From positions 1-63,290 of the forward strand of contig JAQWSU010000020.1 of assembly GCA_029243025.1 (NCBI GenBank): a DNA stretch of 63,290 nt, given 5' to 3'. This DNA comes from Pirellulaceae bacterium (GTDB lineage: Bacteria > Planctomycetota > Planctomycetia > Pirellulales > Pirellulaceae). The position numbers and the translations under genes were made by a program. Of the stretch, positions 1-63,290 are shown one piece after another (the first letter of the stretch is position 1; every line of letters starts with the position of its first letter). The notes beneath the pieces were generated by a model. It did not search any database. It had not been told where the DNA came from and saw only the letters and a program-made list of their open reading frames with translations.

Positions 1-93
1 CGGCTTACCGCGACGGCAGTTCCAGAACCATCGAGCCTTGTGTTGATCTCGTTGGCCGGATTGGCTTTGTTGGCTCGTCGACGACGTCGCTAA
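1..93 (+). CDS. PEP-CTERM sorting domain protein, C-terminal end only (clipped by window edge)
   Basis: Frame 1 is open from the first base to a TAA at 91-93 and encodes 30 residues. They contain the motif VPEP, a hydrophobic stretch (about LVLISLAGLALLA) and a terminal run of five arginines. This is the layout of a PEP-CTERM sorting signal: the PEP motif, one membrane helix and a basic tail, recognised by exosortase in bacteria that make extracellular polysaccharide. Only the tail is inside the window, so the function of the exported protein cannot be read. A strong terminator follows 34 bases after the stop codon, which supports this being the true gene end. Confidence 0.85.
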   Translation, partial: RLTATAVPEPSSLVLISLAGLALLARRRRR

Positions 94-126
94 ACAGCAG
101 CCTGAAGCAAGTAAGATTTCAAAAGG

Positions 127-160
127 CGGCTGGGTCGATCACACCTGGCCGTTTTTTTTT
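127..160 (+). terminator. Rho-independent terminator after the PEP-CTERM gene
   Basis: Arms CGGCTGGGT (127-135) and ACCTGGCCG (143-151) pair over nine positions, two of them G-T wobbles, with a 7-base loop. Nine T residues follow directly at 152-160. Hairpin, position and T-run all fit an intrinsic terminator for the upstream gene. Confidence 0.85.
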
Positions 161-289
161 GATCTCTGGTATTGTGCAATTTTTCCTTGATGCACATCCC
201 ATGCCAAGATAAACTCGACCTGATGTGTAGGGTGAAAATCATTTTCCCTATCAGCCAGCAACAGGACGCTAGGTGACTCCAAAGCCGCT

Positions 290-2461
290 ATGGCATCGAC
301 GAATGGAAAGCCACAGACGATGACGCCGATTCCCGCAAGAGCTGAAGACACGACCGTTCGCTCCTGCGGGATCCTACTTTGCTATAACGAGGAGCACCTA
401 CTTCGTGAGTCGATGGCTCACTACCTGACGCAGGGAATTGACCTGGTCATCGTTGACAATGAATCCACGGACAACTCGCTCGAAATCGCCCTCGAGCTTC
501 AGCAGCACAGCCCGGGGCCTGGCACCGTCAGAGCGGTGGAGTCGTTTGAGAGCCATGGATTCGAGTGGAAGCGCCTACTTCGTTTTTGCAACGACTACGC
601 CCACCAGAAACTCTCACATTATGACTGGCTGCTGCTGATCGACGCGGACGCGTTCTTTTGCTCCCCTGTTCGCGGGCTCTCGCTGCCCGGCTTCATGACG
701 GAAGCCCACTCGCGTAACTACACAGCACTCAACGGCGCACTCTACAATTTCTACCCGACGGATCGAGACGGTCCGCAATCTGCCTCTCTCCTCTCCAGGC
801 AACGCCATTTTGACCGGATCGAAAGGGATCGAATCGACCTCCCGCAGGAGCGAATCTTCGCCTATCGACCTGATCTCGACTTCGCTCGTGGAAACGGCCA
901 TGTCGTAACGTTTGGCGACAAGCGAATTTTTCCTATGGCCTATCACTACCGACACTATGGATGGACCTCTTTCGAACAAGGAAAGCAGAAGGTCTTCAGG
1001 GACCGCAAGCCCCGTTACATCACGGGAGAACGCAACTTCGCGGTTCATCCCCCATACAACGGCCTGCTGCCGTTGCGGGAGGATTTCGTCAAACCTCACA
1101 AGACGCTGTCGGCCTATGACGAAGATCGCGAGCTTCTCTCCCAAGCGGACTTTAAACGCGCGTTGGCTCGTCTTCCCTTGCACTCACTGGGCCGTCGCGT
1201 GGATCAATTCGCCCGTCGGCACCTGTGGCCCCATTGGGCCCACGCTAGGGCCCTCGCAGACAGAGAGAGGCTTGCCGCCTTCGCCGGGCTTCTACCTGCC
1301 AAGGTGCGGGAGAAAATCACGACGGCACGGTGGGCACGGCAGTACGGGGACCGTTTTGTGGTGGCCGCCGAAAAGTCCCATTTTCAAACCACGTCGCTGT
1401 GGGAGCAGGTCACGCAGTCTCCAGGGACCAAGAACCTTCCCCACTCGTTCCACTTCCTGCCCACTGCGGTCTGCGACGCAAAATGCTACTTTTGCAATCA
1501 AAAGGTTCGGGCGAGCGAACACATGCCGCTCAAGGAATTCATCGCCATCACCGACAACATCCCAGGCGAGGTGATGCGATTCTTCCACTTTAGCGGCGGC
1601 GGGGAACCGCTACTCTGTGGAGATCTCGCAGAGATGGTCAATTACACGCGGGCCACCTACCCCTGGGTTCAAACGAGCATTCAAACGAACGCTCTGACCC
1701 TGGACCGGAACCTGGATTGGATCATCAACAGCTCACTCGGTGGGCTACAAATCTCGTGGCACGGCGCCACCGAAGCAACCGACACCTTGATGTTTGGACG
1801 CCCTGGATTCGCCAGCAAGGTGGATGCGCTTCGGCAACTCGACTCGGCCCTACGGGGGCGAAAGAAGACACTCGCAAGACAGTTCAGCGTCGCGGTCGAG
1901 CAGCGCAACATTCACGAGCTTCCTGACATTGTCCGGCTCGCCAAGGAGCTCGGTGTGACAGAGGTCAGCGCCACGTTCATCCGCTACTATCCCGTAGAGG
2001 GCAAGGGCGACACGGCTGAGTGGCCAAAGGACGCTCGTCACTCGCTATTCTTCGCGCAAGAACGATACAACCAAGCCGTGGACGAGGCGAAACGCGTAGC
2101 TCGATCGGTGGGCGTCGCGTTTTCCGCGAGTCGTCCGTTCGGCCACCGCCCGGTCCGCCGCAACTGTCGGCACCCCTGGACAACGGCGGTCATCGATTGG
2201 CGAGGACGCCTCTTTCCCTGCCCCGGTGGCGAGGTACAGTTCCATTCCCGCGTCGAGGCGGGCGACTATGATTTTGGCAACCTCCGCGATCAAAGCCTCG
2301 CAGAGTGCATCGCCAAGGAGAGCTACACGGCGATTCGACGCACCTGTGACAAGAGCTCGCCCGGCGATTTCATCCCCGAATGTGAGAGCTGCTGCGTGAG
2401 TCTTGGACTGTTGGGCACCGATGAGCGCAAGGCCCATCTTCTCAAGTGGCCGGAGGCCTAG
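290..2461 (+). CDS. Fused glycosyltransferase family 2-like / radical SAM-SPASM protein
   Basis: A 723-residue protein. Residues about 25-240 look like a GT2/GT-A type glycosyltransferase: start strand GILLCYNEE, nucleotide-site segment VDNESTDNS (about 55-63) and a DAD metal motif at 118-120. Residues about 385-600 are a radical SAM domain with the CxxxCxxC cluster site C395, C399, C402, followed by a glycine-rich segment (SGGGEPLL) that normally contacts SAM. The C-terminus is SPASM-like, with C626, C644, C686, C698, C701 and C702 available for auxiliary Fe-S clusters. Radical SAM-SPASM enzymes modify peptides or sugars; substrate here is unknown. The ATG at 290 is the first Met in the frame. 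It stands alone between two convergent or terminated genes, with GC higher than the T6SS region. Sure of both domains, not of the reaction. Confidence 0.85.
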   Translation: MASTNGKPQTMTPIPARAEDTTVRSCGILLCYNEEHLLRESMAHYLTQGIDLVIVDNESTDNSLEIALELQQHSPGPGTVRAVESFESHGFEWKRLLRFCNDYAHQKLSHYDWLLLIDADAFFCSPVRGLSLPGFMTEAHSRNYTALNGALYNFYPTDRDGPQSASLLSRQRHFDRIERDRIDLPQERIFAYRPDLDFARGNGHVVTFGDKRIFPMAYHYRHYGWTSFEQGKQKVFRDRKPRYITGERNFAVHPPYNGLLPLREDFVKPHKTLSAYDEDRELLSQADFKRALARLPLHSLGRRVDQFARRHLWPHWAHARALADRERLAAFAGLLPAKVREKITTARWARQYGDRFVVAAEKSHFQTTSLWEQVTQSPGTKNLPHSFHFLPTAVCDAKCYFCNQKVRASEHMPLKEFIAITDNIPGEVMRFFHFSGGGEPLLCGDLAEMVNYTRATYPWVQTSIQTNALTLDRNLDWIINSSLGGLQISWHGATEATDTLMFGRPGFASKVDALRQLDSALRGRKKTLARQFSVAVEQRNIHELPDIVRLAKELGVTEVSATFIRYYPVEGKGDTAEWPKDARHSLFFAQERYNQAVDEAKRVARSVGVAFSASRPFGHRPVRRNCRHPWTTAVIDWRGRLFPCPGGEVQFHSRVEAGDYDFGNLRDQSLAECIAKESYTAIRRTCDKSSPGDFIPECESCCVSLGLLGTDERKAHLLKWPEA

Positions 2462-2929
2462 CGGGGGCGCTGGCAGGGATGGCCATGGATCTTGGCCAGT
2501 TTGCCGGATTTCGGGAGTGACCACACGCTCCTCGTCTTGTGGCAATTATTCAACACTCTTGGATTTTTTGGCAGTACACACTCAACTCTGTTCAGGCCAC
2601 CACTGAGTCTTCAAAACAGCTAGGTTAAAGTGATTTTAGGAGCACACAAGTTTGACTCTCTCCCGCGGTTGGCTTGGTGCTCAGCCTTAGAGAGAGGAAG
2701 CTCTCAAGTACAACTTTATCACGGCTCTTCGGTGGAGTGTGACGAGAGGACACTTCTTCGCGGGAGCTTGGGAAATTCTGCCGGATTCGCATTCAGCGAG
2801 AATTGACGAACGGTGACGGTTCATCGGTTCCTTTGCCCTGAGCGGCTCACCTCGCGAAAACGGACAGTACAGCATGGGTCTGCAAAAGGACCGCAGCAAC
2901 TGTCCCGGTAGCAGTATCCCCCTTACCAT

Positions 2930-2967
2930 AAAAAAACGCATCCCGGAGCAGGTCGCTCTGGGGTGCG
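2930..2967 (-). terminator. Rho-independent terminator of the PDZ gene
   Basis: Arms CGCATCCCGGAGC (2937-2949) and GCTCTGGGGTGCG (2955-2967) pair over 13 positions with two G-T wobbles and a 5-base loop. Read on the minus strand, the hairpin is followed by seven T residues (A-run at 2930-2936 on the plus strand). It sits 67 bases beyond the stop of the minus-strand PDZ gene. Confidence 0.85.
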
Positions 2968-2989
2968 TCGGGCTGGGGTGCGTCGGGCT
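2960..2989. repeat. 15-base tandem duplication (2 copies)
   Basis: GGGGTGCGTCGGGCT occurs twice without gap at 2960-2974 and 2975-2989. The first copy overlaps one arm of the terminator hairpin, so the duplication likely arose from that arm by slippage. Confidence 0.9.
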
Positions 2990-3034
2990 GGTCACCAGGC
3001 GGATGATGGTCCGGGTGAATGGACTGAACAAGGG

Positions 3035-3763
3035 TCAGCGAGTCAGAACAAAATCGAACCGCATCCCCAGACCATTGATCAGGTAGCCGTCGATGGTCCT
3101 GGCGTCGCGGGGCGTCAGTTTGCCATGACCGCTGTCCCGCAAACCGCCTCGTTGCTGGTAGACGAAATTGTAGGTTCCGTCACCGTTTGGACTGATTTCC
3201 AGATCGGATCGACCGACCCACGGAACGTTCGATTCCGCCACAATCGGGTTGCTACCGCGAAAATGGACCGTTCCACCGCCGCTGGACATCCAGATCCCGG
3301 CCAGTTTTGGGCTGGCGGGAGGTGCGCTGCCGGGGCCGGGGCCCATCGGAACACCGACGCCCTGCATTCTCAAGACAACCCATTGCCAGTTTCCGGTGTT
3401 CCGGTCCCGAACCTGAAGTTCGATCAGTTTCATTCCCGGGGTGGCAGCAATGGCCGCGTCGAACTTGGCGGCATCATCCACAACGGTGGTCCGGGCTTTG
3501 GTTCGCACCCGGAAAATTCCGTCGCCACGCTGCAATCCGGCTCGCTCGGCAGGCGACCCGGAAAAAACGGATGAAACATACAGGTATTGATAGGCGCTGG
3601 CAGTGCCCGGATTTACCCGCTTAATGCTGAAACTGACACCGACTTCTTGCTGCGTGTTCAGCAGCTTCTCCACTGGCTTGTCGGCCTGAACCTTTGAGCT
3701 GGGGGCACACATCAAAAAGGCGGCACAAGAAACGAACGCGATTTGGGTCGGGAGAGTTTTCAT
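3035..3763 (-). CDS. Exported PDZ-domain protein
   Basis: 242 residues with an N-terminal signal peptide (hydrophobic core about residues 8-20, likely cut after KVQA near residue 27). Residues about 40-135 form a PDZ-like domain; the phrase VFSGSPAERAGLQRGDGI is the usual carboxylate-binding loop region with the AGL-x-x-GD core. A glycine/proline-rich linker (about 138-150) leads to a C-terminal beta-rich domain of about 90 residues that I do not recognise. No protease domain is attached, so a binding or scaffold role in the periplasm is more likely than a DegP-type protease. It is transcribed alone and ends at a strong terminator. Confidence 0.75.
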   Translation of the reverse strand: MKTLPTQIAFVSCAAFLMCAPSSKVQADKPVEKLLNTQQEVGVSFSIKRVNPGTASAYQYLYVSSVFSGSPAERAGLQRGDGIFRVRTKARTTVVDDAAKFDAAIAATPGMKLIELQVRDRNTGNWQWVVLRMQGVGVPMGPGPGSAPPASPKLAGIWMSSGGGTVHFRGSNPIVAESNVPWVGRSDLEISPNGDGTYNFVYQQRGGLRDSGHGKLTPRDARTIDGYLINGLGMRFDFVLTR

Positions 3764-4338
3764 GATTTTGGCCTGTGAGTTGTCAGGGGTCTGTTGACTG
3801 CGGGGTAAACTCCGGAGCAGCTCAATTGACTTTGGGGGCGGGCTTTGTCGTCGACCCGGCCAACAGTCGGCTGAACTGTTTCCCGACTAATGCAGCCCGC
3901 GTGCCAAAGAACAGCCCGACGCCAAATAGGCCGGAATAGCCTTGAAATCCACGGCCTAGTGGACGATTTCCGTTTTCGCCGGGGCTGACATCGGCAACAG
4001 GCTAGATTCAATTTGATTACGGGCAAATCAAATTGACCGCGCACCTTTCTCACCAGATTAGCCCGGCTACTGATAGGAATTTGATCTCGAGCCTTATGAG
4101 CAGGGCAAACTCTTCATCCATACGATGCAAGAGTGCAAAGGCGGTCGTTTCTTGCGAGTGCCAGCGAAATTGGCCTACCGAATTCAAAATGCAGGTCGAT
4201 GCGGGCAAAATACGCAGCAGTCTCACACCTCAGGCACATCGTCCTCGTGCCGATCTCCGTCGGGATAAAAATTAGAAGCTCTCCATAAAGGTGTCGATAT
4301 CGAAGTAGGTCATCCTTGGGAACTGGCGGCTTTAGCTG

Positions 4339-4448
4339 GCGAATCGATCGAGCTATCCAAATAGGAGGTATCCAGCTCGAGGAGCAGGTCATCCACGTCA
4401 GCTGGTGCCCTCGACGTTGACGCCTGCCATCAAACACAGTGATTCAAG
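4339..4448 (+). repeat. Dispersed relict repeat, copy A
   Basis: This stretch shares long blocks with 48989-49130: the block around GAATCGATCGAGCT, the 16-base block GTCATCCACGTCAGCY, TGCCCTC, GCCTGCCATC and GATTCAAG occur in the same order and spacing. In one frame the copies read GESIELS-stop here and DESIELPEE in copy B, which suggests a decayed coding sequence rather than a mobile element end. Confidence 0.6.
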
Positions 4449-4487
4449 CAGACTCACACCCCTTCGGGTGGTTGCAATAAGTCGCAA

Positions 4488-4814
4488 TCACTCGTGAACC
4501 CCGACCATGTTGTTTTTTCCATGCGCGGTCGGAGCGTTTTGCGACGCATTGTGAGCGTTTGGGTGTACCTGCTGTGACCCTTTTGGTTCAGCCGTTGAAC
4601 CCGCCAGGGGGTTACGCCTGTTCCGATGTCTTCCTGCGTTCCTCAAAGCAAAGAGTACAGCTTCGAGAACGTCAGGATCTGCGTAAGCCTCATCAAGAAT
4701 TGCCCTAACCTCCGAAAGGAACTCGTTAAGTTCAAGTCCTTGAAGGGCACTTTCGCGAAAACTCGGATGACTTCGTACATTAGCCGCCCAAGATGGCCGC
4801 GAATAGGTGTGACA
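4488..4814 (-). pseudogene. Possible decayed coding remnant
   Basis: A 109-codon stop-free minus-strand stretch without ATG start. Its middle part reads as an amphipathic helix rich in Glu, Leu and Ala (for example EVRAILDEAYADPDVLEAVL), unlike random translation, while its C-terminal part looks random. It may be the tail of a lost gene. No family recognised and the case is weak. Confidence 0.25.
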
Positions 4815-5037
4815 CTAAATCGGCGTATAGGCCTGGACTCCACGTGGTGGAATTCTCGATTTACAGGTTTTAGTCACAACAACAGCCGGGCATCTTCGCG
4901 TGTTCAACACACCTGTTCAGGCACTGGATAATGCTAGTAGCTTTGCGGTCCTCCAGAACTGGCGCAACACGCTGGATGGAGTTCCCCTAAAGTCAGAACA
5001 AGGCGTCAAACAATCTTGACTTTCATGAGTTTCGGCA

Positions 5038-5049
5038 TGTACATGTACA
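5038..5049. promoter_or_regulatory. Palindrome upstream of tssA
   Basis: TGTACATGTACA is a perfect 12-base palindrome, 132 bases before the tssA ATG. It could be a regulator site; no binding protein is indicated. Confidence 0.35.
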
Positions 5050-5117
5050 TTAATGTTTCGGTTTACTTGCAAAAAAATTCTGTTTGATCCGTTTCTAGGT
5101 CACAGGTCCCGACGACA

Positions 5118-5148
5118 TTGTAATTACAATCAAACGATCGTTGTAATT
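5118..5148. promoter_or_regulatory. Palindrome plus extra half-site before tssA
   Basis: TTGTAATTACAA (5118-5129) is a perfect 12-base palindrome, and the half-site TTGTAATT returns at 5141-5148. Position 33-63 bases before the tssA ATG suits an operator overlapping the promoter. Function is inferred from symmetry and position only. Confidence 0.45.
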
Positions 5149-5180
5149 CCCTTTTGAATCATCAGATTTGGACGAAGCAC

Positions 5181-6287
5181 ATGTCGTCGACACCTTTCGC
5201 TCTCGATGTCGAGTTTCTGCTGAAACCAATCTCTATTGACCATCCGGCCGGAATGGATTTGCGTACGGATGCGATTGAACACGATTGTTACGACCAAATT
5301 CGTCGAGAACGTTCCGCGGCACGTTCCGTTGAACGGCGACTTGATGTCGAACCCGATCACGACCGAGTCGGTTTGCAAAAAAATTGGAATTCGGTTTTTG
5401 AACTGTCACAAAAGCTTCTAGCTGAAGACTCAAAAGATCTGGAAATCGCAGCGTATTTGCTGGAAGCCTTGATCCGAGTTCATGGCTTTTCGGGTCTTCG
5501 CGATGGATTCACCATTGTTCGTCGGATCGTCGAGGAATACTGGCCTGATATCTACCCAAAAACTGCAGACAATCAACATCCTGAACTATCCCACTTGGCC
5601 GGCCTGAACGGTGGTGAGGTTATCGGCAGTTTAATAGGGCCCATCTTGACCCAGCCTTTGACTGGCGGAGGTGTGGCTAATGAGTTTATCTGTACAGAAT
5701 TTATGCAAGCTCGACAATTGGAAACATTGTCACCAGAGGATCGTGAGCGTCAGCTGGAGAGTGTACAGCAGGTAACGATGGACGAGTTTCGCCGCGCGGT
5801 CGCCGAAACTCCAACCGGATTCTACGTGCGTTTGCAACAGGATGTTGACGAGTGTCTCGAGGAATTCCAGCAGCTCCGCAGCACCCTCATTGAAGTTTGT
5901 GGCGATCAGGCACCGCCAACCACAAATATTCTTGAGGCGTTGGAAACGTCCGCGGAAATTTTGACTTACATTGCTGGTCCGGCGGATCATCAGAATGCTG
6001 AAGAGATGATTGATGATGCGAAAGATTCGGACGCATCCAGAACTTCGTCCACCGGAAACGCGATGTCTGAAACCATTCGAACTCGGGAAGAAGCCTTGTT
6101 GGCACTGGAAGAAGTTGCCGCATTTTACCGTCGTAGCGAACCACACAGTCCGATGTCTTCGGCAGCCAGTCAGCTTGCGTGTTGGGGCAAGATGACACTG
6201 CCAGAACTTGTCGACATATTGATTCCCGATGAGCAAGCTCGCACTTTCTTTCGGATGCGAACGGGTATGGATGAGACGATGCGCTAG
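5181..6287 (+). CDS. tssA: T6SS baseplate/assembly protein TssA (ImpA N-terminal family)
   Basis: 368 residues. The N-terminal half is an ImpA_N domain: the NWNSVFELSQKLL segment, a helix with LLEALIRVHGFSGLRDG, then EEYWPDIYP and LAGLNG are the usual landmarks. The C-terminal part ends in a short helical domain with the EPHSPMS motif, as in the shorter TssA types that cap or seed the sheath. ATG 5181 is preferred over the upstream TTG 5154, because conserved sequence begins just after it. TssA coordinates baseplate and sheath-tube polymerisation in the cytoplasm. It is the first gene of the locus, convergent with the giant gene that ends 68 bases downstream. Confidence 0.85.
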   Translation: MSSTPFALDVEFLLKPISIDHPAGMDLRTDAIEHDCYDQIRRERSAARSVERRLDVEPDHDRVGLQKNWNSVFELSQKLLAEDSKDLEIAAYLLEALIRVHGFSGLRDGFTIVRRIVEEYWPDIYPKTADNQHPELSHLAGLNGGEVIGSLIGPILTQPLTGGGVANEFICTEFMQARQLETLSPEDRERQLESVQQVTMDEFRRAVAETPTGFYVRLQQDVDECLEEFQQLRSTLIEVCGDQAPPTTNILEALETSAEILTYIAGPADHQNAEEMIDDAKDSDASRTSSTGNAMSETIRTREEALLALEEVAAFYRRSEPHSPMSSAASQLACWGKMTLPELVDILIPDEQARTFFRMRTGMDETMR

Positions 6288-6354
6288 TGGGTTTCTTTTT
6301 GCGTTGTAGAGATTACATCGCTTGACTGCGAGGATCCAGTCAACTTGCGATTTC

Positions 6355-9300
6355 TTACTTGAGCCGCAGTTGTAAACCGAGCCTGGATGTTTCCCCCGCT
6401 TTGACTTCAGCAACGGTAGCCACTGACCGGATACGTGTTTCTGCAGTAATAACATGATTGCCAGGCGGCAACTGCAAGAACTCAAACGCTCCGTCCTTGC
6501 CTGTCAACTGAGATGGATATCCGACGACAGTGACAATCGCATTTTCGGTTGGCAGCCCGTCTGCCGTAGAAACGCGGCCAACAAGCGATCCGGTGTTGCT
6601 AATCTCTATCGTTCGATTGAGCACATCGCCTGCTAACGATTCAGGGCTCTTGTCCGGTTCCGCCAAATTGTGGACCAAAGTTTGCGTCTGTACGAGTAAG
6701 CTGGTTTCGCCAGGTTTGAGGCCTTTGGAAGACAGGTGAACGGACAACTGTGAAAACTCGTCAAATGAGACTGGACCTTTCGACGCATCAATCGGCTTCA
6801 CCATTTCGTTCTTGTCGAGCACGTCATTCCTGTTCAAATCAAAGCCAAAATCCACATGGTCGATCGCACCCGCGGAATTTTTTTCGCCTTGCAGAACGAC
6901 CTTGATTTCATTTCCCGGCGCGATTGTCGCGCCTTGAGCAGGTTGGACAATCTCGATCTGCGGAGCCGAATCGACGAAGTACAAGGGCACCGTTTCTTGG
7001 CATTGATCATCATCAGATTCCGCTCGGGCAATCAGAGTTTGTCGTCCAGCAAAACCGGAAACGTCTAACAACGTCGCCACATCAGAAACAGTGGACACTA
7101 CAGAAAAACCATCTTTCGTTGGCACCAATTGCGGTTTCACACGGCGTCCAAACCAAAGTTCTTCGTCAAATTGAACTTCATTTGGTTCGAGAATGGAGTT
7201 GCTGTTGTGATCGAATCCCACCTGGAAATCGAGATCGCGCGGGCCGTCTATTTGGGCAGCAATCGGGAGCATCATTTGTTGTCCCGCTTTAAATTTGAAG
7301 GCCGTTTTCGGGGTCGGTGCATCCCAATATAAAGCTAACGTTCGCTGCGGCGGGCAGTTTACGAGTTCGGGATAAACGCTGTATCGGAAAAGTCGGGGAA
7401 CTCCACTTGCTGAAATCGAAATATCAGTTGGCAGTAACGTGGATCTGGCGAATTGTGCTTCCATCAAACCCGTGTTGTGATCACGCTCCAGGGATAATGA
7501 TAGGCGCCCCGGAATTGTTTGATCTTCGTTTGTGGAAAATTCTAAGTGGATAGGCGCGGGAGAGTCACTAAATTGTGTCTGCTGCAACAATGCCGTCACG
7601 GTACGTCGCCGCGGATTGAAAGTGACTTGTCTTTGTAGGCAATCATTTAGATCCAAAATGCTAATCGCAACCGATTTTTCGTCCAGCAGGTTTTCATTCT
7701 CGTAAAGTTCAAATGTGATCGCCGCATCAGTGATGACAAAACCAAGCCCAGCTTGTGGCTTGACCGGGGATGGTTTGTCATCTTTGATCTCAACAGTCCC
7801 TAAGACTTCCGTTTGCCCCCTTGCTTTGAGAACCAACGCGAGCGGATCGGCGACATTGCGTTTCACACTTAAGTTCAATGTGATTGCCTGGTTGGGTAGC
7901 AAATCGACATGATTCAGGGTCGCCCCCGGATCATTCCAAGAAACGATCAAATCGGCTCGCTTTTGTGGAATGCCTTCGGTCGTGATTGTTACCTTTGGCA
8001 ACCATTTGACCTGAGAGATCTCACTGATGCTGGAGTTGCTTTCAGATTTCATGAACTGAATGCTACCGATAAGCTCGTGCACCGAGGATGAGGCGAGGCG
8101 TTCCTTTTCGGCGATCGTTGGCTGAATCGACAGGAGCTGGTCTGGTGCGATTACCCCGAGGTCAACTGTCATTTGACCGGGAATTATGACCGCATCGGGC
8201 AATTCCAATGCCAGCTTTTCGTCATCCCAATTCAATCTTAGCTGAGCGACTTCGTCGTCCGGAATCCGAGCGGGTAATAACACTTTGATGGGAACGAAGT
8301 TTTGGCCACTTGCCGACAATCGAATATCTGTTGAACTTACGAGTTGAACAGGCATGCGTATTGAATCACGTAGAAATTGGCGTGAATCCCGCTCCAACGT
8401 TTTAGCAAGCGAATTCAGCGAATTATCGTAAGTTCCTTCGGGAAGAAACCGACTGTCTTTCGCCAATCGTTCGTAAGCTTGCTGCAATGCCCTGGCAAGA
8501 GCCTCTTTGTAAATCCGTGCCGATCCGGAATCGGCCACTCGACGATCCGAAGTTGGCTGATACAGCCAGTAGGCCAACGCCAACGCCTGCCAGTGTTGCT
8601 GCCATGGGGCCGCCTTCGTGATCGTGTTGGATGCGGTATGTTTAGTTCGGCGCAGAAATTCTCGGAATATCTGACTGAGTTGCGAAAGCTGCGGAACATT
8701 CGATTTCACCAGATGCAAATTCTGGGCGTTATTTTCGTTCAGAGATTTCAGGAAATCGATTGGCACTGGAACTTGAGGATGCAGTTGATTGACGAAAGAA
8801 AAGAATTCATATAGCGGGAATGAGCGGCCACTTGAATTCGTGAAATCATCATCAATCGGCGCCACTGGACCGTCGATCGGCACAGGTTCATCCCGTCGTG
8901 ACAAAAGGAATTCAAGTGCGTTTCGTCGCTCAGCGACGCTTATCGTTGGCAGACGGAGCGCCATGCGAATCGTGCAATAGTCGCCGCTGGACAAATCATG
9001 GCCGGCATGATCAGCCAATAATTGCCCAAAGTCGGTACAAAGGGACACCAATAAATCGAGTTGGTTAGCTTGCGGCAATTTTTGAAACGCATTGAAATTT
9101 GCCATCAACAGCTGAAGCGATCTGACGCAACTATCGCGTTCCGGTGATGATGTCGGAAGATTGCCAATCCAATCGATATAAAATGGTAATGTCGTCAGAG
9201 TTAATTCAACGGTACTCAGTTGTTCGGTGACCAAATTACTAAGTCGCACTGCGAGTCTGTATTCAACGCGCGCTTTACGAAAAGCATCAGCAGCTTCGAG

Positions 9301-11109
9301 GCTTCTCCCTGCAAATAAATGGACTTGTCCCCGACGAGACTCGCGATCCGCTTCCGCGAGGTAAGGCAAAATCACTTGGTTGACAAACGGGTGGCGGCAA
9401 CCTGCAATTTTCGCCGCTAGTGACTTACTTTCGATTGCCAGACGAACTACAGAAGCCTCTTTGACGAACCATTCAATCGAATGCTGCCGAGCTAAGCTGA
9501 CAAGTAGCTGGCCTTCAACTGATTGCGGCTCTACTAATTTTGCAAGTGCTTCCGGCGTCGGTTTTCCCAAAAACTCTTCGACCTGCTTCTTCTCAGCGAT
9601 CAAGCCCGCAGATGCATCTTTCCTGTCTGCAAATGCAATCGACCAGTCCCATTGGAAGTTGATGGGCTGCCATTCTTCGAGTTGTTTTAAGATCGCCTCA
9701 GCTTGATCAAGCCTTTGTCGACAAACGGTTAACTCTCCTGCAACCAATTTGGCTTCCGCGTGTATCAGCAACTGCTGCACTGCCGACCAGTTGTTTGGTT
9801 GCCAGCGGGTAGACGAATTACTTTGGAGATCCTGCTGATTTTGCCAGAGCAGCATCAGGCTATTGAGCAATCCTGCAATCTCTTTTGCTGACGTGGGTGG
9901 AACGACGGTGGAACTTGAATTTTTGACCGTGACATCCTCTTTGCCATCCTGAGGATGATTTTTCACTTCTGCGGTCGCTGCTTCTTTATCGCCCCCTTCT
10001 CGATTCCGTTGTGAAGATTCCTTTTCTTGGGTGCTAGCCGAGCGATTCTTTTGTTCCTTCCGACCAGCCGTCGAAGCCGTGGCGTCGTAATCTACCTTCT
10101 TGTTTGTCGATTCGAATTTTGCTTCGCGTAACGGATTGACGGTGGCAATAGGAAAGTCGTCACCATACCGAAGAACGATCGGAGTCTGGGATGATTCACG
10201 GTTCATCTTCGACCAACTAGCTGTTTGTTCAATGACAAACTGGCTGAGCTCTGACGTGTTAATGACTCCATCGGATCTACCGCCAGTTATCGATGGTTGG
10301 TCGGCTTTTTTCCCACCGCTGAGACAATAGGAAACCAATGCAGCAAATGGAGTGTGCCCAAGACTCGGTGATCCCCAGGTTGGCTGACCCGCGGCACTGG
10401 AGCAGAGGACAGTAAAGCTCTCTGTACAATCGTTTCCGAAATTCGAATTGTCCTTGTTGTTCTTACTACCTCGCGAGGATCCATCTGTGACATTGGAACG
10501 CTTGGTCAATGCGTTAAATTCATTTTTGAGGAAATAGCTGAAATCGTTTCCCAAAGTCCCCACGCGCAAATCACGGCCAGTGTGGTTGGTGTTCAAAATT
10601 AGCAGCTTGCGTGAGACGGGTATTCGCCAAATCTGATCCAACAGACTCCGGATTGAGTACGCATTGTTGACTTGCAGTGATTCGGCTTCAGCGGTGAGCA
10701 AATATCCTTGTTGTCCGTTACTGATACTGGCCATATCAATGTAGACAACTAGCGGTTTACTACGATTGTTTGGTTCGAATGAAAGAAAATGCTCCAACTC
10801 CCCCAAGTCTTTTGGAATCAGCAGAGATGCTTTCCTATCAAGTGCGTGCTCAACTGCTTGAGCATCCGCCACAGCGAATGGATTAGCGGCAATGTCAATC
10901 GATTGATACTCTGGAACCGCAATCACAATCGATTCCAGTGCCCGAGTTTTTGGCAGGACGAAGCGAAGCAAGGCGAAGGTGCTAACCAGGCTTAGCACAC
11001 ACGCCAAACAGCAGCTAAAAAACAAAATAGATTTCGGCACGGTGCGCCTTTTGGCGCTCAAAAACCGGAATCGGGATGGTGACGGCGTTGCTGAAGTTTG
11101 ATTATTCAT
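6355..11109 (-). CDS. Giant single-pass membrane protein with degenerate caspase-like domain and C-terminal beta domains
   Basis: 1584 residues. A basic N-terminus and one membrane helix (about 26-51) place the rest outside the inner membrane. Residues about 60-325 follow the caspase-like (C14) plan: strand, YLLTAEA-type segment, LLILN strand, then GHTPFAALVSYCLSGG and a Ca/Asp-rich DGVINTSELSQFV segment. The usual GHG histidine and DxC cysteine are absent, so it should be inactive. A charged low-complexity linker (about 325-405) and a long helical region (to about 900) follow. The last third is beta-rich, with two EF-hand-like loops (starting DHNSNSILEPNE and DLNRNDVLDKNE), and ends in a carboxypeptidase-regulatory-like domain (about 1505-1584). 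It lies divergent to tssK and shares its N-terminal layout with the protein at 15270-20240. A T6SS envelope role is inferred from position. Confidence 0.7.
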   Translation of the reverse strand: MNNQTSATPSPSRFRFLSAKRRTVPKSILFFSCCLACVLSLVSTFALLRFVLPKTRALESIVIAVPEYQSIDIAANPFAVADAQAVEHALDRKASLLIPKDLGELEHFLSFEPNNRSKPLVVYIDMASISNGQQGYLLTAEAESLQVNNAYSIRSLLDQIWRIPVSRKLLILNTNHTGRDLRVGTLGNDFSYFLKNEFNALTKRSNVTDGSSRGSKNNKDNSNFGNDCTESFTVLCSSAAGQPTWGSPSLGHTPFAALVSYCLSGGKKADQPSITGGRSDGVINTSELSQFVIEQTASWSKMNRESSQTPIVLRYGDDFPIATVNPLREAKFESTNKKVDYDATASTAGRKEQKNRSASTQEKESSQRNREGGDKEAATAEVKNHPQDGKEDVTVKNSSSTVVPPTSAKEIAGLLNSLMLLWQNQQDLQSNSSTRWQPNNWSAVQQLLIHAEAKLVAGELTVCRQRLDQAEAILKQLEEWQPINFQWDWSIAFADRKDASAGLIAEKKQVEEFLGKPTPEALAKLVEPQSVEGQLLVSLARQHSIEWFVKEASVVRLAIESKSLAAKIAGCRHPFVNQVILPYLAEADRESRRGQVHLFAGRSLEAADAFRKARVEYRLAVRLSNLVTEQLSTVELTLTTLPFYIDWIGNLPTSSPERDSCVRSLQLLMANFNAFQKLPQANQLDLLVSLCTDFGQLLADHAGHDLSSGDYCTIRMALRLPTISVAERRNALEFLLSRRDEPVPIDGPVAPIDDDFTNSSGRSFPLYEFFSFVNQLHPQVPVPIDFLKSLNENNAQNLHLVKSNVPQLSQLSQIFREFLRRTKHTASNTITKAAPWQQHWQALALAYWLYQPTSDRRVADSGSARIYKEALARALQQAYERLAKDSRFLPEGTYDNSLNSLAKTLERDSRQFLRDSIRMPVQLVSSTDIRLSASGQNFVPIKVLLPARIPDDEVAQLRLNWDDEKLALELPDAVIIPGQMTVDLGVIAPDQLLSIQPTIAEKERLASSSVHELIGSIQFMKSESNSSISEISQVKWLPKVTITTEGIPQKRADLIVSWNDPGATLNHVDLLPNQAITLNLSVKRNVADPLALVLKARGQTEVLGTVEIKDDKPSPVKPQAGLGFVITDAAITFELYENENLLDEKSVAISILDLNDCLQRQVTFNPRRRTVTALLQQTQFSDSPAPIHLEFSTNEDQTIPGRLSLSLERDHNTGLMEAQFARSTLLPTDISISASGVPRLFRYSVYPELVNCPPQRTLALYWDAPTPKTAFKFKAGQQMMLPIAAQIDGPRDLDFQVGFDHNSNSILEPNEVQFDEELWFGRRVKPQLVPTKDGFSVVSTVSDVATLLDVSGFAGRQTLIARAESDDDQCQETVPLYFVDSAPQIEIVQPAQGATIAPGNEIKVVLQGEKNSAGAIDHVDFGFDLNRNDVLDKNEMVKPIDASKGPVSFDEFSQLSVHLSSKGLKPGETSLLVQTQTLVHNLAEPDKSPESLAGDVLNRTIEISNTGSLVGRVSTADGLPTENAIVTVVGYPSQLTGKDGAFEFLQLPPGNHVITAETRIRSVATVAEVKAGETSRLGLQLRLK

Positions 11110-11193
11110 GCGCGAAAAAACGAATTAGAAAAGGCTTCAGATAATGCAGCAACCATATACTGTCTGCTGTCATCATCCAGGACAAGTTTCTCT

Positions 11194-11208
11194 TTGCATA
11201 TTATGCAA
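11194..11208. promoter_or_regulatory. Palindrome in the divergent promoter region
   Basis: TTGCATA-T-TATGCAA is a perfect inverted repeat of seven bases around one T. It lies between the divergent starts of the giant gene (11109) and tssK (11347), where one site could control both. No regulator gene is visible in the window. Confidence 0.45.
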
Positions 11209-11346
11209 GGTTTTCTGGTGTACTCAGTTATTTCAAGTGATTAAACTTGGGGCTTGCGAATTGGAATTGCAATTTCACTTTACAAGTCCGGGCAAATACA
11301 GGGCCTGCGCTTGAGTCGAGTCACTGGAGTTTTAAGGAATTGCGGC

Positions 11347-12852
11347 GTGAAGAGTAGTCAGGTTTGTTGGCTGGAAGGATCTTTGGTGCTACCGCACCAT
11401 TTCCAGGCCGAAGTCACCAATCTACAGTATTGGGCGAATGCAAATATAAACTGGACTACTCCGTTTCATTATGGACTGTGCAAAATCGACTTCGAGCTCG
11501 GCTCAGAAACCTTGACAATTTCGCACCTAAAAGCGCGATTGCGGGACGGCTCAATGATTTCTGTCCCAGAGAACGCAACCATTCATTCGCTGAACTTCAA
11601 ACAGCCTTTGGAGCAAGCTGGAGTTGATGGTCTTTACCTCTATTTGACCCTGCCGGATTATCGTCCCGGGAGAGCAAATGCGGTGCGGGTCGATGAATCT
11701 GAACACACCGACGACGATCAGCGAAGGTATTTTATACAGCAAAGAGAATGGCAGGACGTGAATTTCGAGGATGACGTCCGAACAATTGACTTTTACGATT
11801 TCAATGTTCGCATCAAATGTAGCACGACGCCCATACCTCCAGATGGTTTCACGTCGATTCCACTCTTGAAGATTCTGCCTCCCACGAAACAGAACTCGGC
11901 AGCAAGTATCGACCCCAATTTTTTTCCGCCGCTGCTGTCGTGTTGCGCTTGGCCAGACATGAAGCAACTATTGGGGCAGATTGAGTCCCTTATTGCCAGC
12001 TTTATCAAACAGCAATCAGCCCAGCTCACGCTAATGGATGCCTGGAACCATTTAACGCAACCCAGCATTCAGCGGGCCATCATTCGTCAATCCGCAGCAA
12101 ACGGCGCTTACTCTGTACTCTCGTCGTTAATCGGACTCACACGATGGTCGTGCGAAAGCAGGCCTCTGCATGTGTTGCACCCTTTTCAGATGTACCAGGA
12201 AATTGTGCGGCTGATTGGTCAGTTGGGTATCGTGGAACAAGACTGGATCGCTCCGTCAGTTCCAGAATACGATCATGAAAAGTTGGGGGTTGTATTTCGT
12301 CAATTACAAAACCTACTTCAACGTTTGCTAACACCCTATGGCCCGTCAAAGTTGACGCAGTATCCGATGATTGGCACGGCGGACTGGCTAGAAGTCAGTA
12401 TTGGAAACCTATTGCAGGATGATGCATGCGAATTTTATATAGGCGTCGTTAGTGACATGTCGACTGCGGATATACAACGCCTGTTTTCAGTTCGGCACCT
12501 CGATTGGAAACTGGGAAGCCGGTCGACAATCGGCCAAATCTATAAGAATGCGGAGCCAGGCTTGCGATTGAATGCGTGTGTTGATTGCCCGCCAGATTTG
12601 CCTAATGTTGCTGGTCGAACCTACTTTCATGTCGAATCGACTGGCGAATACTGGGAGGACTTAAAGAAAGATCCCACCTTGGCGTTATGGTTCAATCCGC
12701 GGCATGTACAGGGAAGCTTTTTGGGTTCCAATTTCGTCAACGTCGTGGATCAGGAACGCAAAACGCACAAACTAGAACTTTCGTTATATGTTGTGCAACA
12801 TGAATCTCTCGTTTCAAATCAAAATGGCTCGACCAATCATGATGACGCTTGA
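11347..12852 (+). CDS. tssK: T6SS baseplate protein TssK
   Basis: 501 residues from GTG 11347. That start has an AAGGA box at 11334-11338 with 8-base spacing, and the family's N-terminal landmark V-C-W-x-E-G-x-x-x-x-P-H-H-F-Q follows five codons later; the upstream TTG at 11254 has neither. TssK forms trimers that link the baseplate wedges (TssE-TssF-TssG) to the cytoplasmic parts of TssL and TssM. Length is slightly above the usual 440-450 residues. It starts the tssK-tssL-tssM-like run and overlaps tssL by 29 bases. Confidence 0.88.
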   Translation: MKSSQVCWLEGSLVLPHHFQAEVTNLQYWANANINWTTPFHYGLCKIDFELGSETLTISHLKARLRDGSMISVPENATIHSLNFKQPLEQAGVDGLYLYLTLPDYRPGRANAVRVDESEHTDDDQRRYFIQQREWQDVNFEDDVRTIDFYDFNVRIKCSTTPIPPDGFTSIPLLKILPPTKQNSAASIDPNFFPPLLSCCAWPDMKQLLGQIESLIASFIKQQSAQLTLMDAWNHLTQPSIQRAIIRQSAANGAYSVLSSLIGLTRWSCESRPLHVLHPFQMYQEIVRLIGQLGIVEQDWIAPSVPEYDHEKLGVVFRQLQNLLQRLLTPYGPSKLTQYPMIGTADWLEVSIGNLLQDDACEFYIGVVSDMSTADIQRLFSVRHLDWKLGSRSTIGQIYKNAEPGLRLNACVDCPPDLPNVAGRTYFHVESTGEYWEDLKKDPTLALWFNPRHVQGSFLGSNFVNVVDQERKTHKLELSLYVVQHESLVSNQNGSTNHDDA

Positions 12853-13729
12853 CGTTTTGGAGCAGATCCAAGCTACCAACGGACAAGAACCATCATTAGA
12901 GGAAGCGCAAATCCATTTAAAACGGTCTCTCGGGACCTTTGATGCGCATGGTGCTGACGGGGAATTACAACAGCTCGCACGTCGCGCAATTATCTATTGG
13001 ATGGATGAACGAATCGTCAATGCCGAATGGCAACATGCCCGACGATGGAACGATCAAACACTTGAGTTGCAACTACTTGGAACTCGTAATCGATCCAGAG
13101 CTTTTTACGACGATGCAGCGGTCGCAGAGGGTATGGAACGACTCGATGCGTTCGAAACTTTTGCGGTTTGTGCCGCTTTGGGGTTTCAAGGTTTCTATCG
13201 CCAAAAAATATCCGAATCAGACATGCCCCACGATGCAATTCCAGAGGATAAGCATGACCACGCAGGCAGTCGAGGTTCTGAAGATAGTTCTGATGTCGAC
13301 GACAAGAAAGCGACGCCAGAACATGCGGAAGGAAAGAGCGTTGGAAGTCAGCCCTCGGGAGCAAAAGCAGCAACGGAAAAGCCAGAGACAAGTGAGGCAG
13401 GGACTGAGGACAACTACGGCCAAGCTGTCGTCGTGGCGGATGCAGCGGACGAGACGCAAGATCCACCACCCTCTTTCTCTGAACGCGATGAACTCGATCC
13501 AATTCCAGCGATGAATCAATTTCCGGAAACTTATGATGAATGGGTCTCATCGGCATTTGCTCAACTCTCGGTTCGAAGGCCGACGGAATTTTTGCCACAC
13601 GATCCTCTCGAGTCCGCACGAAGCGCAAAACCTTTGACCGCGGCTAACGGGCTGACTTGGTGGCTCATTACCTTTGCAGTATTTCTCCTGATTACAATTT
13701 TGTTGCTAGACTTCGGAGTTCCATCGTAA
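12824..13729 (+). CDS. tssL: T6SS inner-membrane protein TssL (DotU family)
   Basis: 301 residues. The N-terminal cytoplasmic DotU domain (about 10-135) shows the helical pattern with ARRAIIYWMDERIV and W-x-x-LE-x-x-LLGTR, close to the common AALDE and W-x-x-x-x-LE landmarks. A long acidic, low-complexity linker (about 140-235) follows, and a single C-terminal helix (about 277-298) anchors the protein tail-first. No peptidoglycan-binding OmpA domain is present. Start at ATG 12824 overlaps tssK; ATG 12839 is an alternative. The stop TAA shares bases with the ATG of the next gene (TAATG), so translation is probably coupled. Confidence 0.82.
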   Translation: MARPIMMTLDVLEQIQATNGQEPSLEEAQIHLKRSLGTFDAHGADGELQQLARRAIIYWMDERIVNAEWQHARRWNDQTLELQLLGTRNRSRAFYDDAAVAEGMERLDAFETFAVCAALGFQGFYRQKISESDMPHDAIPEDKHDHAGSRGSEDSSDVDDKKATPEHAEGKSVGSQPSGAKAATEKPETSEAGTEDNYGQAVVVADAADETQDPPPSFSERDELDPIPAMNQFPETYDEWVSSAFAQLSVRRPTEFLPHDPLESARSAKPLTAANGLTWWLITFAVFLLITILLLDFGVPS

Positions 13730-15096
13730 TGCCGGCTTGGTTAGGAAAATGTGTGACGGCCGCCAAGAAGTTGCCCAAGAGCCTAGCTAAACTATTTGGG
13801 AAATCCGTTTCATGGATCTCGAAGTGGTTGCGGATACCCAGATGGATAATTGAGTGCTTATTGGTCGCGACTGTGGTGGTTGCACTAGGTTTGCTGAATG
13901 ACCACTGGCGGTTGGATATGTATCTGACGGGCCCGCGTGTTTTAGCCAAGTACTGGCTAGGACTCCTCGCCTTAGCAGGCTATCTAACCGTGCGTCTCTC
14001 TCTGCTTCTTTTCAACCGGGTATCGACCTCTGGACAAGAATTTTCAGACATTTATCACGCTATCTACAACGGCTGCCAGAAAATTCAGGACGCCAATATC
14101 GACCTGAGGAACACGCCGTTAATTTTGGTTGTGGGAACCGATTTGGCCGCCGAAGCAGGATTAAGCGCCTCCAGCTGCGTCGGCGATACAATCCGTCTTG
14201 CAGACCCGGACGATCCGATCCACTGGTACGGAGACGGTAACGCTTTGTGGGTCACTTTGCCCGGAGTTTCTACAGTCAGTAGACAGTTACAACGCATTAC
14301 ATCGTTCGGTGACAAGCAACAAAATCCGTCCCAAAAGTATCTAAGAATGCCTCTGGCAGACCGCCAGTTGTCCGCACGCCGCATGGACTATGCGCTAAAA
14401 CTATTGCGACACGTCCGACACCCCGTTGTTCCCATCAATGGTATGCAGTTAATGGTCCCTTACTCCTGGGTGGTCGAATCGGGGAGTCAGGAGACGATCG
14501 ATGTTGTAAAAATCGATATGGCGATCTTACAGGAGAGATTAGATATTCGATGCGATTGCCAGATCATTCTGCACAAGATCGAGCAGGTTTCCGAATTCTC
14601 TGCTCTGCTACAGTCCACAACCGAAGAAGAGGCCAAAAAGAGCAACGGCTTGCGATTACCGAGATTCACCGTGGTGAAAACTGAAGACTTCTTCCCGCTG
14701 CATCTGGAGATGGCAAGGACCCTTCGAAAAGGAGTATACGCTCGATATTCTGACGAGCCTACATCGAATTGGAACGCAACTCGGTTTCAATTGCTGGCCC
14801 AATTTTTTTTGGCCAAACTTGGTTTCACGGTACTGTTAGGTAACGCCTTTGCCGATGACATACGCGAACCGTTTTATTTGTCGGGGATCTACTTCGCCAG
14901 TCTTACCCCCGAACAGACCAGGTTTTATGAAGGACCGGCCCTTGAAACACTGGAAAGTCATGATGAATCGATAGGTTGGGCTGATCACACTTTACGAGGC
15001 GAGAAAAACCTAAAACACCTGACGACAGGAATCGCAGCGTGTCTCCTGCTCTTGACACTTGTTGATCTCGCACTGGTGGTTCGATGGCTGTTCTAA
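13729..15096 (+). CDS. Shortened TssM-like (IcmF) inner-membrane protein
   Basis: 455 residues. Two N-terminal helices (about 37-57 and 72-94), a cytoplasmic domain, and one last helix (about 430-453) match the first third of TssM. The cytoplasmic part keeps IcmF landmarks: a strand at the P-loop place, an INGMQLMVPYSW strand, and REPFYLSGIYFAS near the end. The P-loop itself is degenerate (VVGTDLAAEAG instead of GxxGxGKT), so nucleotide binding is doubtful. Canonical TssM has about 1100-1200 residues with a large periplasmic region that binds TssJ; that part is missing here. ATG 13729 overlaps the tssL stop. The giant gene that follows 173 bases later may supply the periplasmic part. Confidence 0.75.
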   Translation: MPAWLGKCVTAAKKLPKSLAKLFGKSVSWISKWLRIPRWIIECLLVATVVVALGLLNDHWRLDMYLTGPRVLAKYWLGLLALAGYLTVRLSLLLFNRVSTSGQEFSDIYHAIYNGCQKIQDANIDLRNTPLILVVGTDLAAEAGLSASSCVGDTIRLADPDDPIHWYGDGNALWVTLPGVSTVSRQLQRITSFGDKQQNPSQKYLRMPLADRQLSARRMDYALKLLRHVRHPVVPINGMQLMVPYSWVVESGSQETIDVVKIDMAILQERLDIRCDCQIILHKIEQVSEFSALLQSTTEEEAKKSNGLRLPRFTVVKTEDFFPLHLEMARTLRKGVYARYSDEPTSNWNATRFQLLAQFFLAKLGFTVLLGNAFADDIREPFYLSGIYFASLTPEQTRFYEGPALETLESHDESIGWADHTLRGEKNLKHLTTGIAACLLLLTLVDLALVVRWLF

Positions 15097-15269
15097 CTGG
15101 TGCGTACCTTGCCATTCAGGACTCGATACTTGGGAGTCTAATATTCTCCCAATTGGAGCTTCGGCTTTCGTTGTTAACGATTCACGCCTCAACCAAGTCT
15201 TAGACAATATCAATTCATTTACACTTCGGTTTTCCAACACACGTCAAACCAGCGAGTTTAACGGATACC

Positions 15270-18200
15270 ATGGCCGACAATAGGTGGCAATTCGGTGCAA
15301 CGGGAACCGGCGTTCGGCAGACGAATGAACACGCTGTCGAAACGGCACCCCATCCCTGGCGACTGAATGTCAGGCGTTTGAATCGATTGGCAATGCTGCT
15401 AAGTCCCATTTTATGGCTGTCATTGATTCTATCCGTTTTAAGCCTGTTTTGGTTAGCCACCTGGTTTGACCGCATCATCGAATCGAATACCATAATTCTG
15501 AGCAGCATTTCTCCTCTACCAGGCGTTAATCCCTACGCCGGGCGTGATGCAGAAGCACTTGCCGGCCTGCAAGGTTTACTTCAGGTAAACCCCTTTGTCT
15601 CGGACCGATTGGATGTTTCGCAATTGGAGCAAGCTGTTTCTGGAATCGCGGAATTATCTCAACCGTATCGATCTTTCCGGCGACCGACGGTAAATCTCGT
15701 GTACGTTAACTGCCCCGGGTTGGCGCTATCGCACCAGGACAAGCTTGTTCCCTATCTACTTCCGACCAACGTTTACGGTTCTTCGTCAACGGTTTATGAA
15801 CGAGTCGTACCAGTGCAAAAGGTGTTAGAAAACCTAGCAGCGTCCAATAGCTCATATAAGGTCTTGGTCTTAGATTGCCAACAATTGGCCAGCTTCTGGC
15901 CGGCCGGAGTCATCTCAAACCAATTCGTATCCTCGGTCAGCAAGCTCCTGGATGATAAACGAGGCGAATATCCTAATTTGTTCGTCTTGATGTCCTGTTC
16001 GGACAACGAAGTCAGTTGGAATGACGACTCGATTGGGCACTCTGTCTTCAGTCGTTATTTTTTGCAAGGGATAACAGGAGCGGCAGATAAAAGTGGCACA
16101 AATGATCGAAAGGTTTCGCTCGACGAACTACACGAATATGTGCGAATAAACGTGAATCTCTGGACGCAAAAAAACAGGGGAGTATCTCAGCAGCCTTTCA
16201 TGCTTTACACGGGGGATGGCAACGCTCAAAATTTTGCTCGCGACGTTCCGTTAACGATTGTGACAGCCGGACACCCGATATGGCAAGCGAAAGCAATGAC
16301 GGATGCTACCACACAAAAAGAACGGTTAGCAGAATTACAGACAAGTTGGCAAACCTACTATCAAACAGCTCGTTCACTACCATCGCCGACATCCTGCGCG
16401 CCACAGCTTTTTCGTTTATGGGAGGACTCGTTGCTAAATGCAGAAGCGAGTTTAAGACAACATAACGAACAAACGATGCGGCAGGCAGTCAATATGGCAA
16501 ATGACTACGCAAGACAGGTACGCGCAGCACAGGAACGTTATAGCTTTGGCAACTCGGCTTTCTCATTGCCGATGATCCGGATGTTCACGAATCCAGATCA
16601 ATCGGTATCTGGTACGTCGCCCATTGGCAATCAAGAAACAAAAGGTCCATCAGATCGTTTAGCCAGTCCCAAGAAAAACAACGTTGTTCCAAACAAGGCC
16701 TCGGATACCCGGACATCAGCAGGCGAATCTCCAGCAGCGGATGCCGAAATCGGGACTGGACCAACCCAACAAAATGCGCACGCGAAAAACGCGAATCAGG
16801 TCGATGGGGCTAATAACGACGGAACAGGTAAATCACCCTCCGACACAACGCACCAACAAGATAAACCGGCATCTGTCACTGCCGAATCGATTCCTGCCAA
16901 GCCGATGACTTTGCCAGAGATTCGTTCGGCAATGACAGAGATCGAAGCCAACACCGGCGCCGTCGTAAAGTACGGTAAACAGTTACAGGAACGAGAACAC
17001 GATACACTTCCGGCAGAGGCGGAGTTGGTTCGAATGATGGTCGACCGTTGGCCGACCGACAAAGGCCAAGGACCACTCCGTGATTTTGGTCACCGAGTCA
17101 TAAATTCAAGAATCCAAGTCGAACAAGCGGCTGTACCTGGTGGTCACTTTGCCTATCGTATTTTCCCTTGGGTCAAGGCACCCATGAAGGAAGTTGATCA
17201 ACTGCAACGAGAGATCGAAGACCTGTTCTTCGCCGTTGCCGGACCGCCATCGACTGTCGATCGTGAAAGCTGGAATAGTCTGAACAACAAGATGCCATCG
17301 GTGGACGAGATTAAATCTGCCGGAAAAAATTTAGCAACTGCGTACGCGTTGCGCGATCAATCCATTTCCGCATTGCCTGGCTTGGCCAAATTTTATCGCA
17401 GTTCTTTTATTTCGTACGACGAGCAGCGAGATCAGATCATCGAAGGGACACATGAACTCGTCAACGAAAATTATCAATTGTGTGGTGACCTACGTTTCGT
17501 CGATGATTTAGCGGCTTCTAATCAAGCGGATAAATTACAAGATTTGATTGCCCAAAGCGACCGAGTCGCACCGATCTACTTCCAACTATTGAAATTAATC
17601 AACCAAGAGTATCTGCACCTTAGCGAATCAATTGGAACTAAACTCTATCTTTCTGCGAACCAGTGGAAACGCCTTGATGCCATTCTAAAAATTCCTTTTG
17701 ATTACAGTCAGCGGCGACGATCGCAGTCGTCAAGTAGTGGTAGCGTTTCGCTCTTCGATTTCCTTGAATCTCCCAATGCGCTCGCTACTCGAAGAGTTCG
17801 TCTCCTAGAAAGAATCTCGTTATTCGCGCCGGAACGCCGGCCGCGACCACCTCAGTCGAGTTCAGAAGAGGCGACAGCAACCCCAAAAACAGTTGGCCTC
17901 CATCCCGATGAAGTTGCGACCGCCGAATTCGCCACTGCACTTTTCAGTTTGCCGGAATTGGTTTCGACACCGCTATCACCAGCAAGTATTCAAAATGGAT
18001 TCAGTTCGACACTTGCCGGCGCGTGGGAAGACTCGTACCGCGCAGCGACATTAAATTTGTCACAAATTAGATCAAATTTGATCATTGGCGACCTAGCTAG
18101 CCGAATCATCGATCCGCAAGTACTGGAATCGAAGTGGGTGTTTCTTGAGCGAACGCCGCCTCAGATGCTTCGTGCACAACAGCTTTCGGCGTTCGCCCAA

Positions 18201-20240
18201 TGGCATGGACAAAGGCGCGCCGGCGATTTGTGGTCTACTCCCACGGAAGACGGAACTCCCTACTATTTGAAAACGTCGGGAAACTTAGACCGACTCGCGA
18301 AGAAATTTGTATCCAGTCAACAGAACCCCCAAAAGGTATCAAGTTCTTCTTCAGATCATCCCGGTTTTTTACAGGTCACAGAAGAACCGTATTCCATTGG
18401 CCTCCAGCCCGATCGGCCTGCGATTACGTTTCGTGGAACCGACCAGGAGAAAATCAGGTTTAAGGTTCAACTTCCCGAAGACAATACAGCGAACCATGTC
18501 GACCTGCGACTCACAAGCGATTCAGATCAACTCACGATTAGTCAGATTTCAACGGATCGTGGCGAACTTGAGTATCAAATCGAGCGTAAGACCACCACTG
18601 AATTCAATACCGTCGTAACTGCAACCCTTTTCTTCAGAGGTAGTTCGATCGATCGCACTATTCCTGTCGAATCGATCGGTGACTGGCAGGGACCTACGGT
18701 CGATTATGATTACCAAGTGTTGAACGAAGCAAAACTCCGAGTGAGTTTAGGTGACGTTAGTCGAGCGCCCGAACATCTACTATTCGTCCTGGATTCCTCA
18801 CGCAGCATGGCGGAACTTCAACGCTTACAGGAAGTCAAACAGGTATTACGGACGTTTTCGGATTCGGTTTCGCAGAATGGGATAAGCGTGGGCATTCGCG
18901 TATTTGGTTCACGTATTGTTTGGAAGGAAAACGATGTTTATTCGGAAGCTGAAGCGAGAAAAGATACACAACTCGTATTGCCCCTACGCGCATTTCCTGG
19001 AACGGCATTTCGAGAAACGATCAGTCGACTCAAACCCGTAGGTGAATCTCCCTTATTCTATTCCTTGTTAGAAGCCAAAAATGACTTTCAGTATGTCAAT
19101 CCGGGCAGTCGACGAATCATTGCGATTTCTGACGGAAGCGACAACTGGGCGGATCAAGGGCTTGCGCCAGGGATAGCACAACTGCAAACCGCGTATCAAG
19201 ATTCGGGCATTCCTATCGATGCCATAGGATTCAAGTCCGACCTCCAAGGTTGGTCGCAACTGCAAAACATCGCGGATGTGACTGGAGGGAAAGCCGTCAA
19301 GATTGATCACGCAAACGATCTGTTAAGTTGCGTCCTTGACCTTGCTCAGATGCGCCGATTTGACGTTCAGCCTGCTCCAACGGGTATTTCCGATCTACCG
19401 AGGCAGCTCAACTTTTCAGGAGCTGATCTGCCGGTCAAACCCGGCACCTACAACGTGCGAATTCTCGATCCAAAGGACAACCCAATGGCCAAAACGTCCG
19501 TGCCCATTCGGCCTGGCCAACAACACGACTTGGTTTTTCGCGGTGGTGAATTGACCTACAATCCGTTCGATGAGCGTGCAAGTAAAGCCGTTTTCACAGA
19601 CGATAAAACTGGCGTCTCGTTGATCATTTCAGACTTTACGTTCGACGATGGGGTCCTAAACGTCACTTTGGCATTGTCGCACCAACACGAACCCAATTGG
19701 TGGCCCAAAAGCGTCCAGTTCAAGCTACAACCTCATAACCACAGCGAAATCTACTCGGTTGCTAATGTTTCTCCCAATGTCGCTGGGCACCATATCCCGG
19801 TCTGGACAATTACGCTGAACGAATGGCCATCAGCTGCCTCTTTTGCGAGGGTATCCGCCTCTTGGCAGAATACAGATCGCAGGCTGAAAACTTATCGGCT
19901 TCCTTTATCGAATCGCAGCTTAATAACGAACCCACAACTACCCGATGGAATTCGTGTGACTCGAGACAAGCAAAGCTTGCGACAAATTGAAGGAGTGCGG
20001 AAAATCTTGCAACACATCACATTGGTTTCCGATTCAAAACCATCAATCCTCGAATGGAGTCTTCAGTCAGGTGCTAGTTTTGGATATTCGCGACAAAACT
20101 ACAATGTTGCCGAAGGGATTTACAATGTCGAATTCTTGCCGAATAAAGACACACTGGAAGCAATCACGCTCGTGCAACAGACTGGTGAACGATCTCGTAT
20201 TCAAGGTGACATCGATCTCCGAGCGCCGAAGCTAGATTAG
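15270..20240 (+). CDS. Giant single-pass membrane protein with degenerate caspase-like domain and VWA domain
   Basis: 1656 residues. One helix (about 41-65) anchors it. Residues about 75-335 follow the caspase-like plan: LVYVNCPG strand, YLLPTNVYG, VLVLDCQQL strand, GHSVFSRYFLQGITG, then KVSLDELHEYV and QQPFML. The GHG histidine is replaced (NCPG) and the DxCxS cysteine motif is altered (DCQQ), so activity is unlikely. A disordered Gln/Pro/Ser linker (about 440-545) and a helical region follow. A VWA domain starts near residue 1168 with an intact MIDAS DSSRS (D1175, S1177, S1179) and later a SDGSD motif; beta domains finish the protein. It comes after the TssM-like gene in the same direction. 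I infer a periplasmic scaffold of the T6SS membrane complex. Confidence 0.72.
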   Translation: MADNRWQFGATGTGVRQTNEHAVETAPHPWRLNVRRLNRLAMLLSPILWLSLILSVLSLFWLATWFDRIIESNTIILSSISPLPGVNPYAGRDAEALAGLQGLLQVNPFVSDRLDVSQLEQAVSGIAELSQPYRSFRRPTVNLVYVNCPGLALSHQDKLVPYLLPTNVYGSSSTVYERVVPVQKVLENLAASNSSYKVLVLDCQQLASFWPAGVISNQFVSSVSKLLDDKRGEYPNLFVLMSCSDNEVSWNDDSIGHSVFSRYFLQGITGAADKSGTNDRKVSLDELHEYVRINVNLWTQKNRGVSQQPFMLYTGDGNAQNFARDVPLTIVTAGHPIWQAKAMTDATTQKERLAELQTSWQTYYQTARSLPSPTSCAPQLFRLWEDSLLNAEASLRQHNEQTMRQAVNMANDYARQVRAAQERYSFGNSAFSLPMIRMFTNPDQSVSGTSPIGNQETKGPSDRLASPKKNNVVPNKASDTRTSAGESPAADAEIGTGPTQQNAHAKNANQVDGANNDGTGKSPSDTTHQQDKPASVTAESIPAKPMTLPEIRSAMTEIEANTGAVVKYGKQLQEREHDTLPAEAELVRMMVDRWPTDKGQGPLRDFGHRVINSRIQVEQAAVPGGHFAYRIFPWVKAPMKEVDQLQREIEDLFFAVAGPPSTVDRESWNSLNNKMPSVDEIKSAGKNLATAYALRDQSISALPGLAKFYRSSFISYDEQRDQIIEGTHELVNENYQLCGDLRFVDDLAASNQADKLQDLIAQSDRVAPIYFQLLKLINQEYLHLSESIGTKLYLSANQWKRLDAILKIPFDYSQRRRSQSSSSGSVSLFDFLESPNALATRRVRLLERISLFAPERRPRPPQSSSEEATATPKTVGLHPDEVATAEFATALFSLPELVSTPLSPASIQNGFSSTLAGAWEDSYRAATLNLSQIRSNLIIGDLASRIIDPQVLESKWVFLERTPPQMLRAQQLSAFAQWHGQRRAGDLWSTPTEDGTPYYLKTSGNLDRLAKKFVSSQQNPQKVSSSSSDHPGFLQVTEEPYSIGLQPDRPAITFRGTDQEKIRFKVQLPEDNTANHVDLRLTSDSDQLTISQISTDRGELEYQIERKTTTEFNTVVTATLFFRGSSIDRTIPVESIGDWQGPTVDYDYQVLNEAKLRVSLGDVSRAPEHLLFVLDSSRSMAELQRLQEVKQVLRTFSDSVSQNGISVGIRVFGSRIVWKENDVYSEAEARKDTQLVLPLRAFPGTAFRETISRLKPVGESPLFYSLLEAKNDFQYVNPGSRRIIAISDGSDNWADQGLAPGIAQLQTAYQDSGIPIDAIGFKSDLQGWSQLQNIADVTGGKAVKIDHANDLLSCVLDLAQMRRFDVQPAPTGISDLPRQLNFSGADLPVKPGTYNVRILDPKDNPMAKTSVPIRPGQQHDLVFRGGELTYNPFDERASKAVFTDDKTGVSLIISDFTFDDGVLNVTLALSHQHEPNWWPKSVQFKLQPHNHSEIYSVANVSPNVAGHHIPVWTITLNEWPSAASFARVSASWQNTDRRLKTYRLPLSNRSLITNPQLPDGIRVTRDKQSLRQIEGVRKILQHITLVSDSKPSILEWSLQSGASFGYSRQNYNVAEGIYNVEFLPNKDTLEAITLVQQTGERSRIQGDIDLRAPKLD

Positions 20241-20310
20241 TGCCCGTTGCCGAGTCGAACATGATGGTAAGGCGTGCGCTGCTAAGCCGAAGTGGGCATC
20301 CCGTCTCTTG

Positions 20311-20370
20311 GGGCAATGCGAACTCACGAGGGATGTCATGCGACGCTGGGTCGAGGTTCGCATGATGCCC
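20311..20370. other. Long hairpin downstream of the giant VWA gene
   Basis: GGGCA-ATGCGAAC (20311-20323) pairs with GTTCGCAT-GA-TGCCC (20356-20370): 13 base pairs with a two-base bulge and a loop of 32 bases. No T-run follows, so it is not a classical terminator; it might protect transcript ends or mark a small RNA. Confidence 0.4.
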
Positions 20371-20385
20371 TTGCCGCCATACAAC

Positions 20386-20741
20386 CTAATTTCTGAGTAG
20401 GTCGCCGCGCTCCATTTGATCTAAGACGTAGGCGAACTCGTAGTTCGTAGATCTGTATTTTGGATTGATGCGTGTTTTAGTGCCCCAGCCGCACTCGCAC
20501 GTTACCAGAAACTTAGCAATCTCTTTTGCAATTTGTTCCAAGGCCGGTAGATTATCAAGTATCGAATGCCCAGCGATCGTGAAGCCCTCAACATGGATCA
20601 ATATTTTGTCAGCACGTCCCACAATTCTCGCGATGGTCCCGAAGAACGATTCCGTCTTCTCTCAAACTCGAACAGGCAACGACCGTCGAGAAGCTCGTTC
20701 AAAAATCGACAGATCCGCGGCGACTTGAAAAGCCGAGCCAT
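20386..20741 (-). pseudogene. Small frameshifted gene inside the T6SS locus
   Basis: Minus-strand ATG 20741 opens a frame starting MARLFKSPRICRFL and running to about FEFER; another frame then continues with TESFFGTIARIVGRADK and stays open to the stop at 20386. Joined near 20655-20665 they give about 118 residues ending MERGDLLRN, with a CECGWG motif in the second part. The joined protein has coding-like composition throughout, while each frame alone loses it at the junction. No family recognised. Either a pseudogene or a single-base error in the assembly. Confidence 0.5.
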
Positions 20742-21097
20742 TCGCACGACGCGGCACGGTTTGTTGCTGTGAAGCTTTCATGGCCCGATGATCTTGGGAC
20801 GGATGCTGCTCCATGAGATCTGGGAGTGGTCTAGAACTTCCCGCTCGTTTTTGGGGAATCGTTCTTGGACACAAAACGCCATCAAAAGCAGGATTTGCTG
20901 CCACCTGAGCAAATTGGTGTTTGAGACGCTAATTCACAGGCTGTTCGGGTTTCTTAACAACTGCAGATTTTTTTGCTAAAAATCTTCCCATTCGCCCCTG
21001 TACACCTACACTCCCCAGTTTATTTTTATACACTGTCTCCACGGATCTACCAAGCTTAACGGCCTTACCTCTAGACCCTGCGGAGAATGGATAAACC
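20742..21097. other. Upstream region of tssB
   Basis: 356 bases with no gene that I can support. It should hold the promoter for the tssB-to-hcp run; an AT-rich stretch lies at about 20965-20985, but no clear -35/-10 pair can be defended by eye. Confidence 0.5.
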
Positions 21098-21697
21098 ATG
21101 GCAGACAGTTCACAACACAAACTATCGCGCGTCCGTCGGCCACGAATTCAGATTACCTACGATGTTGAGACCGAGGGTGGGACCGTCCAGAAGGAGCTAC
21201 CTTTCGTCGTGGGAGTTTTGGGCGATTTTGTGGGTGACCAAAAGGATGAAGAGAAGGTTCCTCCGTTGGCCCAACGCAACTTTGTCGATGTAACCGGATC
21301 CAACTTTGACCAAGTGATGGAAAAATTAGGTCCGAAATTATCTTTGAATCCTAACGATGATGGTGTTCCCTTTCCAATCGAGCTGGAGTTCCACAGCATG
21401 GATGACTTCAGCCCAGACAATCTCGTTACGATCGATTCCAGCCAAAACGGCATTCCGGAACTGAATGCTTTGCTGCAGACACGCAGCGATGTGAGTGACT
21501 TGTTAACACTGGTTAGTCGGTCTCACCAATTGGAAGAGATGCTCCAGCACAGTCTCGAGAATAAGGACGGCGCATTGGAAGAATTGCGCAACGCACTGCC
21601 GGCTCCTGAGTCAACTGCATCGCCAGCATCGGCGACCGACGGAGATGCCAAGCCTGATGCCTCAGCGAACGCATCCGATAGCAGCGACGATCAATAG
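21098..21697 (+). CDS. tssB: T6SS contractile sheath small subunit TssB (VipA)
   Basis: 199 residues. The start carries the family pattern: R-x-x-R-I-Q-I-T-Y-D-V followed by LPFVVGVLGDF, then FVDVTGSNFDQVM. TssB pairs with TssC to form the contractile sheath around the Hcp tube. The last 45 residues are a disordered tail rich in Ala, Ser and Asp, longer than the usual 160-170 residue protein. ATG 21098 is the only sensible start. It heads the tssB-tssC-tssC2-tssE-tssF-tssG-hcp run. Confidence 0.92.
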   Translation: MADSSQHKLSRVRRPRIQITYDVETEGGTVQKELPFVVGVLGDFVGDQKDEEKVPPLAQRNFVDVTGSNFDQVMEKLGPKLSLNPNDDGVPFPIELEFHSMDDFSPDNLVTIDSSQNGIPELNALLQTRSDVSDLLTLVSRSHQLEEMLQHSLENKDGALEELRNALPAPESTASPASATDGDAKPDASANASDSSDDQ

Positions 21698-21758
21698 GCG
21701 AGTTAATCCGCGTTGATTTCAACGACCGCATTTTCCCTTGACACAAGGTTTTCACGAG

Positions 21759-23375
21759 ATGGCCGACGACACCAAAACCGTAGCAAAACATTCCGACATT
21801 CTGCCGCAAGCATATGAACAGTTGACGCCGGCGAATGAACAGATGATCAACAAGGCGTTGCAAGTCTTTGCAGACTTGGCCCAGGGAAACATCCCGCAAA
21901 ACGTTTTAGGTTTTTTCAAGGATCCGGATACGGCGAAGGAAATTGTTTATAAGTCCATCCAGCTTCCTCTCCAGGATCTTGACGATGAGATCGCACAGCA
22001 CCTTCCTGGTGGAAAACCAGAGGATGCGACAATGGTTACTGTGGCATTACAGCAACTGATTCAAGCGATTGACGCAAAGCTGTCACAACTACTCGCACAA
22101 ATTCTGCACACGAAAAAATTCCGTGAAATGGAAGGCTCGTGGCGCGGTTTGAAGTATTTAGTGACCAACAGTGAGGTTGGAACTTCCCTAAAAATCAAAG
22201 TGCTAAGCGCCAAGAAGGAAGAATTAAGAAAGGACTTTGAGAAGTCAAGTGACTTTGATCAAAGTCAGATTTTCAAGAAGGTGTATTCCGATCAGTACGG
22301 TTCACCAGGTGGAGAACCCTTCTCGATTTTGGTCGGAGACTATTCTTTTGGAAACAACAATCCGGATTTGGAGCTGCTCTCACAGATTCGCGAAGTATCG
22401 GCCGACGCTTTTGCTCCGTTTATTGCTGCATCCGACCCAAGCTTATTTGGATTTAGCGAGTGGAATGAGGTGGATAAGCCGGTCGACTTAGCAACCATCT
22501 TTGATTCCGTGCTATATGCTCAATGGAATTCGATGCGTGAGCATCCTGATGCGAGGTTCATAACTCTCGCGATGCCACGTGTTTTGGCGCGTGGTAGTTA
22601 CGGAGCTTTAGATCAGCCAACCGAGAAATTTGCTTTCGAAGAGCAGCCGTTATCAAACTATCCGGACGCCGAGCACGACAAATATGCGATTCCCACAGGA
22701 ACGGATACGTTTTGCTGGAGCAATGCTGCCTACTATGTCGGTCAACGAATCACCAACGCCTTTGCGAAGTATGGCTGGTGCACGGCAATCCGTGGTTATG
22801 AAAACGGCGGTCAGGTCGAAGACCTGCCTATGCATTACTTCTACAATCACAAGACTGGCAATGTCGAGTCACTCTGTCCTACAGAAGCACCCCTCACGGA
22901 CCGACGTGAATATGAAATCGATCGTTTGGGTTTCTTGTCCTTGTCCTATTACAAGAATTCGAACTACGCTGTCTTTTTCGGCGGCCAGACGACTCAAAAA
23001 CCGCTTAAGTATGACAACCCTGATGCTACGGGCAATGCAGCCCTTTCCGCTCGATTGCCGTATATGTTGGCAACCTCACGCATCGCCCATTACCTGAAAA
23101 TGATTGGTCGCGACAAGGTGGGTTCATTCTTGGAGCTTCCGGATGCACAACTTTGGTTGGATCGTTGGATTGCGCAATACATCTGCGCCGATAAATTTCC
23201 AACCCCAGAAGCAAAGGCCAGTTATCCCTTGGCCGAAGCAAAAATTTCCGTGACTCCGGTCCCAGGTGCACCAGGCTCTTATGTTGCGATTGCGTGGTTG
23301 AGACCATTTCTGCAGTTCGAGGAACTGACTACGTCTTTGCGTTTAGTCGTAAAAATACCGTCCACAGCGGCTTAG
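21759..23375 (+). CDS. tssC: T6SS contractile sheath large subunit TssC (VipB)
   Basis: 538 residues. Family landmarks are clear: FREMEGSWRGLKYLV, VYSDQYGSPGGEPFSILVGDY, FAPFIAASDPSLFG, LPYMLATSRIAHYLK and the C-terminal GSYVAIAWLRPFLQFEELT. TssC forms the sheath with TssB. The start ATG 21759 is chosen over the TTG at 21738, because it begins MADDTK with an AAGG box upstream and conserved sequence comes later in any case. It lies 61 bases after tssB and 31 before the second tssC-like gene. Confidence 0.93.
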   Translation: MADDTKTVAKHSDILPQAYEQLTPANEQMINKALQVFADLAQGNIPQNVLGFFKDPDTAKEIVYKSIQLPLQDLDDEIAQHLPGGKPEDATMVTVALQQLIQAIDAKLSQLLAQILHTKKFREMEGSWRGLKYLVTNSEVGTSLKIKVLSAKKEELRKDFEKSSDFDQSQIFKKVYSDQYGSPGGEPFSILVGDYSFGNNNPDLELLSQIREVSADAFAPFIAASDPSLFGFSEWNEVDKPVDLATIFDSVLYAQWNSMREHPDARFITLAMPRVLARGSYGALDQPTEKFAFEEQPLSNYPDAEHDKYAIPTGTDTFCWSNAAYYVGQRITNAFAKYGWCTAIRGYENGGQVEDLPMHYFYNHKTGNVESLCPTEAPLTDRREYEIDRLGFLSLSYYKNSNYAVFFGGQTTQKPLKYDNPDATGNAALSARLPYMLATSRIAHYLKMIGRDKVGSFLELPDAQLWLDRWIAQYICADKFPTPEAKASYPLAEAKISVTPVPGAPGSYVAIAWLRPFLQFEELTTSLRLVVKIPSTAA

Positions 23376-23406
23376 CAACGCCCTTGCGTGAAATGCAATA
23401 GAATTG

Positions 23407-24981
23407 ATGACTGACGCTCTCACACCCCTGATAGAATCGTTGCGTTTGATCATCACAAACCTTCGATCACAACCCTGGGCTGACGCACATCTCCAAACGT
23501 TGAGGCGAATCCTCTTTGAAACAGAGAATCGCCTCAGCGTAGCCGAAAAGCTAAGGGGGTGGCTTGTGCGAACGATGATGCTTTTGGATGCGCGACTAAG
23601 GGATATCGCATGTCGCATTGTCGAAGCACCTCGTTTCAAGAAACTAGAGGCTTCTTGGCACGGGCTAAGAAGCCTGGTTCAGCAAAATTCAGACGAAGGT
23701 CACATTCGGATTCGAGTTTTGACTGTCAAATGGCCTGAGCTGTCAAGTGACGCTCAGTGCTCTCTGGATTTCGAGCAGTCTGCTCTATTTCGCCGAATCT
23801 ATAGTGAAGAATATGGCATGCCCGGCGGTATTCCATTCGGACTCCTGGTGGTTGACTTTGAAGTGCATGGCCAACGTACCTCAAAACACCAAATAGATGA
23901 TGTCGCGGCACTGGATCATGTAAGCCAGGTTGGAGCGGCAGCATTTGCTCCTTTGCTGATTGGCATAAGTCCAAAACTCTTTGGCCTTAATCATTTCGGA
24001 GAGGCGATTCTTCCGCTTTCTTGTTACTTTGATAATCATGAACCCGCCTTTCATAGGTGGCGGACATTCCAACGTAGTGAGGCTGCCCGATTCGTGGGCG
24101 CGACGTTGCCAAGAGTTCTTGTACGAACGCCTTATCGCGAATTCGAAACCGACTTTTTTGCATCGGGAGAACTGGCGTCCAACGCGAAATCGATCTTACC
24201 CTCAACTTGCGAAGGTCAGGATGAAACATCAAAAGCTCAACCTACCAACACGTCAAGGAACGCGTCGTTGCGTGGTCAGGAAACATCCAGTCCACGGTAT
24301 CTGTGGGGCAACGCCGTCTACCCAACCGCATTAGTGGTGATGCGTTCATTTTCCGAAACGGGCTGGTTCCAAGATATCACGGGTGTCGACAAAGATACTC
24401 CCCGGGGTGGTCGTATGGACGGCATGGTAACGGACCGCTTCGTGATGAATGCGAAAAACAATGCCCCCAAGTTTTCGACCGACGTGCTGATTACGGATCG
24501 AGATGAGATGGCACTTAGCCGCCTTGGGATCATTGCTCTTTGTCGTTGCAAATGGTCCGACTTCACCGCAATTTACAATTGCCCGTCTTTGCATCTGCCG
24601 ATGCGGTACGATTCCATTGCCGGTACCCGCAACGAACAACTTTCGTCGAATTTCAGTTTAGTTCTGTGTGTCTCGCGATTCGCCCACTATATCAAAGTCA
24701 TGGCCCGAGATTGGATTGGCTCGACATTGTCGATGGCCGAAGTGCAAATGCGATTAAATCGCTGGTTAGCCCAATACATTTCTCCCGCAGCTCCTGAAGA
24801 CGACGGCCGTTTCCGGTATCCACTCCGTGCCGCTTCGGTCGAGCTATTCGACATGCCGATGAATCCCAGATCCTATGCGTGCCGGATTCATCTGCAGCCG
24901 CATTTGTATGGTGTCGAAGCTACCGCGATGACAGCGCTCACAGAAATTCCACGCACTGAGCTGAAACCAGTGGCGATTTAG
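23407..24981 (+). CDS. Second TssC-like sheath protein
   Basis: 524 residues, clearly a paralogue of the preceding TssC: KKLEASWHGLRSLV, YSEEYGMPGGIPFGLLVVDF, FAPLLIGISPKLFG, CVSRFAHYIKVMARDWIG and a C-terminal SYACRIHLQPHLYGVEA match it in order. It lacks much of the N-terminal arm of TssC that threads between sheath subunits, and it carries a Ser/Asn/Gln-rich insertion (about 250-300). Some T6SS and related sheath systems encode a second TssC-type protein of unknown role. It could cap the sheath or act in the baseplate. ATG 23407 is used, two codons upstream is TTG. Next gene starts 21 bases later. Confidence 0.85.
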   Translation: MTDALTPLIESLRLIITNLRSQPWADAHLQTLRRILFETENRLSVAEKLRGWLVRTMMLLDARLRDIACRIVEAPRFKKLEASWHGLRSLVQQNSDEGHIRIRVLTVKWPELSSDAQCSLDFEQSALFRRIYSEEYGMPGGIPFGLLVVDFEVHGQRTSKHQIDDVAALDHVSQVGAAAFAPLLIGISPKLFGLNHFGEAILPLSCYFDNHEPAFHRWRTFQRSEAARFVGATLPRVLVRTPYREFETDFFASGELASNAKSILPSTCEGQDETSKAQPTNTSRNASLRGQETSSPRYLWGNAVYPTALVVMRSFSETGWFQDITGVDKDTPRGGRMDGMVTDRFVMNAKNNAPKFSTDVLITDRDEMALSRLGIIALCRCKWSDFTAIYNCPSLHLPMRYDSIAGTRNEQLSSNFSLVLCVSRFAHYIKVMARDWIGSTLSMAEVQMRLNRWLAQYISPAAPEDDGRFRYPLRAASVELFDMPMNPRSYACRIHLQPHLYGVEATAMTALTEIPRTELKPVAI

Positions 24982-25002
24982 ATCAAACCCCACGAGGCGA
25001 AC

Positions 25003-25500
25003 GTGTCCAAGACAAGATCACACTGGCGAACATCAAGTCGTGTTCCCTCATCGTTTTCGATCGTTGATCGACTCCTGGATCCCGATGATTTAGGCGACAA
25101 GATGGGATCCGCAACTCCAAGTCAAATCAACACATTCCAGAGACGATCCATCAATCGTGATCTCGAGGATTTGTTAAACACACGCACCCGATGCTTGTCA
25201 TTGCCTGCACACCTGGAGGAATTAAACGACTCTCCCGCGAGCTTCGGACTGCCCGATTTTGGGCGGCAAAGCTTTGAGTCGGATGTCACAAAAAATCGGC
25301 TTCGAGAATTGATCGAAGATGCCATTGCGAGATTTGAACCGCGGTTGTCGAACGTTCAGGTGTCGGTCGTACAGACATCCATGGACGGAATCTTAAGGGT
25401 TGAAATTGAAGGTTTTTTGATCACGGAAAACAATTGGACAATTCTTACGACGGATTATTCGATTTGGTCAGGTCGCTTTAGTAGTGTCGGAGCACCATAA
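25003..25500 (+). CDS. tssE: T6SS baseplate protein TssE (gp25-like)
   Basis: 165 residues from a GTG start with an AGG box nearby. The GPW/gp25 fold is recognisable: SLVDRLLDP-type opening (here SIVDRLLDP), R-SINRDLEDLLNTR, LPDFG and the C-terminal FEPRLSNVQVSV. TssE is the small wedge protein that starts sheath assembly. It follows the second tssC gene by 21 bases and its stop overlaps the tssF ATG (TAATG), which indicates translational coupling. Confidence 0.9.
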   Translation: MSKTRSHWRTSSRVPSSFSIVDRLLDPDDLGDKMGSATPSQINTFQRRSINRDLEDLLNTRTRCLSLPAHLEELNDSPASFGLPDFGRQSFESDVTKNRLRELIEDAIARFEPRLSNVQVSVVQTSMDGILRVEIEGFLITENNWTILTTDYSIWSGRFSSVGAP

Positions 25501-27488
25501 TGCAGCACTTGATGGATTACTACAACAATGAACTGCAATACCTCCGAAAACTGGGCGAATCATTTTCGAAGCAATATCCGGGAGTCGCCAATCGCCTTGG
25601 TAATGGAGTAGTCACTGAAGATCCACACGTTGAACGTCTGATACAAAGTGCTGCATTTTTAACCGCCCGCGTTCGGCAGGAACTGGATGATCAGTTTCCT
25701 CAAGTCGTTGGGAGCATGTTAGAGCTGATCGCACCAAACTCATTAACATCAAATCCTTCCATTGCAATCGCTCAAGTCGACTCAGGAGCGGCTACTCAAT
25801 CCAAAATGGTGATGGTGCCACGAGCAAGCCGGTTGTCGACTCGTACATTCCAAGATGCCGAAACGCAGCAAAGTCCGGAATGTCAATTCCAAACCTGCTA
25901 TCCGGTCGAGGTCTGGCCGATAAGACTTGTGGAGGCTGATCTCGCTGGTGCGCCTTTCAGGGTCGCAGATGTTGCTCCAGGGACCAAAAGCGTTCTCACC
26001 TTGCGATTTGCTTGGACCACTAAGAAGCAACTTCCCGTACCGGGAATGAGTCGGATCCGATGCTATCTTTCCGGAGAAATGGGGCAAGTCGAATCGCTTT
26101 ACGAACTTCTATTTGCCCATGCGATTGAAGCGAATCTATCGCCTCAACCGACCCGTGGTGATAAGAACGCCGATCGAAAAACGGGCATGCACGAACAGCT
26201 CGCAAACCGCTTCTTGCGAATAGCGCCCGTCGGATTTGAATCGGCCGACACGTTGCGTCCCCATTGTTCAAGAGTTCCTTTGGGGCACGAGTTACTCTCG
26301 GACTTCTTCACGTTTCCACGCAAATTCATGTTTTTCGACATTGAAGGCTTGGGCGAGATGAGCGGTCCGGAATTTTCCGTATCGGTCTCCTTGTCCGACC
26401 GTCGTCCCGAACTTGAAGTATCCGTGAATGCGCAGTCATTTCAACTGAACTGCACGCCCGTTATTAACTTGTTTTCACAACGTGCTCAACCGATACGGCT
26501 GTCGCACGAGAAACACGAATTTCCGATTATTCCCGATGAGATGGGGCGGCGCGATACGGAAGTGTTTTCAATCGATAAAGTGAGCACGATCGCGGGAGAC
26601 GGCCATGTTCAGGAATTTGCGAAGTTGTATTCGTTACAACATTCCGCTACCAGCGAAGGGCATCCTTTGTATTGGACGAGTCGACGCGAGCAACGCTGGG
26701 ACGACAAACGCAAGGAGGTGAAGGACGCTTTCTACCTTTCGCTGGTTAATTCATCGTTCGAAGAAGAGCTCGTGAACCTTCCAGATAGTGCCGTGCTCGT
26801 GGACACAACATGCACGAACGGAATGCTCCCCGCGAAACTTCCTTTCGGTGGGACAATGGAAACAGATTTATCCTCAAATGGTTCCACGGCAGCGGATGAG
26901 CGTCTTTGGTTTCATTGCGAAAAGGGCGTATTCAAGAGATTTCGATGTTTGACCCGTCCGACACCCATTCGACGCGTCGATATGGATCATTCACATCTGT
27001 GGAAATTGGTTTCAAATTTGTCGTTAAATCATCTTTCGATTATTTCACCTGAGAACGAACCCAAACGATTTCGGGCAAAGAACGATCCTATCAATAGTGT
27101 TAAAGGCAGCGACGAGACCACGAATGATCGTGTCGCAGCGATACGTGACGTCTTGAGCGTCTACGACTTAGGAGTCTCGTTTGGAAAGCCGTTTCCTTTT
27201 GAAGCGATCGTTGACCTCAGCAGTCATCGATGTGCGCGGCGCGTGTCGGAGCAACAACTCCCGTTGAGAATTCATGCTGGTTTCTATCGAGGAGTTTCAA
27301 TTCGGTTGACGGTTCAACGAGAGCGGTTTGCGGGGCATTGCCTGTACCTGTTTGCTTCAGTTCTCGATCGATTTTTTGCCCTCTACAGTTCTTTGAACTC
27401 ATTCACGCAATTGACCGTTCAGTTCGAACATGAATACGAAGGAAGGGAGTGGTCATGGCCAGCTCGATCGGGCGAACGTCTGGTCTAG
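25500..27488 (+). CDS. tssF: T6SS baseplate wedge protein TssF
   Basis: 662 residues. The N-terminus has the TssF signature: YYNNELQYLRKLGESFSKQY, PHVERLIQSAAFLTARVRQ and QFPQVVGSMLELIAPN; later HCSRVPLGHELLSDFFTFPRKFMFFDI-type sequence (residues about 255-285) and the C-terminal VLDRFFALYSSLNSFTQL follow. Two TssF and one TssG make one baseplate wedge with TssE and TssK. The length is a little above the usual 590-620 residues. Start overlaps the tssE stop and the end overlaps tssG by 34 bases. Confidence 0.93.
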   Translation: MQHLMDYYNNELQYLRKLGESFSKQYPGVANRLGNGVVTEDPHVERLIQSAAFLTARVRQELDDQFPQVVGSMLELIAPNSLTSNPSIAIAQVDSGAATQSKMVMVPRASRLSTRTFQDAETQQSPECQFQTCYPVEVWPIRLVEADLAGAPFRVADVAPGTKSVLTLRFAWTTKKQLPVPGMSRIRCYLSGEMGQVESLYELLFAHAIEANLSPQPTRGDKNADRKTGMHEQLANRFLRIAPVGFESADTLRPHCSRVPLGHELLSDFFTFPRKFMFFDIEGLGEMSGPEFSVSVSLSDRRPELEVSVNAQSFQLNCTPVINLFSQRAQPIRLSHEKHEFPIIPDEMGRRDTEVFSIDKVSTIAGDGHVQEFAKLYSLQHSATSEGHPLYWTSRREQRWDDKRKEVKDAFYLSLVNSSFEEELVNLPDSAVLVDTTCTNGMLPAKLPFGGTMETDLSSNGSTAADERLWFHCEKGVFKRFRCLTRPTPIRRVDMDHSHLWKLVSNLSLNHLSIISPENEPKRFRAKNDPINSVKGSDETTNDRVAAIRDVLSVYDLGVSFGKPFPFEAIVDLSSHRCARRVSEQQLPLRIHAGFYRGVSIRLTVQRERFAGHCLYLFASVLDRFFALYSSLNSFTQLTVQFEHEYEGREWSWPARSGERLV

Positions 27489-28804
27489 ACCAGCGACTGT
27501 TCCAACATCCCGAATACTTTGATTTTTTTCAGATCACGCGGCTACTTGAACAAAGGTTCGTCCGAGAGCATTTCCCCAACACGGTCGATGACAGGCTAAT
27601 TGAGCGTGACATTCGCGCGTTCGACAAATCACGGCTCCCATTGGGTTATGATGCGCCACCCGATCAGGAAGTCGTTCGGTTTCGCACCACGCTTGCTGCC
27701 GCATTTCCGGCGACGGAGGTTGTTTCACTCATCGCAAGCCCTGACCACCCAGAACTACCTCCTGAATTGGTGATTCCTTTTATGGGGCTCGTGGGGCCTT
27801 CGGGAGTGTTGCCCGATAGTTATACAGAAAAGCTAAGGGAATTGGCACTAACGGGAGAAGCGGCTGCTCATGCGTTTTTCGATCTATTCCTGCACCGATC
27901 CGTATCGCTGTATTATCGCGGTTGGAAAAAACATCGTTGCGATATTTCCTTTGAACAACGTCAGCTTTCTCGATTGGGTTGCGTATCAACTACTACCACG
28001 CTCGATTGTTTTAGCGAGTGCATGCGACACCTGGTAGGTCTGGGGCAAAAGGGGGTTCAAGCCAACCTTACACGCCAAATCATCAACATTGAGAAAATTG
28101 AATCACAGAAGGATCCATTTGAATTACGGCTAGACTCACAATCGATACAGGATGTATTCACCTATTATTCTAGTCATTTTGCGACCTCCAATCGGTCGTC
28201 TGTAGGGCTCGAAGACGTACTTGGCGACGTCTTCCGCGAACACGTCTCGGTCATTCCATTCCAACGCTCATGGCTGTACTTGGATGCTGAAGTCCAATCT
28301 CGTTTTCCCGCCCGCAATTCGACAACCGGCAGTTCACTAACACGTTTGGGTGAGGATTTTGTCCTGGGGGCTCGAGTCCGCGACCAAGAGACAAAATTTG
28401 TGATCCAAATTGGTCCGATCGCTTCACGCGAGCGTTTCCTCGCTTTACTGCCCTGGTCAAACGAAAAGCATGATGGGCCGCGATCGAATGTACACAACCG
28501 CTTGTTGCGGCAAATAACGCGACTTTATTCCGGCCCACAATATGAAATTGAAATCAATCTGCTGATCTTTGATCGTGATGTGCCACAGTTTTCTTGGCGA
28601 CTTCCGCAACGTGACAGTCCACCAAACGATGCAACTCATCGATCAACTGATGCGGACAGCCCCCTTCCGGCATTGGGTTGGACGACCATATTGGGACGTA
28701 CCGAAAAACAATTTGACGAACCAATAAGAGAACGACAAGGATTTGACGACAGTTGTTTTACTGACGTCAGATTCTCACTTGATTTTATTCCTTCACCTAA
28801 CTGA
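27455..28804 (+). CDS. tssG: T6SS baseplate wedge protein TssG
   Basis: 449 residues. TssG landmarks: FDFFQITRLLEQRF near the start, MGLVGPSGVLPDSYTE (a variant of the common G-L-x-G-x-x-G-P-L-P), FLDLF-type FFDLFLHRSVSLYYRGWKK, and a late FVLGARVRDQETKF. It joins TssF in the baseplate wedge. ATG 27455 has an AAGGGAG box seven bases upstream; the in-frame GTG six bases earlier is less well placed. hcp follows after 13 bases, and the conserved order E-F-G-hcp supports one transcript. Confidence 0.9.
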   Translation: MASSIGRTSGLDQRLFQHPEYFDFFQITRLLEQRFVREHFPNTVDDRLIERDIRAFDKSRLPLGYDAPPDQEVVRFRTTLAAAFPATEVVSLIASPDHPELPPELVIPFMGLVGPSGVLPDSYTEKLRELALTGEAAAHAFFDLFLHRSVSLYYRGWKKHRCDISFEQRQLSRLGCVSTTTTLDCFSECMRHLVGLGQKGVQANLTRQIINIEKIESQKDPFELRLDSQSIQDVFTYYSSHFATSNRSSVGLEDVLGDVFREHVSVIPFQRSWLYLDAEVQSRFPARNSTTGSSLTRLGEDFVLGARVRDQETKFVIQIGPIASRERFLALLPWSNEKHDGPRSNVHNRLLRQITRLYSGPQYEIEINLLIFDRDVPQFSWRLPQRDSPPNDATHRSTDADSPLPALGWTTILGRTEKQFDEPIRERQGFDDSCFTDVRFSLDFIPSPN

Positions 28805-28817
28805 TGAGGTAATTGCT

Positions 28818-29309
28818 ATGGCCGATGCGTTTCTTCAAATCGCAGGGATTCCCGGAGAGTCTACGGACGCTAAACATACAAGTTGGATTGAGCTCGAAAA
28901 TTACTCGATAAGCGCAGGCCAAATGGTAACAGATGCGATGAGCAACGGGATGCGCAGTACGGGCCGTGTCCACTTAGGAGATTTTAGTTTTTCAAAAAAG
29001 ATCGATAGCGCTTCGGCGAAAATCTTTACTGCTTTGTGTCAAGGGCAACCTGTCAAAAAGGTGGTCTTAAACGCCTGCCGCGCAAATAAACAGAAGACCA
29101 TCTTTTTAAAAATTGAAATGACCAACGTCTACTTCACGCACTATTCGCATTCGGGTCCGGGAGCCGATGGAGCCCACGAATCGATTACGTTCAGCCCAGG
29201 ACAATTAGTAATCACTTATAGTCCCGAAGATCACAACACGGGCACACCCAAAGGCAATATCCCGGGCGGATGGGATCAGGAGAAAAACAAAGCTATTACG
29301 GCCGTATAA
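28818..29309 (+). CDS. hcp: T6SS tube protein Hcp
   Basis: 163 residues. Hcp features are plain: ADAFLQIAGIPGESTD at the start, ISAG and STGRVHLGDFSFSKKIDSAS in the first half, then a beta-rich centre with FLKIEMTNVYFTHYSHSG. Hcp hexamers stack into the inner tube and carry small effectors. ATG 28818 is preferred over the upstream reading that begins inside tssG; a GAGG box lies about nine bases before it. A large hairpin lies between this gene and vgrG and may affect the relative level of the two proteins. Confidence 0.93.
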   Translation: MADAFLQIAGIPGESTDAKHTSWIELENYSISAGQMVTDAMSNGMRSTGRVHLGDFSFSKKIDSASAKIFTALCQGQPVKKVVLNACRANKQKTIFLKIEMTNVYFTHYSHSGPGADGAHESITFSPGQLVITYSPEDHNTGTPKGNIPGGWDQEKNKAITAV

Positions 29310-29347
29310 TAGCCATCAGCATGCAATTTATTTTGACGTCTCACGCT

Positions 29348-29398
29348 TGTCGCTTTGACATCTGTCTGGACTCGTTGCTGTCCAGCAGCAAAGCGACA
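29348..29398. other. Two-stage hairpin between hcp and vgrG
   Basis: An outer perfect stem TGTCGCTTTG (29348-29357) with CAAAGCGACA (29389-29398) encloses an inner perfect stem CTGGAC (29366-29371) with GTCCAG (29380-29385) and an 8-base loop. No T-run follows. It could stabilise the abundant hcp transcript, act as an attenuator before vgrG, or be a small RNA. Confidence 0.6.
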
Positions 29399-29527
29399 GG
29401 CTGTGTTACGCGCTAAGCAAAGGCGTTGCCGACTCGAAAAATTTTTAAATCCGATTCTCGAGCTCAAATTTCGTAGCGTGGATGATAGCTCTACATTCCT
29501 TTTGGTCAAATCAATACCAGGCCGCCC

Positions 29528-31840
29528 ATGGCACGATACACCCAAGATAATCGCGCCCTGCGAATCACGACGCCGCTCGGCGAAAACGTTCTGCTTTTAG
29601 CAGAATTCAGTGGTACCGAAGGCCTTTCAGAACTTTTCGAATTCGACATTTCTTTGTGGTCAGAGAAACTTGCCATCGACCCGAAATCGCTCGTTGGTAA
29701 AAGTGTCACCATTCAAGTTGAAAACAACCGAGCTCTGAGATATTTCAACGGAATTGTCAGTCGCTTTTGCGCCAGCGGCCGGCGCGGCGCAATGCGGCAG
29801 TACCGCGCTAGCGTCGTACCGACCTTGTGGCTGCTCACCCGTGTGCAGGATTGCCGTATCTTTCAAGATAAATCGATCCCTGACATTATTAAAGCAGTCT
29901 TCGAATCACGTGGTTTGACCAACTACAAGTTATCCGCGTTAAGCTCGTCCTACCCGGTACTCGAATATGTTGTCCAATACCGCGAAACTGATTTCAATTT
30001 TGTTTCACGGCTAATGGAACGAGCAGGAATATTTTACTACTTCGAGCACAAAAACAACGAACATACACTGATGCTGGGCGATAGTAATTCAACGTTTCAG
30101 TCGACCACGCCAGCCAAGGTGCAGATCATTGATGATTCCACGGCCAAACCCGACATGGATTGTATCACCGCCTGGGAGAATACCTTTTCGTATCAATCGG
30201 GGAAGTGGACACAAACCGATTACAACTTCATTGACCATCCAGCCAGCACAAATAAGACACCAGCTGATGAACTTCTCCTCTCATTGGCAACGCAGTTGGA
30301 TCTCCACCAAATCACTCGTTATGAGCGATACGATTTCCCAGGGCTCTTCGAGGAAAAAAACGAAGGACAGGACTCAACCAAGACGCGCATCCAGGGCAAT
30401 GACGTTGGTTACCAATTAGTGCAGGGTGTAAGCCAATGCGCATTTTTTGTACCCGGCCAAAAATTCACGGTTAATAATTCTGATGTGGAGTCCGAAATTG
30501 GAAAAAAGTATGTACTCACTTCCGTTAAACACAAATCGCATGAGGCTGCTTCATACCCTATGACTGTAGCGTCAGGAGAAGCACTCCGTACCTATGACAA
30601 CGAATTCAAATGTATCCCGGATGATGTCCAGTTTCGCCCCGAACGACGGACCCCAATTCCTTCCGTCCAGGGAATACAATCGGCGGTTGTTGTCGGTCCA
30701 AGCGCGGAAGAAATTTACACCGACAGTTATGGTCGCATCAAAGTACAATTTTTTTGGGATCGTGCTGGGGTGAGAAACGAGAATTCGAGTTGCTGGATAA
30801 GATGTGCCCAATTTGCGGCAGGCAAGAACTGGGGCAGTCTGTTTCTGCCCCGCGTGGGACAAGAAGTTGCTGTTAGCTTTCTGGATGGCAACGTCGACCG
30901 GCCATTGGTTACCGGAGTTCTCTATAACGCCGATCAGATGCCTGCCTATCCTCTGCCTAAGGATAAGACGAAGAGCTATATCAAGACAAATAGCACGATG
31001 GGTGGCGATGGTTTTAATGAAATCTGTTTCGAAGATCTGGCAAAAAACGAACAGATATTCGTACACGCCCAACGGAATTTTGACTTACGGGTATTAAATG
31101 ATCGATTGCAAAACGTATTGAATGATTGCCACTTAATCGTGGGTCAGGAAGTGGATGGCGAAAAACAGGGCAGCCAGTACCAGTCGGTGTTTGTGAACAA
31201 AGAGCTCCATGTGATGGGCAACCAAATCGAACATATCGAAGGCAATTTCCAATTAACGGTAGGCAAGGGTGACGCGGAAAACGGCGGGAATTTCGACTTT
31301 TTGGTTGCCAATAAAATGACTGAGTCGATCGAAGGTGACCATGATTTCACTCTCAATGGTGATCAAAAACAGAAAATCTACGGTAAGCAATCCGTGGAGG
31401 TGATTGGCGACGTAAAGCAAAATGTCGTTGGCAGTCATTCAACGAATGTGCTGGGGGGACGAAAGCAAAAGATCCTCGAAGACGACTCACTTCAAATTGG
31501 GGGCGCCTTGCATCAAAAAACTGAGGGGAATGTGGGGGTGGATGCGGGGGCAGACATTTATTTGAAGGGAGGCATGAATGTGGTGATTGAAGCTGGTGCG
31601 GAGTTGACTCTCAAAGTAGGCGGCAGCTACATCGTGATCAATCCCAGCGGCGTGTCCGTCGTAGGACCACTCGTCAACCTCAACAGTGGTGGTGATGCAG
31701 GAGAAGGGACTCCGCCTGCAACAACGAGTCCGGACGATCCCGATTCGCCCTCCGATGCGGCACAGGCGCAGCCGACCGAACCGACAGCTGCCGACGACGC
31801 ACAATCGGGATCAAAATCAGCACCCGATTCATTGAGTTGA
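29528..31840 (+). CDS. vgrG: T6SS spike protein VgrG (TssI)
   Basis: 770 residues. The gp27-like part shows YRETDFNFVSRLMERAGIFYYFEH-type sequence (from about residue 154); the gp5-like OB part shows SYGRIKVQFFWDR and CWIRCAQFAAGKNWGSLFLPRVGQEV, with VTGVLYNADQ after it. A long beta-helix of short repeats (about 520-720) ends in a motif VEIG/VVIEAG-type segment, then an acidic Pro/Ser/Asp tail of about 45 residues. No catalytic extension is fused, so effectors must bind the tip or a PAAR adaptor. ATG 29528 is the start. It is separated from hcp by 218 bases containing a hairpin. Confidence 0.93.
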   Translation: MARYTQDNRALRITTPLGENVLLLAEFSGTEGLSELFEFDISLWSEKLAIDPKSLVGKSVTIQVENNRALRYFNGIVSRFCASGRRGAMRQYRASVVPTLWLLTRVQDCRIFQDKSIPDIIKAVFESRGLTNYKLSALSSSYPVLEYVVQYRETDFNFVSRLMERAGIFYYFEHKNNEHTLMLGDSNSTFQSTTPAKVQIIDDSTAKPDMDCITAWENTFSYQSGKWTQTDYNFIDHPASTNKTPADELLLSLATQLDLHQITRYERYDFPGLFEEKNEGQDSTKTRIQGNDVGYQLVQGVSQCAFFVPGQKFTVNNSDVESEIGKKYVLTSVKHKSHEAASYPMTVASGEALRTYDNEFKCIPDDVQFRPERRTPIPSVQGIQSAVVVGPSAEEIYTDSYGRIKVQFFWDRAGVRNENSSCWIRCAQFAAGKNWGSLFLPRVGQEVAVSFLDGNVDRPLVTGVLYNADQMPAYPLPKDKTKSYIKTNSTMGGDGFNEICFEDLAKNEQIFVHAQRNFDLRVLNDRLQNVLNDCHLIVGQEVDGEKQGSQYQSVFVNKELHVMGNQIEHIEGNFQLTVGKGDAENGGNFDFLVANKMTESIEGDHDFTLNGDQKQKIYGKQSVEVIGDVKQNVVGSHSTNVLGGRKQKILEDDSLQIGGALHQKTEGNVGVDAGADIYLKGGMNVVIEAGAELTLKVGGSYIVINPSGVSVVGPLVNLNSGGDAGEGTPPATTSPDDPDSPSDAAQAQPTEPTAADDAQSGSKSAPDSLS

Positions 31841-32028
31841 TGGACTCACCCAATCGAAACCACGTTGGTCTCCAGATTTGCGAAAAAATTTGGCATTGCC
31901 TTTATTTTCTCTAACCGATTCCTGCCGCCTGCTTGCGATGACGCGCCGGTTTTTCGTCCGCAGGATGAGACGATCTACGATTGCCGATCGGACTGAGGAG
32001 ATCCGCGGCGGTGATGAACGCTCATAGG

Positions 32029-32675
32029 TTAAAAACGTGCGGTCCCCCTTACAAGGTCTTCGATACTGGTTACTTGGAAATGTTCAGGTGTTAGGCCTGG
32101 GATGTAGAACTGCGAAACTCCGCCGGGCAGGTTTGTCGATCCCGAAAAGTATCCGCTATTTTCTTCCATACCGCACCGACGAAAAAATGCACGGAGGTCT
32201 TCGTTAGGCTGCCGGTTAAGATGACTGCGATCTTGCGCCTCAATACCGCCCCAATAACCGATAATAGTTGTTCTAAGTTTAATGAAGACTACCCACTGGA
32301 GCGTGTTCCAATCTTCCTTTACAGCTGAAGTATGCCGAGCCCACTCACGAAGACTAACTCCATTTTTTCGCGCCGTTTTTACCTTTGCCCCATACCCTGG
32401 ATCTCGAATTCACCGTAGGGGCTCCACCAAGGGCTAACCTCTTCGTTCGGACCAGCGCCCGGCCGAGGGAACGCTGGGAAGCCATTAAACTTATACAACA
32501 TAGACCCTGCGCTTATTCGGGCAGCCACTGCTTCTTCGCGCATGAACGCATGCTTCACCCTTGTACACGGCTTAATCTCTTGACCGGTAGCAGGGTCAAC
32601 GACAGCTGCTTCGGTTTCTATTTCACCAACGTCACCTGTCCAATTTCTAGTTTCGTTCAGTATCGGAAGCATCAC
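32029..32675 (-). pseudogene. Frameshifted gene next to vgrG/PAAR, possible T6SS cargo
   Basis: The first frame starts at GTG 32675 or ATG 32672, with an AGGAA box, and encodes coding-like sequence up to WWSPYGEFEI. It then runs out at a stop at 32379. A second frame continues exactly from there (PGYGAKVKTARKNGVSLREW) and stays open to the stop at 32029, ending FQVTSIEDLVRGTARF. One missing base near 32400-32405 would restore a protein of about 215 residues. No catalytic motif recognised. Its place beside vgrG and directly downstream of the DUF4280 tip gene on the same strand suggests an effector, but that is inference. Pseudogene or assembly indel. Confidence 0.6.
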
Positions 32676-33009
32676 CGTTTCCTAATGTCTCAGGTTGATC
32701 ACTTGACGCGTTTCATCGCTATCCAAAACTTACCGATCCCACAAAGGTAGGGCCAAGCGGAGCTTCCGCCCCGGGAGCATTTTTGCCGCACCACCCTGCG
32801 GATGTCAATTGTTTAATTTGTGGTCAAACGCTTGACACCCATGAATGATAATGATCCTCAATATTTCTCAGCACATGAGAAAAACGGTGTGACGAGTCTT
32901 TGCTGGGGATGTACACTAGCGTAAACATGTCGGAACTCTATCCTCTCAACCTGTCCGATTGCGCTATGGGCGCCTCGATAAGATGGGCGCCTCGATAAGA
33001 TGGGCACCT
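32676..33009. other. Gap between DUF4280 gene and the frameshifted gene
   Basis: 334 bases without a gene. It contains most of a 17-base tandem repeat array next to the end of the DUF4280 gene; otherwise I see nothing definable. Confidence 0.5.
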
Positions 33010-33016
33010 CTATGAG
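32966..33016. repeat. 17-base tandem repeat, three units
   Basis: ATGGGCGCCTCGATAAG is repeated exactly at 32966-32982 and 32983-32999, then with four changes at 33000-33016. The third unit contains the stop codon (minus-strand TAG, 33010-33012) of the DUF4280 gene, so the array probably grew outward from the 3' end of that gene. Confidence 0.9.
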
Positions 33017-33399
33017 ATTTGTACCGATGGCTGACCCGGGTCGTCAATCGTGATCGTACCAGCCCACGCGCATTGACATGTGCACGTGTTGTTCAGAGCA
33101 GGTTGCCCACCCACCATTACATTTGGCGAACCGGGAGCCCAGGGTGCGGGAATCTCAGGCACGCATGGTTGTGGAGTTAAGACGCCTAGAGCAGCAGCTG
33201 TTGCTGCGGCAACTTCCGGGTTAGCTGGACTAGTGCACATGCCGAACGGCAAAATGTTCGTCATGGGGATATGGTCCATAATGTTTGCGGCTGGGACGGA
33301 TTCGCCATTCACGCGGTTAGCTGGCGTCACGATTAAACTGCTTGGGGCTACCCCCATGCTGCACGTAAGCATCGCCCCCATGACAACTTGCTGTGGCAT
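33010..33399 (-). CDS. PAAR-like DUF4280 protein (spike tip)
   Basis: 129 residues. The sequence matches the DUF4280 pattern: MGAMLTCSMGVAPSSL, VTPANRVN, PMTNILPFGMCTSPANP, LGVLTPQPCVPEIPAPW, then NVMVGGQPALNNTCTCQCAWAGTITI with several Cys. Such proteins resemble PAAR and sharpen the tip of contractile spikes (T6SS and extracellular injection systems) and recruit cargo. ATG 33399 is chosen; TTG 33405 is an alternative close to a GAGG box. It is on the opposite strand to vgrG and directly upstream of the frameshifted cargo-like gene. Confidence 0.85.
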   Translation of the reverse strand: MPQQVVMGAMLTCSMGVAPSSLIVTPANRVNGESVPAANIMDHIPMTNILPFGMCTSPANPEVAAATAAALGVLTPQPCVPEIPAPWAPGSPNVMVGGQPALNNTCTCQCAWAGTITIDDPGQPSVQIS

Positions 33400-33552
33400 G
33401 ACCAAACGAACCTCATTGAGTCAACGAATCACCTCAGGTCGCATCCTAAGCAACGCTATCGGCATGGTCAATGAAGAAACGACCCACGTAAATCACCGTT
33501 AACGTTCGTTCTTGGGAAACGTAAAACGCCATCTTCCCGGCAGTTTTCTGCA

Positions 33553-34830
33553 CTAACGAAGCCAACGAAAATCGATTCGGTATAGATCATCATACACGCC
33601 TTGACCTGTTAACTTCGTCGACGAGCTGATGCCAATCTCGAAATGTTTTCCCAGGGGAACTCGGACCCCTGGTTGAACATTGATCACAGATATTCGGTTC
33701 ACTGGTTTTTGTTCAGGGTTACCTCCGACGATTTTCGTCTGCCCGCCGTTACGAAAATCCCATCCAATTAATTCAATCGTGGGAATGATGGCGAAATGGA
33801 GACGTGAATCGACTTCCGGTGAGCTGAAGAAAATAACATGACTTGCTCCCATTCCCCACCGCAAAACGTTACCAGCAAACCCGCGTGTTCCTCCCAAGGG
33901 AATCCAATATTTCAATTCATTGGAGAAGATCGTGTATTTTGACATCGAATAGGTCGCCAACAATCCCGGTTCCAAGCTGAAATGGCCCGTCGACAGTCCT
34001 CTTTCTGCCAAGCTAGAACTGAACCTGATGTAATTAGTCAGAATCCCACAGACCCTCCAGCTGTCCGTTGAATTGCCTGGCGTAGGAATCAGATAAAAAC
34101 CGTCACCCTTGCTCAGTAGCGATTTAACACCGATCTGAAGATCCCCGAGTCCGGTATTGCTCCGCTCTCCCGGTGTCTGCACGAAACGTATCGGGAGTTC
34201 TATAAATGCAGACGAGTCGCCAGCGGCATGTTCCGAATAGACGCGTACTTCTTGGAAATCAACATCATTGCGGGTCAAGATGGGCCCTGTTGCGTTGTCC
34301 ACTTTTTTCCAAAAGTACTCCGAGCGATCAGGGTAGCCCATTCCAAATGCCGTATCAAAACGAAAGCTAGTCACGTTTTGCGGATAGGCAACGTCAATTT
34401 CGAAGGGGGCAAAGATCACTCGCTCCGTGCCGAGATTGGGCTCCATCGGAGGCGGTAGCGATGCCTCCAGGTCAAGTGCCTTAAGTGCCTCTTCAAGAAT
34501 GCTGGGAGGAATGCCTTTTGGCTCCGCTTCCGGACATGCAACGCCCAGCATGGGACCTGGCGGGCAATACTCTTCGATTGCTACGCCTTCCGGTTTTGCA
34601 TCTGGCGGGCAATACTCTTCGGTTGCTACGCCTTCCAGTTGTTGTCCATCAACAGGGGGAAGTCGGCGGATACCCGTCGGTTTTGGCAGGACTTCCTCAA
34701 TCGGTGTACTTTCACCGGAGATCGAAGGCGTATTCTGTCCCTGTGAGATTTGCGAAAGCGAACACACCATCAGCAGCGCGGCAAGGGAAGCACTACCATT
34801 TGTTATTGGAGATTTTCTCATGCCGTGCAT
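33553..34830 (-). CDS. Exported protein, probable outer-membrane beta-barrel
   Basis: 425 residues. An N-terminal signal peptide (hydrophobic part about 15-28, likely cut near SQGQ) is followed by a Pro/Glu/Cys-rich stretch with an imperfect 15-residue repeat containing EEYCPP (about residues 68-95). From about residue 130 the protein shows alternating, aromatic-rich strands (for example IDVAYPQNVTSFRFD and SVINVQPGVRVPLGKHFEIG) and ends in YRIDFRWLR, an aromatic-rich end that suits a barrel. Family is not certain; it resembles planctomycete transporter-like or alginate-type barrels only in outline. It shares strand and a 26-base gap with the HEAT-repeat gene upstream, so they are likely one operon. 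Confidence 0.65.
   Translation of the reverse strand: MHGMRKSPITNGSASLAALLMVCSLSQISQGQNTPSISGESTPIEEVLPKPTGIRRLPPVDGQQLEGVATEEYCPPDAKPEGVAIEEYCPPGPMLGVACPEAEPKGIPPSILEEALKALDLEASLPPPMEPNLGTERVIFAPFEIDVAYPQNVTSFRFDTAFGMGYPDRSEYFWKKVDNATGPILTRNDVDFQEVRVYSEHAAGDSSAFIELPIRFVQTPGERSNTGLGDLQIGVKSLLSKGDGFYLIPTPGNSTDSWRVCGILTNYIRFSSSLAERGLSTGHFSLEPGLLATYSMSKYTIFSNELKYWIPLGGTRGFAGNVLRWGMGASHVIFFSSPEVDSRLHFAIIPTIELIGWDFRNGGQTKIVGGNPEQKPVNRISVINVQPGVRVPLGKHFEIGISSSTKLTGQGVYDDLYRIDFRWLR
34557..34636. repeat. 45-base period coding repeat in the barrel gene
   Basis: A 35-base block beginning CTGGCGGGCAATACTCTTCG occurs at 34557-34591 and again at 34602-34636 with one change. It encodes the EGVA-x-EEYCPP repeat on the minus strand. 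Confidence 0.85.
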
Positions 34831-34856
34831 TACCCCTGCCCCAGAGCTGCGACACC

Positions 34857-35714
34857 TTATGGCTGAGGCTGAATCGGTGGATCGGGCCTAGCATTGGAAC
34901 CGCTCGTAGCCCCGTTTTCAACCAAGTTGCTCGTGCCTCGAGCATTGATACACTCTTGGATCATTTGAGCAGCCAACTTGCGGACCCGTTTCGAACATTC
35001 TTTAAGCGTCCCGTTGATGTTTTGATCAAGCAATAATCGACTGAGACGCGCAAGCACCTTGTCCTGGCACGCGCAACAGTTGCAACCGAGATAATTTGGC
35101 GGCAATTTGCCACCAATACAAGCTTTGCAGAACCCACCTGTGCAGCCATTCCTCAAAGCCAAAAGTGCTTCAAAACGGACCTCTTCAGCACAGTCATCGA
35201 GTGCATCAAGCAAAGCATCCACAACCTCTGGATAGCAAAGACAGTCCTGCTTACCGAGGAAACGAATCGCTTTGACCTTCGCCTTGATTTTCGCAGGACT
35301 CGTCTGAACAGCGAGCTTCCCAGCCACCTGCGTAGCACTCGCGGGAGGTTTGACTGGCGCCGGACTCGCGCCAGTCGCTGCTTGTGGATTCCCATCGGAA
35401 GAAATCGTGCTGCTTGAATCTGTCGTCCCATCCGGGTTGGGTGGCCCAAATGATGTGGGTGAACTACCCGGTTCTAGGCCCGTTAATGCAAGTACTGGGT
35501 CAAGAACGCCTTCTCGCATGAAACTGACAAGAGCGGTGGAATTCGCTAACCGGCCACATCGTTGGGTTACGGAACAAATCTGTTGCACCCCAAGAAAATC
35601 CCAGATCGTTCCATGACCCGCGTTTTGAACTTCCGATAGTTGCGCAAAAACAACGGAAGGACGGTGCCAAGTCAGAAGCGCTATCGCGACCACCACCATG
35701 ACCTTCAGACGCAT
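34857..35714 (-). CDS. Exported HEAT-repeat-like protein
   Basis: 285 residues from ATG 35714, which begins a good signal peptide (MRLKVMVVVAIALLTW, cut after about SVVFAQ). ATG 35756 is possible; the longer upstream reading has random composition. A linker rich in Pro, Ser and Ala (about 90-145) is followed by two to three HEAT-like helical repeats (KAKVKAIRFLGKQD, PEVVDALLDALDDCAEEVRF, EALLALRNGC) with a Cys-rich insertion (GCTGGFCKAC, CNCCACQ). Planctomycetes carry many such exported HEAT proteins; partner unknown. The gene precedes the barrel gene by 26 bases on the same strand. Confidence 0.65.
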   Translation of the reverse strand: MRLKVMVVVAIALLTWHRPSVVFAQLSEVQNAGHGTIWDFLGVQQICSVTQRCGRLANSTALVSFMREGVLDPVLALTGLEPGSSPTSFGPPNPDGTTDSSSTISSDGNPQAATGASPAPVKPPASATQVAGKLAVQTSPAKIKAKVKAIRFLGKQDCLCYPEVVDALLDALDDCAEEVRFEALLALRNGCTGGFCKACIGGKLPPNYLGCNCCACQDKVLARLSRLLLDQNINGTLKECSKRVRKLAAQMIQECINARGTSNLVENGATSGSNARPDPPIQPQP

Positions 35715-35972
35715 GCATGACTGCAACAAAGCATTGTCCCCTGTCAATGAGTGCATCTGAAACCATTGAAACGACCAATTGGAGCTACTTGCTCCATGGA
35801 AAGATCGACAGCAGCACCGTGGTAACTTAACGAGTTTGTATGAATTGGTTTGAATAATCCGAAAATCCGAAAAGGGGGCTCTAAAATCCGACCGATTTTT
35901 CGATGAATCGAAATAAAACCTCAAGGATCCATGGACCTGTGTTGAGGGACAATTGGCGATCTTCTTGGTGCA

Positions 35973-36143
35973 ATGGGTATCACGTTCGAGCACAGCATGC
36001 TGATCAACACGATGCTGGGAATCAACAGCCCGCATCGCGGCGAGAACAGTCGCATCCTGATCAATTCCACCGTCAAGGTGGACGCCGCTCTCAGCGCGCC
36101 GACCGCCGTCGTCCATTCGCGCGCCGTAACGACGGGCGCGTAG
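35973..36143 (+). CDS. Small open frame, uncertain (gene fragment?)
   Basis: 56 codons from ATG 35973 to TAG 36141-36143. GC content and codon use are higher than in the flanks, and the product (MGITFEHSMLINTMLG at the start, then PHRGENSRILIN) looks protein-like. No ribosome site and no family recognised. It may be the end of a lost gene. Confidence 0.3.
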   Translation: MGITFEHSMLINTMLGINSPHRGENSRILINSTVKVDAALSAPTAVVHSRAVTTGA

Positions 36144-36499
36144 AAACTTTCAGATCCATCCCAACGAGGAATTTCGGTTTGGGTAAAGTCAGTGAAACCG
36201 GAGCCCATTAGAAAAGCTGGCAGCCGGTCAACATTCAGGACTCTTGACTAGGCCGACCTCAAATTCTCAGCGTCGATTGAAGATCCAATCGGCTCTTCAT
36301 GGACTCCGTCTATTTATTCCCTGCTGCCAAACGGGGCTTTTCGCTTCAGCGCGAAGAAAACGAGTCATGACCACTTTTCTTGACAGAGGGCTTTGGCGCC
36401 CCAAAAAGGTTGAGAAACCACCACGGTGGTTAGTATAATTACAACTCAATGTGAAATCCCAATACGTTAGACTCCAATCGATTCTCGAAGGGAGACTTG

Positions 36500-36643
36500 A
36501 TGCCTGACGAAAGGGTCGGCCGCCCCAGATCCGGGATGGCCTGCAACCAACATAGTTTTCGGCATGACCAGGTCGAAGCCTGGGACAAGACAATCCAAAG
36601 GTTGGATGCCGTTTCAACAGGCAACCGAAGGCGTGTTCCCTGA
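36500..36643 (+). CDS. Small open frame with a good ribosome site, uncertain
   Basis: 47 codons from ATG 36500, with GGGAG six bases upstream. The product is basic and polar (for example DQVEAWDKTIQRLDAVSTG). The overlapping +1 frame (36564-36746) also reads protein-like after this frame degrades, so a frameshifted small gene is possible. No family recognised. Confidence 0.25.
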   Translation: MPDERVGRPRSGMACNQHSFRHDQVEAWDKTIQRLDAVSTGNRRRVP

Positions 36644-37569
36644 CGGTGAGATTGAGGGTCCTTTCGTGTTGAGGCGAGAAACAAGGCTGTGGAGGTTTGA
36701 TGACAAACCAGCTGTCTTAGACCTTGGAGCTAGAGTAAGTCCATGATGGTGGCTCAGAGACAAACACGAAATGTATTCGTTATCCAAGGGAAGAGCCTCA
36801 GACATTGCATACTAGACTCCATCGGAAAGAACATTTCTTTCGAAACTTACGCACGACTTACCGTCTGCGTGAAGATGCATTGGAATGGGATGACCAGACA
36901 CCAGTCGGCCACACTGACGGATGACGCTCTGGCATTGTGGCGCGAATTCCAACCCATGTCACTTGTCGATTTTCCTCAGCCTCCTTTGCAAAGCAACAAC
37001 TGCTACCCCACCCAGAAACGACGCGAAGTGACGCACGGCCGAGACAGAAGGGACGCGGTGGCATCGAGCGCATCTGATTATTGCGACTGGAAGGGGGGGA
37101 TTCGAAAAATTCATCAGGCGACTTCGCGTTTATGATCAATTTATGAAAGACGGATTGGGGAATCTATTCCGCGTCGGACTGTCCGAAGAAGATCGTATTC
37201 GCCTGCAAGAACCCTCGAGTATGCTTGGAACGATTTGGGGGTCACCAATTGTGGATTCCCAACCTGGAGGGGGCGAATATCCAGTATGAAATCCACCACA
37301 TAACAATCACTGATGAAATGCTCATGGCTTTTTTTGACCAATCCGCGATATGCATGAATTGCCCCATCTCATTACGATTACGAGTGTGATTCCGCATGAA
37401 ATAAGCCACGCGGGCAAACGGGCCGAAGACACCCCCAAATCACTTGTGACGAAGACTTAAGATGGCCTTTACCTTCCCTAGACACTGCAGCAGTTGCGTT
37501 TTTTTTTGATTTGTGGTCAGCAAATCATCTCGAACATATTCGGGCAACGCTCTTGAGAAAGATATTGCG

Positions 37570-38631
37570 ATGAATGGCGAAATAGGAGAACTGATCTTTA
37601 GCAAAGTTGGTTATTGCAGAGAACTTCGCAAAGGTTTATTTTGTCCCAATTTTCAAGAACCGATCTATTGGATCGACTTTATTAATGATCTCTCGACGGG
37701 GGTTCGAAGTTTCTTGAGCACGGGTTCAGACAGATGGTCGTTGTACACCTTTCAGAAGCTGTATGTGGCATGCTGGATTCACCAACCAGTGGCAAAGGGG
37801 ACCTTCATGATCCGTCTTGATGGTCTTTCTCGTGAGCAAAAACAAGGAATCGAAACTGCAATAGAAAGACTGTCGTGGCGACCATCTTCGCATCTTAGTA
37901 CTAAAGGACATTCGGCTGCAGTTGGAGGGTGGTTTGGTATGTCCCAATTCAATTTTCTCAAGGGTGGACAGGAACTTCTGGTGCAGTATGAGAAGTGTGG
38001 GGATGATGACTGCCTGATGCTCAAATGCGAAGGGTTCACCACATATTGGGGCGCTGTGCCACACGCGCTTTCACTGTTTCATAAGCTCTTACATAAGGAG
38101 GGGAGGCCGTTTAACCCCGTGTTGGAGAAGTTTGCAGCAGATAGTCCTCTTGGCAAATCCAGGGCTGCGGAGAATTACGGCAAAGGCTGGGAGCCAATGC
38201 TTGAGACAACCCGCAGCAGTTTTAACAAATACATCACCGTGCGGAAGGCTCTCGAAGGGTTGCACCAGCACATGGTGACAGAGCGTGGTGCTGCGCTTCC
38301 GCACACGATCATCGACTACGATACAGCAGACAACGAACAACTTGCGACGACGGCCGAAGCTTTTGCCCGACATTTCGAGGGAGAAAGCGGCCTTCAGGTT
38401 TTGAGAAAGACGAAGTGGTATCGTCGCAAGTGGTATCTGCGGGATCGTAAGGATCTTGGCCCCAAGGACCAGACCGATCTGGTGAAAGAACTGCGGGAGA
38501 TCGCCTTGACGCTGAGGCAGGACGCGACCAGCACGGATCGCTACTTTCTGGAGCTCTATGTTTCGCCCGAGGAACTCGACCAGACGCTACGGAATTTCAA
38601 AAACACTGCTATCGAATGCAACCGAGTATGA
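37570..38631 (+). CDS. Protein of unknown function, 353 residues
   Basis: The frame opens at 37513, but ATG 37570 has a GAGAAAG box eight bases upstream and begins MNGEIGELIFSKVGYCREL, so it is preferred. The N-terminal half is mixed alpha/beta with many aromatic residues (for example EPIYWIDFINDL and LYTFQKLYVACWIHQ); a Gly-rich VGGWFGMSQFNFLKGG segment lies near residue 120. The C-terminal third is helical and charged, with a very basic KTKWYRRKWYLRDRK segment (about 287-301). No signal peptide or membrane helix. I do not recognise the family. It stands alone between a decayed region and a VWA remnant on the other strand. Confidence 0.6.
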   Translation: MNGEIGELIFSKVGYCRELRKGLFCPNFQEPIYWIDFINDLSTGVRSFLSTGSDRWSLYTFQKLYVACWIHQPVAKGTFMIRLDGLSREQKQGIETAIERLSWRPSSHLSTKGHSAAVGGWFGMSQFNFLKGGQELLVQYEKCGDDDCLMLKCEGFTTYWGAVPHALSLFHKLLHKEGRPFNPVLEKFAADSPLGKSRAAENYGKGWEPMLETTRSSFNKYITVRKALEGLHQHMVTERGAALPHTIIDYDTADNEQLATTAEAFARHFEGESGLQVLRKTKWYRRKWYLRDRKDLGPKDQTDLVKELREIALTLRQDATSTDRYFLELYVSPEELDQTLRNFKNTAIECNRV

Positions 38632-38660
38632 TTGAGCCTTGGGCAATGTCGTAAAGGTGG

Positions 38661-39088
38661 TTAGCAAAAACGTTGGACTAGAGCTTTCTTATACGCAGAA
38701 CCATCTGTGCCGAGTACAGCCATTTCTTTAAAGACTTCGGTGGAATTGGCCACGGTGTCATCGATCCCTTTCACCTCGTTACTCACTTGGAGTTTGCCAC
38801 GACGGTCTTTCCAGTCTATCGAGACCACACCGATGTGATAGTCGAGGTCACTGTTCACGAAATATCCTACGAACTCATTAAAATTGTCGGTGAGCGAGAT
38901 TTGCTCTTCGATCATAGGACAGGAGTTGTCGATGCCCCATAGAACATCGACGGAGGGTATCGTGACCTGCACAATGCGGTCTACTTTGAAATCCGATGGG
39001 TTGGGCGTGGCGAGGGGGAGGCAATTTGGTTGTTTTCAGGTATGCAACCACCTACAACGATGAGACCGGGTAATGCGAAGCGAAACAT
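38661..39088 (-). pseudogene. Decayed VWA-domain lipoprotein
   Basis: ATG 39088 starts MFRFALPGLIVVGGC, a lipoprotein signal with lipobox VGGC, but this frame stops after about 35 codons. A second frame, open from about 39030, continues as NPSDFKVDRIVQVTIPSVDV, LWGIDNSCPMIEEQISL, FNEFVGYFVNSDLDYHIGVV and VLGTDGSAYKKALVQ, then stops at 38661. This matches the start of lipoprotein VWA domains (D-x-S-C-S-M form of MIDAS; here DNSCPM). The gene is broken by a frameshift and cut short at the C-terminus, so it is a pseudogene of a surface adhesion-type protein. Confidence 0.6.
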
Positions 39089-39141
39089 CGAGGATCCATC
39101 AAATCGTGCAGGGGATAGGATAGGAGTCTTTCGTTTCGATC

Positions 39142-39167
39142 ACTCGTGTAGATGACTCGTGTAGATG
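39142..39167. repeat. 13-base tandem duplication
   Basis: ACTCGTGTAGATG occurs twice in tandem at 39142-39154 and 39155-39167, between the VWA remnant and the end of the sulfotransferase gene. A nearby GGATA duplication (39114-39123 area) suggests slippage in this short spacer. Confidence 0.85.
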
Positions 39168-39210
39168 ACATAGACGGTGATATTTGGCGAACAGTCCGTG
39201 TTGAACCGAT

Positions 39211-40470
39211 CTAGAGTTGGTAGCGTTCGACATACTCAGCAAAAGTATCCTCAATGGTTGCCAAGCTGACGTCGAAAGGCCGGGAATCATACTGGTGAGA
39301 GCCAAAGCGTCCTTTCGGGTTGTCTTTGAGCCACTTCGTCATGGCCTTTTCTGTGAGCCCATCCCATTCAATTCCGAAATATTGATAGATGTTTCTTGCT
39401 TCGGCTAAGGGGTCTTTCACCAACTGTTTGTAACAAACGTCCAAGTAGCGATTTCCAGGAAGGGTGCCGGCGAATCGATCTAAGTGGGGTATCAGATGCT
39501 TCCAACTCTCGATCCTCTGTCTTACATGATCGTTCGAGAGTGAACGCTCAGAATAGACAGCACGACTCAGTCGACGAAGGTTGACAGCCGAAGGAATTGC
39601 CTCGGCCGGGTGTCGGTGAATTCTTAAGAAGCATGCATCCGGGAAGACTGTGAAAATATCCTCAACGTGGTGCGAGTGATTGGGTGACTTCAGCAACAAT
39701 CGCAAATTATTCGACCCTAGCTGCAGCATTTGAAGCTGTTGGCGATAGTCTCGGTAAATAGGCTCCATGTCCATCCGATTCAACCACTGACGGTAAGAGC
39801 TGAGACGCGCCTGAAGCGTAAAACTGGTGTCGACGAAAGTATTTCTTAGCAGGTAGATGCACTCTTCTGGAGAATCAGCTTCCGTATAGTGAATAGGCTT
39901 GAGTGCCGGCACCATATCGTAGAGGTTATCGCACCAGCTTTGTGCCCTAGCCCGACGCTCGGGAACGACTTCCGGATGAAGGGAGCTGGGAGGACAGGGC
40001 TCAAGCATCTCCCATATTTTCAAAGCTCGAAGCCGCGGCCCCACCGACAACAACCGATGAAGAAACGTCGTCCCAGTTCGAGGCATTCCGATGATGAACA
40101 GGGGGCTTTCAATTTTTTGTTCTGTTAGGAGGGGGTGGGCCTTTCGGAAGGCTTCGATTTGCAACCTTGACTTGAGGAGTTCATAAAGTGTTTTCTCGAC
40201 AATCCGCCAGCCCCGAGCATGAAGGCCCGATTCTTTAAACGACTGATGAAGTGTTCTAAAACCCTCCAAAAAAATCGGCTTACCAAAGTCCTCGAGCGAT
40301 GTTTCCTGACAAGCCCATTTCAGGAGCGTGTCGGAGCGGCGATGCTGGGGCCCCCGCCCCAACGCAACAAGAACGTTTCCCCAACCCTTGTCGACCTGAA
40401 ATCTCAAGTCATTTTTGACTTGATCGGCAGGAATGTTTTTCCTCTTTCCGCTCAGAGTTTTCACAATCAT
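39211..40470 (-). CDS. PAPS-dependent sulfotransferase (Sulfotransfer_3 type)
   Basis: 419 residues. The 5'-phosphosulfate loop is GMPRTGTTFLHRLL (G128-L141). The 3'-phosphate site is plausible in LRLLLKSPNHSHHVEDIF (about 257-274) followed by FLRIHRHPAEAIPS. No signal peptide or membrane helix, so it acts in the cytoplasm on small molecules. It would transfer sulfate from PAPS to a hydroxyl or amine. It lies 357 bases downstream of the PKS-NRPS gene on the same strand, which suggests sulfation of that product; the gap leaves a separate promoter possible. ATG 40470 is the first Met. Confidence 0.85.
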   Translation of the reverse strand: MIVKTLSGKRKNIPADQVKNDLRFQVDKGWGNVLVALGRGPQHRRSDTLLKWACQETSLEDFGKPIFLEGFRTLHQSFKESGLHARGWRIVEKTLYELLKSRLQIEAFRKAHPLLTEQKIESPLFIIGMPRTGTTFLHRLLSVGPRLRALKIWEMLEPCPPSSLHPEVVPERRARAQSWCDNLYDMVPALKPIHYTEADSPEECIYLLRNTFVDTSFTLQARLSSYRQWLNRMDMEPIYRDYRQQLQMLQLGSNNLRLLLKSPNHSHHVEDIFTVFPDACFLRIHRHPAEAIPSAVNLRRLSRAVYSERSLSNDHVRQRIESWKHLIPHLDRFAGTLPGNRYLDVCYKQLVKDPLAEARNIYQYFGIEWDGLTEKAMTKWLKDNPKGRFGSHQYDSRPFDVSLATIEDTFAEYVERYQL

Positions 40471-40827
40471 TGCTGACTCACTGAATCAAGTGTAAAAAAG
40501 TCAACCTCAACTGAGGCTTCCGACGCAACGTCAGGCAATATCTCGTTGAAAACCATGCCTACGAACGGGGCAAATACCATCACACATACATCGATTCGCT
40601 GGACAATCCCATCGAGTAATCCCTACCGATGCCCGACGATCCAGCGGGGTTTACCATCAAGTCATTCAACGAAATGTTAATCACAGGCTGAGGCAATTGA
40701 GTCGGCACCCCCGACATCACCTACGGCGACTGATCTCTTCGGGATTCCAACGCGATCTCTAACCTCCACAGAAAAAATTCTGTTCGCTGCCCCAAGTGCC
40801 CGTAAGCGTAGTGCAATCGACTCTTTT
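40471..40827. other. Gap between PKS-NRPS and sulfotransferase genes
   Basis: 357 bases without a supported gene. A short plus-strand stretch (about 40530-40617, ending in a stop) reads in one frame as ENHAYERGKYHHTYIDSL, which may be a leftover of a gene, but it is too short to judge. Confidence 0.45.
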
Positions 40828-43800
40828 TCAATCGGCTCCTCGTGCTAACTCGACATCTCTGATCGCCCGTTCTAATTGTTGAGCGAGGATCTTACAGTTG
40901 GGTTGTTCGAGAAAGGTATAGTGGTCACCTGCCACGGGAATGACTTGCAATTTGGGGACCACTCTGTTCCAGGCCAAGCGGCCGTCAAATTTTCCTTCAA
41001 AGTTATTGTCTCTACTTTGGAACAAAACGGTTCGATCGTCGTACTTGTTGGCGACATAAGCATTTAGATCCTGCACCGCGCGCTGAACTAAGGTATTCTG
41101 AGCTTTCACAGTATCCGTATCGACAGACTCATAAAAGTGACGCTCGGCCAGCCCCAACCTCCCGAGCAGGATCTTGCTCGCATGGCGAGTCACCCTCTTC
41201 ACCGCAGCCAATTCAATACCTTCCTGAGACGAGAGTACTTTCTTGGCATGAAAGACCGTGTCACTGCCGAGGCGTTTGATGTCTCGGAGTGTCTGAGTCA
41301 CATCGCCCAGGATCTGCTCCTGCTTTCGGTAGGAACCCAAGGGAAAAAAAGTGTCAAAAAGGACAAGTAGTCCCACATCTTTGCCTCTTCGTTTTAATAG
41401 CTGGGCCATCTCAAAAGCCACTACCCCACCTGAGGACCATCCACCCAAATAGTAAGGTCCCTTGGGTTGGTGTTCGACCAGGGCGTCGACATAGTCAACG
41501 ACCATCTGGTCGAGAGACTCGTGGAGCGGCTCTCGGCCATCGAGCCCCTTGGCTTGAATACCGTAAAAAGAAAACTCCTGGTCGAATTCTCTGGCCAAGT
41601 CCCTGTAGCAAAAAACAGTTCCGCCAGCCGGATGGACACAATAAAAAGAAGGACGTCCCTCCCCTTCCCGAATGGGGACAATGGTTTCCCATTTGGTCTC
41701 CCAACCTTCTGTCCGGATCAGCGCCGCTAATTTTTCAACCGTTGGAGCTTGAAACAAAGTACTGACTGGGAGTCTTTTTTCCAGGAGTCGCTCGATGGCG
41801 TTGAAGATACGAAGGGCAACCAGCGAATGCCCACCCAAGTCTATGAAATCGTCGGTGACCCCGATGGGTCTTACTTTGAGTGCTTCCTCCCAGATCGCAG
41901 TGAGCAATCCCTCCAACGGCTCACGAGGTAAAATCAAACTGTAGCGAGGCTTACTTGAGGAGAGGTCAGACAGCGAACCCCAGTCGACCTTACCCGTCAC
42001 GGTCATGGGAATGTTTTTGACCTTAAGGATGAGCCTTGGCACCATATAGTCGGGTAAGGATCCCCTCAAAGCTTCGCGAAGTTCTTCAGGTGTGGTATGC
42101 GATACAGATTTAAGCACAACGTAGGCGACGAGATAATGAGAATCTTGATCTACCTGGCAGCCGACCGCGCACCTCAAAACATCCTCGAAATTCAGGAGGC
42201 AGCGTTCCACGCCCTCAGGCTCCACTCGGAAGCCACGAATCTTGACCTGCCTGTCCTCTCGACCTAAGAACTCCAGAACACCGTCTTCGCTGAAGCGGCC
42301 CCGATCACCGGTCAAGTAGAGTCGTTTCTCAGCCGTTGAGGAATCGGGGCAAAAACGCCCTGATTCATCTTTTGGCGAGAGGTAGCCCTGGCAAAGTCCT
42401 CCCCCTCCTATCGCAATCTCTCCGATTTGGCCAGTTGGAACGGGAGAGTGGCCTTGCCCTAGAATTTTCAGAGTACAAAAAGGAAGAGGGCGACCAATGG
42501 GTATTCCCTCCTCCCGATTGAGGTCTCCTACTTCTATCCTGTGCAGGCTAGAAAATGTCGTTCCTTCGCTTGGTCCGTAACCATTATAAAAGTGGGTCCG
42601 AGGACAGTGAGCTAAGGCGATTTCTAAATGCCGCGGCGAAAGGACTTCACCGCCACTGACGACTTGGTCGAGAGCACTCAACAAACCGGGAGACTCATCG
42701 ACGATAAGGTGAAAGAGTGAAGCCGTGAACCACGCGGTGGTGACCTTCTCTCTCTCCAACGTACGTGCTAATCCCGTGAGGGTAGGAGTTGTCTCTCCGT
42801 GAAGGATCAAGGTCGCTCCGGTGAGAAGGGCGCCCCAGATCTCAAAGAAAGAGGCGTCAAAAGCTGGGGAAGAGGCATGCAGAATCCTCTTTCCAGGACC
42901 CAATTCCAGCTCATTCAAGCCTTGAACCAAAGCTTGGATGTTGATGTGACTGATCTTGACACCTTTCGGAGTCCCGGAGGTTCCGGAGGTAAAGATGATG
43001 GTGGCCATACTCTCCGGATCACTCTCGTCCGTTGGGACCACCGTTTCTCCATTAGATGCTAGGCTCTGAAAAAGCTCTTCGGGTTTGATCGTTGGAATTT
43101 TCGCTGACCCAAATTCACCGTGGGTGACGAGTAGCTCAGCGCCGGCCTCCTTTAGCAGTTGTTCTTTTCTGGCAGGTTTGTCGTTGGGATCGAAGGGTAG
43201 ATAGCTCGCTCCCAGTTGCAAGATGCCCAAAACGCAAGCTACAAAATCGTGGTTTCGTCTCAAGCAAACGGCTACGCGAGAATTAGCTTTCACACCCCTT
43301 GCACGCAGAGCACCAACTACCGCTACGACGTTAGCTCCCAGTTCTCGGTAACTGTACTGAGCACCGTCCTCAACCAAGGCTAGAGCTTGCGGTCCGGCCT
43401 GAACCTGCTCCCAAAAGGATTGGGGAATTGTTTTTCTCAAACATTTTGAGTCCGGAGAAGGAGAGGATTTTTCTTTCCCAAGAGATTCCTCAGTCAGTCT
43501 CTGAAGGAATCGCAGAAAGTGACGTTTCAGCTGTTGGATCTCGCTATCACTCAAGACATCGGTGCGATACTGGAGACGACAATAGCTCCGTTCTTTATCG
43601 CTCAAGACGGCGAAGACGAGATCGTAGAACTGTTGAGGTGGCTCGAGGGAGCGAAATTCCAGGGACAGCTCAGGGAGGCCCTGCCCCTCTGATCCGATCG
43701 ACTGATACTCAAGAACGCATTGGAAGAGCGGGTTGACGCCTGGCTGTCTCGAAGGCGCTAATTCTCGAACCAAGTCCGGAAAAGGAAGGTCCTCGTATTC

Positions 43801-46800
43801 GAGCGCTCCATAGACTTGCTGTTGCACGTCGTGGAGAAGTTCTTCGCGACCCTGCCCTTCGCTAGGGAAAGTCAAACGGATAGGCATCGTGTTGACGAAG
43901 AGGCCAACCGTACTCTCGCTGCCGGATTCGGTCCGCCCTTGCAAAGGCACACCAAAAATAACAGAGTCCTGTCGAGTCTGTTCCCTGAGACTCTGAGCGT
44001 AGGCGGCGCAGAGAAGCGTGAAAGGGGTCACATTGGCTTTTCGCGCACTCGCTTCAACCGCACTCCACAGAGGTGGTTCAAGATCGAAAAATAAACTGGA
44101 ACTGGAAAATCGCGTCGGACAGGTGTCTGAGTCTCGAGGGAAAAGGACCGGTGGTTCATGACTCAAACGCTCCTTCCAGTAAGTCATGATCTCTTCCCGA
44201 TTGTTTTCGAGTCGCATTCTTTGATTCTGGACGAAATCGTAGTAACGATCGAGATTGCAATCGGCGAATGAGTCCCCTTCCTTGAGTTTGCTGTAGTGTT
44301 CGTAGATTTCTGCGCGAATCCTTTTGGTGGAAACACCATCGACGGCAATGTGGTGGGCAACAACTAAAAAGTGATGTTCTTGTTCCGAAAGCTTTAAAAG
44401 CCGTCCTCGAATCAGAGGTTGTCCGTCCAAGGCGAATGGCTCCTCCCGAAGGGAAGTCAAGAGAGCCTCAACCTCGGTTTCGGAAGCCACGTCCTGAACC
44501 TGAAAATCGACCTCGAGATCCTCGACAACGACAGCTTTCAAGTCATCGTCTTCGAATTCGAAGCGCGTCCTGAGGCTTTGGTGAGAGTCCAGAACACGTT
44601 GCAGAGCGTCTCCGAGGAGACTCCCCTTCAGAGGACCTAACAGACGATCCGACCAAGCGACGTGATGGGTCGCTTCCAGATTATAGGTTCGCTCCAGATA
44701 GTAGATCCCTTCCTGGGTCGAGGACGGGTTAAAAGAGCGGTGCTCCGTGATCGGATTCTCTCTGAGGCCCGGTGAGCCAGACTCCAAATGTTCCGGAAGC
44801 CCCTTGACCACGGTCACCACCGAATTATGCCGAGAACTCTGCAGTTTCCAACGAGCAAAAATTTGGGCAAACAGACGGCTGCCTTCCTTGGCTGAGAGGT
44901 ACTGCAAACCGGTGGTCTCAACAATGTCTTTCACCCCACCACGAACGGCCATTCCTTCGTCCGCCCATGCCGTCCATTGAATGGAAAGGACAGGTACTTG
45001 GGGTTGCTGAAAACCGTCCAGCAAAGCGTTAGCAGCTGCGTAGTCGGCCTGTCCCGGTGTCCCAAAGTAAGCCGCGACAGACGAGAATTGCACGATACCT
45101 TGAAGCTTAGACAGGGATAGCGCCTGGACCAGCAATTCCAAACCCAGGTTCTTAGCCCGAAAAACCTCTCCCAGATCTCGGGGATCTCGTTCTAGAAAGG
45201 GGCACATGGAACCCAAACCTGCGGCGTGAAAAAGATAGTTAATTGGGCGATCGTGAAGCTGAGCTTTCCGGACGGCTTCAGGATCGGAAATATCACAGCA
45301 CAAGTATTCGACTCTCTGCGAACTGTGTTGTTCTACCCAATCTGGGACTTCCGGCCGCCGACCAAGTAAAAGAAAACGCGATGGGCTGCTATCCAAGAGT
45401 TCTCTGACCACTCGGGATGCGATACCTCGACCGCCACCGCTGACCAAAATGAGATCCTCCGCCCCCAATTCGTAAGGCGGAGAGTAATCGTCCAGTTCTG
45501 CTGAATCTAAAGCCAGCAGCGTTTCAACTTGGGATTGCCCTGAGCCTTTCACCCAACGCCCGATTGCGAGTTCGCCCAACACCCTGTCCAGCAGCGCCGG
45601 TGGAACCTCGCCGACCTCCAAATGATGATAGGAAAACTGAAGCGAACGTACGTCTTTGTGCGCAGACCTCAAGAAAGCAGTGAGAGCCCGAAAACTCGCC
45701 AACAATTCATTTCGTTCTTCTCCATAGCTGACTACGGCAAAACGCGCTTCGCCGCCTTCCTTGGCCCGTGCTTGAATCGCTTTCATGATGCCAGGCAGGA
45801 GATTCTCTCTCAGCTCTTTGCTGCCCGGAAGACGTCCCAAGTACAAACGGTGTTGACTGTCTCCGTTGAGTCCACCGAGGGATCCTGTTTTGCTTGACCA
45901 TTCTTGACGAGACCAAGACATATCCCAAGGCTCTGCCTGCTCGAATACCGGGCAATTCCGCAATTCAAAACAGCGGACGGGGACGTCGGCAGACTCAACA
46001 GGTCCGAGGGATTCGCTTGCTTGAAGAATCATCCGAATACTGTTGAGCCCGCGGAATCCCCGATGTTTCGGTGGGAGGACCGAGCCTCTCAGTTGGGAGA
46101 TAATCGAAATGAGCTTCAGTGAGTCCAGGCCCAGCTCCGCATCGAATTCCACATCCAATCCCAAGCGAGACTTCGGGTAACCCGTGACGGCTGAGACCAC
46201 GTTCCGCACCTGTTCTTCCGGGGATAGGCCGGCTACAGGAGTTTCTGGTTCGTTGTCCCACAACGAGTTGTTCCGGGGACGGCAACGGGTCAACGGGGGA
46301 CGCTGAAAAGAGAGAGGCTCCCGTAGTCTCCGCTGCAAATCGGTAACATTCTGCAAAAGCCCCCGGTCGCCTTCATCGAGGGAGAGCACCTGAAATGGCT
46401 TGCCCGCAAGAATGTCCTTGATCAAAGCGCCAAGGACACGTCTGGGACCTACCTCCACGAAACGACGTATCCCTGCTTCGTAGGCCAGTTCTATTTGAGA
46501 AACAAAATCTACGGGCGCTGCGACTTGGGAAGCCAGCAGAGATGCGACGCGCTGGTGAGCCTCTGGATTGAGTTGCTCTCCAGTTCGAGAATGGGGATAA
46601 AAAGTACGTTCCGAATTGGCGGGAATAGGAACTCGCGGACACTTCAACGCTAATCCCAAGAGATGAGCTCTCATGGGCTCGACAGCGTGGCTGACATAAC
46701 TCGAGTGAAAGCCTCGGTCTACCATCAGATGAGCGGTACCCAGTCCGACCTTCTTGGCCAAGTCAGCGGCTTCTTTTAAATTCTCGGGTTTTCCCGCAAC

Positions 46801-48792
46801 CACTAACTGGGAATAGGAATTAATGTTGGCGATCTCAAGTTTGGGGTCCATTCCGTGAACCAAATCCAGGGCTCTTTCTGCGTTACCTAACAGACATAAA
46901 AGGGAGCTTTCTGGGCCGTTTCCTTGACTCATGATTCGCCCCCGGACCGTCACAGCTTTGACCGCCTCCTCAAACGTGATCGCACCGGTTGCGTAGAGCG
47001 CCGTGTACTCGCCCAAGGAATGGCCCAAAGCAAGGTCACAATCAATCCCAGTTTGCGACCTGAGTGTCTGCAAGAGGGCTGCGGAAACACAGAACAGAGC
47101 CGGTTGAGCCAGAACCGTATTCCGCAGCGCGGCGTCCTGCGCAGGGCCTTGGGTGGAAGGATAGAGGGCCTCCAGAAGACTTAATCCCGTCTCTTGTTGA
47201 ACGATCGATTCGGCCGCCTCGAAAAGGGGACGAACTTCCGCTGTATCATACAGCTCAGACAACATGCCAGGGTACTGAGAACCTTGACCAGGAAAAAGAA
47301 AGGCGATCTCCCCGGAAAGTGAAGGCAAACTCCCAAACAAATAGTTCTCAGGCTGCACCAAGGCCGTACGGGCCCCGGATGGAGGTGTGGACAAGACCAA
47401 GGCAAAATTGGTACCGCCAAAGCCGAAGCCACTCACAGCAGTCTGGACCACCTCTTCTTTCACGGACGTAGGTCGCTGGACGACAGTCAAACGTTGTTCT
47501 GCTTTGAGAAGGCCAGTGCCGGGCTCCTCAAAGTTCGTTTGAGGTGGCAGGAGTCCACAGTTGATGGGAATGAGGGCGTTGAACAGTCCAGCCATGCCGG
47601 CTGCCGTCCGAAGGTGCCCAACGGAGGCTTTGGCCGAACCCAAGCTTAACGGCTGTTCTGGCTGTCGTTGAAAAAATTGGTCCAGAGAGGCAAGTTCCGT
47701 AGGGTCTCCGATCGATGTCCCGGTTCCGTGGCACTCCACGTAAAGCGTGTCGCTGGGCTTGAAGCTACCTTGAACGTAAGCCCTCTGCAGAGCCCGTAGT
47801 TGACCAGAAGTTTGAGGTGCGGTGATTCCTGCACCGGCTCCGTCGGAGGAACTGCCAACGTTATTGAGCACTGCATAAATCGTGTCGTCATTACGCAAGG
47901 CATCGTGAAGTCTTTTGAGGATGACGATCCCACAACCCTCACCCAGGACAAATCCATCAGCCCGTTCTTCGAAAGGAAAGGAGCCCAGCTCGGCCAAAGC
48001 CGTCACCTTGCTGAAGAGAACGAAAGCATCGGCGGTCATCCAAGTATCCACCCCACCACTGACAACCAGGTCACACTCCCCGGTTCGTAGCGAGTTCACC
48101 CCGCAGTCGATGGCCGCGAGGGATGATGCACAGGCAGCGTCGATTGTGATGTTGGGACCATGGAGGTCGAAGGCCCAAGCGATCCGTCCGGCTACAAGGT
48201 GAGTGGAGCGTCCGGGAAGGCTGTCTGGAGTTAGCGCGTAATCCGGAAATTTTTCCAAGTAACGTTGAAAGAGCCCCTCTAAATCATTTTTTTCGCCGTC
48301 TTCTGTTAAGCCGCGAAGCCGGTGGAAAATCCGTCGAGTCCCAAAAGACTCACATTGAGCCTCAGCAACATCGCAGCCTGCAGTAGCGGCTACAAAGACC
48401 CCGGCTTTCTCGCGGTCAAAGTCACTGCAAAGCAGCCCGGCGTCATCAAGCGCATCACGCGTACAGAGGAGCGAGAGGAGCTGGGGGTAGCTCATCGTCT
48501 TCAGGGTCGCGGGAGGAATCGCTAGGAAATCGTAGTCCTCCTGGAACTCCTCAAGCAGAGCTGCCAGCTTGGAATAACTGGACACCTCTCGGTCTCGATT
48601 CTCGGAATAAAAAAGTTCTTGCTCCCACAACCAATCGGGAATTTCTCGGATAAAACATCGTTTTTTAAGAATATTGTGGAAGTAGCCCTTGAGAGTGCGA
48701 CTCCCGGGCATTCGCAAACCGACTCCCACGATGGCGATGGGAACACTGGGGCCAAATTGCTTTTGATCGGGCAGTGAAGAAGAGTAACGCAA
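40828..48792 (-). CDS. Hybrid polyketide synthase / nonribosomal peptide synthetase (KS-AT-ACP-KR-C-A-PCP-TE)
   Basis: 2654 residues. KS about 17-470 (C221 in DAACASS, H355 in HGTGT, H393 in GHLRTAAG). AT about 495-800 (S592 in GHSLGEY; RGFHS at the place of the malonyl-type AFHS). ACP about 855-925 (S891 in LGLDSLK). KR about 1110-1290 (GGGRGIA; S1238, Y1251). C about 1345-1780 (HHIAVDG, H1480-G1486). A about 1790-2270 (TSGTSGTPKG; by-eye pocket code DAFWVGGTFK, closest to valine). PCP S2323 in LGGHSL. TE about 2380-2650 (S2453 in GWSSG, H2624). So one malonate extension, ketoreduction, condensation with probably Val, and release. ACP before KR is the order seen in PfaA-type synthases rather than in classical modules. 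Start is TTG 48792; the KS begins 16 residues later. Loading substrate unknown. Confidence 0.92.
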   Translation of the reverse strand: MRYSSSLPDQKQFGPSVPIAIVGVGLRMPGSRTLKGYFHNILKKRCFIREIPDWLWEQELFYSENRDREVSSYSKLAALLEEFQEDYDFLAIPPATLKTMSYPQLLSLLCTRDALDDAGLLCSDFDREKAGVFVAATAGCDVAEAQCESFGTRRIFHRLRGLTEDGEKNDLEGLFQRYLEKFPDYALTPDSLPGRSTHLVAGRIAWAFDLHGPNITIDAACASSLAAIDCGVNSLRTGECDLVVSGGVDTWMTADAFVLFSKVTALAELGSFPFEERADGFVLGEGCGIVILKRLHDALRNDDTIYAVLNNVGSSSDGAGAGITAPQTSGQLRALQRAYVQGSFKPSDTLYVECHGTGTSIGDPTELASLDQFFQRQPEQPLSLGSAKASVGHLRTAAGMAGLFNALIPINCGLLPPQTNFEEPGTGLLKAEQRLTVVQRPTSVKEEVVQTAVSGFGFGGTNFALVLSTPPSGARTALVQPENYLFGSLPSLSGEIAFLFPGQGSQYPGMLSELYDTAEVRPLFEAAESIVQQETGLSLLEALYPSTQGPAQDAALRNTVLAQPALFCVSAALLQTLRSQTGIDCDLALGHSLGEYTALYATGAITFEEAVKAVTVRGRIMSQGNGPESSLLCLLGNAERALDLVHGMDPKLEIANINSYSQLVVAGKPENLKEAADLAKKVGLGTAHLMVDRGFHSSYVSHAVEPMRAHLLGLALKCPRVPIPANSERTFYPHSRTGEQLNPEAHQRVASLLASQVAAPVDFVSQIELAYEAGIRRFVEVGPRRVLGALIKDILAGKPFQVLSLDEGDRGLLQNVTDLQRRLREPLSFQRPPLTRCRPRNNSLWDNEPETPVAGLSPEEQVRNVVSAVTGYPKSRLGLDVEFDAELGLDSLKLISIISQLRGSVLPPKHRGFRGLNSIRMILQASESLGPVESADVPVRCFELRNCPVFEQAEPWDMSWSRQEWSSKTGSLGGLNGDSQHRLYLGRLPGSKELRENLLPGIMKAIQARAKEGGEARFAVVSYGEERNELLASFRALTAFLRSAHKDVRSLQFSYHHLEVGEVPPALLDRVLGELAIGRWVKGSGQSQVETLLALDSAELDDYSPPYELGAEDLILVSGGGRGIASRVVRELLDSSPSRFLLLGRRPEVPDWVEQHSSQRVEYLCCDISDPEAVRKAQLHDRPINYLFHAAGLGSMCPFLERDPRDLGEVFRAKNLGLELLVQALSLSKLQGIVQFSSVAAYFGTPGQADYAAANALLDGFQQPQVPVLSIQWTAWADEGMAVRGGVKDIVETTGLQYLSAKEGSRLFAQIFARWKLQSSRHNSVVTVVKGLPEHLESGSPGLRENPITEHRSFNPSSTQEGIYYLERTYNLEATHHVAWSDRLLGPLKGSLLGDALQRVLDSHQSLRTRFEFEDDDLKAVVVEDLEVDFQVQDVASETEVEALLTSLREEPFALDGQPLIRGRLLKLSEQEHHFLVVAHHIAVDGVSTKRIRAEIYEHYSKLKEGDSFADCNLDRYYDFVQNQRMRLENNREEIMTYWKERLSHEPPVLFPRDSDTCPTRFSSSSLFFDLEPPLWSAVEASARKANVTPFTLLCAAYAQSLREQTRQDSVIFGVPLQGRTESGSESTVGLFVNTMPIRLTFPSEGQGREELLHDVQQQVYGALEYEDLPFPDLVRELAPSRQPGVNPLFQCVLEYQSIGSEGQGLPELSLEFRSLEPPQQFYDLVFAVLSDKERSYCRLQYRTDVLSDSEIQQLKRHFLRFLQRLTEESLGKEKSSPSPDSKCLRKTIPQSFWEQVQAGPQALALVEDGAQYSYRELGANVVAVVGALRARGVKANSRVAVCLRRNHDFVACVLGILQLGASYLPFDPNDKPARKEQLLKEAGAELLVTHGEFGSAKIPTIKPEELFQSLASNGETVVPTDESDPESMATIIFTSGTSGTPKGVKISHINIQALVQGLNELELGPGKRILHASSPAFDASFFEIWGALLTGATLILHGETTPTLTGLARTLEREKVTTAWFTASLFHLIVDESPGLLSALDQVVSGGEVLSPRHLEIALAHCPRTHFYNGYGPSEGTTFSSLHRIEVGDLNREEGIPIGRPLPFCTLKILGQGHSPVPTGQIGEIAIGGGGLCQGYLSPKDESGRFCPDSSTAEKRLYLTGDRGRFSEDGVLEFLGREDRQVKIRGFRVEPEGVERCLLNFEDVLRCAVGCQVDQDSHYLVAYVVLKSVSHTTPEELREALRGSLPDYMVPRLILKVKNIPMTVTGKVDWGSLSDLSSSKPRYSLILPREPLEGLLTAIWEEALKVRPIGVTDDFIDLGGHSLVALRIFNAIERLLEKRLPVSTLFQAPTVEKLAALIRTEGWETKWETIVPIREGEGRPSFYCVHPAGGTVFCYRDLAREFDQEFSFYGIQAKGLDGREPLHESLDQMVVDYVDALVEHQPKGPYYLGGWSSGGVVAFEMAQLLKRRGKDVGLLVLFDTFFPLGSYRKQEQILGDVTQTLRDIKRLGSDTVFHAKKVLSSQEGIELAAVKRVTRHASKILLGRLGLAERHFYESVDTDTVKAQNTLVQRAVQDLNAYVANKYDDRTVLFQSRDNNFEGKFDGRLAWNRVVPKLQVIPVAGDHYTFLEQPNCKILAQQLERAIRDVELARGAD

Positions 48793-48955
48793 CTGTCTTT
48801 AACCTAGCAAATAACAATTACAGAAGGATCATTGCTAGGAGCCATAGAATGAAAAATCGTCCAGCAACCCTGTACTATCCTAATTACCAAATCCGAAGAC
48901 TTCAAAACCTCACTCGCACAAATTCCTGTATAGATTGATGAACCGAAGAAGGCCG

Positions 48956-48979
48956 CATTAAGCTCTATAAAGCTTAATG
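48956..48979. promoter_or_regulatory. Perfect inverted repeat upstream of the PKS-NRPS gene
   Basis: CATTAAGCT (48956-48964) and AGCTTAATG (48971-48979) pair perfectly around a six-base loop; CCG/CGG extend it past a one-base bulge. It lies 164 bases before the PKS-NRPS start and 434 before the sulfatase. An operator or an old terminator are both possible. Confidence 0.4.
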
Positions 48980-48988
48980 ACGGACTGT

Positions 48989-49130
48989 TAGGAATTTTGG
49001 TCACACACCGTACTCGCAGGACGAATCGATCGAGCTCCCCGAAGAAGCGCATCCAAATCGAGGTGCAAGTCATCCACGTCAGCCAGTGCCCTCAGTGTTG
49101 AAGCCTGCCATCCAGCCACCATGATTCAAG
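48989..49130 (+). repeat. Dispersed relict repeat, copy B
   Basis: Longest copy. Its first half matches 53244-53310 (AGGAATTTTG, then GAATCGATC-AGCT), its second half matches 4339-4448 up to GATTCAAG. One frame reads GHTPYSQDESIELPEEAH without stop, so the ancestor probably coded for protein. Confidence 0.6.
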
Positions 49131-49412
49131 ATTTCCGCGATGATGCCGTCCGAAGGCCGTTCCAGGAACGCACACCCTTCATCTGACCGCCAAACGGTTG
49201 AAAAGAGAATCGGTCCACCTCATGCCTTCGCATCCTGGCCCCCACAAGAGATTAAGATGGATAATCATAACAAGGTCTCGCGTCGAACGTTTTTGATCCC
49301 CCGGGGTCGCTTCAGCAACTGCAAAACTGGCGGCAGCATGAAAAATAATGGGCGTGCAACGGATCGTGCGGCATTAGATGGGTTGTTGCGACGATTGATA
49401 AAAGGATGTGCA

Positions 49413-51269
49413 ATGCGATCTCGGGTTCGAATTTTTATTTTTGTCTTCACTGCGACGAGCAGTTTTGCGGTAGCTCATTCCCGCCCCGCGGATGACAAGC
49501 CCAACGTCGTCATCTTCATTTCCGACGACCAAGGCTACGGCGACATGGGCATCCATGGCAACAATTTCATTCATACGCCTCGCCTCGACCGGATGGCGCG
49601 CGACGGCGCGCGGCTCGACCGCTTCTACGTGTCGCCCGTTTGCGCGCCGACCCGCGCCAGCCTGATGACCGGCCGTTATCACCTGCGCACGCGTGTCTCG
49701 TCCACAAGCCTCGGCCACGAGGTGATGAATACCGAAGAGGTCACCCTTGCCGAAGTTCTGCGCGGCAACGGTTACGTCACGGGCGCCTTCGGGAAGTGGC
49801 ACAACGGTCACCACCCGCCGTACCACCCCAACGGCCAGGGCTTCGACCACTACCTGGGCGTTTGCCAGGGCCACTGGAACAACTACTTTAACCTGCTGAT
49901 GGAACGCAACGGTCAGCCCTACCCCACGCACGGATACACGTCCGACGTGCTGACCGATCACGCCATGGAGTTCATCAAAACTAACCGCGACAAGCCGTTC
50001 TTTTGCTACGTGCCTTACAACGTGCCGCACACGCCTTTTCAGGTGCCCGACAAGTACTATGACAAGTACGCCGCAGCGGGTTTGAATGCGAGCGACGCGA
50101 GCGCGTACGGCATGTGCGAAAATATGGACCTCAACGTTGGGCGCGTGCTCGATCAGCTCGACGCGCTGGGTATCGCGAAAAACACAATCGTGATCTACAT
50201 GTCCGACAATGGCCCGAACTCAGGAAAAAAAACGCCGCGTTTCAACGCGAACATGAAAGGTCGCAAGGGCTCGGTGCACGAAGGAGGCGTCCGTGTGCCG
50301 TTTTTCATCCGCTGGCCCGGGCAGATCGCGTCGGGACAAGTCATCGATACGATCGCGTCGCACATCGATGTGCTTCCGTCTCTCGTCGAGCTGACGGGAA
50401 CAAAAATGGGAAAGACCCTGCCGCAAGACGGCGTGAGTCTCGTGCCACTGATCAACAACAACAATCAAGAACCGGCGGGATGGCCGCAGCGCATGATCTT
50501 CTCGTCGCAGACGTCACCTGGCCACCAATGGCCAGTTCCATCGCTTCATGAGGATTTGGCGAAAACAAAGATTTCGGTGCGCACACCGAGATACCGCGCC
50601 GTGACAGAACGCAAGGACGCTGACGGGAAAGCCATCTGGCAGCTGTACGACATGCAGGATGACCCAAGCCAGAAAAACGACATTGCCAAGAAGAACCCGC
50701 GTGTACTCGCCGACCTTACCGCCGCTTCCGACGCTTGGTTCGCCGACGTAACTCGTAACGGTTACGGCTTACTGCCCGCGCCCATCGGCGGCGTGGCCCA
50801 CCCGATTATCAACGGCTATGAAACCGTGCTGCTCAACGCGCAAGACGCACAACTCGAATCGCGCAGCCTGACAACGGCGTGGGTCCACAGGCTCGGCAAC
50901 AACGGTTGGATCGATAATTGGACGACGATGGACTTCACCCCATGGTGGCAAATTGACGTGCGCGAGTCTGGCAAGTGGGACGTGACGATCCACTACAACG
51001 CGGCTGCGGACGCCGTCGGCACGAGGCTGCGCGTTAGCGCTGGCGATCAAGCGATCGAAGCAATCATCACGCAAGCATTGGTCTCTGATCCGCTGCCACG
51101 CCCGAATCGCACACCCATGCGACACTACATCGACAAAAACTGGGCGACGCTCAGGGTGGGTCAGCTGAAATTTGAGATGGGCGCCGAGCGGTTGCGCGTC
51201 GAAGTGATCAGCCAAACTGGCAAGCTGGTGATGCAGCTCAAAGACATTGTGCTGACCCGGCCGCACTAA
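49413..51269 (+). CDS. Secreted formylglycine-dependent sulfatase
   Basis: 618 residues from ATG 49413, which has an AAAGGA box six bases upstream and opens a signal peptide (about residues 7-21, cut near AHS). Catalytic core about 30-450: metal ligands D38-D39 in ISDDQGYGDMG, the formylglycine site C77 in CAPTRASLMTGR, FGKWHNG, and D265-N266 in SDNGPNSGKK. The last 150 residues form a beta-rich domain (about 460-618) like those in many planctomycete arylsulfatases. It would remove sulfate esters from polysaccharides or small molecules outside the cytoplasm; formylglycine must be made by an enzyme encoded elsewhere. It is divergent to the PKS-NRPS gene and has higher GC than its neighbours. 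Confidence 0.93.
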   Translation: MRSRVRIFIFVFTATSSFAVAHSRPADDKPNVVIFISDDQGYGDMGIHGNNFIHTPRLDRMARDGARLDRFYVSPVCAPTRASLMTGRYHLRTRVSSTSLGHEVMNTEEVTLAEVLRGNGYVTGAFGKWHNGHHPPYHPNGQGFDHYLGVCQGHWNNYFNLLMERNGQPYPTHGYTSDVLTDHAMEFIKTNRDKPFFCYVPYNVPHTPFQVPDKYYDKYAAAGLNASDASAYGMCENMDLNVGRVLDQLDALGIAKNTIVIYMSDNGPNSGKKTPRFNANMKGRKGSVHEGGVRVPFFIRWPGQIASGQVIDTIASHIDVLPSLVELTGTKMGKTLPQDGVSLVPLINNNNQEPAGWPQRMIFSSQTSPGHQWPVPSLHEDLAKTKISVRTPRYRAVTERKDADGKAIWQLYDMQDDPSQKNDIAKKNPRVLADLTAASDAWFADVTRNGYGLLPAPIGGVAHPIINGYETVLLNAQDAQLESRSLTTAWVHRLGNNGWIDNWTTMDFTPWWQIDVRESGKWDVTIHYNAAADAVGTRLRVSAGDQAIEAIITQALVSDPLPRPNRTPMRHYIDKNWATLRVGQLKFEMGAERLRVEVISQTGKLVMQLKDIVLTRPH

Positions 51270-51912
51270 CGGTGTTTGGTGGTGAGGTTCAATCGAGAAA
51301 CCGGAGACACTGCTGCGCAGGAAAGGCGAGTGTGCTTCAAAGGCTACGCGATCGGGCAGATGGAAAAGGTCAGGCGATCCATTGCGATGGGGCCGATTCT
51401 AGGCGAGAGTTTTTCAGATTGTTTAATAAACCAAACTGATCTTCATCTGACTGGGATTTTGTTTCGTTCATAGCGGATGGCAGGATCGCGGAGCGGATTG
51501 TTTTGTTTCGGCGAACGTCGATCTTTATTTAGCTGGATGACTGTTGGATCCGACTTGCAAATAATGCGATGCCCAGTTTAAATGTTGGACCTCAACCAGC
51601 CATTCTACAGTCGACGGAAAAATCATTTGATTAATCTTCTCATCACCAGAGATGGAGACGGGTCCATCGGTTCACTTTTGGCCGTTGGATTAACGGGGTC
51701 GAAAGAGCCAGATTCATTTCCCGGGCGAAGAAACGACCAACTTGGTTGTAACGCCCCCCTTTGTCGAATGATAAAAATCGCTTTGCCGTTGATGGTCCTG
51801 TGATTGAGAGCCGAGTCGAAAATCGAAAAGAAGGGTGAAAATGCCGAAGTCGCGATTTACGCCTTCTAGGAGAAGAAACCAATGATTTTCATCAAGTCGA
51901 GGTCCTGAAGAC
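51270..51912. other. Intergenic region after the sulfatase
   Basis: 643 bases. Several short frames on both strands, none with protein-like composition, start site or known motif. I see nothing else definable. Confidence 0.55.
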
Positions 51913-53169
51913 ATGAGAATCCATCGAGTTGATCTCATTGTTTTTCCGGTGATACTTCTGACCGGCATCCTGCTCGGTTCGGTGCAGGTCGCCTCCATGC
52001 CCGGCGTCCCTTCCCACGGCCGGTATCACGCCAGTGATATGGACGATCTCCAGGAGCAGCTCCTCGGACACTCCGTGTTGCCGAAGCCCTGGTCCGCGGC
52101 CTCCGATCACCCCGGATGGCTCGCGATCTGCGGCCTGTACCAGAGGGTATCCACCGCGACCGGACTTCAGGGGATGAGGCTCTGGAATCGCTTGACGCCA
52201 GTGTTTCTAGGGCTTAACCTCTGCCTCTTTCTGGGCTTGACCCGCCAGCTCCGCTTCAATCGTCTGCAAGCCCTGGCCCTGACCGCGGTACTGCTCGCGT
52301 CCGGTGCCACCATCACCTGGAGCGTGGTTCTGGAAACCCATGTACTCGCCCTCACCAGCCTTCTTCTCCCTGCCCTGATCCTCACCAATCGACGATTGAC
52401 GTCGCGACTCTGGAGCCGGCCTAACCCGGCGGATGTTGCGACCTACGGCGTAGCCATCGCCATCGCAACATCGATCACCATCACCAACATGATGCTCGCG
52501 ATTCTGGCGGTGATTCCAGTCAACTTCCTCCGACATCCAAGCCCCGCTCGTCTCGTGACCCGAACGATTCGACGACTCCCCACCCTGATATCGGCGAGTC
52601 TGGTCGGCGTCGGAATCCTGGCATTCGTTCATCTCATAAGCTGGTATATGCACCAGGATCGGAATATGCCGCAGTTCCTTGAGGTGCTGGGGGAACGCCG
52701 CCTGCTTCAAAGCATGAGAGGTTCCTGGTGGGACTCCATCCTGTCACTGGCTTGGATCGCACCACCAATAGACGCCTACAGCGGTAGACCTGAGTACCTC
52801 CAGATGCTGTCGCTCGAACGCAACTGGTCGACTGCCCCTGCGTACCTCTCGGGCCTCGCCGTGTTGTTCCTGACGATCTGCTCGTTCCGCGTCGTATCCG
52901 CACGCACGATGTTCATACCGGCTTTCGTGCTCTTCGGTGTCGTTCTGCATTCCGTCTACGGACTCGGCGAATCATTTCTCTTCGCAGCAAATTATACGTG
53001 GGCGAGTGTAATCTCCGTCGGCCTCCTCGGCCGCGCCGTGATGCCTCGTCAACTCGGGTGGATCGCCTTTTCCGTCGCCCTGATCATGCTGATCGTGAAT
53101 CTCCTGATCTGGAAACACGGCCTCGACTGGATCATCGAAAACAACTACCTCCTGCCGCCCGCCCACTGA
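51913..53169 (+). CDS. Polytopic inner-membrane protein, possibly GT-C type glycosyltransferase
   Basis: 418 residues with about ten membrane helices (for example LIVFPVILLTGILLGSV at the start and VALIMLIVNLLIW near the end). A first extracytoplasmic loop (about 30-75) contains an acidic pair (DMDD) and SDHPGW, in the place where GT-C enzymes keep their catalytic acid, and ETHVL follows in a later loop. This outline resembles membrane mannosyltransferase-like proteins, but no family is certain. ATG 51913 has a GAGG box nine bases upstream. GC is higher than in the NRPS genes. It has no partner on its strand; link to the metabolite genes is unknown. Confidence 0.55.
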   Translation: MRIHRVDLIVFPVILLTGILLGSVQVASMPGVPSHGRYHASDMDDLQEQLLGHSVLPKPWSAASDHPGWLAICGLYQRVSTATGLQGMRLWNRLTPVFLGLNLCLFLGLTRQLRFNRLQALALTAVLLASGATITWSVVLETHVLALTSLLLPALILTNRRLTSRLWSRPNPADVATYGVAIAIATSITITNMMLAILAVIPVNFLRHPSPARLVTRTIRRLPTLISASLVGVGILAFVHLISWYMHQDRNMPQFLEVLGERRLLQSMRGSWWDSILSLAWIAPPIDAYSGRPEYLQMLSLERNWSTAPAYLSGLAVLFLTICSFRVVSARTMFIPAFVLFGVVLHSVYGLGESFLFAANYTWASVISVGLLGRAVMPRQLGWIAFSVALIMLIVNLLIWKHGLDWIIENNYLLPPAH

Positions 53170-53243
53170 TTGTTGCAGAATCGTCCCAAGATGTTCTTCG
53201 AGATCATTAGCCGCATGGGGAGCCAGTGCTTCGGCGAGCACTG

Positions 53244-53310
53244 ACAGGAATTTTGATTTCGAGCCATACCCGCAGGGCGAATCGATCCAGCTACCCGAAT
53301 AGGAGGCATC
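53244..53310 (+). repeat. Dispersed relict repeat, copy C
   Basis: Matches the first half of copy B. One frame reads NFDFEPYPQGESIQLPE then a stop. It lies between the end of the membrane-protein gene and the convergent FAD-oxidase gene. Confidence 0.6.
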
Positions 53311-53355
53311 ACAGCGGAGGGCAAACTTTGGATCTGCTTACTTCAAACAACCTGA

Positions 53356-54729
53356 CTAGCTGAACAACTTGGAATAGTGCCTGTACCAATCACTTTGAAA
53401 TCGCTCCTTTGGATCGTACTTGAGTTTCAACTTCAGGAATTCAGAAAATTGCGGATAGCAGGTTTCCACCTGTTGGCGAGTTGCCCATCGATGGTAAGTC
53501 AGATAGAAACATCCGTCATACTCGATCACTCGGTCGATTATTCGGCGAAAGTCTTCCTGGGCCTTGCAGATTCCCTCGCACGTATGGGGCACATGTAAGT
53601 TGCAAACAATACAGATACAGCGTTCCCTCGCCCAAGCGAGAAAACTCTCCGTATCTGGCTCGATGAACCGGATCGTTCCGTAAGTCATATCCACCTTATG
53701 TTGGACAAAGTCTTGCCGAACAGACTTCATAAACGGAATGAAGTTTTCCTTGGTAACATAGACCTCCGTGATCATTTCTGTCTCGTTGGCGTTTGCAACC
53801 GCTTCGATGTAACCCTCGATCACGTTAGAGAGTTGATGGGAATCGGACCAGTAGACCTGACCGGAGGTTCCCAGATAATACTGTTCGTACTTGCTGAACG
53901 CCTGCTCTTTATCCGTGCGAACCATCCGATACATCGCAGCCCAATCGGAACCGGACATGTGTTTCGAGTTTTCAGGTACCGGGATCTCTTCATCGACGGG
54001 CTTGTAACAGGAAAAGACGCCCGGATGAAACTCTTCGTCGCCCCCAAGGTTGACCGAATATTGACAATCACCATAGAGAAACCCGTCTTCAATCGCCGCT
54101 TCGACGTTGGGTAACAGATTTTTGACGGCGATTACCTCCACCCTACGCTTTACAACCTGTCGCGGAACGAGTCTCAGCGTCACCTGCGTAACAATGCCGA
54201 ACAGACCATATCCGCCAATAGCCAACGAAAACAGTTCCCGGTTTTCCTGTCGGCTGCATCCGAGCTTTTGACTGGCATGATTAACAAGAGTGAAGGATTC
54301 GATATCGCTTATCAACGGTGGAAATATCAAGCCTCGACCATGGATATTGGTCGACAATGAACCTCCAATCGAGACGTTATCGACGCCCGTCTGTTTCTGT
54401 CGAACGGCCCAAGTTTTCGAACTGCCGGCCTGTTCCCCGTGCAGGTAGTCAATCAACTCCGGCCACATCAATCCGCTTTCCACGGTGAGTAATCCGTTTT
54501 CGCGATCAAAATGGACAACCGCCTTAAATTCGCTCATGTCGAGCAGGATCGTTCCCGTTCCGAATTGTTGTCCGCCCATTGAATGCCGGCCACCCGCTAT
54601 CGATATCGCCAGATCGAGTTCCTCGGCCATTTTGAGGGCCTGCAGGATGTCGGACTCTGATTCAGGAACGATCACCGAATGAACCTGTGTCGAGTTCAGC
54701 TGTGATTGAATGTCGTTAACTTCTTCCAT
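53356..54729 (-). CDS. FAD-linked oxidase (VAO/PCMH fold)
   Basis: 457 residues. N-terminal FAD_binding_4 domain (about 15-190): SVIVPESESDILQALKMA, AGGRHSMGGQQFG with H49 at the place where related enzymes attach FAD covalently, GVDNVSIGGSLSTNIHGRG and GGYGLFGIVTQVTLRLVP. The C-terminal part is a substrate-cap domain like aldonolactone or cytokinin oxidases, ending with FYLTYHRWA and FKLKYDP-like LKLKYDPKERFQSDW. It oxidises an alcohol, amine or ring system with O2. ATG 54729 has a GAGGTG box eight bases upstream; the longer frame from 54792 would overlap the methyltransferase. It follows that gene by 19 bases, so the two likely form an operon of tailoring enzymes. Confidence 0.82.
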   Translation of the reverse strand: MEEVNDIQSQLNSTQVHSVIVPESESDILQALKMAEELDLAISIAGGRHSMGGQQFGTGTILLDMSEFKAVVHFDRENGLLTVESGLMWPELIDYLHGEQAGSSKTWAVRQKQTGVDNVSIGGSLSTNIHGRGLIFPPLISDIESFTLVNHASQKLGCSRQENRELFSLAIGGYGLFGIVTQVTLRLVPRQVVKRRVEVIAVKNLLPNVEAAIEDGFLYGDCQYSVNLGGDEEFHPGVFSCYKPVDEEIPVPENSKHMSGSDWAAMYRMVRTDKEQAFSKYEQYYLGTSGQVYWSDSHQLSNVIEGYIEAVANANETEMITEVYVTKENFIPFMKSVRQDFVQHKVDMTYGTIRFIEPDTESFLAWARERCICIVCNLHVPHTCEGICKAQEDFRRIIDRVIEYDGCFYLTYHRWATRQQVETCYPQFSEFLKLKLKYDPKERFQSDWYRHYSKLFS

Positions 54730-54748
54730 GACTGGCACCTCATTGCTT

Positions 54749-55660
54749 TCAATTTCCCGAATTTGGGTGGACCACCAACGCAATGTTCTCACCGATTGCC
54801 AAGGTGGCTTGGCGATTTTTTTCAGTCAACCATTCCAACCGCAAGTCCTGGTGTGTTTTGTGTTCAAGTAACTGAAACCCTGATTTTGCCAGGAATGCAG
54901 GCAACTCAGAGCTCTTGATTCCCCAGGTAAAACGCTCGTGCTGAAATGCCAGCCACAGCGATGTTGCGAGCCGTTCGTTCTGAAAACTGAAATTCTGAGG
55001 TTTCAGCTCCTCCATGTAGGTGAAAATAAATTTTGAACCCAATGCTTGCGCTGCGATGCACTGCAACATTTCCCGAACACGTGCTTCGCTCAAGTACATT
55101 GCCAGGCCTTCGGCAATAAAGAGCGTTGATATTTTGGGATCGTATTCCGGACAACCAGCGAGCGCGGAGGCTAGGGTTTGACAGGACAGGTCAACGGCGA
55201 AGAAATGACACTTTCCCGAGGCGAGCTGAAAACGTTCGATCGCAGCCGTCTTGACGATCTGCGTAGCGGGATGATCCAGTTCGATGATCGACAGCCAGGG
55301 CATCTCGGCCGACAGACGAAGACTTAGTGTGTCGAAACCGGATCCGATGATAACGATTTGATGGATCCCCCCCGAAACGGCCGATCGTACAAGCGACTCA
55401 ATACACCGCTTACGTAGCACCTGATGCAAGTAGATACCGGGTACCGAACCAGCCTGGAGTACCTGGCATTGTTTCAGCAGCATAGCGCGTCGCAATCTCG
55501 CACTGCCCCAAAAACGTTGGGAATTAATGTGCATGGTCATGGCCGCCGTATAACGACTTAATGTCTCTGGTACTTCGATCGACAAGGCAGGTTGTTGGGA
55601 AACCCAGTAGATCCCGTTGGACACAAATTTGGCAGTTCGACTGGCCTGATCTTGCTTCAT
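54749..55660 (-). CDS. SAM-dependent O-methyltransferase of the PPM / leucine carboxyl methyltransferase family
   Basis: 303 residues. Motif I is IVIIGSGFDTLSLRL (about 99-113), followed by the acidic strand IIELDHPATQ; later STLFIAEGLAMYLSEARVREML (about 178-199) is the typical FVAEGVLMYL-like segment of this family. RKRCIESLVR just before motif I is also usual (R-x-R-x-x-D/E). Members methylate carboxyl groups or hydroxyls of polyketides and peptides. ATG 55660 is the start. It lies 551 bases downstream of the NRPS on the same strand and directly upstream of the FAD oxidase, so it probably tailors an NRPS product. Confidence 0.85.
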   Translation of the reverse strand: MKQDQASRTAKFVSNGIYWVSQQPALSIEVPETLSRYTAAMTMHINSQRFWGSARLRRAMLLKQCQVLQAGSVPGIYLHQVLRKRCIESLVRSAVSGGIHQIVIIGSGFDTLSLRLSAEMPWLSIIELDHPATQIVKTAAIERFQLASGKCHFFAVDLSCQTLASALAGCPEYDPKISTLFIAEGLAMYLSEARVREMLQCIAAQALGSKFIFTYMEELKPQNFSFQNERLATSLWLAFQHERFTWGIKSSELPAFLAKSGFQLLEHKTHQDLRLEWLTEKNRQATLAIGENIALVVHPNSGN

Positions 55661-56211
55661 GATTGCAAACCGAAACGCCGGCTGAGGGGTAGTAAAGTTG
55701 GGTCGCTAAAAATTGTCATCGTAGTAGCTGAAAATCGAATTTCGCTCGCTAAGTTGGGTGGCTCAACCCTCCAAACATGATCGCCTGCAAGAATCATCGA
55801 ATGGCGTGTCGCCGGCATTGCTTCAGCAGCCGATCACTGCGTGGTAGGGGGTTTGCCCACCCGTTGCGATGAAATGTCGAGATTCGCCAAAATCATTTGT
55901 GCAGACGAATTTACGCTTTCGATAGGCGACTAACCACCGGAAAAAGAAAAAAAGCCGAGGAACTTTCGGGCAGGCTGTGATTGCGTGTTGAGCAATTCGA
56001 CGACCGTGGTAAGCGGAATATTCCGCGTTTTCGACCGCATCCGCGGTAAGCGGGGACGGCAGCACTCAATAATGTCGCGGGGACCAGTTTGTCTGTGGCA
56101 GCGCAAACTGTTGTCGAAGCCGGAAACGGTCATCACCGAAGTAACATTGAACCACCATCTACGCGAAGCAGCTCAGCTTCGGTCAACTCAAGAAGTCTGA
56201 GACGCGGCTGA
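55661..56211. other. Gap between NRPS and methyltransferase genes
   Basis: 551 bases without a secure gene. A 68-codon minus-strand frame (55930-56136) looks basic and Cys-containing but has no family and no start site. The gap probably contains the promoter of the methyltransferase-oxidase pair. Confidence 0.5.
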
Positions 56212-59200
56212 TCAACGTATTTCATCGCCGACTCTAATCATCGATTGGAGGCGATTATTAGCGCGTTCGCTCAGTAATCGATTGATTATCTCAATCATTT
56301 TATCAACGTTTGGATGTTCCAAGATACTGACATGATCTCCAGGTACGGCATGAATTCCTAGCTGGTCAACAAAGCGATTCCAGCCCCGATCTGGAGGCAA
56401 TCCATGTAGCAATCCTTGTGTCTTCGCGATAATCAGATCTACCCGACCAGCATAGGATTCGGGTTGGTAATCTCGACAGGCAGCATAAACAATTCGCATC
56501 AACTCACGATTCTGCACGGGTAAGATTGTTTCATCCCAGATATCGGAAAACTCCACCGAGGCAGATGCGGGCGAACTAATTTGACGCCAACTTCTTCGAG
56601 TAAACCGAAGCGCCCGATCGAAAAATGACGAATCGGAAAAGCGTTTCCATTCTTCCAGACACCAAGACGGGAAATTGGCGGCGATTCGATATCTTTTTCT
56701 CAATCGCCCCGCAAAATCGATTTTCTGCCCACGCGTCCCTGGACCAATATCGATCACCACGAGTAGATCAATTTGAGCGCCCCGTGCGGCAAGAACGCTG
56801 GCAACCTCATACGCCATCATCCCGCCATAAGAAAAACCCATGAGTGCATAGCTCCCGGTGGGCTGATAGGCCTGCAACGTATCGGCAAGAATGACTGCCG
56901 TATGGCGGAAGTCCCGAAAGTGATCAATGAACTCTGCTTCCAAACAGGGCTGAACGCCAAAACTCGGACAGTCGATTGACTCCACGATGGCTGTCGAGAT
57001 CACGGTTTCCCCTGTAACCCCCGGCATAATAAACAGCGGGCGACCTTGGCCGTTCTGGCGCAAGGGCACAACTTCGGCTATCTCCAAACTTGAATTTGTT
57101 TTTAAGCTGCAATTCGAGACGAGCTTAGCACAGTGAGCGATCGTACCCTGTTGAAACAAAAGCGCAAGTGGGATCTTTCGCCCCCACTTTTGATCAATCC
57201 GACCGAATATTTCGAGGGCCAAAATCGAATCGCCCCCGAGTTCGAAAAAGTTGTCGTGAACACCGATAGAATCAACGCCAAGTATTTCCGACCAAATCGT
57301 CGCTAGTTCTTCCTCGGTCCCATTGCGAGGTGCAACAAATTCACTATCAACTTTTGGACGAGAATAATCCAAATCCGGTAGAGCCCGGCGATTAACTTTG
57401 CCACTCGGTCCCAGCGGCAGCTTATCGAGCACAACAAAGCGTGCCGGGATCATAAAACGGGGAAGTTTATTCTCGAGATAGCGTCGCAGTTGCCCGATTT
57501 CAAAGGCGGGTTCGCCTGAAGTCGCCACATAGGCAATCAATTGATTAGCACCCAAACGATCCTTTCTGGGAACCACGACTGTCGCAGTGACCAGTGGATG
57601 TCGTCCGAGCACCTCCGCAACATGCCCCGTTTCTACTCGATAGCCACGAATCTTCGTCTGTTCATCACCGCGGCCAAGAAATTGCACAAACCCATCGGCC
57701 AAATATCGAACACGATCACCTGTGCGGTAAAGAACATCGCCACCGGATTTAGAAAAGGGATCAGGTACGAATCGTTCGGCTGTTAAATCGGGTCGATTCA
57801 AATAGCCGCGAGAAATCCGTCCGCCAACATACAATTCACCCGCTACTCCACATGGCACGGGTTGTTGATGCGCATCCAGAATGTAGATTCGTTGGTCTTT
57901 ATGACGTCGTCCAATCGTATCGCTGATTCCGATGTCCGATCGCGTCAAATCGACGGTGGTCGCACCAGGGGCTTCGGTGGTCCCATAGATGATTTCCAAA
58001 GTTGCATCGAGTCGGGTCAAAAAATCGTCTCGCATTTCAACTGATAGATGTTCACCGAAACAGATTACACGATTCAAAGATGTACACCGTTCCACACCCG
58101 GAGTATTCAAAATTTGCCTTAACATCGAAGGTACAAAATTTGTCATATTGATTCGGTGCTCTACCATGAAGTCAACGATCCGGCTGCTCTCAAGTCGAAT
58201 TTCAGGGGGAGCGATCACAATCATGCCACCGGTCGTCAGTGGCATGAACATCTCCGCTTGAAACGGAGTAAGCCCAATTCCAGCTTTCATCAAGTGTCGG
58301 CTTTGAGGTTGACCATCTTTCCTTTGCGGACGCAGCAGACTCTTTCCGTGTAGTGCCACAACCGCTTTGGGTTCGCCCGTCGATCCAGAGGTGTAGAAGA
58401 CGGTGGCAGAATTGTTAATCAGAAGTCGGTTGCGTGGGCGCTGCTGGCTTTCGGCAGATAGGACAGATTCCCATTCAGTGTCAACACAAAGCAAAGGAAT
58501 TCCAGCATCCGGAAGAAACTCAGCATATCTCTCTTGCGACAGCAGCAAAATAACTTGGGCGTCTTTTATGATGTAGACAAGCTGCTCGACGGGATAAGTT
58601 AAATCCAAAGGCACACAAACCCCCCCGGCTTTGGTCACAGCTAATGTTGCAATCACCAATTCCGGCGAGGGCTCCATGCTCAAACCGACTGAGATTTCAG
58701 GGCCAACCCCCTGTTTAATCAGGTAATTTGCCAGCTGATTTGCACGCTGCTCCAATTCTCGATAGGTGAGGGATACGGGAGATGCAGCGACTCTAGGCGC
58801 GGGGCCCTCCGAGGTGACCCGATGGACAATTGGCGTCTCGGGAACAATGACGGCCAAAGCATCCGGCGCACGATCGACTTGCTCTTCAAATAGTTGTTGT
58901 CGAAAACAGCCGCCTTCGCTGGATTCACTGGATTCACTGGATTCACTGTCTGTGTTCCATTCCACCAACAGTTTTTCTCGTTCGGCATCGGTCAGCAGCG
59001 GCAACCTCGACACACACTGTCGTTGATCGTTAGCAATCGCCGCCAACAGAGTCTGAAAATGTCCGTTGAGGCGGACTAGTGCTTCCGCGTCAAAACAGCT
59101 TTCCTCACACTCAAATTGGCAGGACCAACCGCTTGACATTTTGGTGACACAAAGAGCGAAATCTACTTTGCCATTTGGCTCAAGAACTGGGTTCCCATCA

Positions 59201-59688
59201 GCGGTTAATGTCCGAAATAAGGCGACCATTGGATCGCTGTGCGGCATTCCGGCGTTGGGGTACAGAACAACAGCCAAATCTGCCGATGAGCTGCCCCTCT
59301 GTTCCCCTGCAACATCCACATGGTCTCGAATTCCTTGCAACAGCGACTCAAAAATCAACTCATCTGAAAATCCGAACAGTGATTCATCATCGTCAACAGC
59401 CGTCGGAATACCCAACTCATTTTTTAGATTGGCCAACCACATCTTTTTAATGTAAGAGTCGGGTTGGGCTTGGTTCGTCTTTGTAAGCTGTCGAAGACCT
59501 ATCTGCTCAGCGGCCGTATATCGATAGAGCAACACCTGAAAGGTGGCTAACATCGCCATCGGCAAAGTGACACCATCAGCGCAGCAGGTTGCTTCAAGCT
59601 GTTTGATCAACTTCGTATCACACTGCGCGATCAGAACGGGACGTTGGCCCCTACGACTCGCCGACTTGTTTTGTTGTCCACTTTCCAT
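56212..59688 (-). CDS. NRPS module with half condensation domain, atypical adenylation domain, PCP and thioesterase
   Basis: 1158 residues. Residues about 1-245 match only the C-lobe of a condensation domain (ATFQVLLYRYT, NGKVDFALCV); no HHxxxDG is present. After an SES-repeat linker, the A domain (about 265-800) has FYTSGSTGEPKAV, YGTTEAPG, LYRTGDRVRYL and GPSGKVNRRALP with the catalytic Lys. The pocket lacks the Asp that binds the amino group; by-eye code TPANIFIGAK. So a non-alpha-amino acid substrate or an inactive domain is likely. PCP site is LGGDSILAL. TE has S in GFSYGGMMA and H in PGDHVSIL. ATG 59688 has GGAG seven bases before; ATG 59709 directly after mbtH is an alternative. It is co-transcribed with mbtH. 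Confidence 0.9.
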   Translation of the reverse strand: MESGQQNKSASRRGQRPVLIAQCDTKLIKQLEATCCADGVTLPMAMLATFQVLLYRYTAAEQIGLRQLTKTNQAQPDSYIKKMWLANLKNELGIPTAVDDDESLFGFSDELIFESLLQGIRDHVDVAGEQRGSSSADLAVVLYPNAGMPHSDPMVALFRTLTADGNPVLEPNGKVDFALCVTKMSSGWSCQFECEESCFDAEALVRLNGHFQTLLAAIANDQRQCVSRLPLLTDAEREKLLVEWNTDSESSESSESSEGGCFRQQLFEEQVDRAPDALAVIVPETPIVHRVTSEGPAPRVAASPVSLTYRELEQRANQLANYLIKQGVGPEISVGLSMEPSPELVIATLAVTKAGGVCVPLDLTYPVEQLVYIIKDAQVILLLSQERYAEFLPDAGIPLLCVDTEWESVLSAESQQRPRNRLLINNSATVFYTSGSTGEPKAVVALHGKSLLRPQRKDGQPQSRHLMKAGIGLTPFQAEMFMPLTTGGMIVIAPPEIRLESSRIVDFMVEHRINMTNFVPSMLRQILNTPGVERCTSLNRVICFGEHLSVEMRDDFLTRLDATLEIIYGTTEAPGATTVDLTRSDIGISDTIGRRHKDQRIYILDAHQQPVPCGVAGELYVGGRISRGYLNRPDLTAERFVPDPFSKSGGDVLYRTGDRVRYLADGFVQFLGRGDEQTKIRGYRVETGHVAEVLGRHPLVTATVVVPRKDRLGANQLIAYVATSGEPAFEIGQLRRYLENKLPRFMIPARFVVLDKLPLGPSGKVNRRALPDLDYSRPKVDSEFVAPRNGTEEELATIWSEILGVDSIGVHDNFFELGGDSILALEIFGRIDQKWGRKIPLALLFQQGTIAHCAKLVSNCSLKTNSSLEIAEVVPLRQNGQGRPLFIMPGVTGETVISTAIVESIDCPSFGVQPCLEAEFIDHFRDFRHTAVILADTLQAYQPTGSYALMGFSYGGMMAYEVASVLAARGAQIDLLVVIDIGPGTRGQKIDFAGRLRKRYRIAANFPSWCLEEWKRFSDSSFFDRALRFTRRSWRQISSPASASVEFSDIWDETILPVQNRELMRIVYAACRDYQPESYAGRVDLIIAKTQGLLHGLPPDRGWNRFVDQLGIHAVPGDHVSILEHPNVDKMIEIINRLLSERANNRLQSMIRVGDEIR
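58921..58947. repeat. 9-base tandem repeat in the NRPS linker
   Basis: GGATTCACT is repeated three times without gap, coding for the SES repeat between the C-lobe and the A domain. Copy number may vary between strains without breaking the frame. Confidence 0.9.
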
Positions 59689-59709
59689 CGATTCACTCCG
59701 ACATGACAT

Positions 59710-59952
59710 TCAGTTTGAGATCCATCTTTTTTGAGAGTAATCGGAGCGTTCCATCTGCTCAACAAGACTCGCTGGCCGCATATCAGTCCAGACTTCTTTG
59801 ATAAATGCCAAACATGCTTCTTTCGATCCCCTTTTTCCACCATTGTTCCAGCCCATCGGATTATCACAATCGTCGGACCAAATGGAGTACTGATTTTCAT
59901 GATTCACAACGACTCGATAAGCGGTGCCTTTCACCGGTTTGTTATCTTCCAT
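59710..59952 (-). CDS. MbtH-like NRPS accessory protein
   Basis: 80 residues from ATG 59952, which has an AGGAG box six bases upstream; the longer frame from 60000 is not needed. The family signature is complete: YRVVVNHENQYSIW, NPMGWNNGGKRGSKEACLAF and VWTDMRPASL, with the three conserved Trp. MbtH proteins bind the adenylation domain and are needed for its folding or activity. The stop codon is followed directly by an NRPS ATG (59709), so it likely serves that A domain and perhaps the upstream threonine-type one. Confidence 0.95.
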   Translation of the reverse strand: MEDNKPVKGTAYRVVVNHENQYSIWSDDCDNPMGWNNGGKRGSKEACLAFIKEVWTDMRPASLVEQMERSDYSQKRWISN

Positions 59953-60263
59953 TTTAGTCTCCTCAGCAACGAATTGATTGCCTCGATTTTTATTCGCCAA
60001 GTGAAGCTGAATAACTCGACAGGGTGATCGAGAGAACTCAGCCTCAGATCATTTCATCACTTCAGTTAGGGTGCATCACTCTCGCACAATCAGGCGTGCT
60101 GTAATCCAATCCCCAACCTTGATAATCGTCGCCTCTCAAAAGTCCACCTAACCAGCCAGTCTCACCGAAGCTGGCTTTTACACAAATTTCCGGGTAGCGA
60201 ACATGTTTGAGGTTTTTGTTCTAACATCAGACCTTCAGTGAGAAGTGAATTGCTTTGCCTCAG
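59953..60263. other. Gap between the two NRPS transcription units
   Basis: 311 bases without a gene. AGCCAG (60154-60159) and CTGGCT (60171-60176) form a short stem, but on the minus strand no T-run follows, so it is at best a weak terminator for the upstream NRPS. A promoter for mbtH should lie here. Confidence 0.45.
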
Positions 60264-63200
60264 CTAAATTTCGAGTCCTTGTAAAATTGATTCCAGAACC
60301 GACGTTAAATGTTCGACATGAGGCTCTTGAAGCATTGTGTAATGATCACCTGGTACTTCGAAGTGATCGAGTTCGTTAGAACATAACTGCCTCCAATGAG
60401 GCACGGGATTTAACTCTTGGACCCGATTGATGGGCTGCACAAAAGCGATTTTTCCCGGATAGTTTTCCTGAGGGCAATAACTACATTGTCCTCGTAGCGA
60501 CTGCTGATAGATGTCAAAATGTCGCGAAAATGTGCCAACAGGTAACCTGTCCGCCAATAGCTTGGCGTCCCGAAGACGTTGATGAATGAACCTGATTTTT
60601 TCGTTGAACGAAAAATCCTGACTGGCCTTTAAGCATTCCAAAATCTTCTCGTGAGGAATTCGAAACTCTCGTAGGTAGGCAAGTAAAATTGCCTGTTGAG
60701 ATGGAATTCGAACTCCCTTCGCAGCAATGTGAGTGTCGATCAGGAAGCATAAGGGAACCTCCTCGCCAATGGCACGCAGCCGTTGAGCCACTTTATAAGC
60801 CACAAGACCTCCAAATGACCAACCGCCAATCAAGTAGGGCCCTCGCGGCTGCGACTGGCGAATCACGGAGCAATAATGTTCAGCAAGTTGCTCTACCGAC
60901 AACGTTATAAGCCGATCATCATTGACTCCGGGATGCGTTAAACCATAGACATTTTCATCTTTATGAAGGCCCTTCACCAATGGGATGAAGGTTTGCACGG
61001 CGCCGGTCGCTGTAGCCACGAAATACAATGGTCTCTTGCTTGTTTTACCGATTTGAAGAGGAACACGCACCGAATTAAGATCATTCGAGACCGCTGAATC
61101 GACCTCTCCCCCATCTGTTTTGATTAACTCGGCAAACATGGCAATCGTGGGTTTATTGTACAAATCAGCCACCACGGGAGTTGCCCCAGCCCATTTCGAA
61201 ATTTTGGTAATCAGTTTCGGGGTGAGTAAGGAATGACCTCCGAGGGAGAAAAAATCGTCATGACGACCGATTTTCATTATGCCGAGAATCTCACACCAAT
61301 CGGCTGCAAGTCGCTGCTCAATCTTTCCTTGAGGTTCTTCCGACTTGTTAATCCACTTCTCTCTCTTCGGAGGCAGCAGTGTCCCCCGATCAATCTTGCC
61401 ATTCGCGTTAAGTGAAAAACGATCTACGATCACGAAATCTGAGGGTACCATGTAACTGGGTAAGTGCGACACAAGATAATTTCGCAAATCCGTCACGAGT
61501 AGGTTTCGTTTATTGTGTGACTGACAATAGGCAACCAACCTCTGATCATCATGCCGATCTTTGAAACAGATCACCGCCGCATGGGAAATATCCGGATGCT
61601 GGTGCAGCACCCCTTCGATCTCTTCCAACTCGATACGAAAGCCTCGCAACTTCACCTGACGGTCGGTTCGTCCCAGGTACTCAAGCACCCCATCTTCACG
61701 CCATCGGCATCGATCACCGCTACGATAGAGCCGCGTTCCAGTTGCGTTTTCAAATGGCGCATCGACGAACCTTTCCGCTGTCAATTTTTCCTGATTTAAG
61801 TAACCTTGTGCCAAACCGGCACCGCCAACATGCAATTCGCCCGGCACCCCAATCGGAACGGGCTGACGTTCAGCATCCAACACATAAATCTGATAACCGG
61901 GGATCGGGCGGCCAATGACAGCGTTTGTCGACTGATCAAGATCGTGACGGCTCAAAACATGATAGGTAACGTGAACTGTCGTTTCAGTAATCCCATACAT
62001 GTTCGTGAACTGAGCCTGTTGATTAGTATGGCATTCCAACCATGGACGCAACCGTTGTACATCCAGTGATTCCCCACCAAAAATCACATGTCGAAGGGAA
62101 TTATGCCGATCAACATCAATCGATTCTCTGGTGCCCTTTAATTGAAAAAAGGCAGAAGGCGTTTGATTCAAAACCGTCACACGCTCATCTTCGATCAGCT
62201 GTGAAAATGCTTCTGGTGAACGACTAACGTCAAAGGGAACAACCACCAATCGCCCACCGTATAACAATGCGCCCCAAACCTCCCACATCGAAAAATCAAA
62301 GGCGATCGAATGAAAAAAGGTCCAAACGTCGTCTGCATTAAAATTGTATAACTCTTGCGTTGACCGGAATAATTGGATCAGCGAAGCATGCTTGACCAAT
62401 ACTCCCTTGGGGACGCCCGTCGTTCCCGAGGTATAAATCACGTAAGCAACGCCGTCGGATGAACGTTGCAATTTCGGGTTTTCAACACTTTCTGCTGAGA
62501 TTTGCGATCGCTCCCCGTCCAAACATACAAGCCTCGCATCGGGAGCCTGAAGTTTCTGAGACTCGCTATTTCTCGTCACAATCACCCGCAGCCCACCGTC
62601 CCGAATGATTCCGGCATTTCTTGCGGTCGGGCTGCTAGTGTCGAAAGGAACAAACGTACTGCCTGCTTTCACAATCCCCAACAACCCGATAATCAAATCC
62701 AGCGACCGTTCTATGTATAAACCAACAAGCTCACCAGGCGTTACGCCATCGCCAATCAAACGATGTGCTAACTGGTTAGAACGTTCATTCAGTTCCCGGT
62801 AGGTTAGTTTCTGATCTTCCCAGACGACCGCCACCGCATCTGGAGTACGTTCTACTTGCTGTTCAAACAGATCACTTAGACATTCTTCATCCGTAGAAGC
62901 TATTGCAACACCATTCCAATCAGCCAACAACTGCTGACGTTCCCAATCGGGTAATAGTGAAAGACGGCTGATCGCTTGGTCTGGATCGGCAAGGATGCTT
63001 TCCAACAGCACGTTCCAATGCCCGACCAATCGTTCGATTCGATCGCTGTCAAACAGGTCACTACTGTAAACGATCGTGCCCCGCAGTCCGCTTGGCTGTC
63101 GCCATAAATGGAATTCCAGATCAAAACGAGTCAGGTCGCTACACCCCAACCGTTTTTCCACTTCGAGTTCGTGCAACGCCAGATTCTGATCTTCGTAATC

Positions 63201-63290
63201 GAGCAGCTGGAAAATCACTTGTATCAGCGGACTCCGGTCTCGATGACGCTCCGGAGCCAATTCTTCTACCAAACGTTCGACAGGTAGCGA
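60264..63290 (-). CDS. NRPS terminal module, threonine-type adenylation domain with PCP and thioesterase (N-terminus clipped)
   Basis: 1008 codons are visible; the frame is open to the right window edge, where LPVERLVEELAPERHRDRSP marks the C-terminal part of a condensation domain. The A domain (about residues 130-640 of the visible part) has VIYTSGTTGVPKGVL, YGITETTVHV and ANGKIDRG; its pocket, aligned by eye to GrsA, reads DFWNIGMVHK, the classic threonine code. PCP site is LGGHSLLTPK. TE has S in GGWSFGG and H in PGDHYTML. The true start, and any earlier modules, lie outside the window. Stop at 60264; mbtH and the second NRPS follow on the same strand. Confidence 0.93.
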   Translation of the reverse strand, partial: SLPVERLVEELAPERHRDRSPLIQVIFQLLDYEDQNLALHELEVEKRLGCSDLTRFDLEFHLWRQPSGLRGTIVYSSDLFDSDRIERLVGHWNVLLESILADPDQAISRLSLLPDWERQQLLADWNGVAIASTDEECLSDLFEQQVERTPDAVAVVWEDQKLTYRELNERSNQLAHRLIGDGVTPGELVGLYIERSLDLIIGLLGIVKAGSTFVPFDTSSPTARNAGIIRDGGLRVIVTRNSESQKLQAPDARLVCLDGERSQISAESVENPKLQRSSDGVAYVIYTSGTTGVPKGVLVKHASLIQLFRSTQELYNFNADDVWTFFHSIAFDFSMWEVWGALLYGGRLVVVPFDVSRSPEAFSQLIEDERVTVLNQTPSAFFQLKGTRESIDVDRHNSLRHVIFGGESLDVQRLRPWLECHTNQQAQFTNMYGITETTVHVTYHVLSRHDLDQSTNAVIGRPIPGYQIYVLDAERQPVPIGVPGELHVGGAGLAQGYLNQEKLTAERFVDAPFENATGTRLYRSGDRCRWREDGVLEYLGRTDRQVKLRGFRIELEEIEGVLHQHPDISHAAVICFKDRHDDQRLVAYCQSHNKRNLLVTDLRNYLVSHLPSYMVPSDFVIVDRFSLNANGKIDRGTLLPPKREKWINKSEEPQGKIEQRLAADWCEILGIMKIGRHDDFFSLGGHSLLTPKLITKISKWAGATPVVADLYNKPTIAMFAELIKTDGGEVDSAVSNDLNSVRVPLQIGKTSKRPLYFVATATGAVQTFIPLVKGLHKDENVYGLTHPGVNDDRLITLSVEQLAEHYCSVIRQSQPRGPYLIGGWSFGGLVAYKVAQRLRAIGEEVPLCFLIDTHIAAKGVRIPSQQAILLAYLREFRIPHEKILECLKASQDFSFNEKIRFIHQRLRDAKLLADRLPVGTFSRHFDIYQQSLRGQCSYCPQENYPGKIAFVQPINRVQELNPVPHWRQLCSNELDHFEVPGDHYTMLQEPHVEHLTSVLESILQGLEI

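Follow-up and report, generated by a model that had tools for sequence, protein, structure and literature searches.

The class to which this Pirellulaceae bacterium belongs probably assembles its T6SS with an alternative membrane complex, in which giant pillars stand on a short TssL/TssM base. The evidence lies in the anatomy and topology signals of these proteins, in their conservation and co-occurrence, and in that neither TssJ nor the periplasmic family of TssM was detected. The window, by which we mean the whole analysed stretch of 63,290 nucleotides, belongs to an 8.35-Mb genome that is 96% complete in 60 contigs, and Pfam recognised the general T6SS set, TssB/TssC, TssE/F/G/K, Hcp, VgrG and TssA, in one locus. 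The gene order is TssA, giant 1 (minus strand), TssK, TssL, short TssM, giant 2, TssB, TssC, a second TssC, TssE, TssF, TssG, Hcp and VgrG. Beyond VgrG, the minus strand encodes a PAAR-like protein, a barrel-like secreted protein and then a HEAT-repeat secreted protein (Table 1). The Pfam scan, which took in 26 proteins of the window, showed no TssH/ClpV ATPase.

Table 1. Genes of the T6SS locus in the window and the evidence for their assignment.
Feature	Position	Strand	Evidence
TssA (ImpA_N)	5154..6287	+	Pfam
Giant 1, 1584 aa	6355..11109	-	Pfam and paralogy to giant 2
TssK, baseplate protein	11254..12852	+	PF05936, 6.7e-55
TssL (DotU), C-terminal membrane helix	12788..13729	+	PF09850, 8.6e-18; family tail counts
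Short TssM, 455 aa	13729..15096	+	PF14331, 6e-11; hhalign to long TssM; tail and Walker A counts
Giant 2, 1656 aa	15270..20240	+	Pfam VWA and caspase
TssB sheath	21098..21697	+	Pfam
TssC sheath	21738..23375	+	Pfam
Second TssC-like sheath protein	23404..24981	+	Pfam, NCBIfam
TssE (GPW_gp25)	25003..25500	+	Pfam
TssF	25500..27488	+	Pfam
TssG	27449..28804	+	Pfam
Hcp	28743..29309	+	Pfam
VgrG	29528..31840	+	Pfam
PAAR-like protein	33010..33405	-	IglG-type model NF041248, 5e-14, below cut-off
Barrel family, secreted, likely outer-membrane beta-barrel	33553..34830	-	weak PF13557, 0.016
HL family, secreted HEAT-repeat protein, conserved cysteines	34857..36116	-	PF13646, 5e-4, below cut-off; alignment; genome counts

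The ATG of tssM at 13729 overlaps the stop codon of tssL. The protein consists of N-terminal membrane helices, a cytoplasmic IcmF-related domain and a last (third) helix, after which it stops, and besides IcmF-related_N no Pfam family was matched at E 0.1. When a profile of 9 short TssM was aligned with one of 16 long TssM of the same phylum (hhalign probability 99.4), columns 40-536 of the short profile corresponded to columns 12-443 of 1171 in the long one. The roughly 730 columns that the short form lacks make up the periplasmic part. This agrees with the original prediction that the protein ends after the third helix. For the long profile 20 stretches were fetched, and four (L164, L166, L168, L169) were left out since they offered no safe choice of frame. 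In the 84 short TssM from 83 loci the median tail past the last helix is 6 residues long and the longest is 53. The P-loop had been called degenerate; the TssM of the window has none, and the Walker A motif (GxxxxGK[ST]) occurs in 0 of 84 short and in 16 of 16 long TssM. When PDB sequences were searched with a profile of the short TssM, nothing credible came back.

A match to the short TssM was found in 160 of 397 genomes sampled from the host's class. Among the matches listed, the TssM frames of this class mostly have 450-780 residues, some fewer, and the longest three have 822, 852 and 962, while those in other classes of the phylum mostly have 1100-1680. The 962-residue frame carries a kinase-like stretch at its N-terminus. 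In a quick maximum-likelihood tree of the 84 short and 16 long TssM, rooted at the midpoint with no outgroup, one branch separates the two sets (SH-aLRT 100). The sole relative returned by a scan of named genomes was Planctomycetaceae bacterium isolate SP176 (L151), a separately assembled MAG with a TssC 93% identical to that of the window. It carries TssM and the giant intact, and its TssM again has 455 residues and the identical stop codon. Amino acid identity to the window is 75% for TssM and 72% for the giant, and with a simple dN/dS of about 0.19 and 0.26, respectively, both genes look constrained. The uniform ends, the lack of Walker A, the intact and constrained relative and the split in the tree argue that the short TssM is a long-standing form common to these genomes rather than the result of damage.

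It is thus hardly credible that TssM has decayed, was mis-assembled or is rescued by frameshifting like tssM1 of Citrobacter rodentium. Slippage rescue of an interrupted tssM does have a T6SS precedent, as described in PMC4256274. However, the like end in 84/84 proteins, the stop shared with the separately assembled relative and the dN/dS of its TssM led us to reject a pseudogene or an assembly error. Slippage was rejected by the position of the sole A/T run of at least 7 bases in 14001-15400, which lies at 14803, about 290 bases ahead of the stop; moreover, 173 bases separate TssM from the giant.

The source genome contains no match to TssJ (PF12790) or IcmF_C, and its single PF14331 match is the TssM of the window. 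IcmF_C and TssJ were also sought in 80 genomes, picked mainly by completeness and not randomly: 50 with short TssM, the source genome included, and 30 controls of other classes, among them G268, whose listed PF14331 frames are all below 1000 residues. IcmF_C was matched in 0/50 short-TssM genomes vs 8/30 controls (5 above cut-off), some of these in non-TssM frames, which makes it a weak probe in this phylum. TssJ was matched at the sequence level in 0/50 vs 17/30; this model is a fair probe that may miss a TssJ. No tssJ had been seen at the locus, and none was detected in the genome or in the short-TssM relatives searched; the full-length tssM or tssJ elsewhere in the genome that would have spoken against the original prediction was sought and not found. 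We consider it very improbable that the system has no trans-envelope anchor, or that it works through canonical parts diverged beyond recognition. The genome is 96% complete and TssJ is hard to detect, as the controls indicate, which leaves some room for it; yet neither family was matched in any of the 50 genomes, several of which are a single contig, and TssL and TssM are retained.

The gene after TssM encodes the giant single-pass protein with a VWA domain that had been predicted. Giant 2 has one hydrophobic segment, with the membrane helix at about residues 45-66, preceded by a basic cytoplasmic tail with a WR motif. Outward of the helix there are a caspase-like domain (about 70-330; Pfam match 180-310, 1.9e-4), a helical part (346-1034), a beta-sandwich (1044-1136), the VWA domain (about 1166-1361; Pfam match 1170-1343, 1.8e-5) and more beta domains. 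The VWA domain has the MIDAS metal site (DxSxS and the distal D). The caspase-like domain does not qualify as an active caspase (C14): judged by eye against the catalytic motif, the 25 aligned giant 2 sequences share no cysteine where the catalytic one should be, and the histidine is present in some rows only. Giants are frequently paired, as here. Giant 1 is a paralogue of giant 2 across the N-terminal half, ends in a C-terminal CarboxypepD_reg-like domain, lacks a VWA domain and has no W[RK] motif in its cytoplasmic tail, although the tails of the family often bear one.

The original prediction described TssM as split, which would make the giant its detached and enlarged C-terminal half. We regard this as improbable. 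The periplasmic part of TssM is helical and then beta, so that the giant, with a membrane helix, a helical part and beta domains, follows the same broad order, and the gene order TssL-TssM-giant would suit a split as well. Against it, the profile-level comparison of the giants with the 16 long TssM gave hhalign probabilities of 0.9 (giant 2) and 0.2 (giant 1), and to our knowledge caspase and VWA domains do not occur in TssM. A fold look-up with a model of residues 1-1160 of giant 2 did not bring up TssM among the 50 matches listed, which says little on TssM likeness since the caspase domain occupies the list. As no sequence similarity links the giants to TssM, our argument for replacement of the periplasmic region comes from co-occurrence.

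The probe used to find giants in the genomes was the caspase-like region of giant 2. At a printed exponent of -28 or lower, a giant was found in 138 of 160 short-TssM genomes vs 5 of 237 genomes of the class without short TssM, with thresholds that, as in the other genome counts, were picked after the scores were seen. A cut-off of -35 gave 134/160 vs 4/237, while at -20 the contrast blurred (145/160 vs 31/237). Among the five positive genomes without short TssM, G526 scored 9.4e-28, and of the remaining four, three reach a completeness of only 65-75%. None of 58 PF14331-bearing genomes of other classes, 6 of which have all listed frames below 1000 residues, carries such a giant at that level, since the best match was 1.5e-20 in a 708-residue frame. 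We attach no probability to these counts, since samples from related genomes are not independent.

Under the threshold there are 22 of the 160 short-TssM genomes, and four of them (G443, G580, G492, G581) have giant-like genes at the locus. The plainest exception is G409, a 100% complete genome in one contig with two short TssM and a best giant match of 1.1e-4, where the widening search found only a 730-residue giant-like ORF. At the loci, the first giant profiles, built from 5 sequences, found giants in 36 of 82 fetched loci but overlooked divergent ones, and wider profiles placed a giant within the stretch read in 46 of 83 loci, window included, leaving 37 without one. The widening search feeds on its own matches and may drift, and the 46 stem partly from it; the genome counts are independent of it. 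Profile seeds were drawn from short-TssM genomes (A7 24 genomes, A12 14, A13 5 of the 40 tested). TssM is directly followed by the giant in many loci. Where it is not, the giant is often elsewhere in the genome, about 53 kb away (G205, G328, G310) or about 420 kb (G121). The expectation of finding the same pair in other planctomycete loci was thus borne out for presence at the locus, but direct adjacency is not general. Relatives with a short TssM and no giant, which would have weakened the prediction, are reduced to a few exceptions such as G409, since a giant missing from the locus is often found elsewhere. With neither contrary finding made beyond those exceptions, the suggestion that the giant may replace the lost periplasmic part of TssM holds at the level of sequence.

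The giants and the HEAT-repeat proteins could also be linked to the T6SS without a structural role, for example as a surface sensor or in prey adhesion, where the caspase and VWA domains would signal or bind and a protein that we did not recognise would make the span. Sensing and adhesion proteins commonly have VWA and caspase-fold domains, and some giants lie as far from TssM as in G205 and G121. We consider this unlikely in view of the tight co-occurrence with short TssM, the 0/58 in TssM-bearing genomes of other classes and the many loci in which the giant is the very next gene. The address, size and distribution of the giants fit the missing inner-to-outer span.

The earlier reading was incomplete in that it missed giant 1 at 6355-11109 as a paralogue and two further families, HL and barrel, which also accompany giants. 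Both emerged when those genes of the 83 loci that had no assignment were sorted into groups. HL was matched at E 1e-9 or better in 39/40 short-TssM vs 1/40 other genomes, picked mainly by completeness and not randomly; at E 1e-3 the contrast blurred (40/40 vs 11/40). At least three members (L095, L097, L113) have a lipobox-like start, judged by what we take to be the lipobox motif. The true start of the HL gene in the window possibly lies inside the ORF. The barrel family, whose nature is read from a weak Pfam match and inspection of the sequence, was present at a printed exponent of -63 or lower in 80/160 short-TssM vs 3/237 other class genomes, and is thus absent from half of the former. At E 1e-3 this contrast blurred as well (105/160 vs 28/237). 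At the loci the family occurs in 15 of 83. Among the matches listed, HL lies within 4 kb of a barrel in 18/31 genomes and no more than 6 kb from a giant in 12/36, while 10/39 HL genes have none of the listed barrels, giants or TssM nearby. G291 encodes HL and barrel fused into one protein of 1351 residues, which argues that they work jointly at the outer membrane.

In the arrangement that we favour, TssL and the short TssM would retain their inner-membrane and cytoplasmic role and dock TssK and the baseplate, and neither would enter the periplasm. The giants, with a single N-terminal membrane helix and their bulk outside, would take the place of the periplasmic pillar of TssM. The caspase-fold domain, which has no conserved catalytic cysteine, would be adjacent to the membrane, the helical part would span the periplasm, and the beta-sandwich, VWA and other beta domains would point toward the outer membrane. 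The basic W[RK] tails may plug into the TssLM/TssK base, the HEAT-repeat protein, with the barrel in about half of the genomes, may form the outer end instead of TssJ, and the VWA metal site may lock the giant to its outer partner. We infer all these contacts, the pillar role, the roles of tail, VWA, HEAT protein and barrel, and the order of assembly. The full hybrid design is more tentative than the alternative complex as such: a T6SSi TssL/TssM base and single-pass giant pillars with VWA/beta ends, anchored by the HEAT-repeat (lipo)protein and the barrel, where the barrel is possibly a docking ring or exit and the VWA metal site a releasable lock.

Compared with the proteobacterial T6SSi complex TssJ-TssL-TssM, the C-terminal helix of TssL, the N-terminal helices, cytoplasmic domain and helix 3 of TssM, and the baseplate and tail genes are alike. 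In contrast, TssM here lacks Walker A and the entire periplasmic part, TssJ was not found, and giants, HEAT protein and barrel are added. Since two defining TssJLM features were looked for and not found, we do not class the system as a TssJLM complex. The Bacteroidota T6SSiii complex TssNQOPR (PMC10781749) offers a striking parallel: TssR is a lipoprotein at the outer-membrane side with a VWA domain, TssP has PKD domains, and both systems have single-pass proteins with periplasmic parts and a VWA envelope protein. T6SSiii is described as being without TssL and TssM, whereas both are kept here, and the proteins differ in size and in the order of their domains. The NCBIfam matches of the window giants at E 0.1 included no TssR model, and those of the scanned window proteins no TssN/O/P/Q/R model. 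The likeness is probably convergent.

For Acinetobacter, PMC10564176 describes a TssJ-less complex with TsmK. The role of TssJ is spread there over lineage-specific envelope proteins, as it would be here, but TssM has a special linker and keeps its periplasmic part, while that part is gone here. Citrobacter rodentium also makes a TssM without the C-terminal part, TssM1[1-807], but needs the full-length form too (PMC4256274); no full-length TssM was found here. T6SS genes of Rhodopirellula baltica were noted in 2009 (PMC2660368) and 2017 (PMC5394234). Our literature search, which covered titles and the starts of abstracts and few subscription papers or preprints, turned up among the entries listed neither this complex nor any description of a T6SS membrane complex from planctomycetes.

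If the proposed complex is real, the periplasmic pillar and the outer-membrane anchor of the T6SS, usually deemed core, were swapped wholesale across a large class while the base was kept. TssM would be modular at helix 3, a VWA-bearing envelope protein would have arisen in two separate T6SS lineages, and candidate genes would be at hand for the passage of the T6SS through the planctomycete envelope. Such systems may also be under-counted, since the NCBIfam TssM model TIGR03348 gave the TssM of the window 25 bits against a cut-off of 388.

The W[RK] motif was found in the cytoplasmic tails of the giants, the single-pass envelope proteins of the window (15270-20240) and related loci, at a frequency far over the chance expectation (48/59 vs 20.8 by chance). 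It is possibly a docking motif.

The secreted HEAT-repeat family (HL) can be linked to the barrel family, which is secreted and likely outer-membrane, since the two are naturally fused in a single 1351-aa secreted protein of genome G291 (locus L174, 1284-5339).

In genome G409 (locus L103, 5404-8274), a short TssM is fused C-terminal to a protein-kinase-like stretch, judged so by its kinase motif, within a 956-aa protein. In one genus (L032, 10699-11049, and kin), TssM is followed by a 116-aa protein that has a lipobox-like start and is a candidate local lipoprotein partner. Of the window proteins compared with Pfam (290-63272), none matched ClpV (TssH). TssM is adjoined in loci L129 and L130 by a 941-aa protein, presumably ClpV by its look.

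The second TssC of the window has counterparts in number in L099, L104, L108, L110 and L143, which also carry two. The T6SS locus of the window is adjoined by a large polyketide/non-ribosomal peptide cluster.

Further features of the window
Feature	Position	Basis or remark
Second TssC	23404-24981	diverged
Large polyketide/non-ribosomal peptide cluster	40828-63272	AMP-binding and condensation domains
2654-aa ORF of this cluster	40828-48792	putatively assigned, by inspection of sequence
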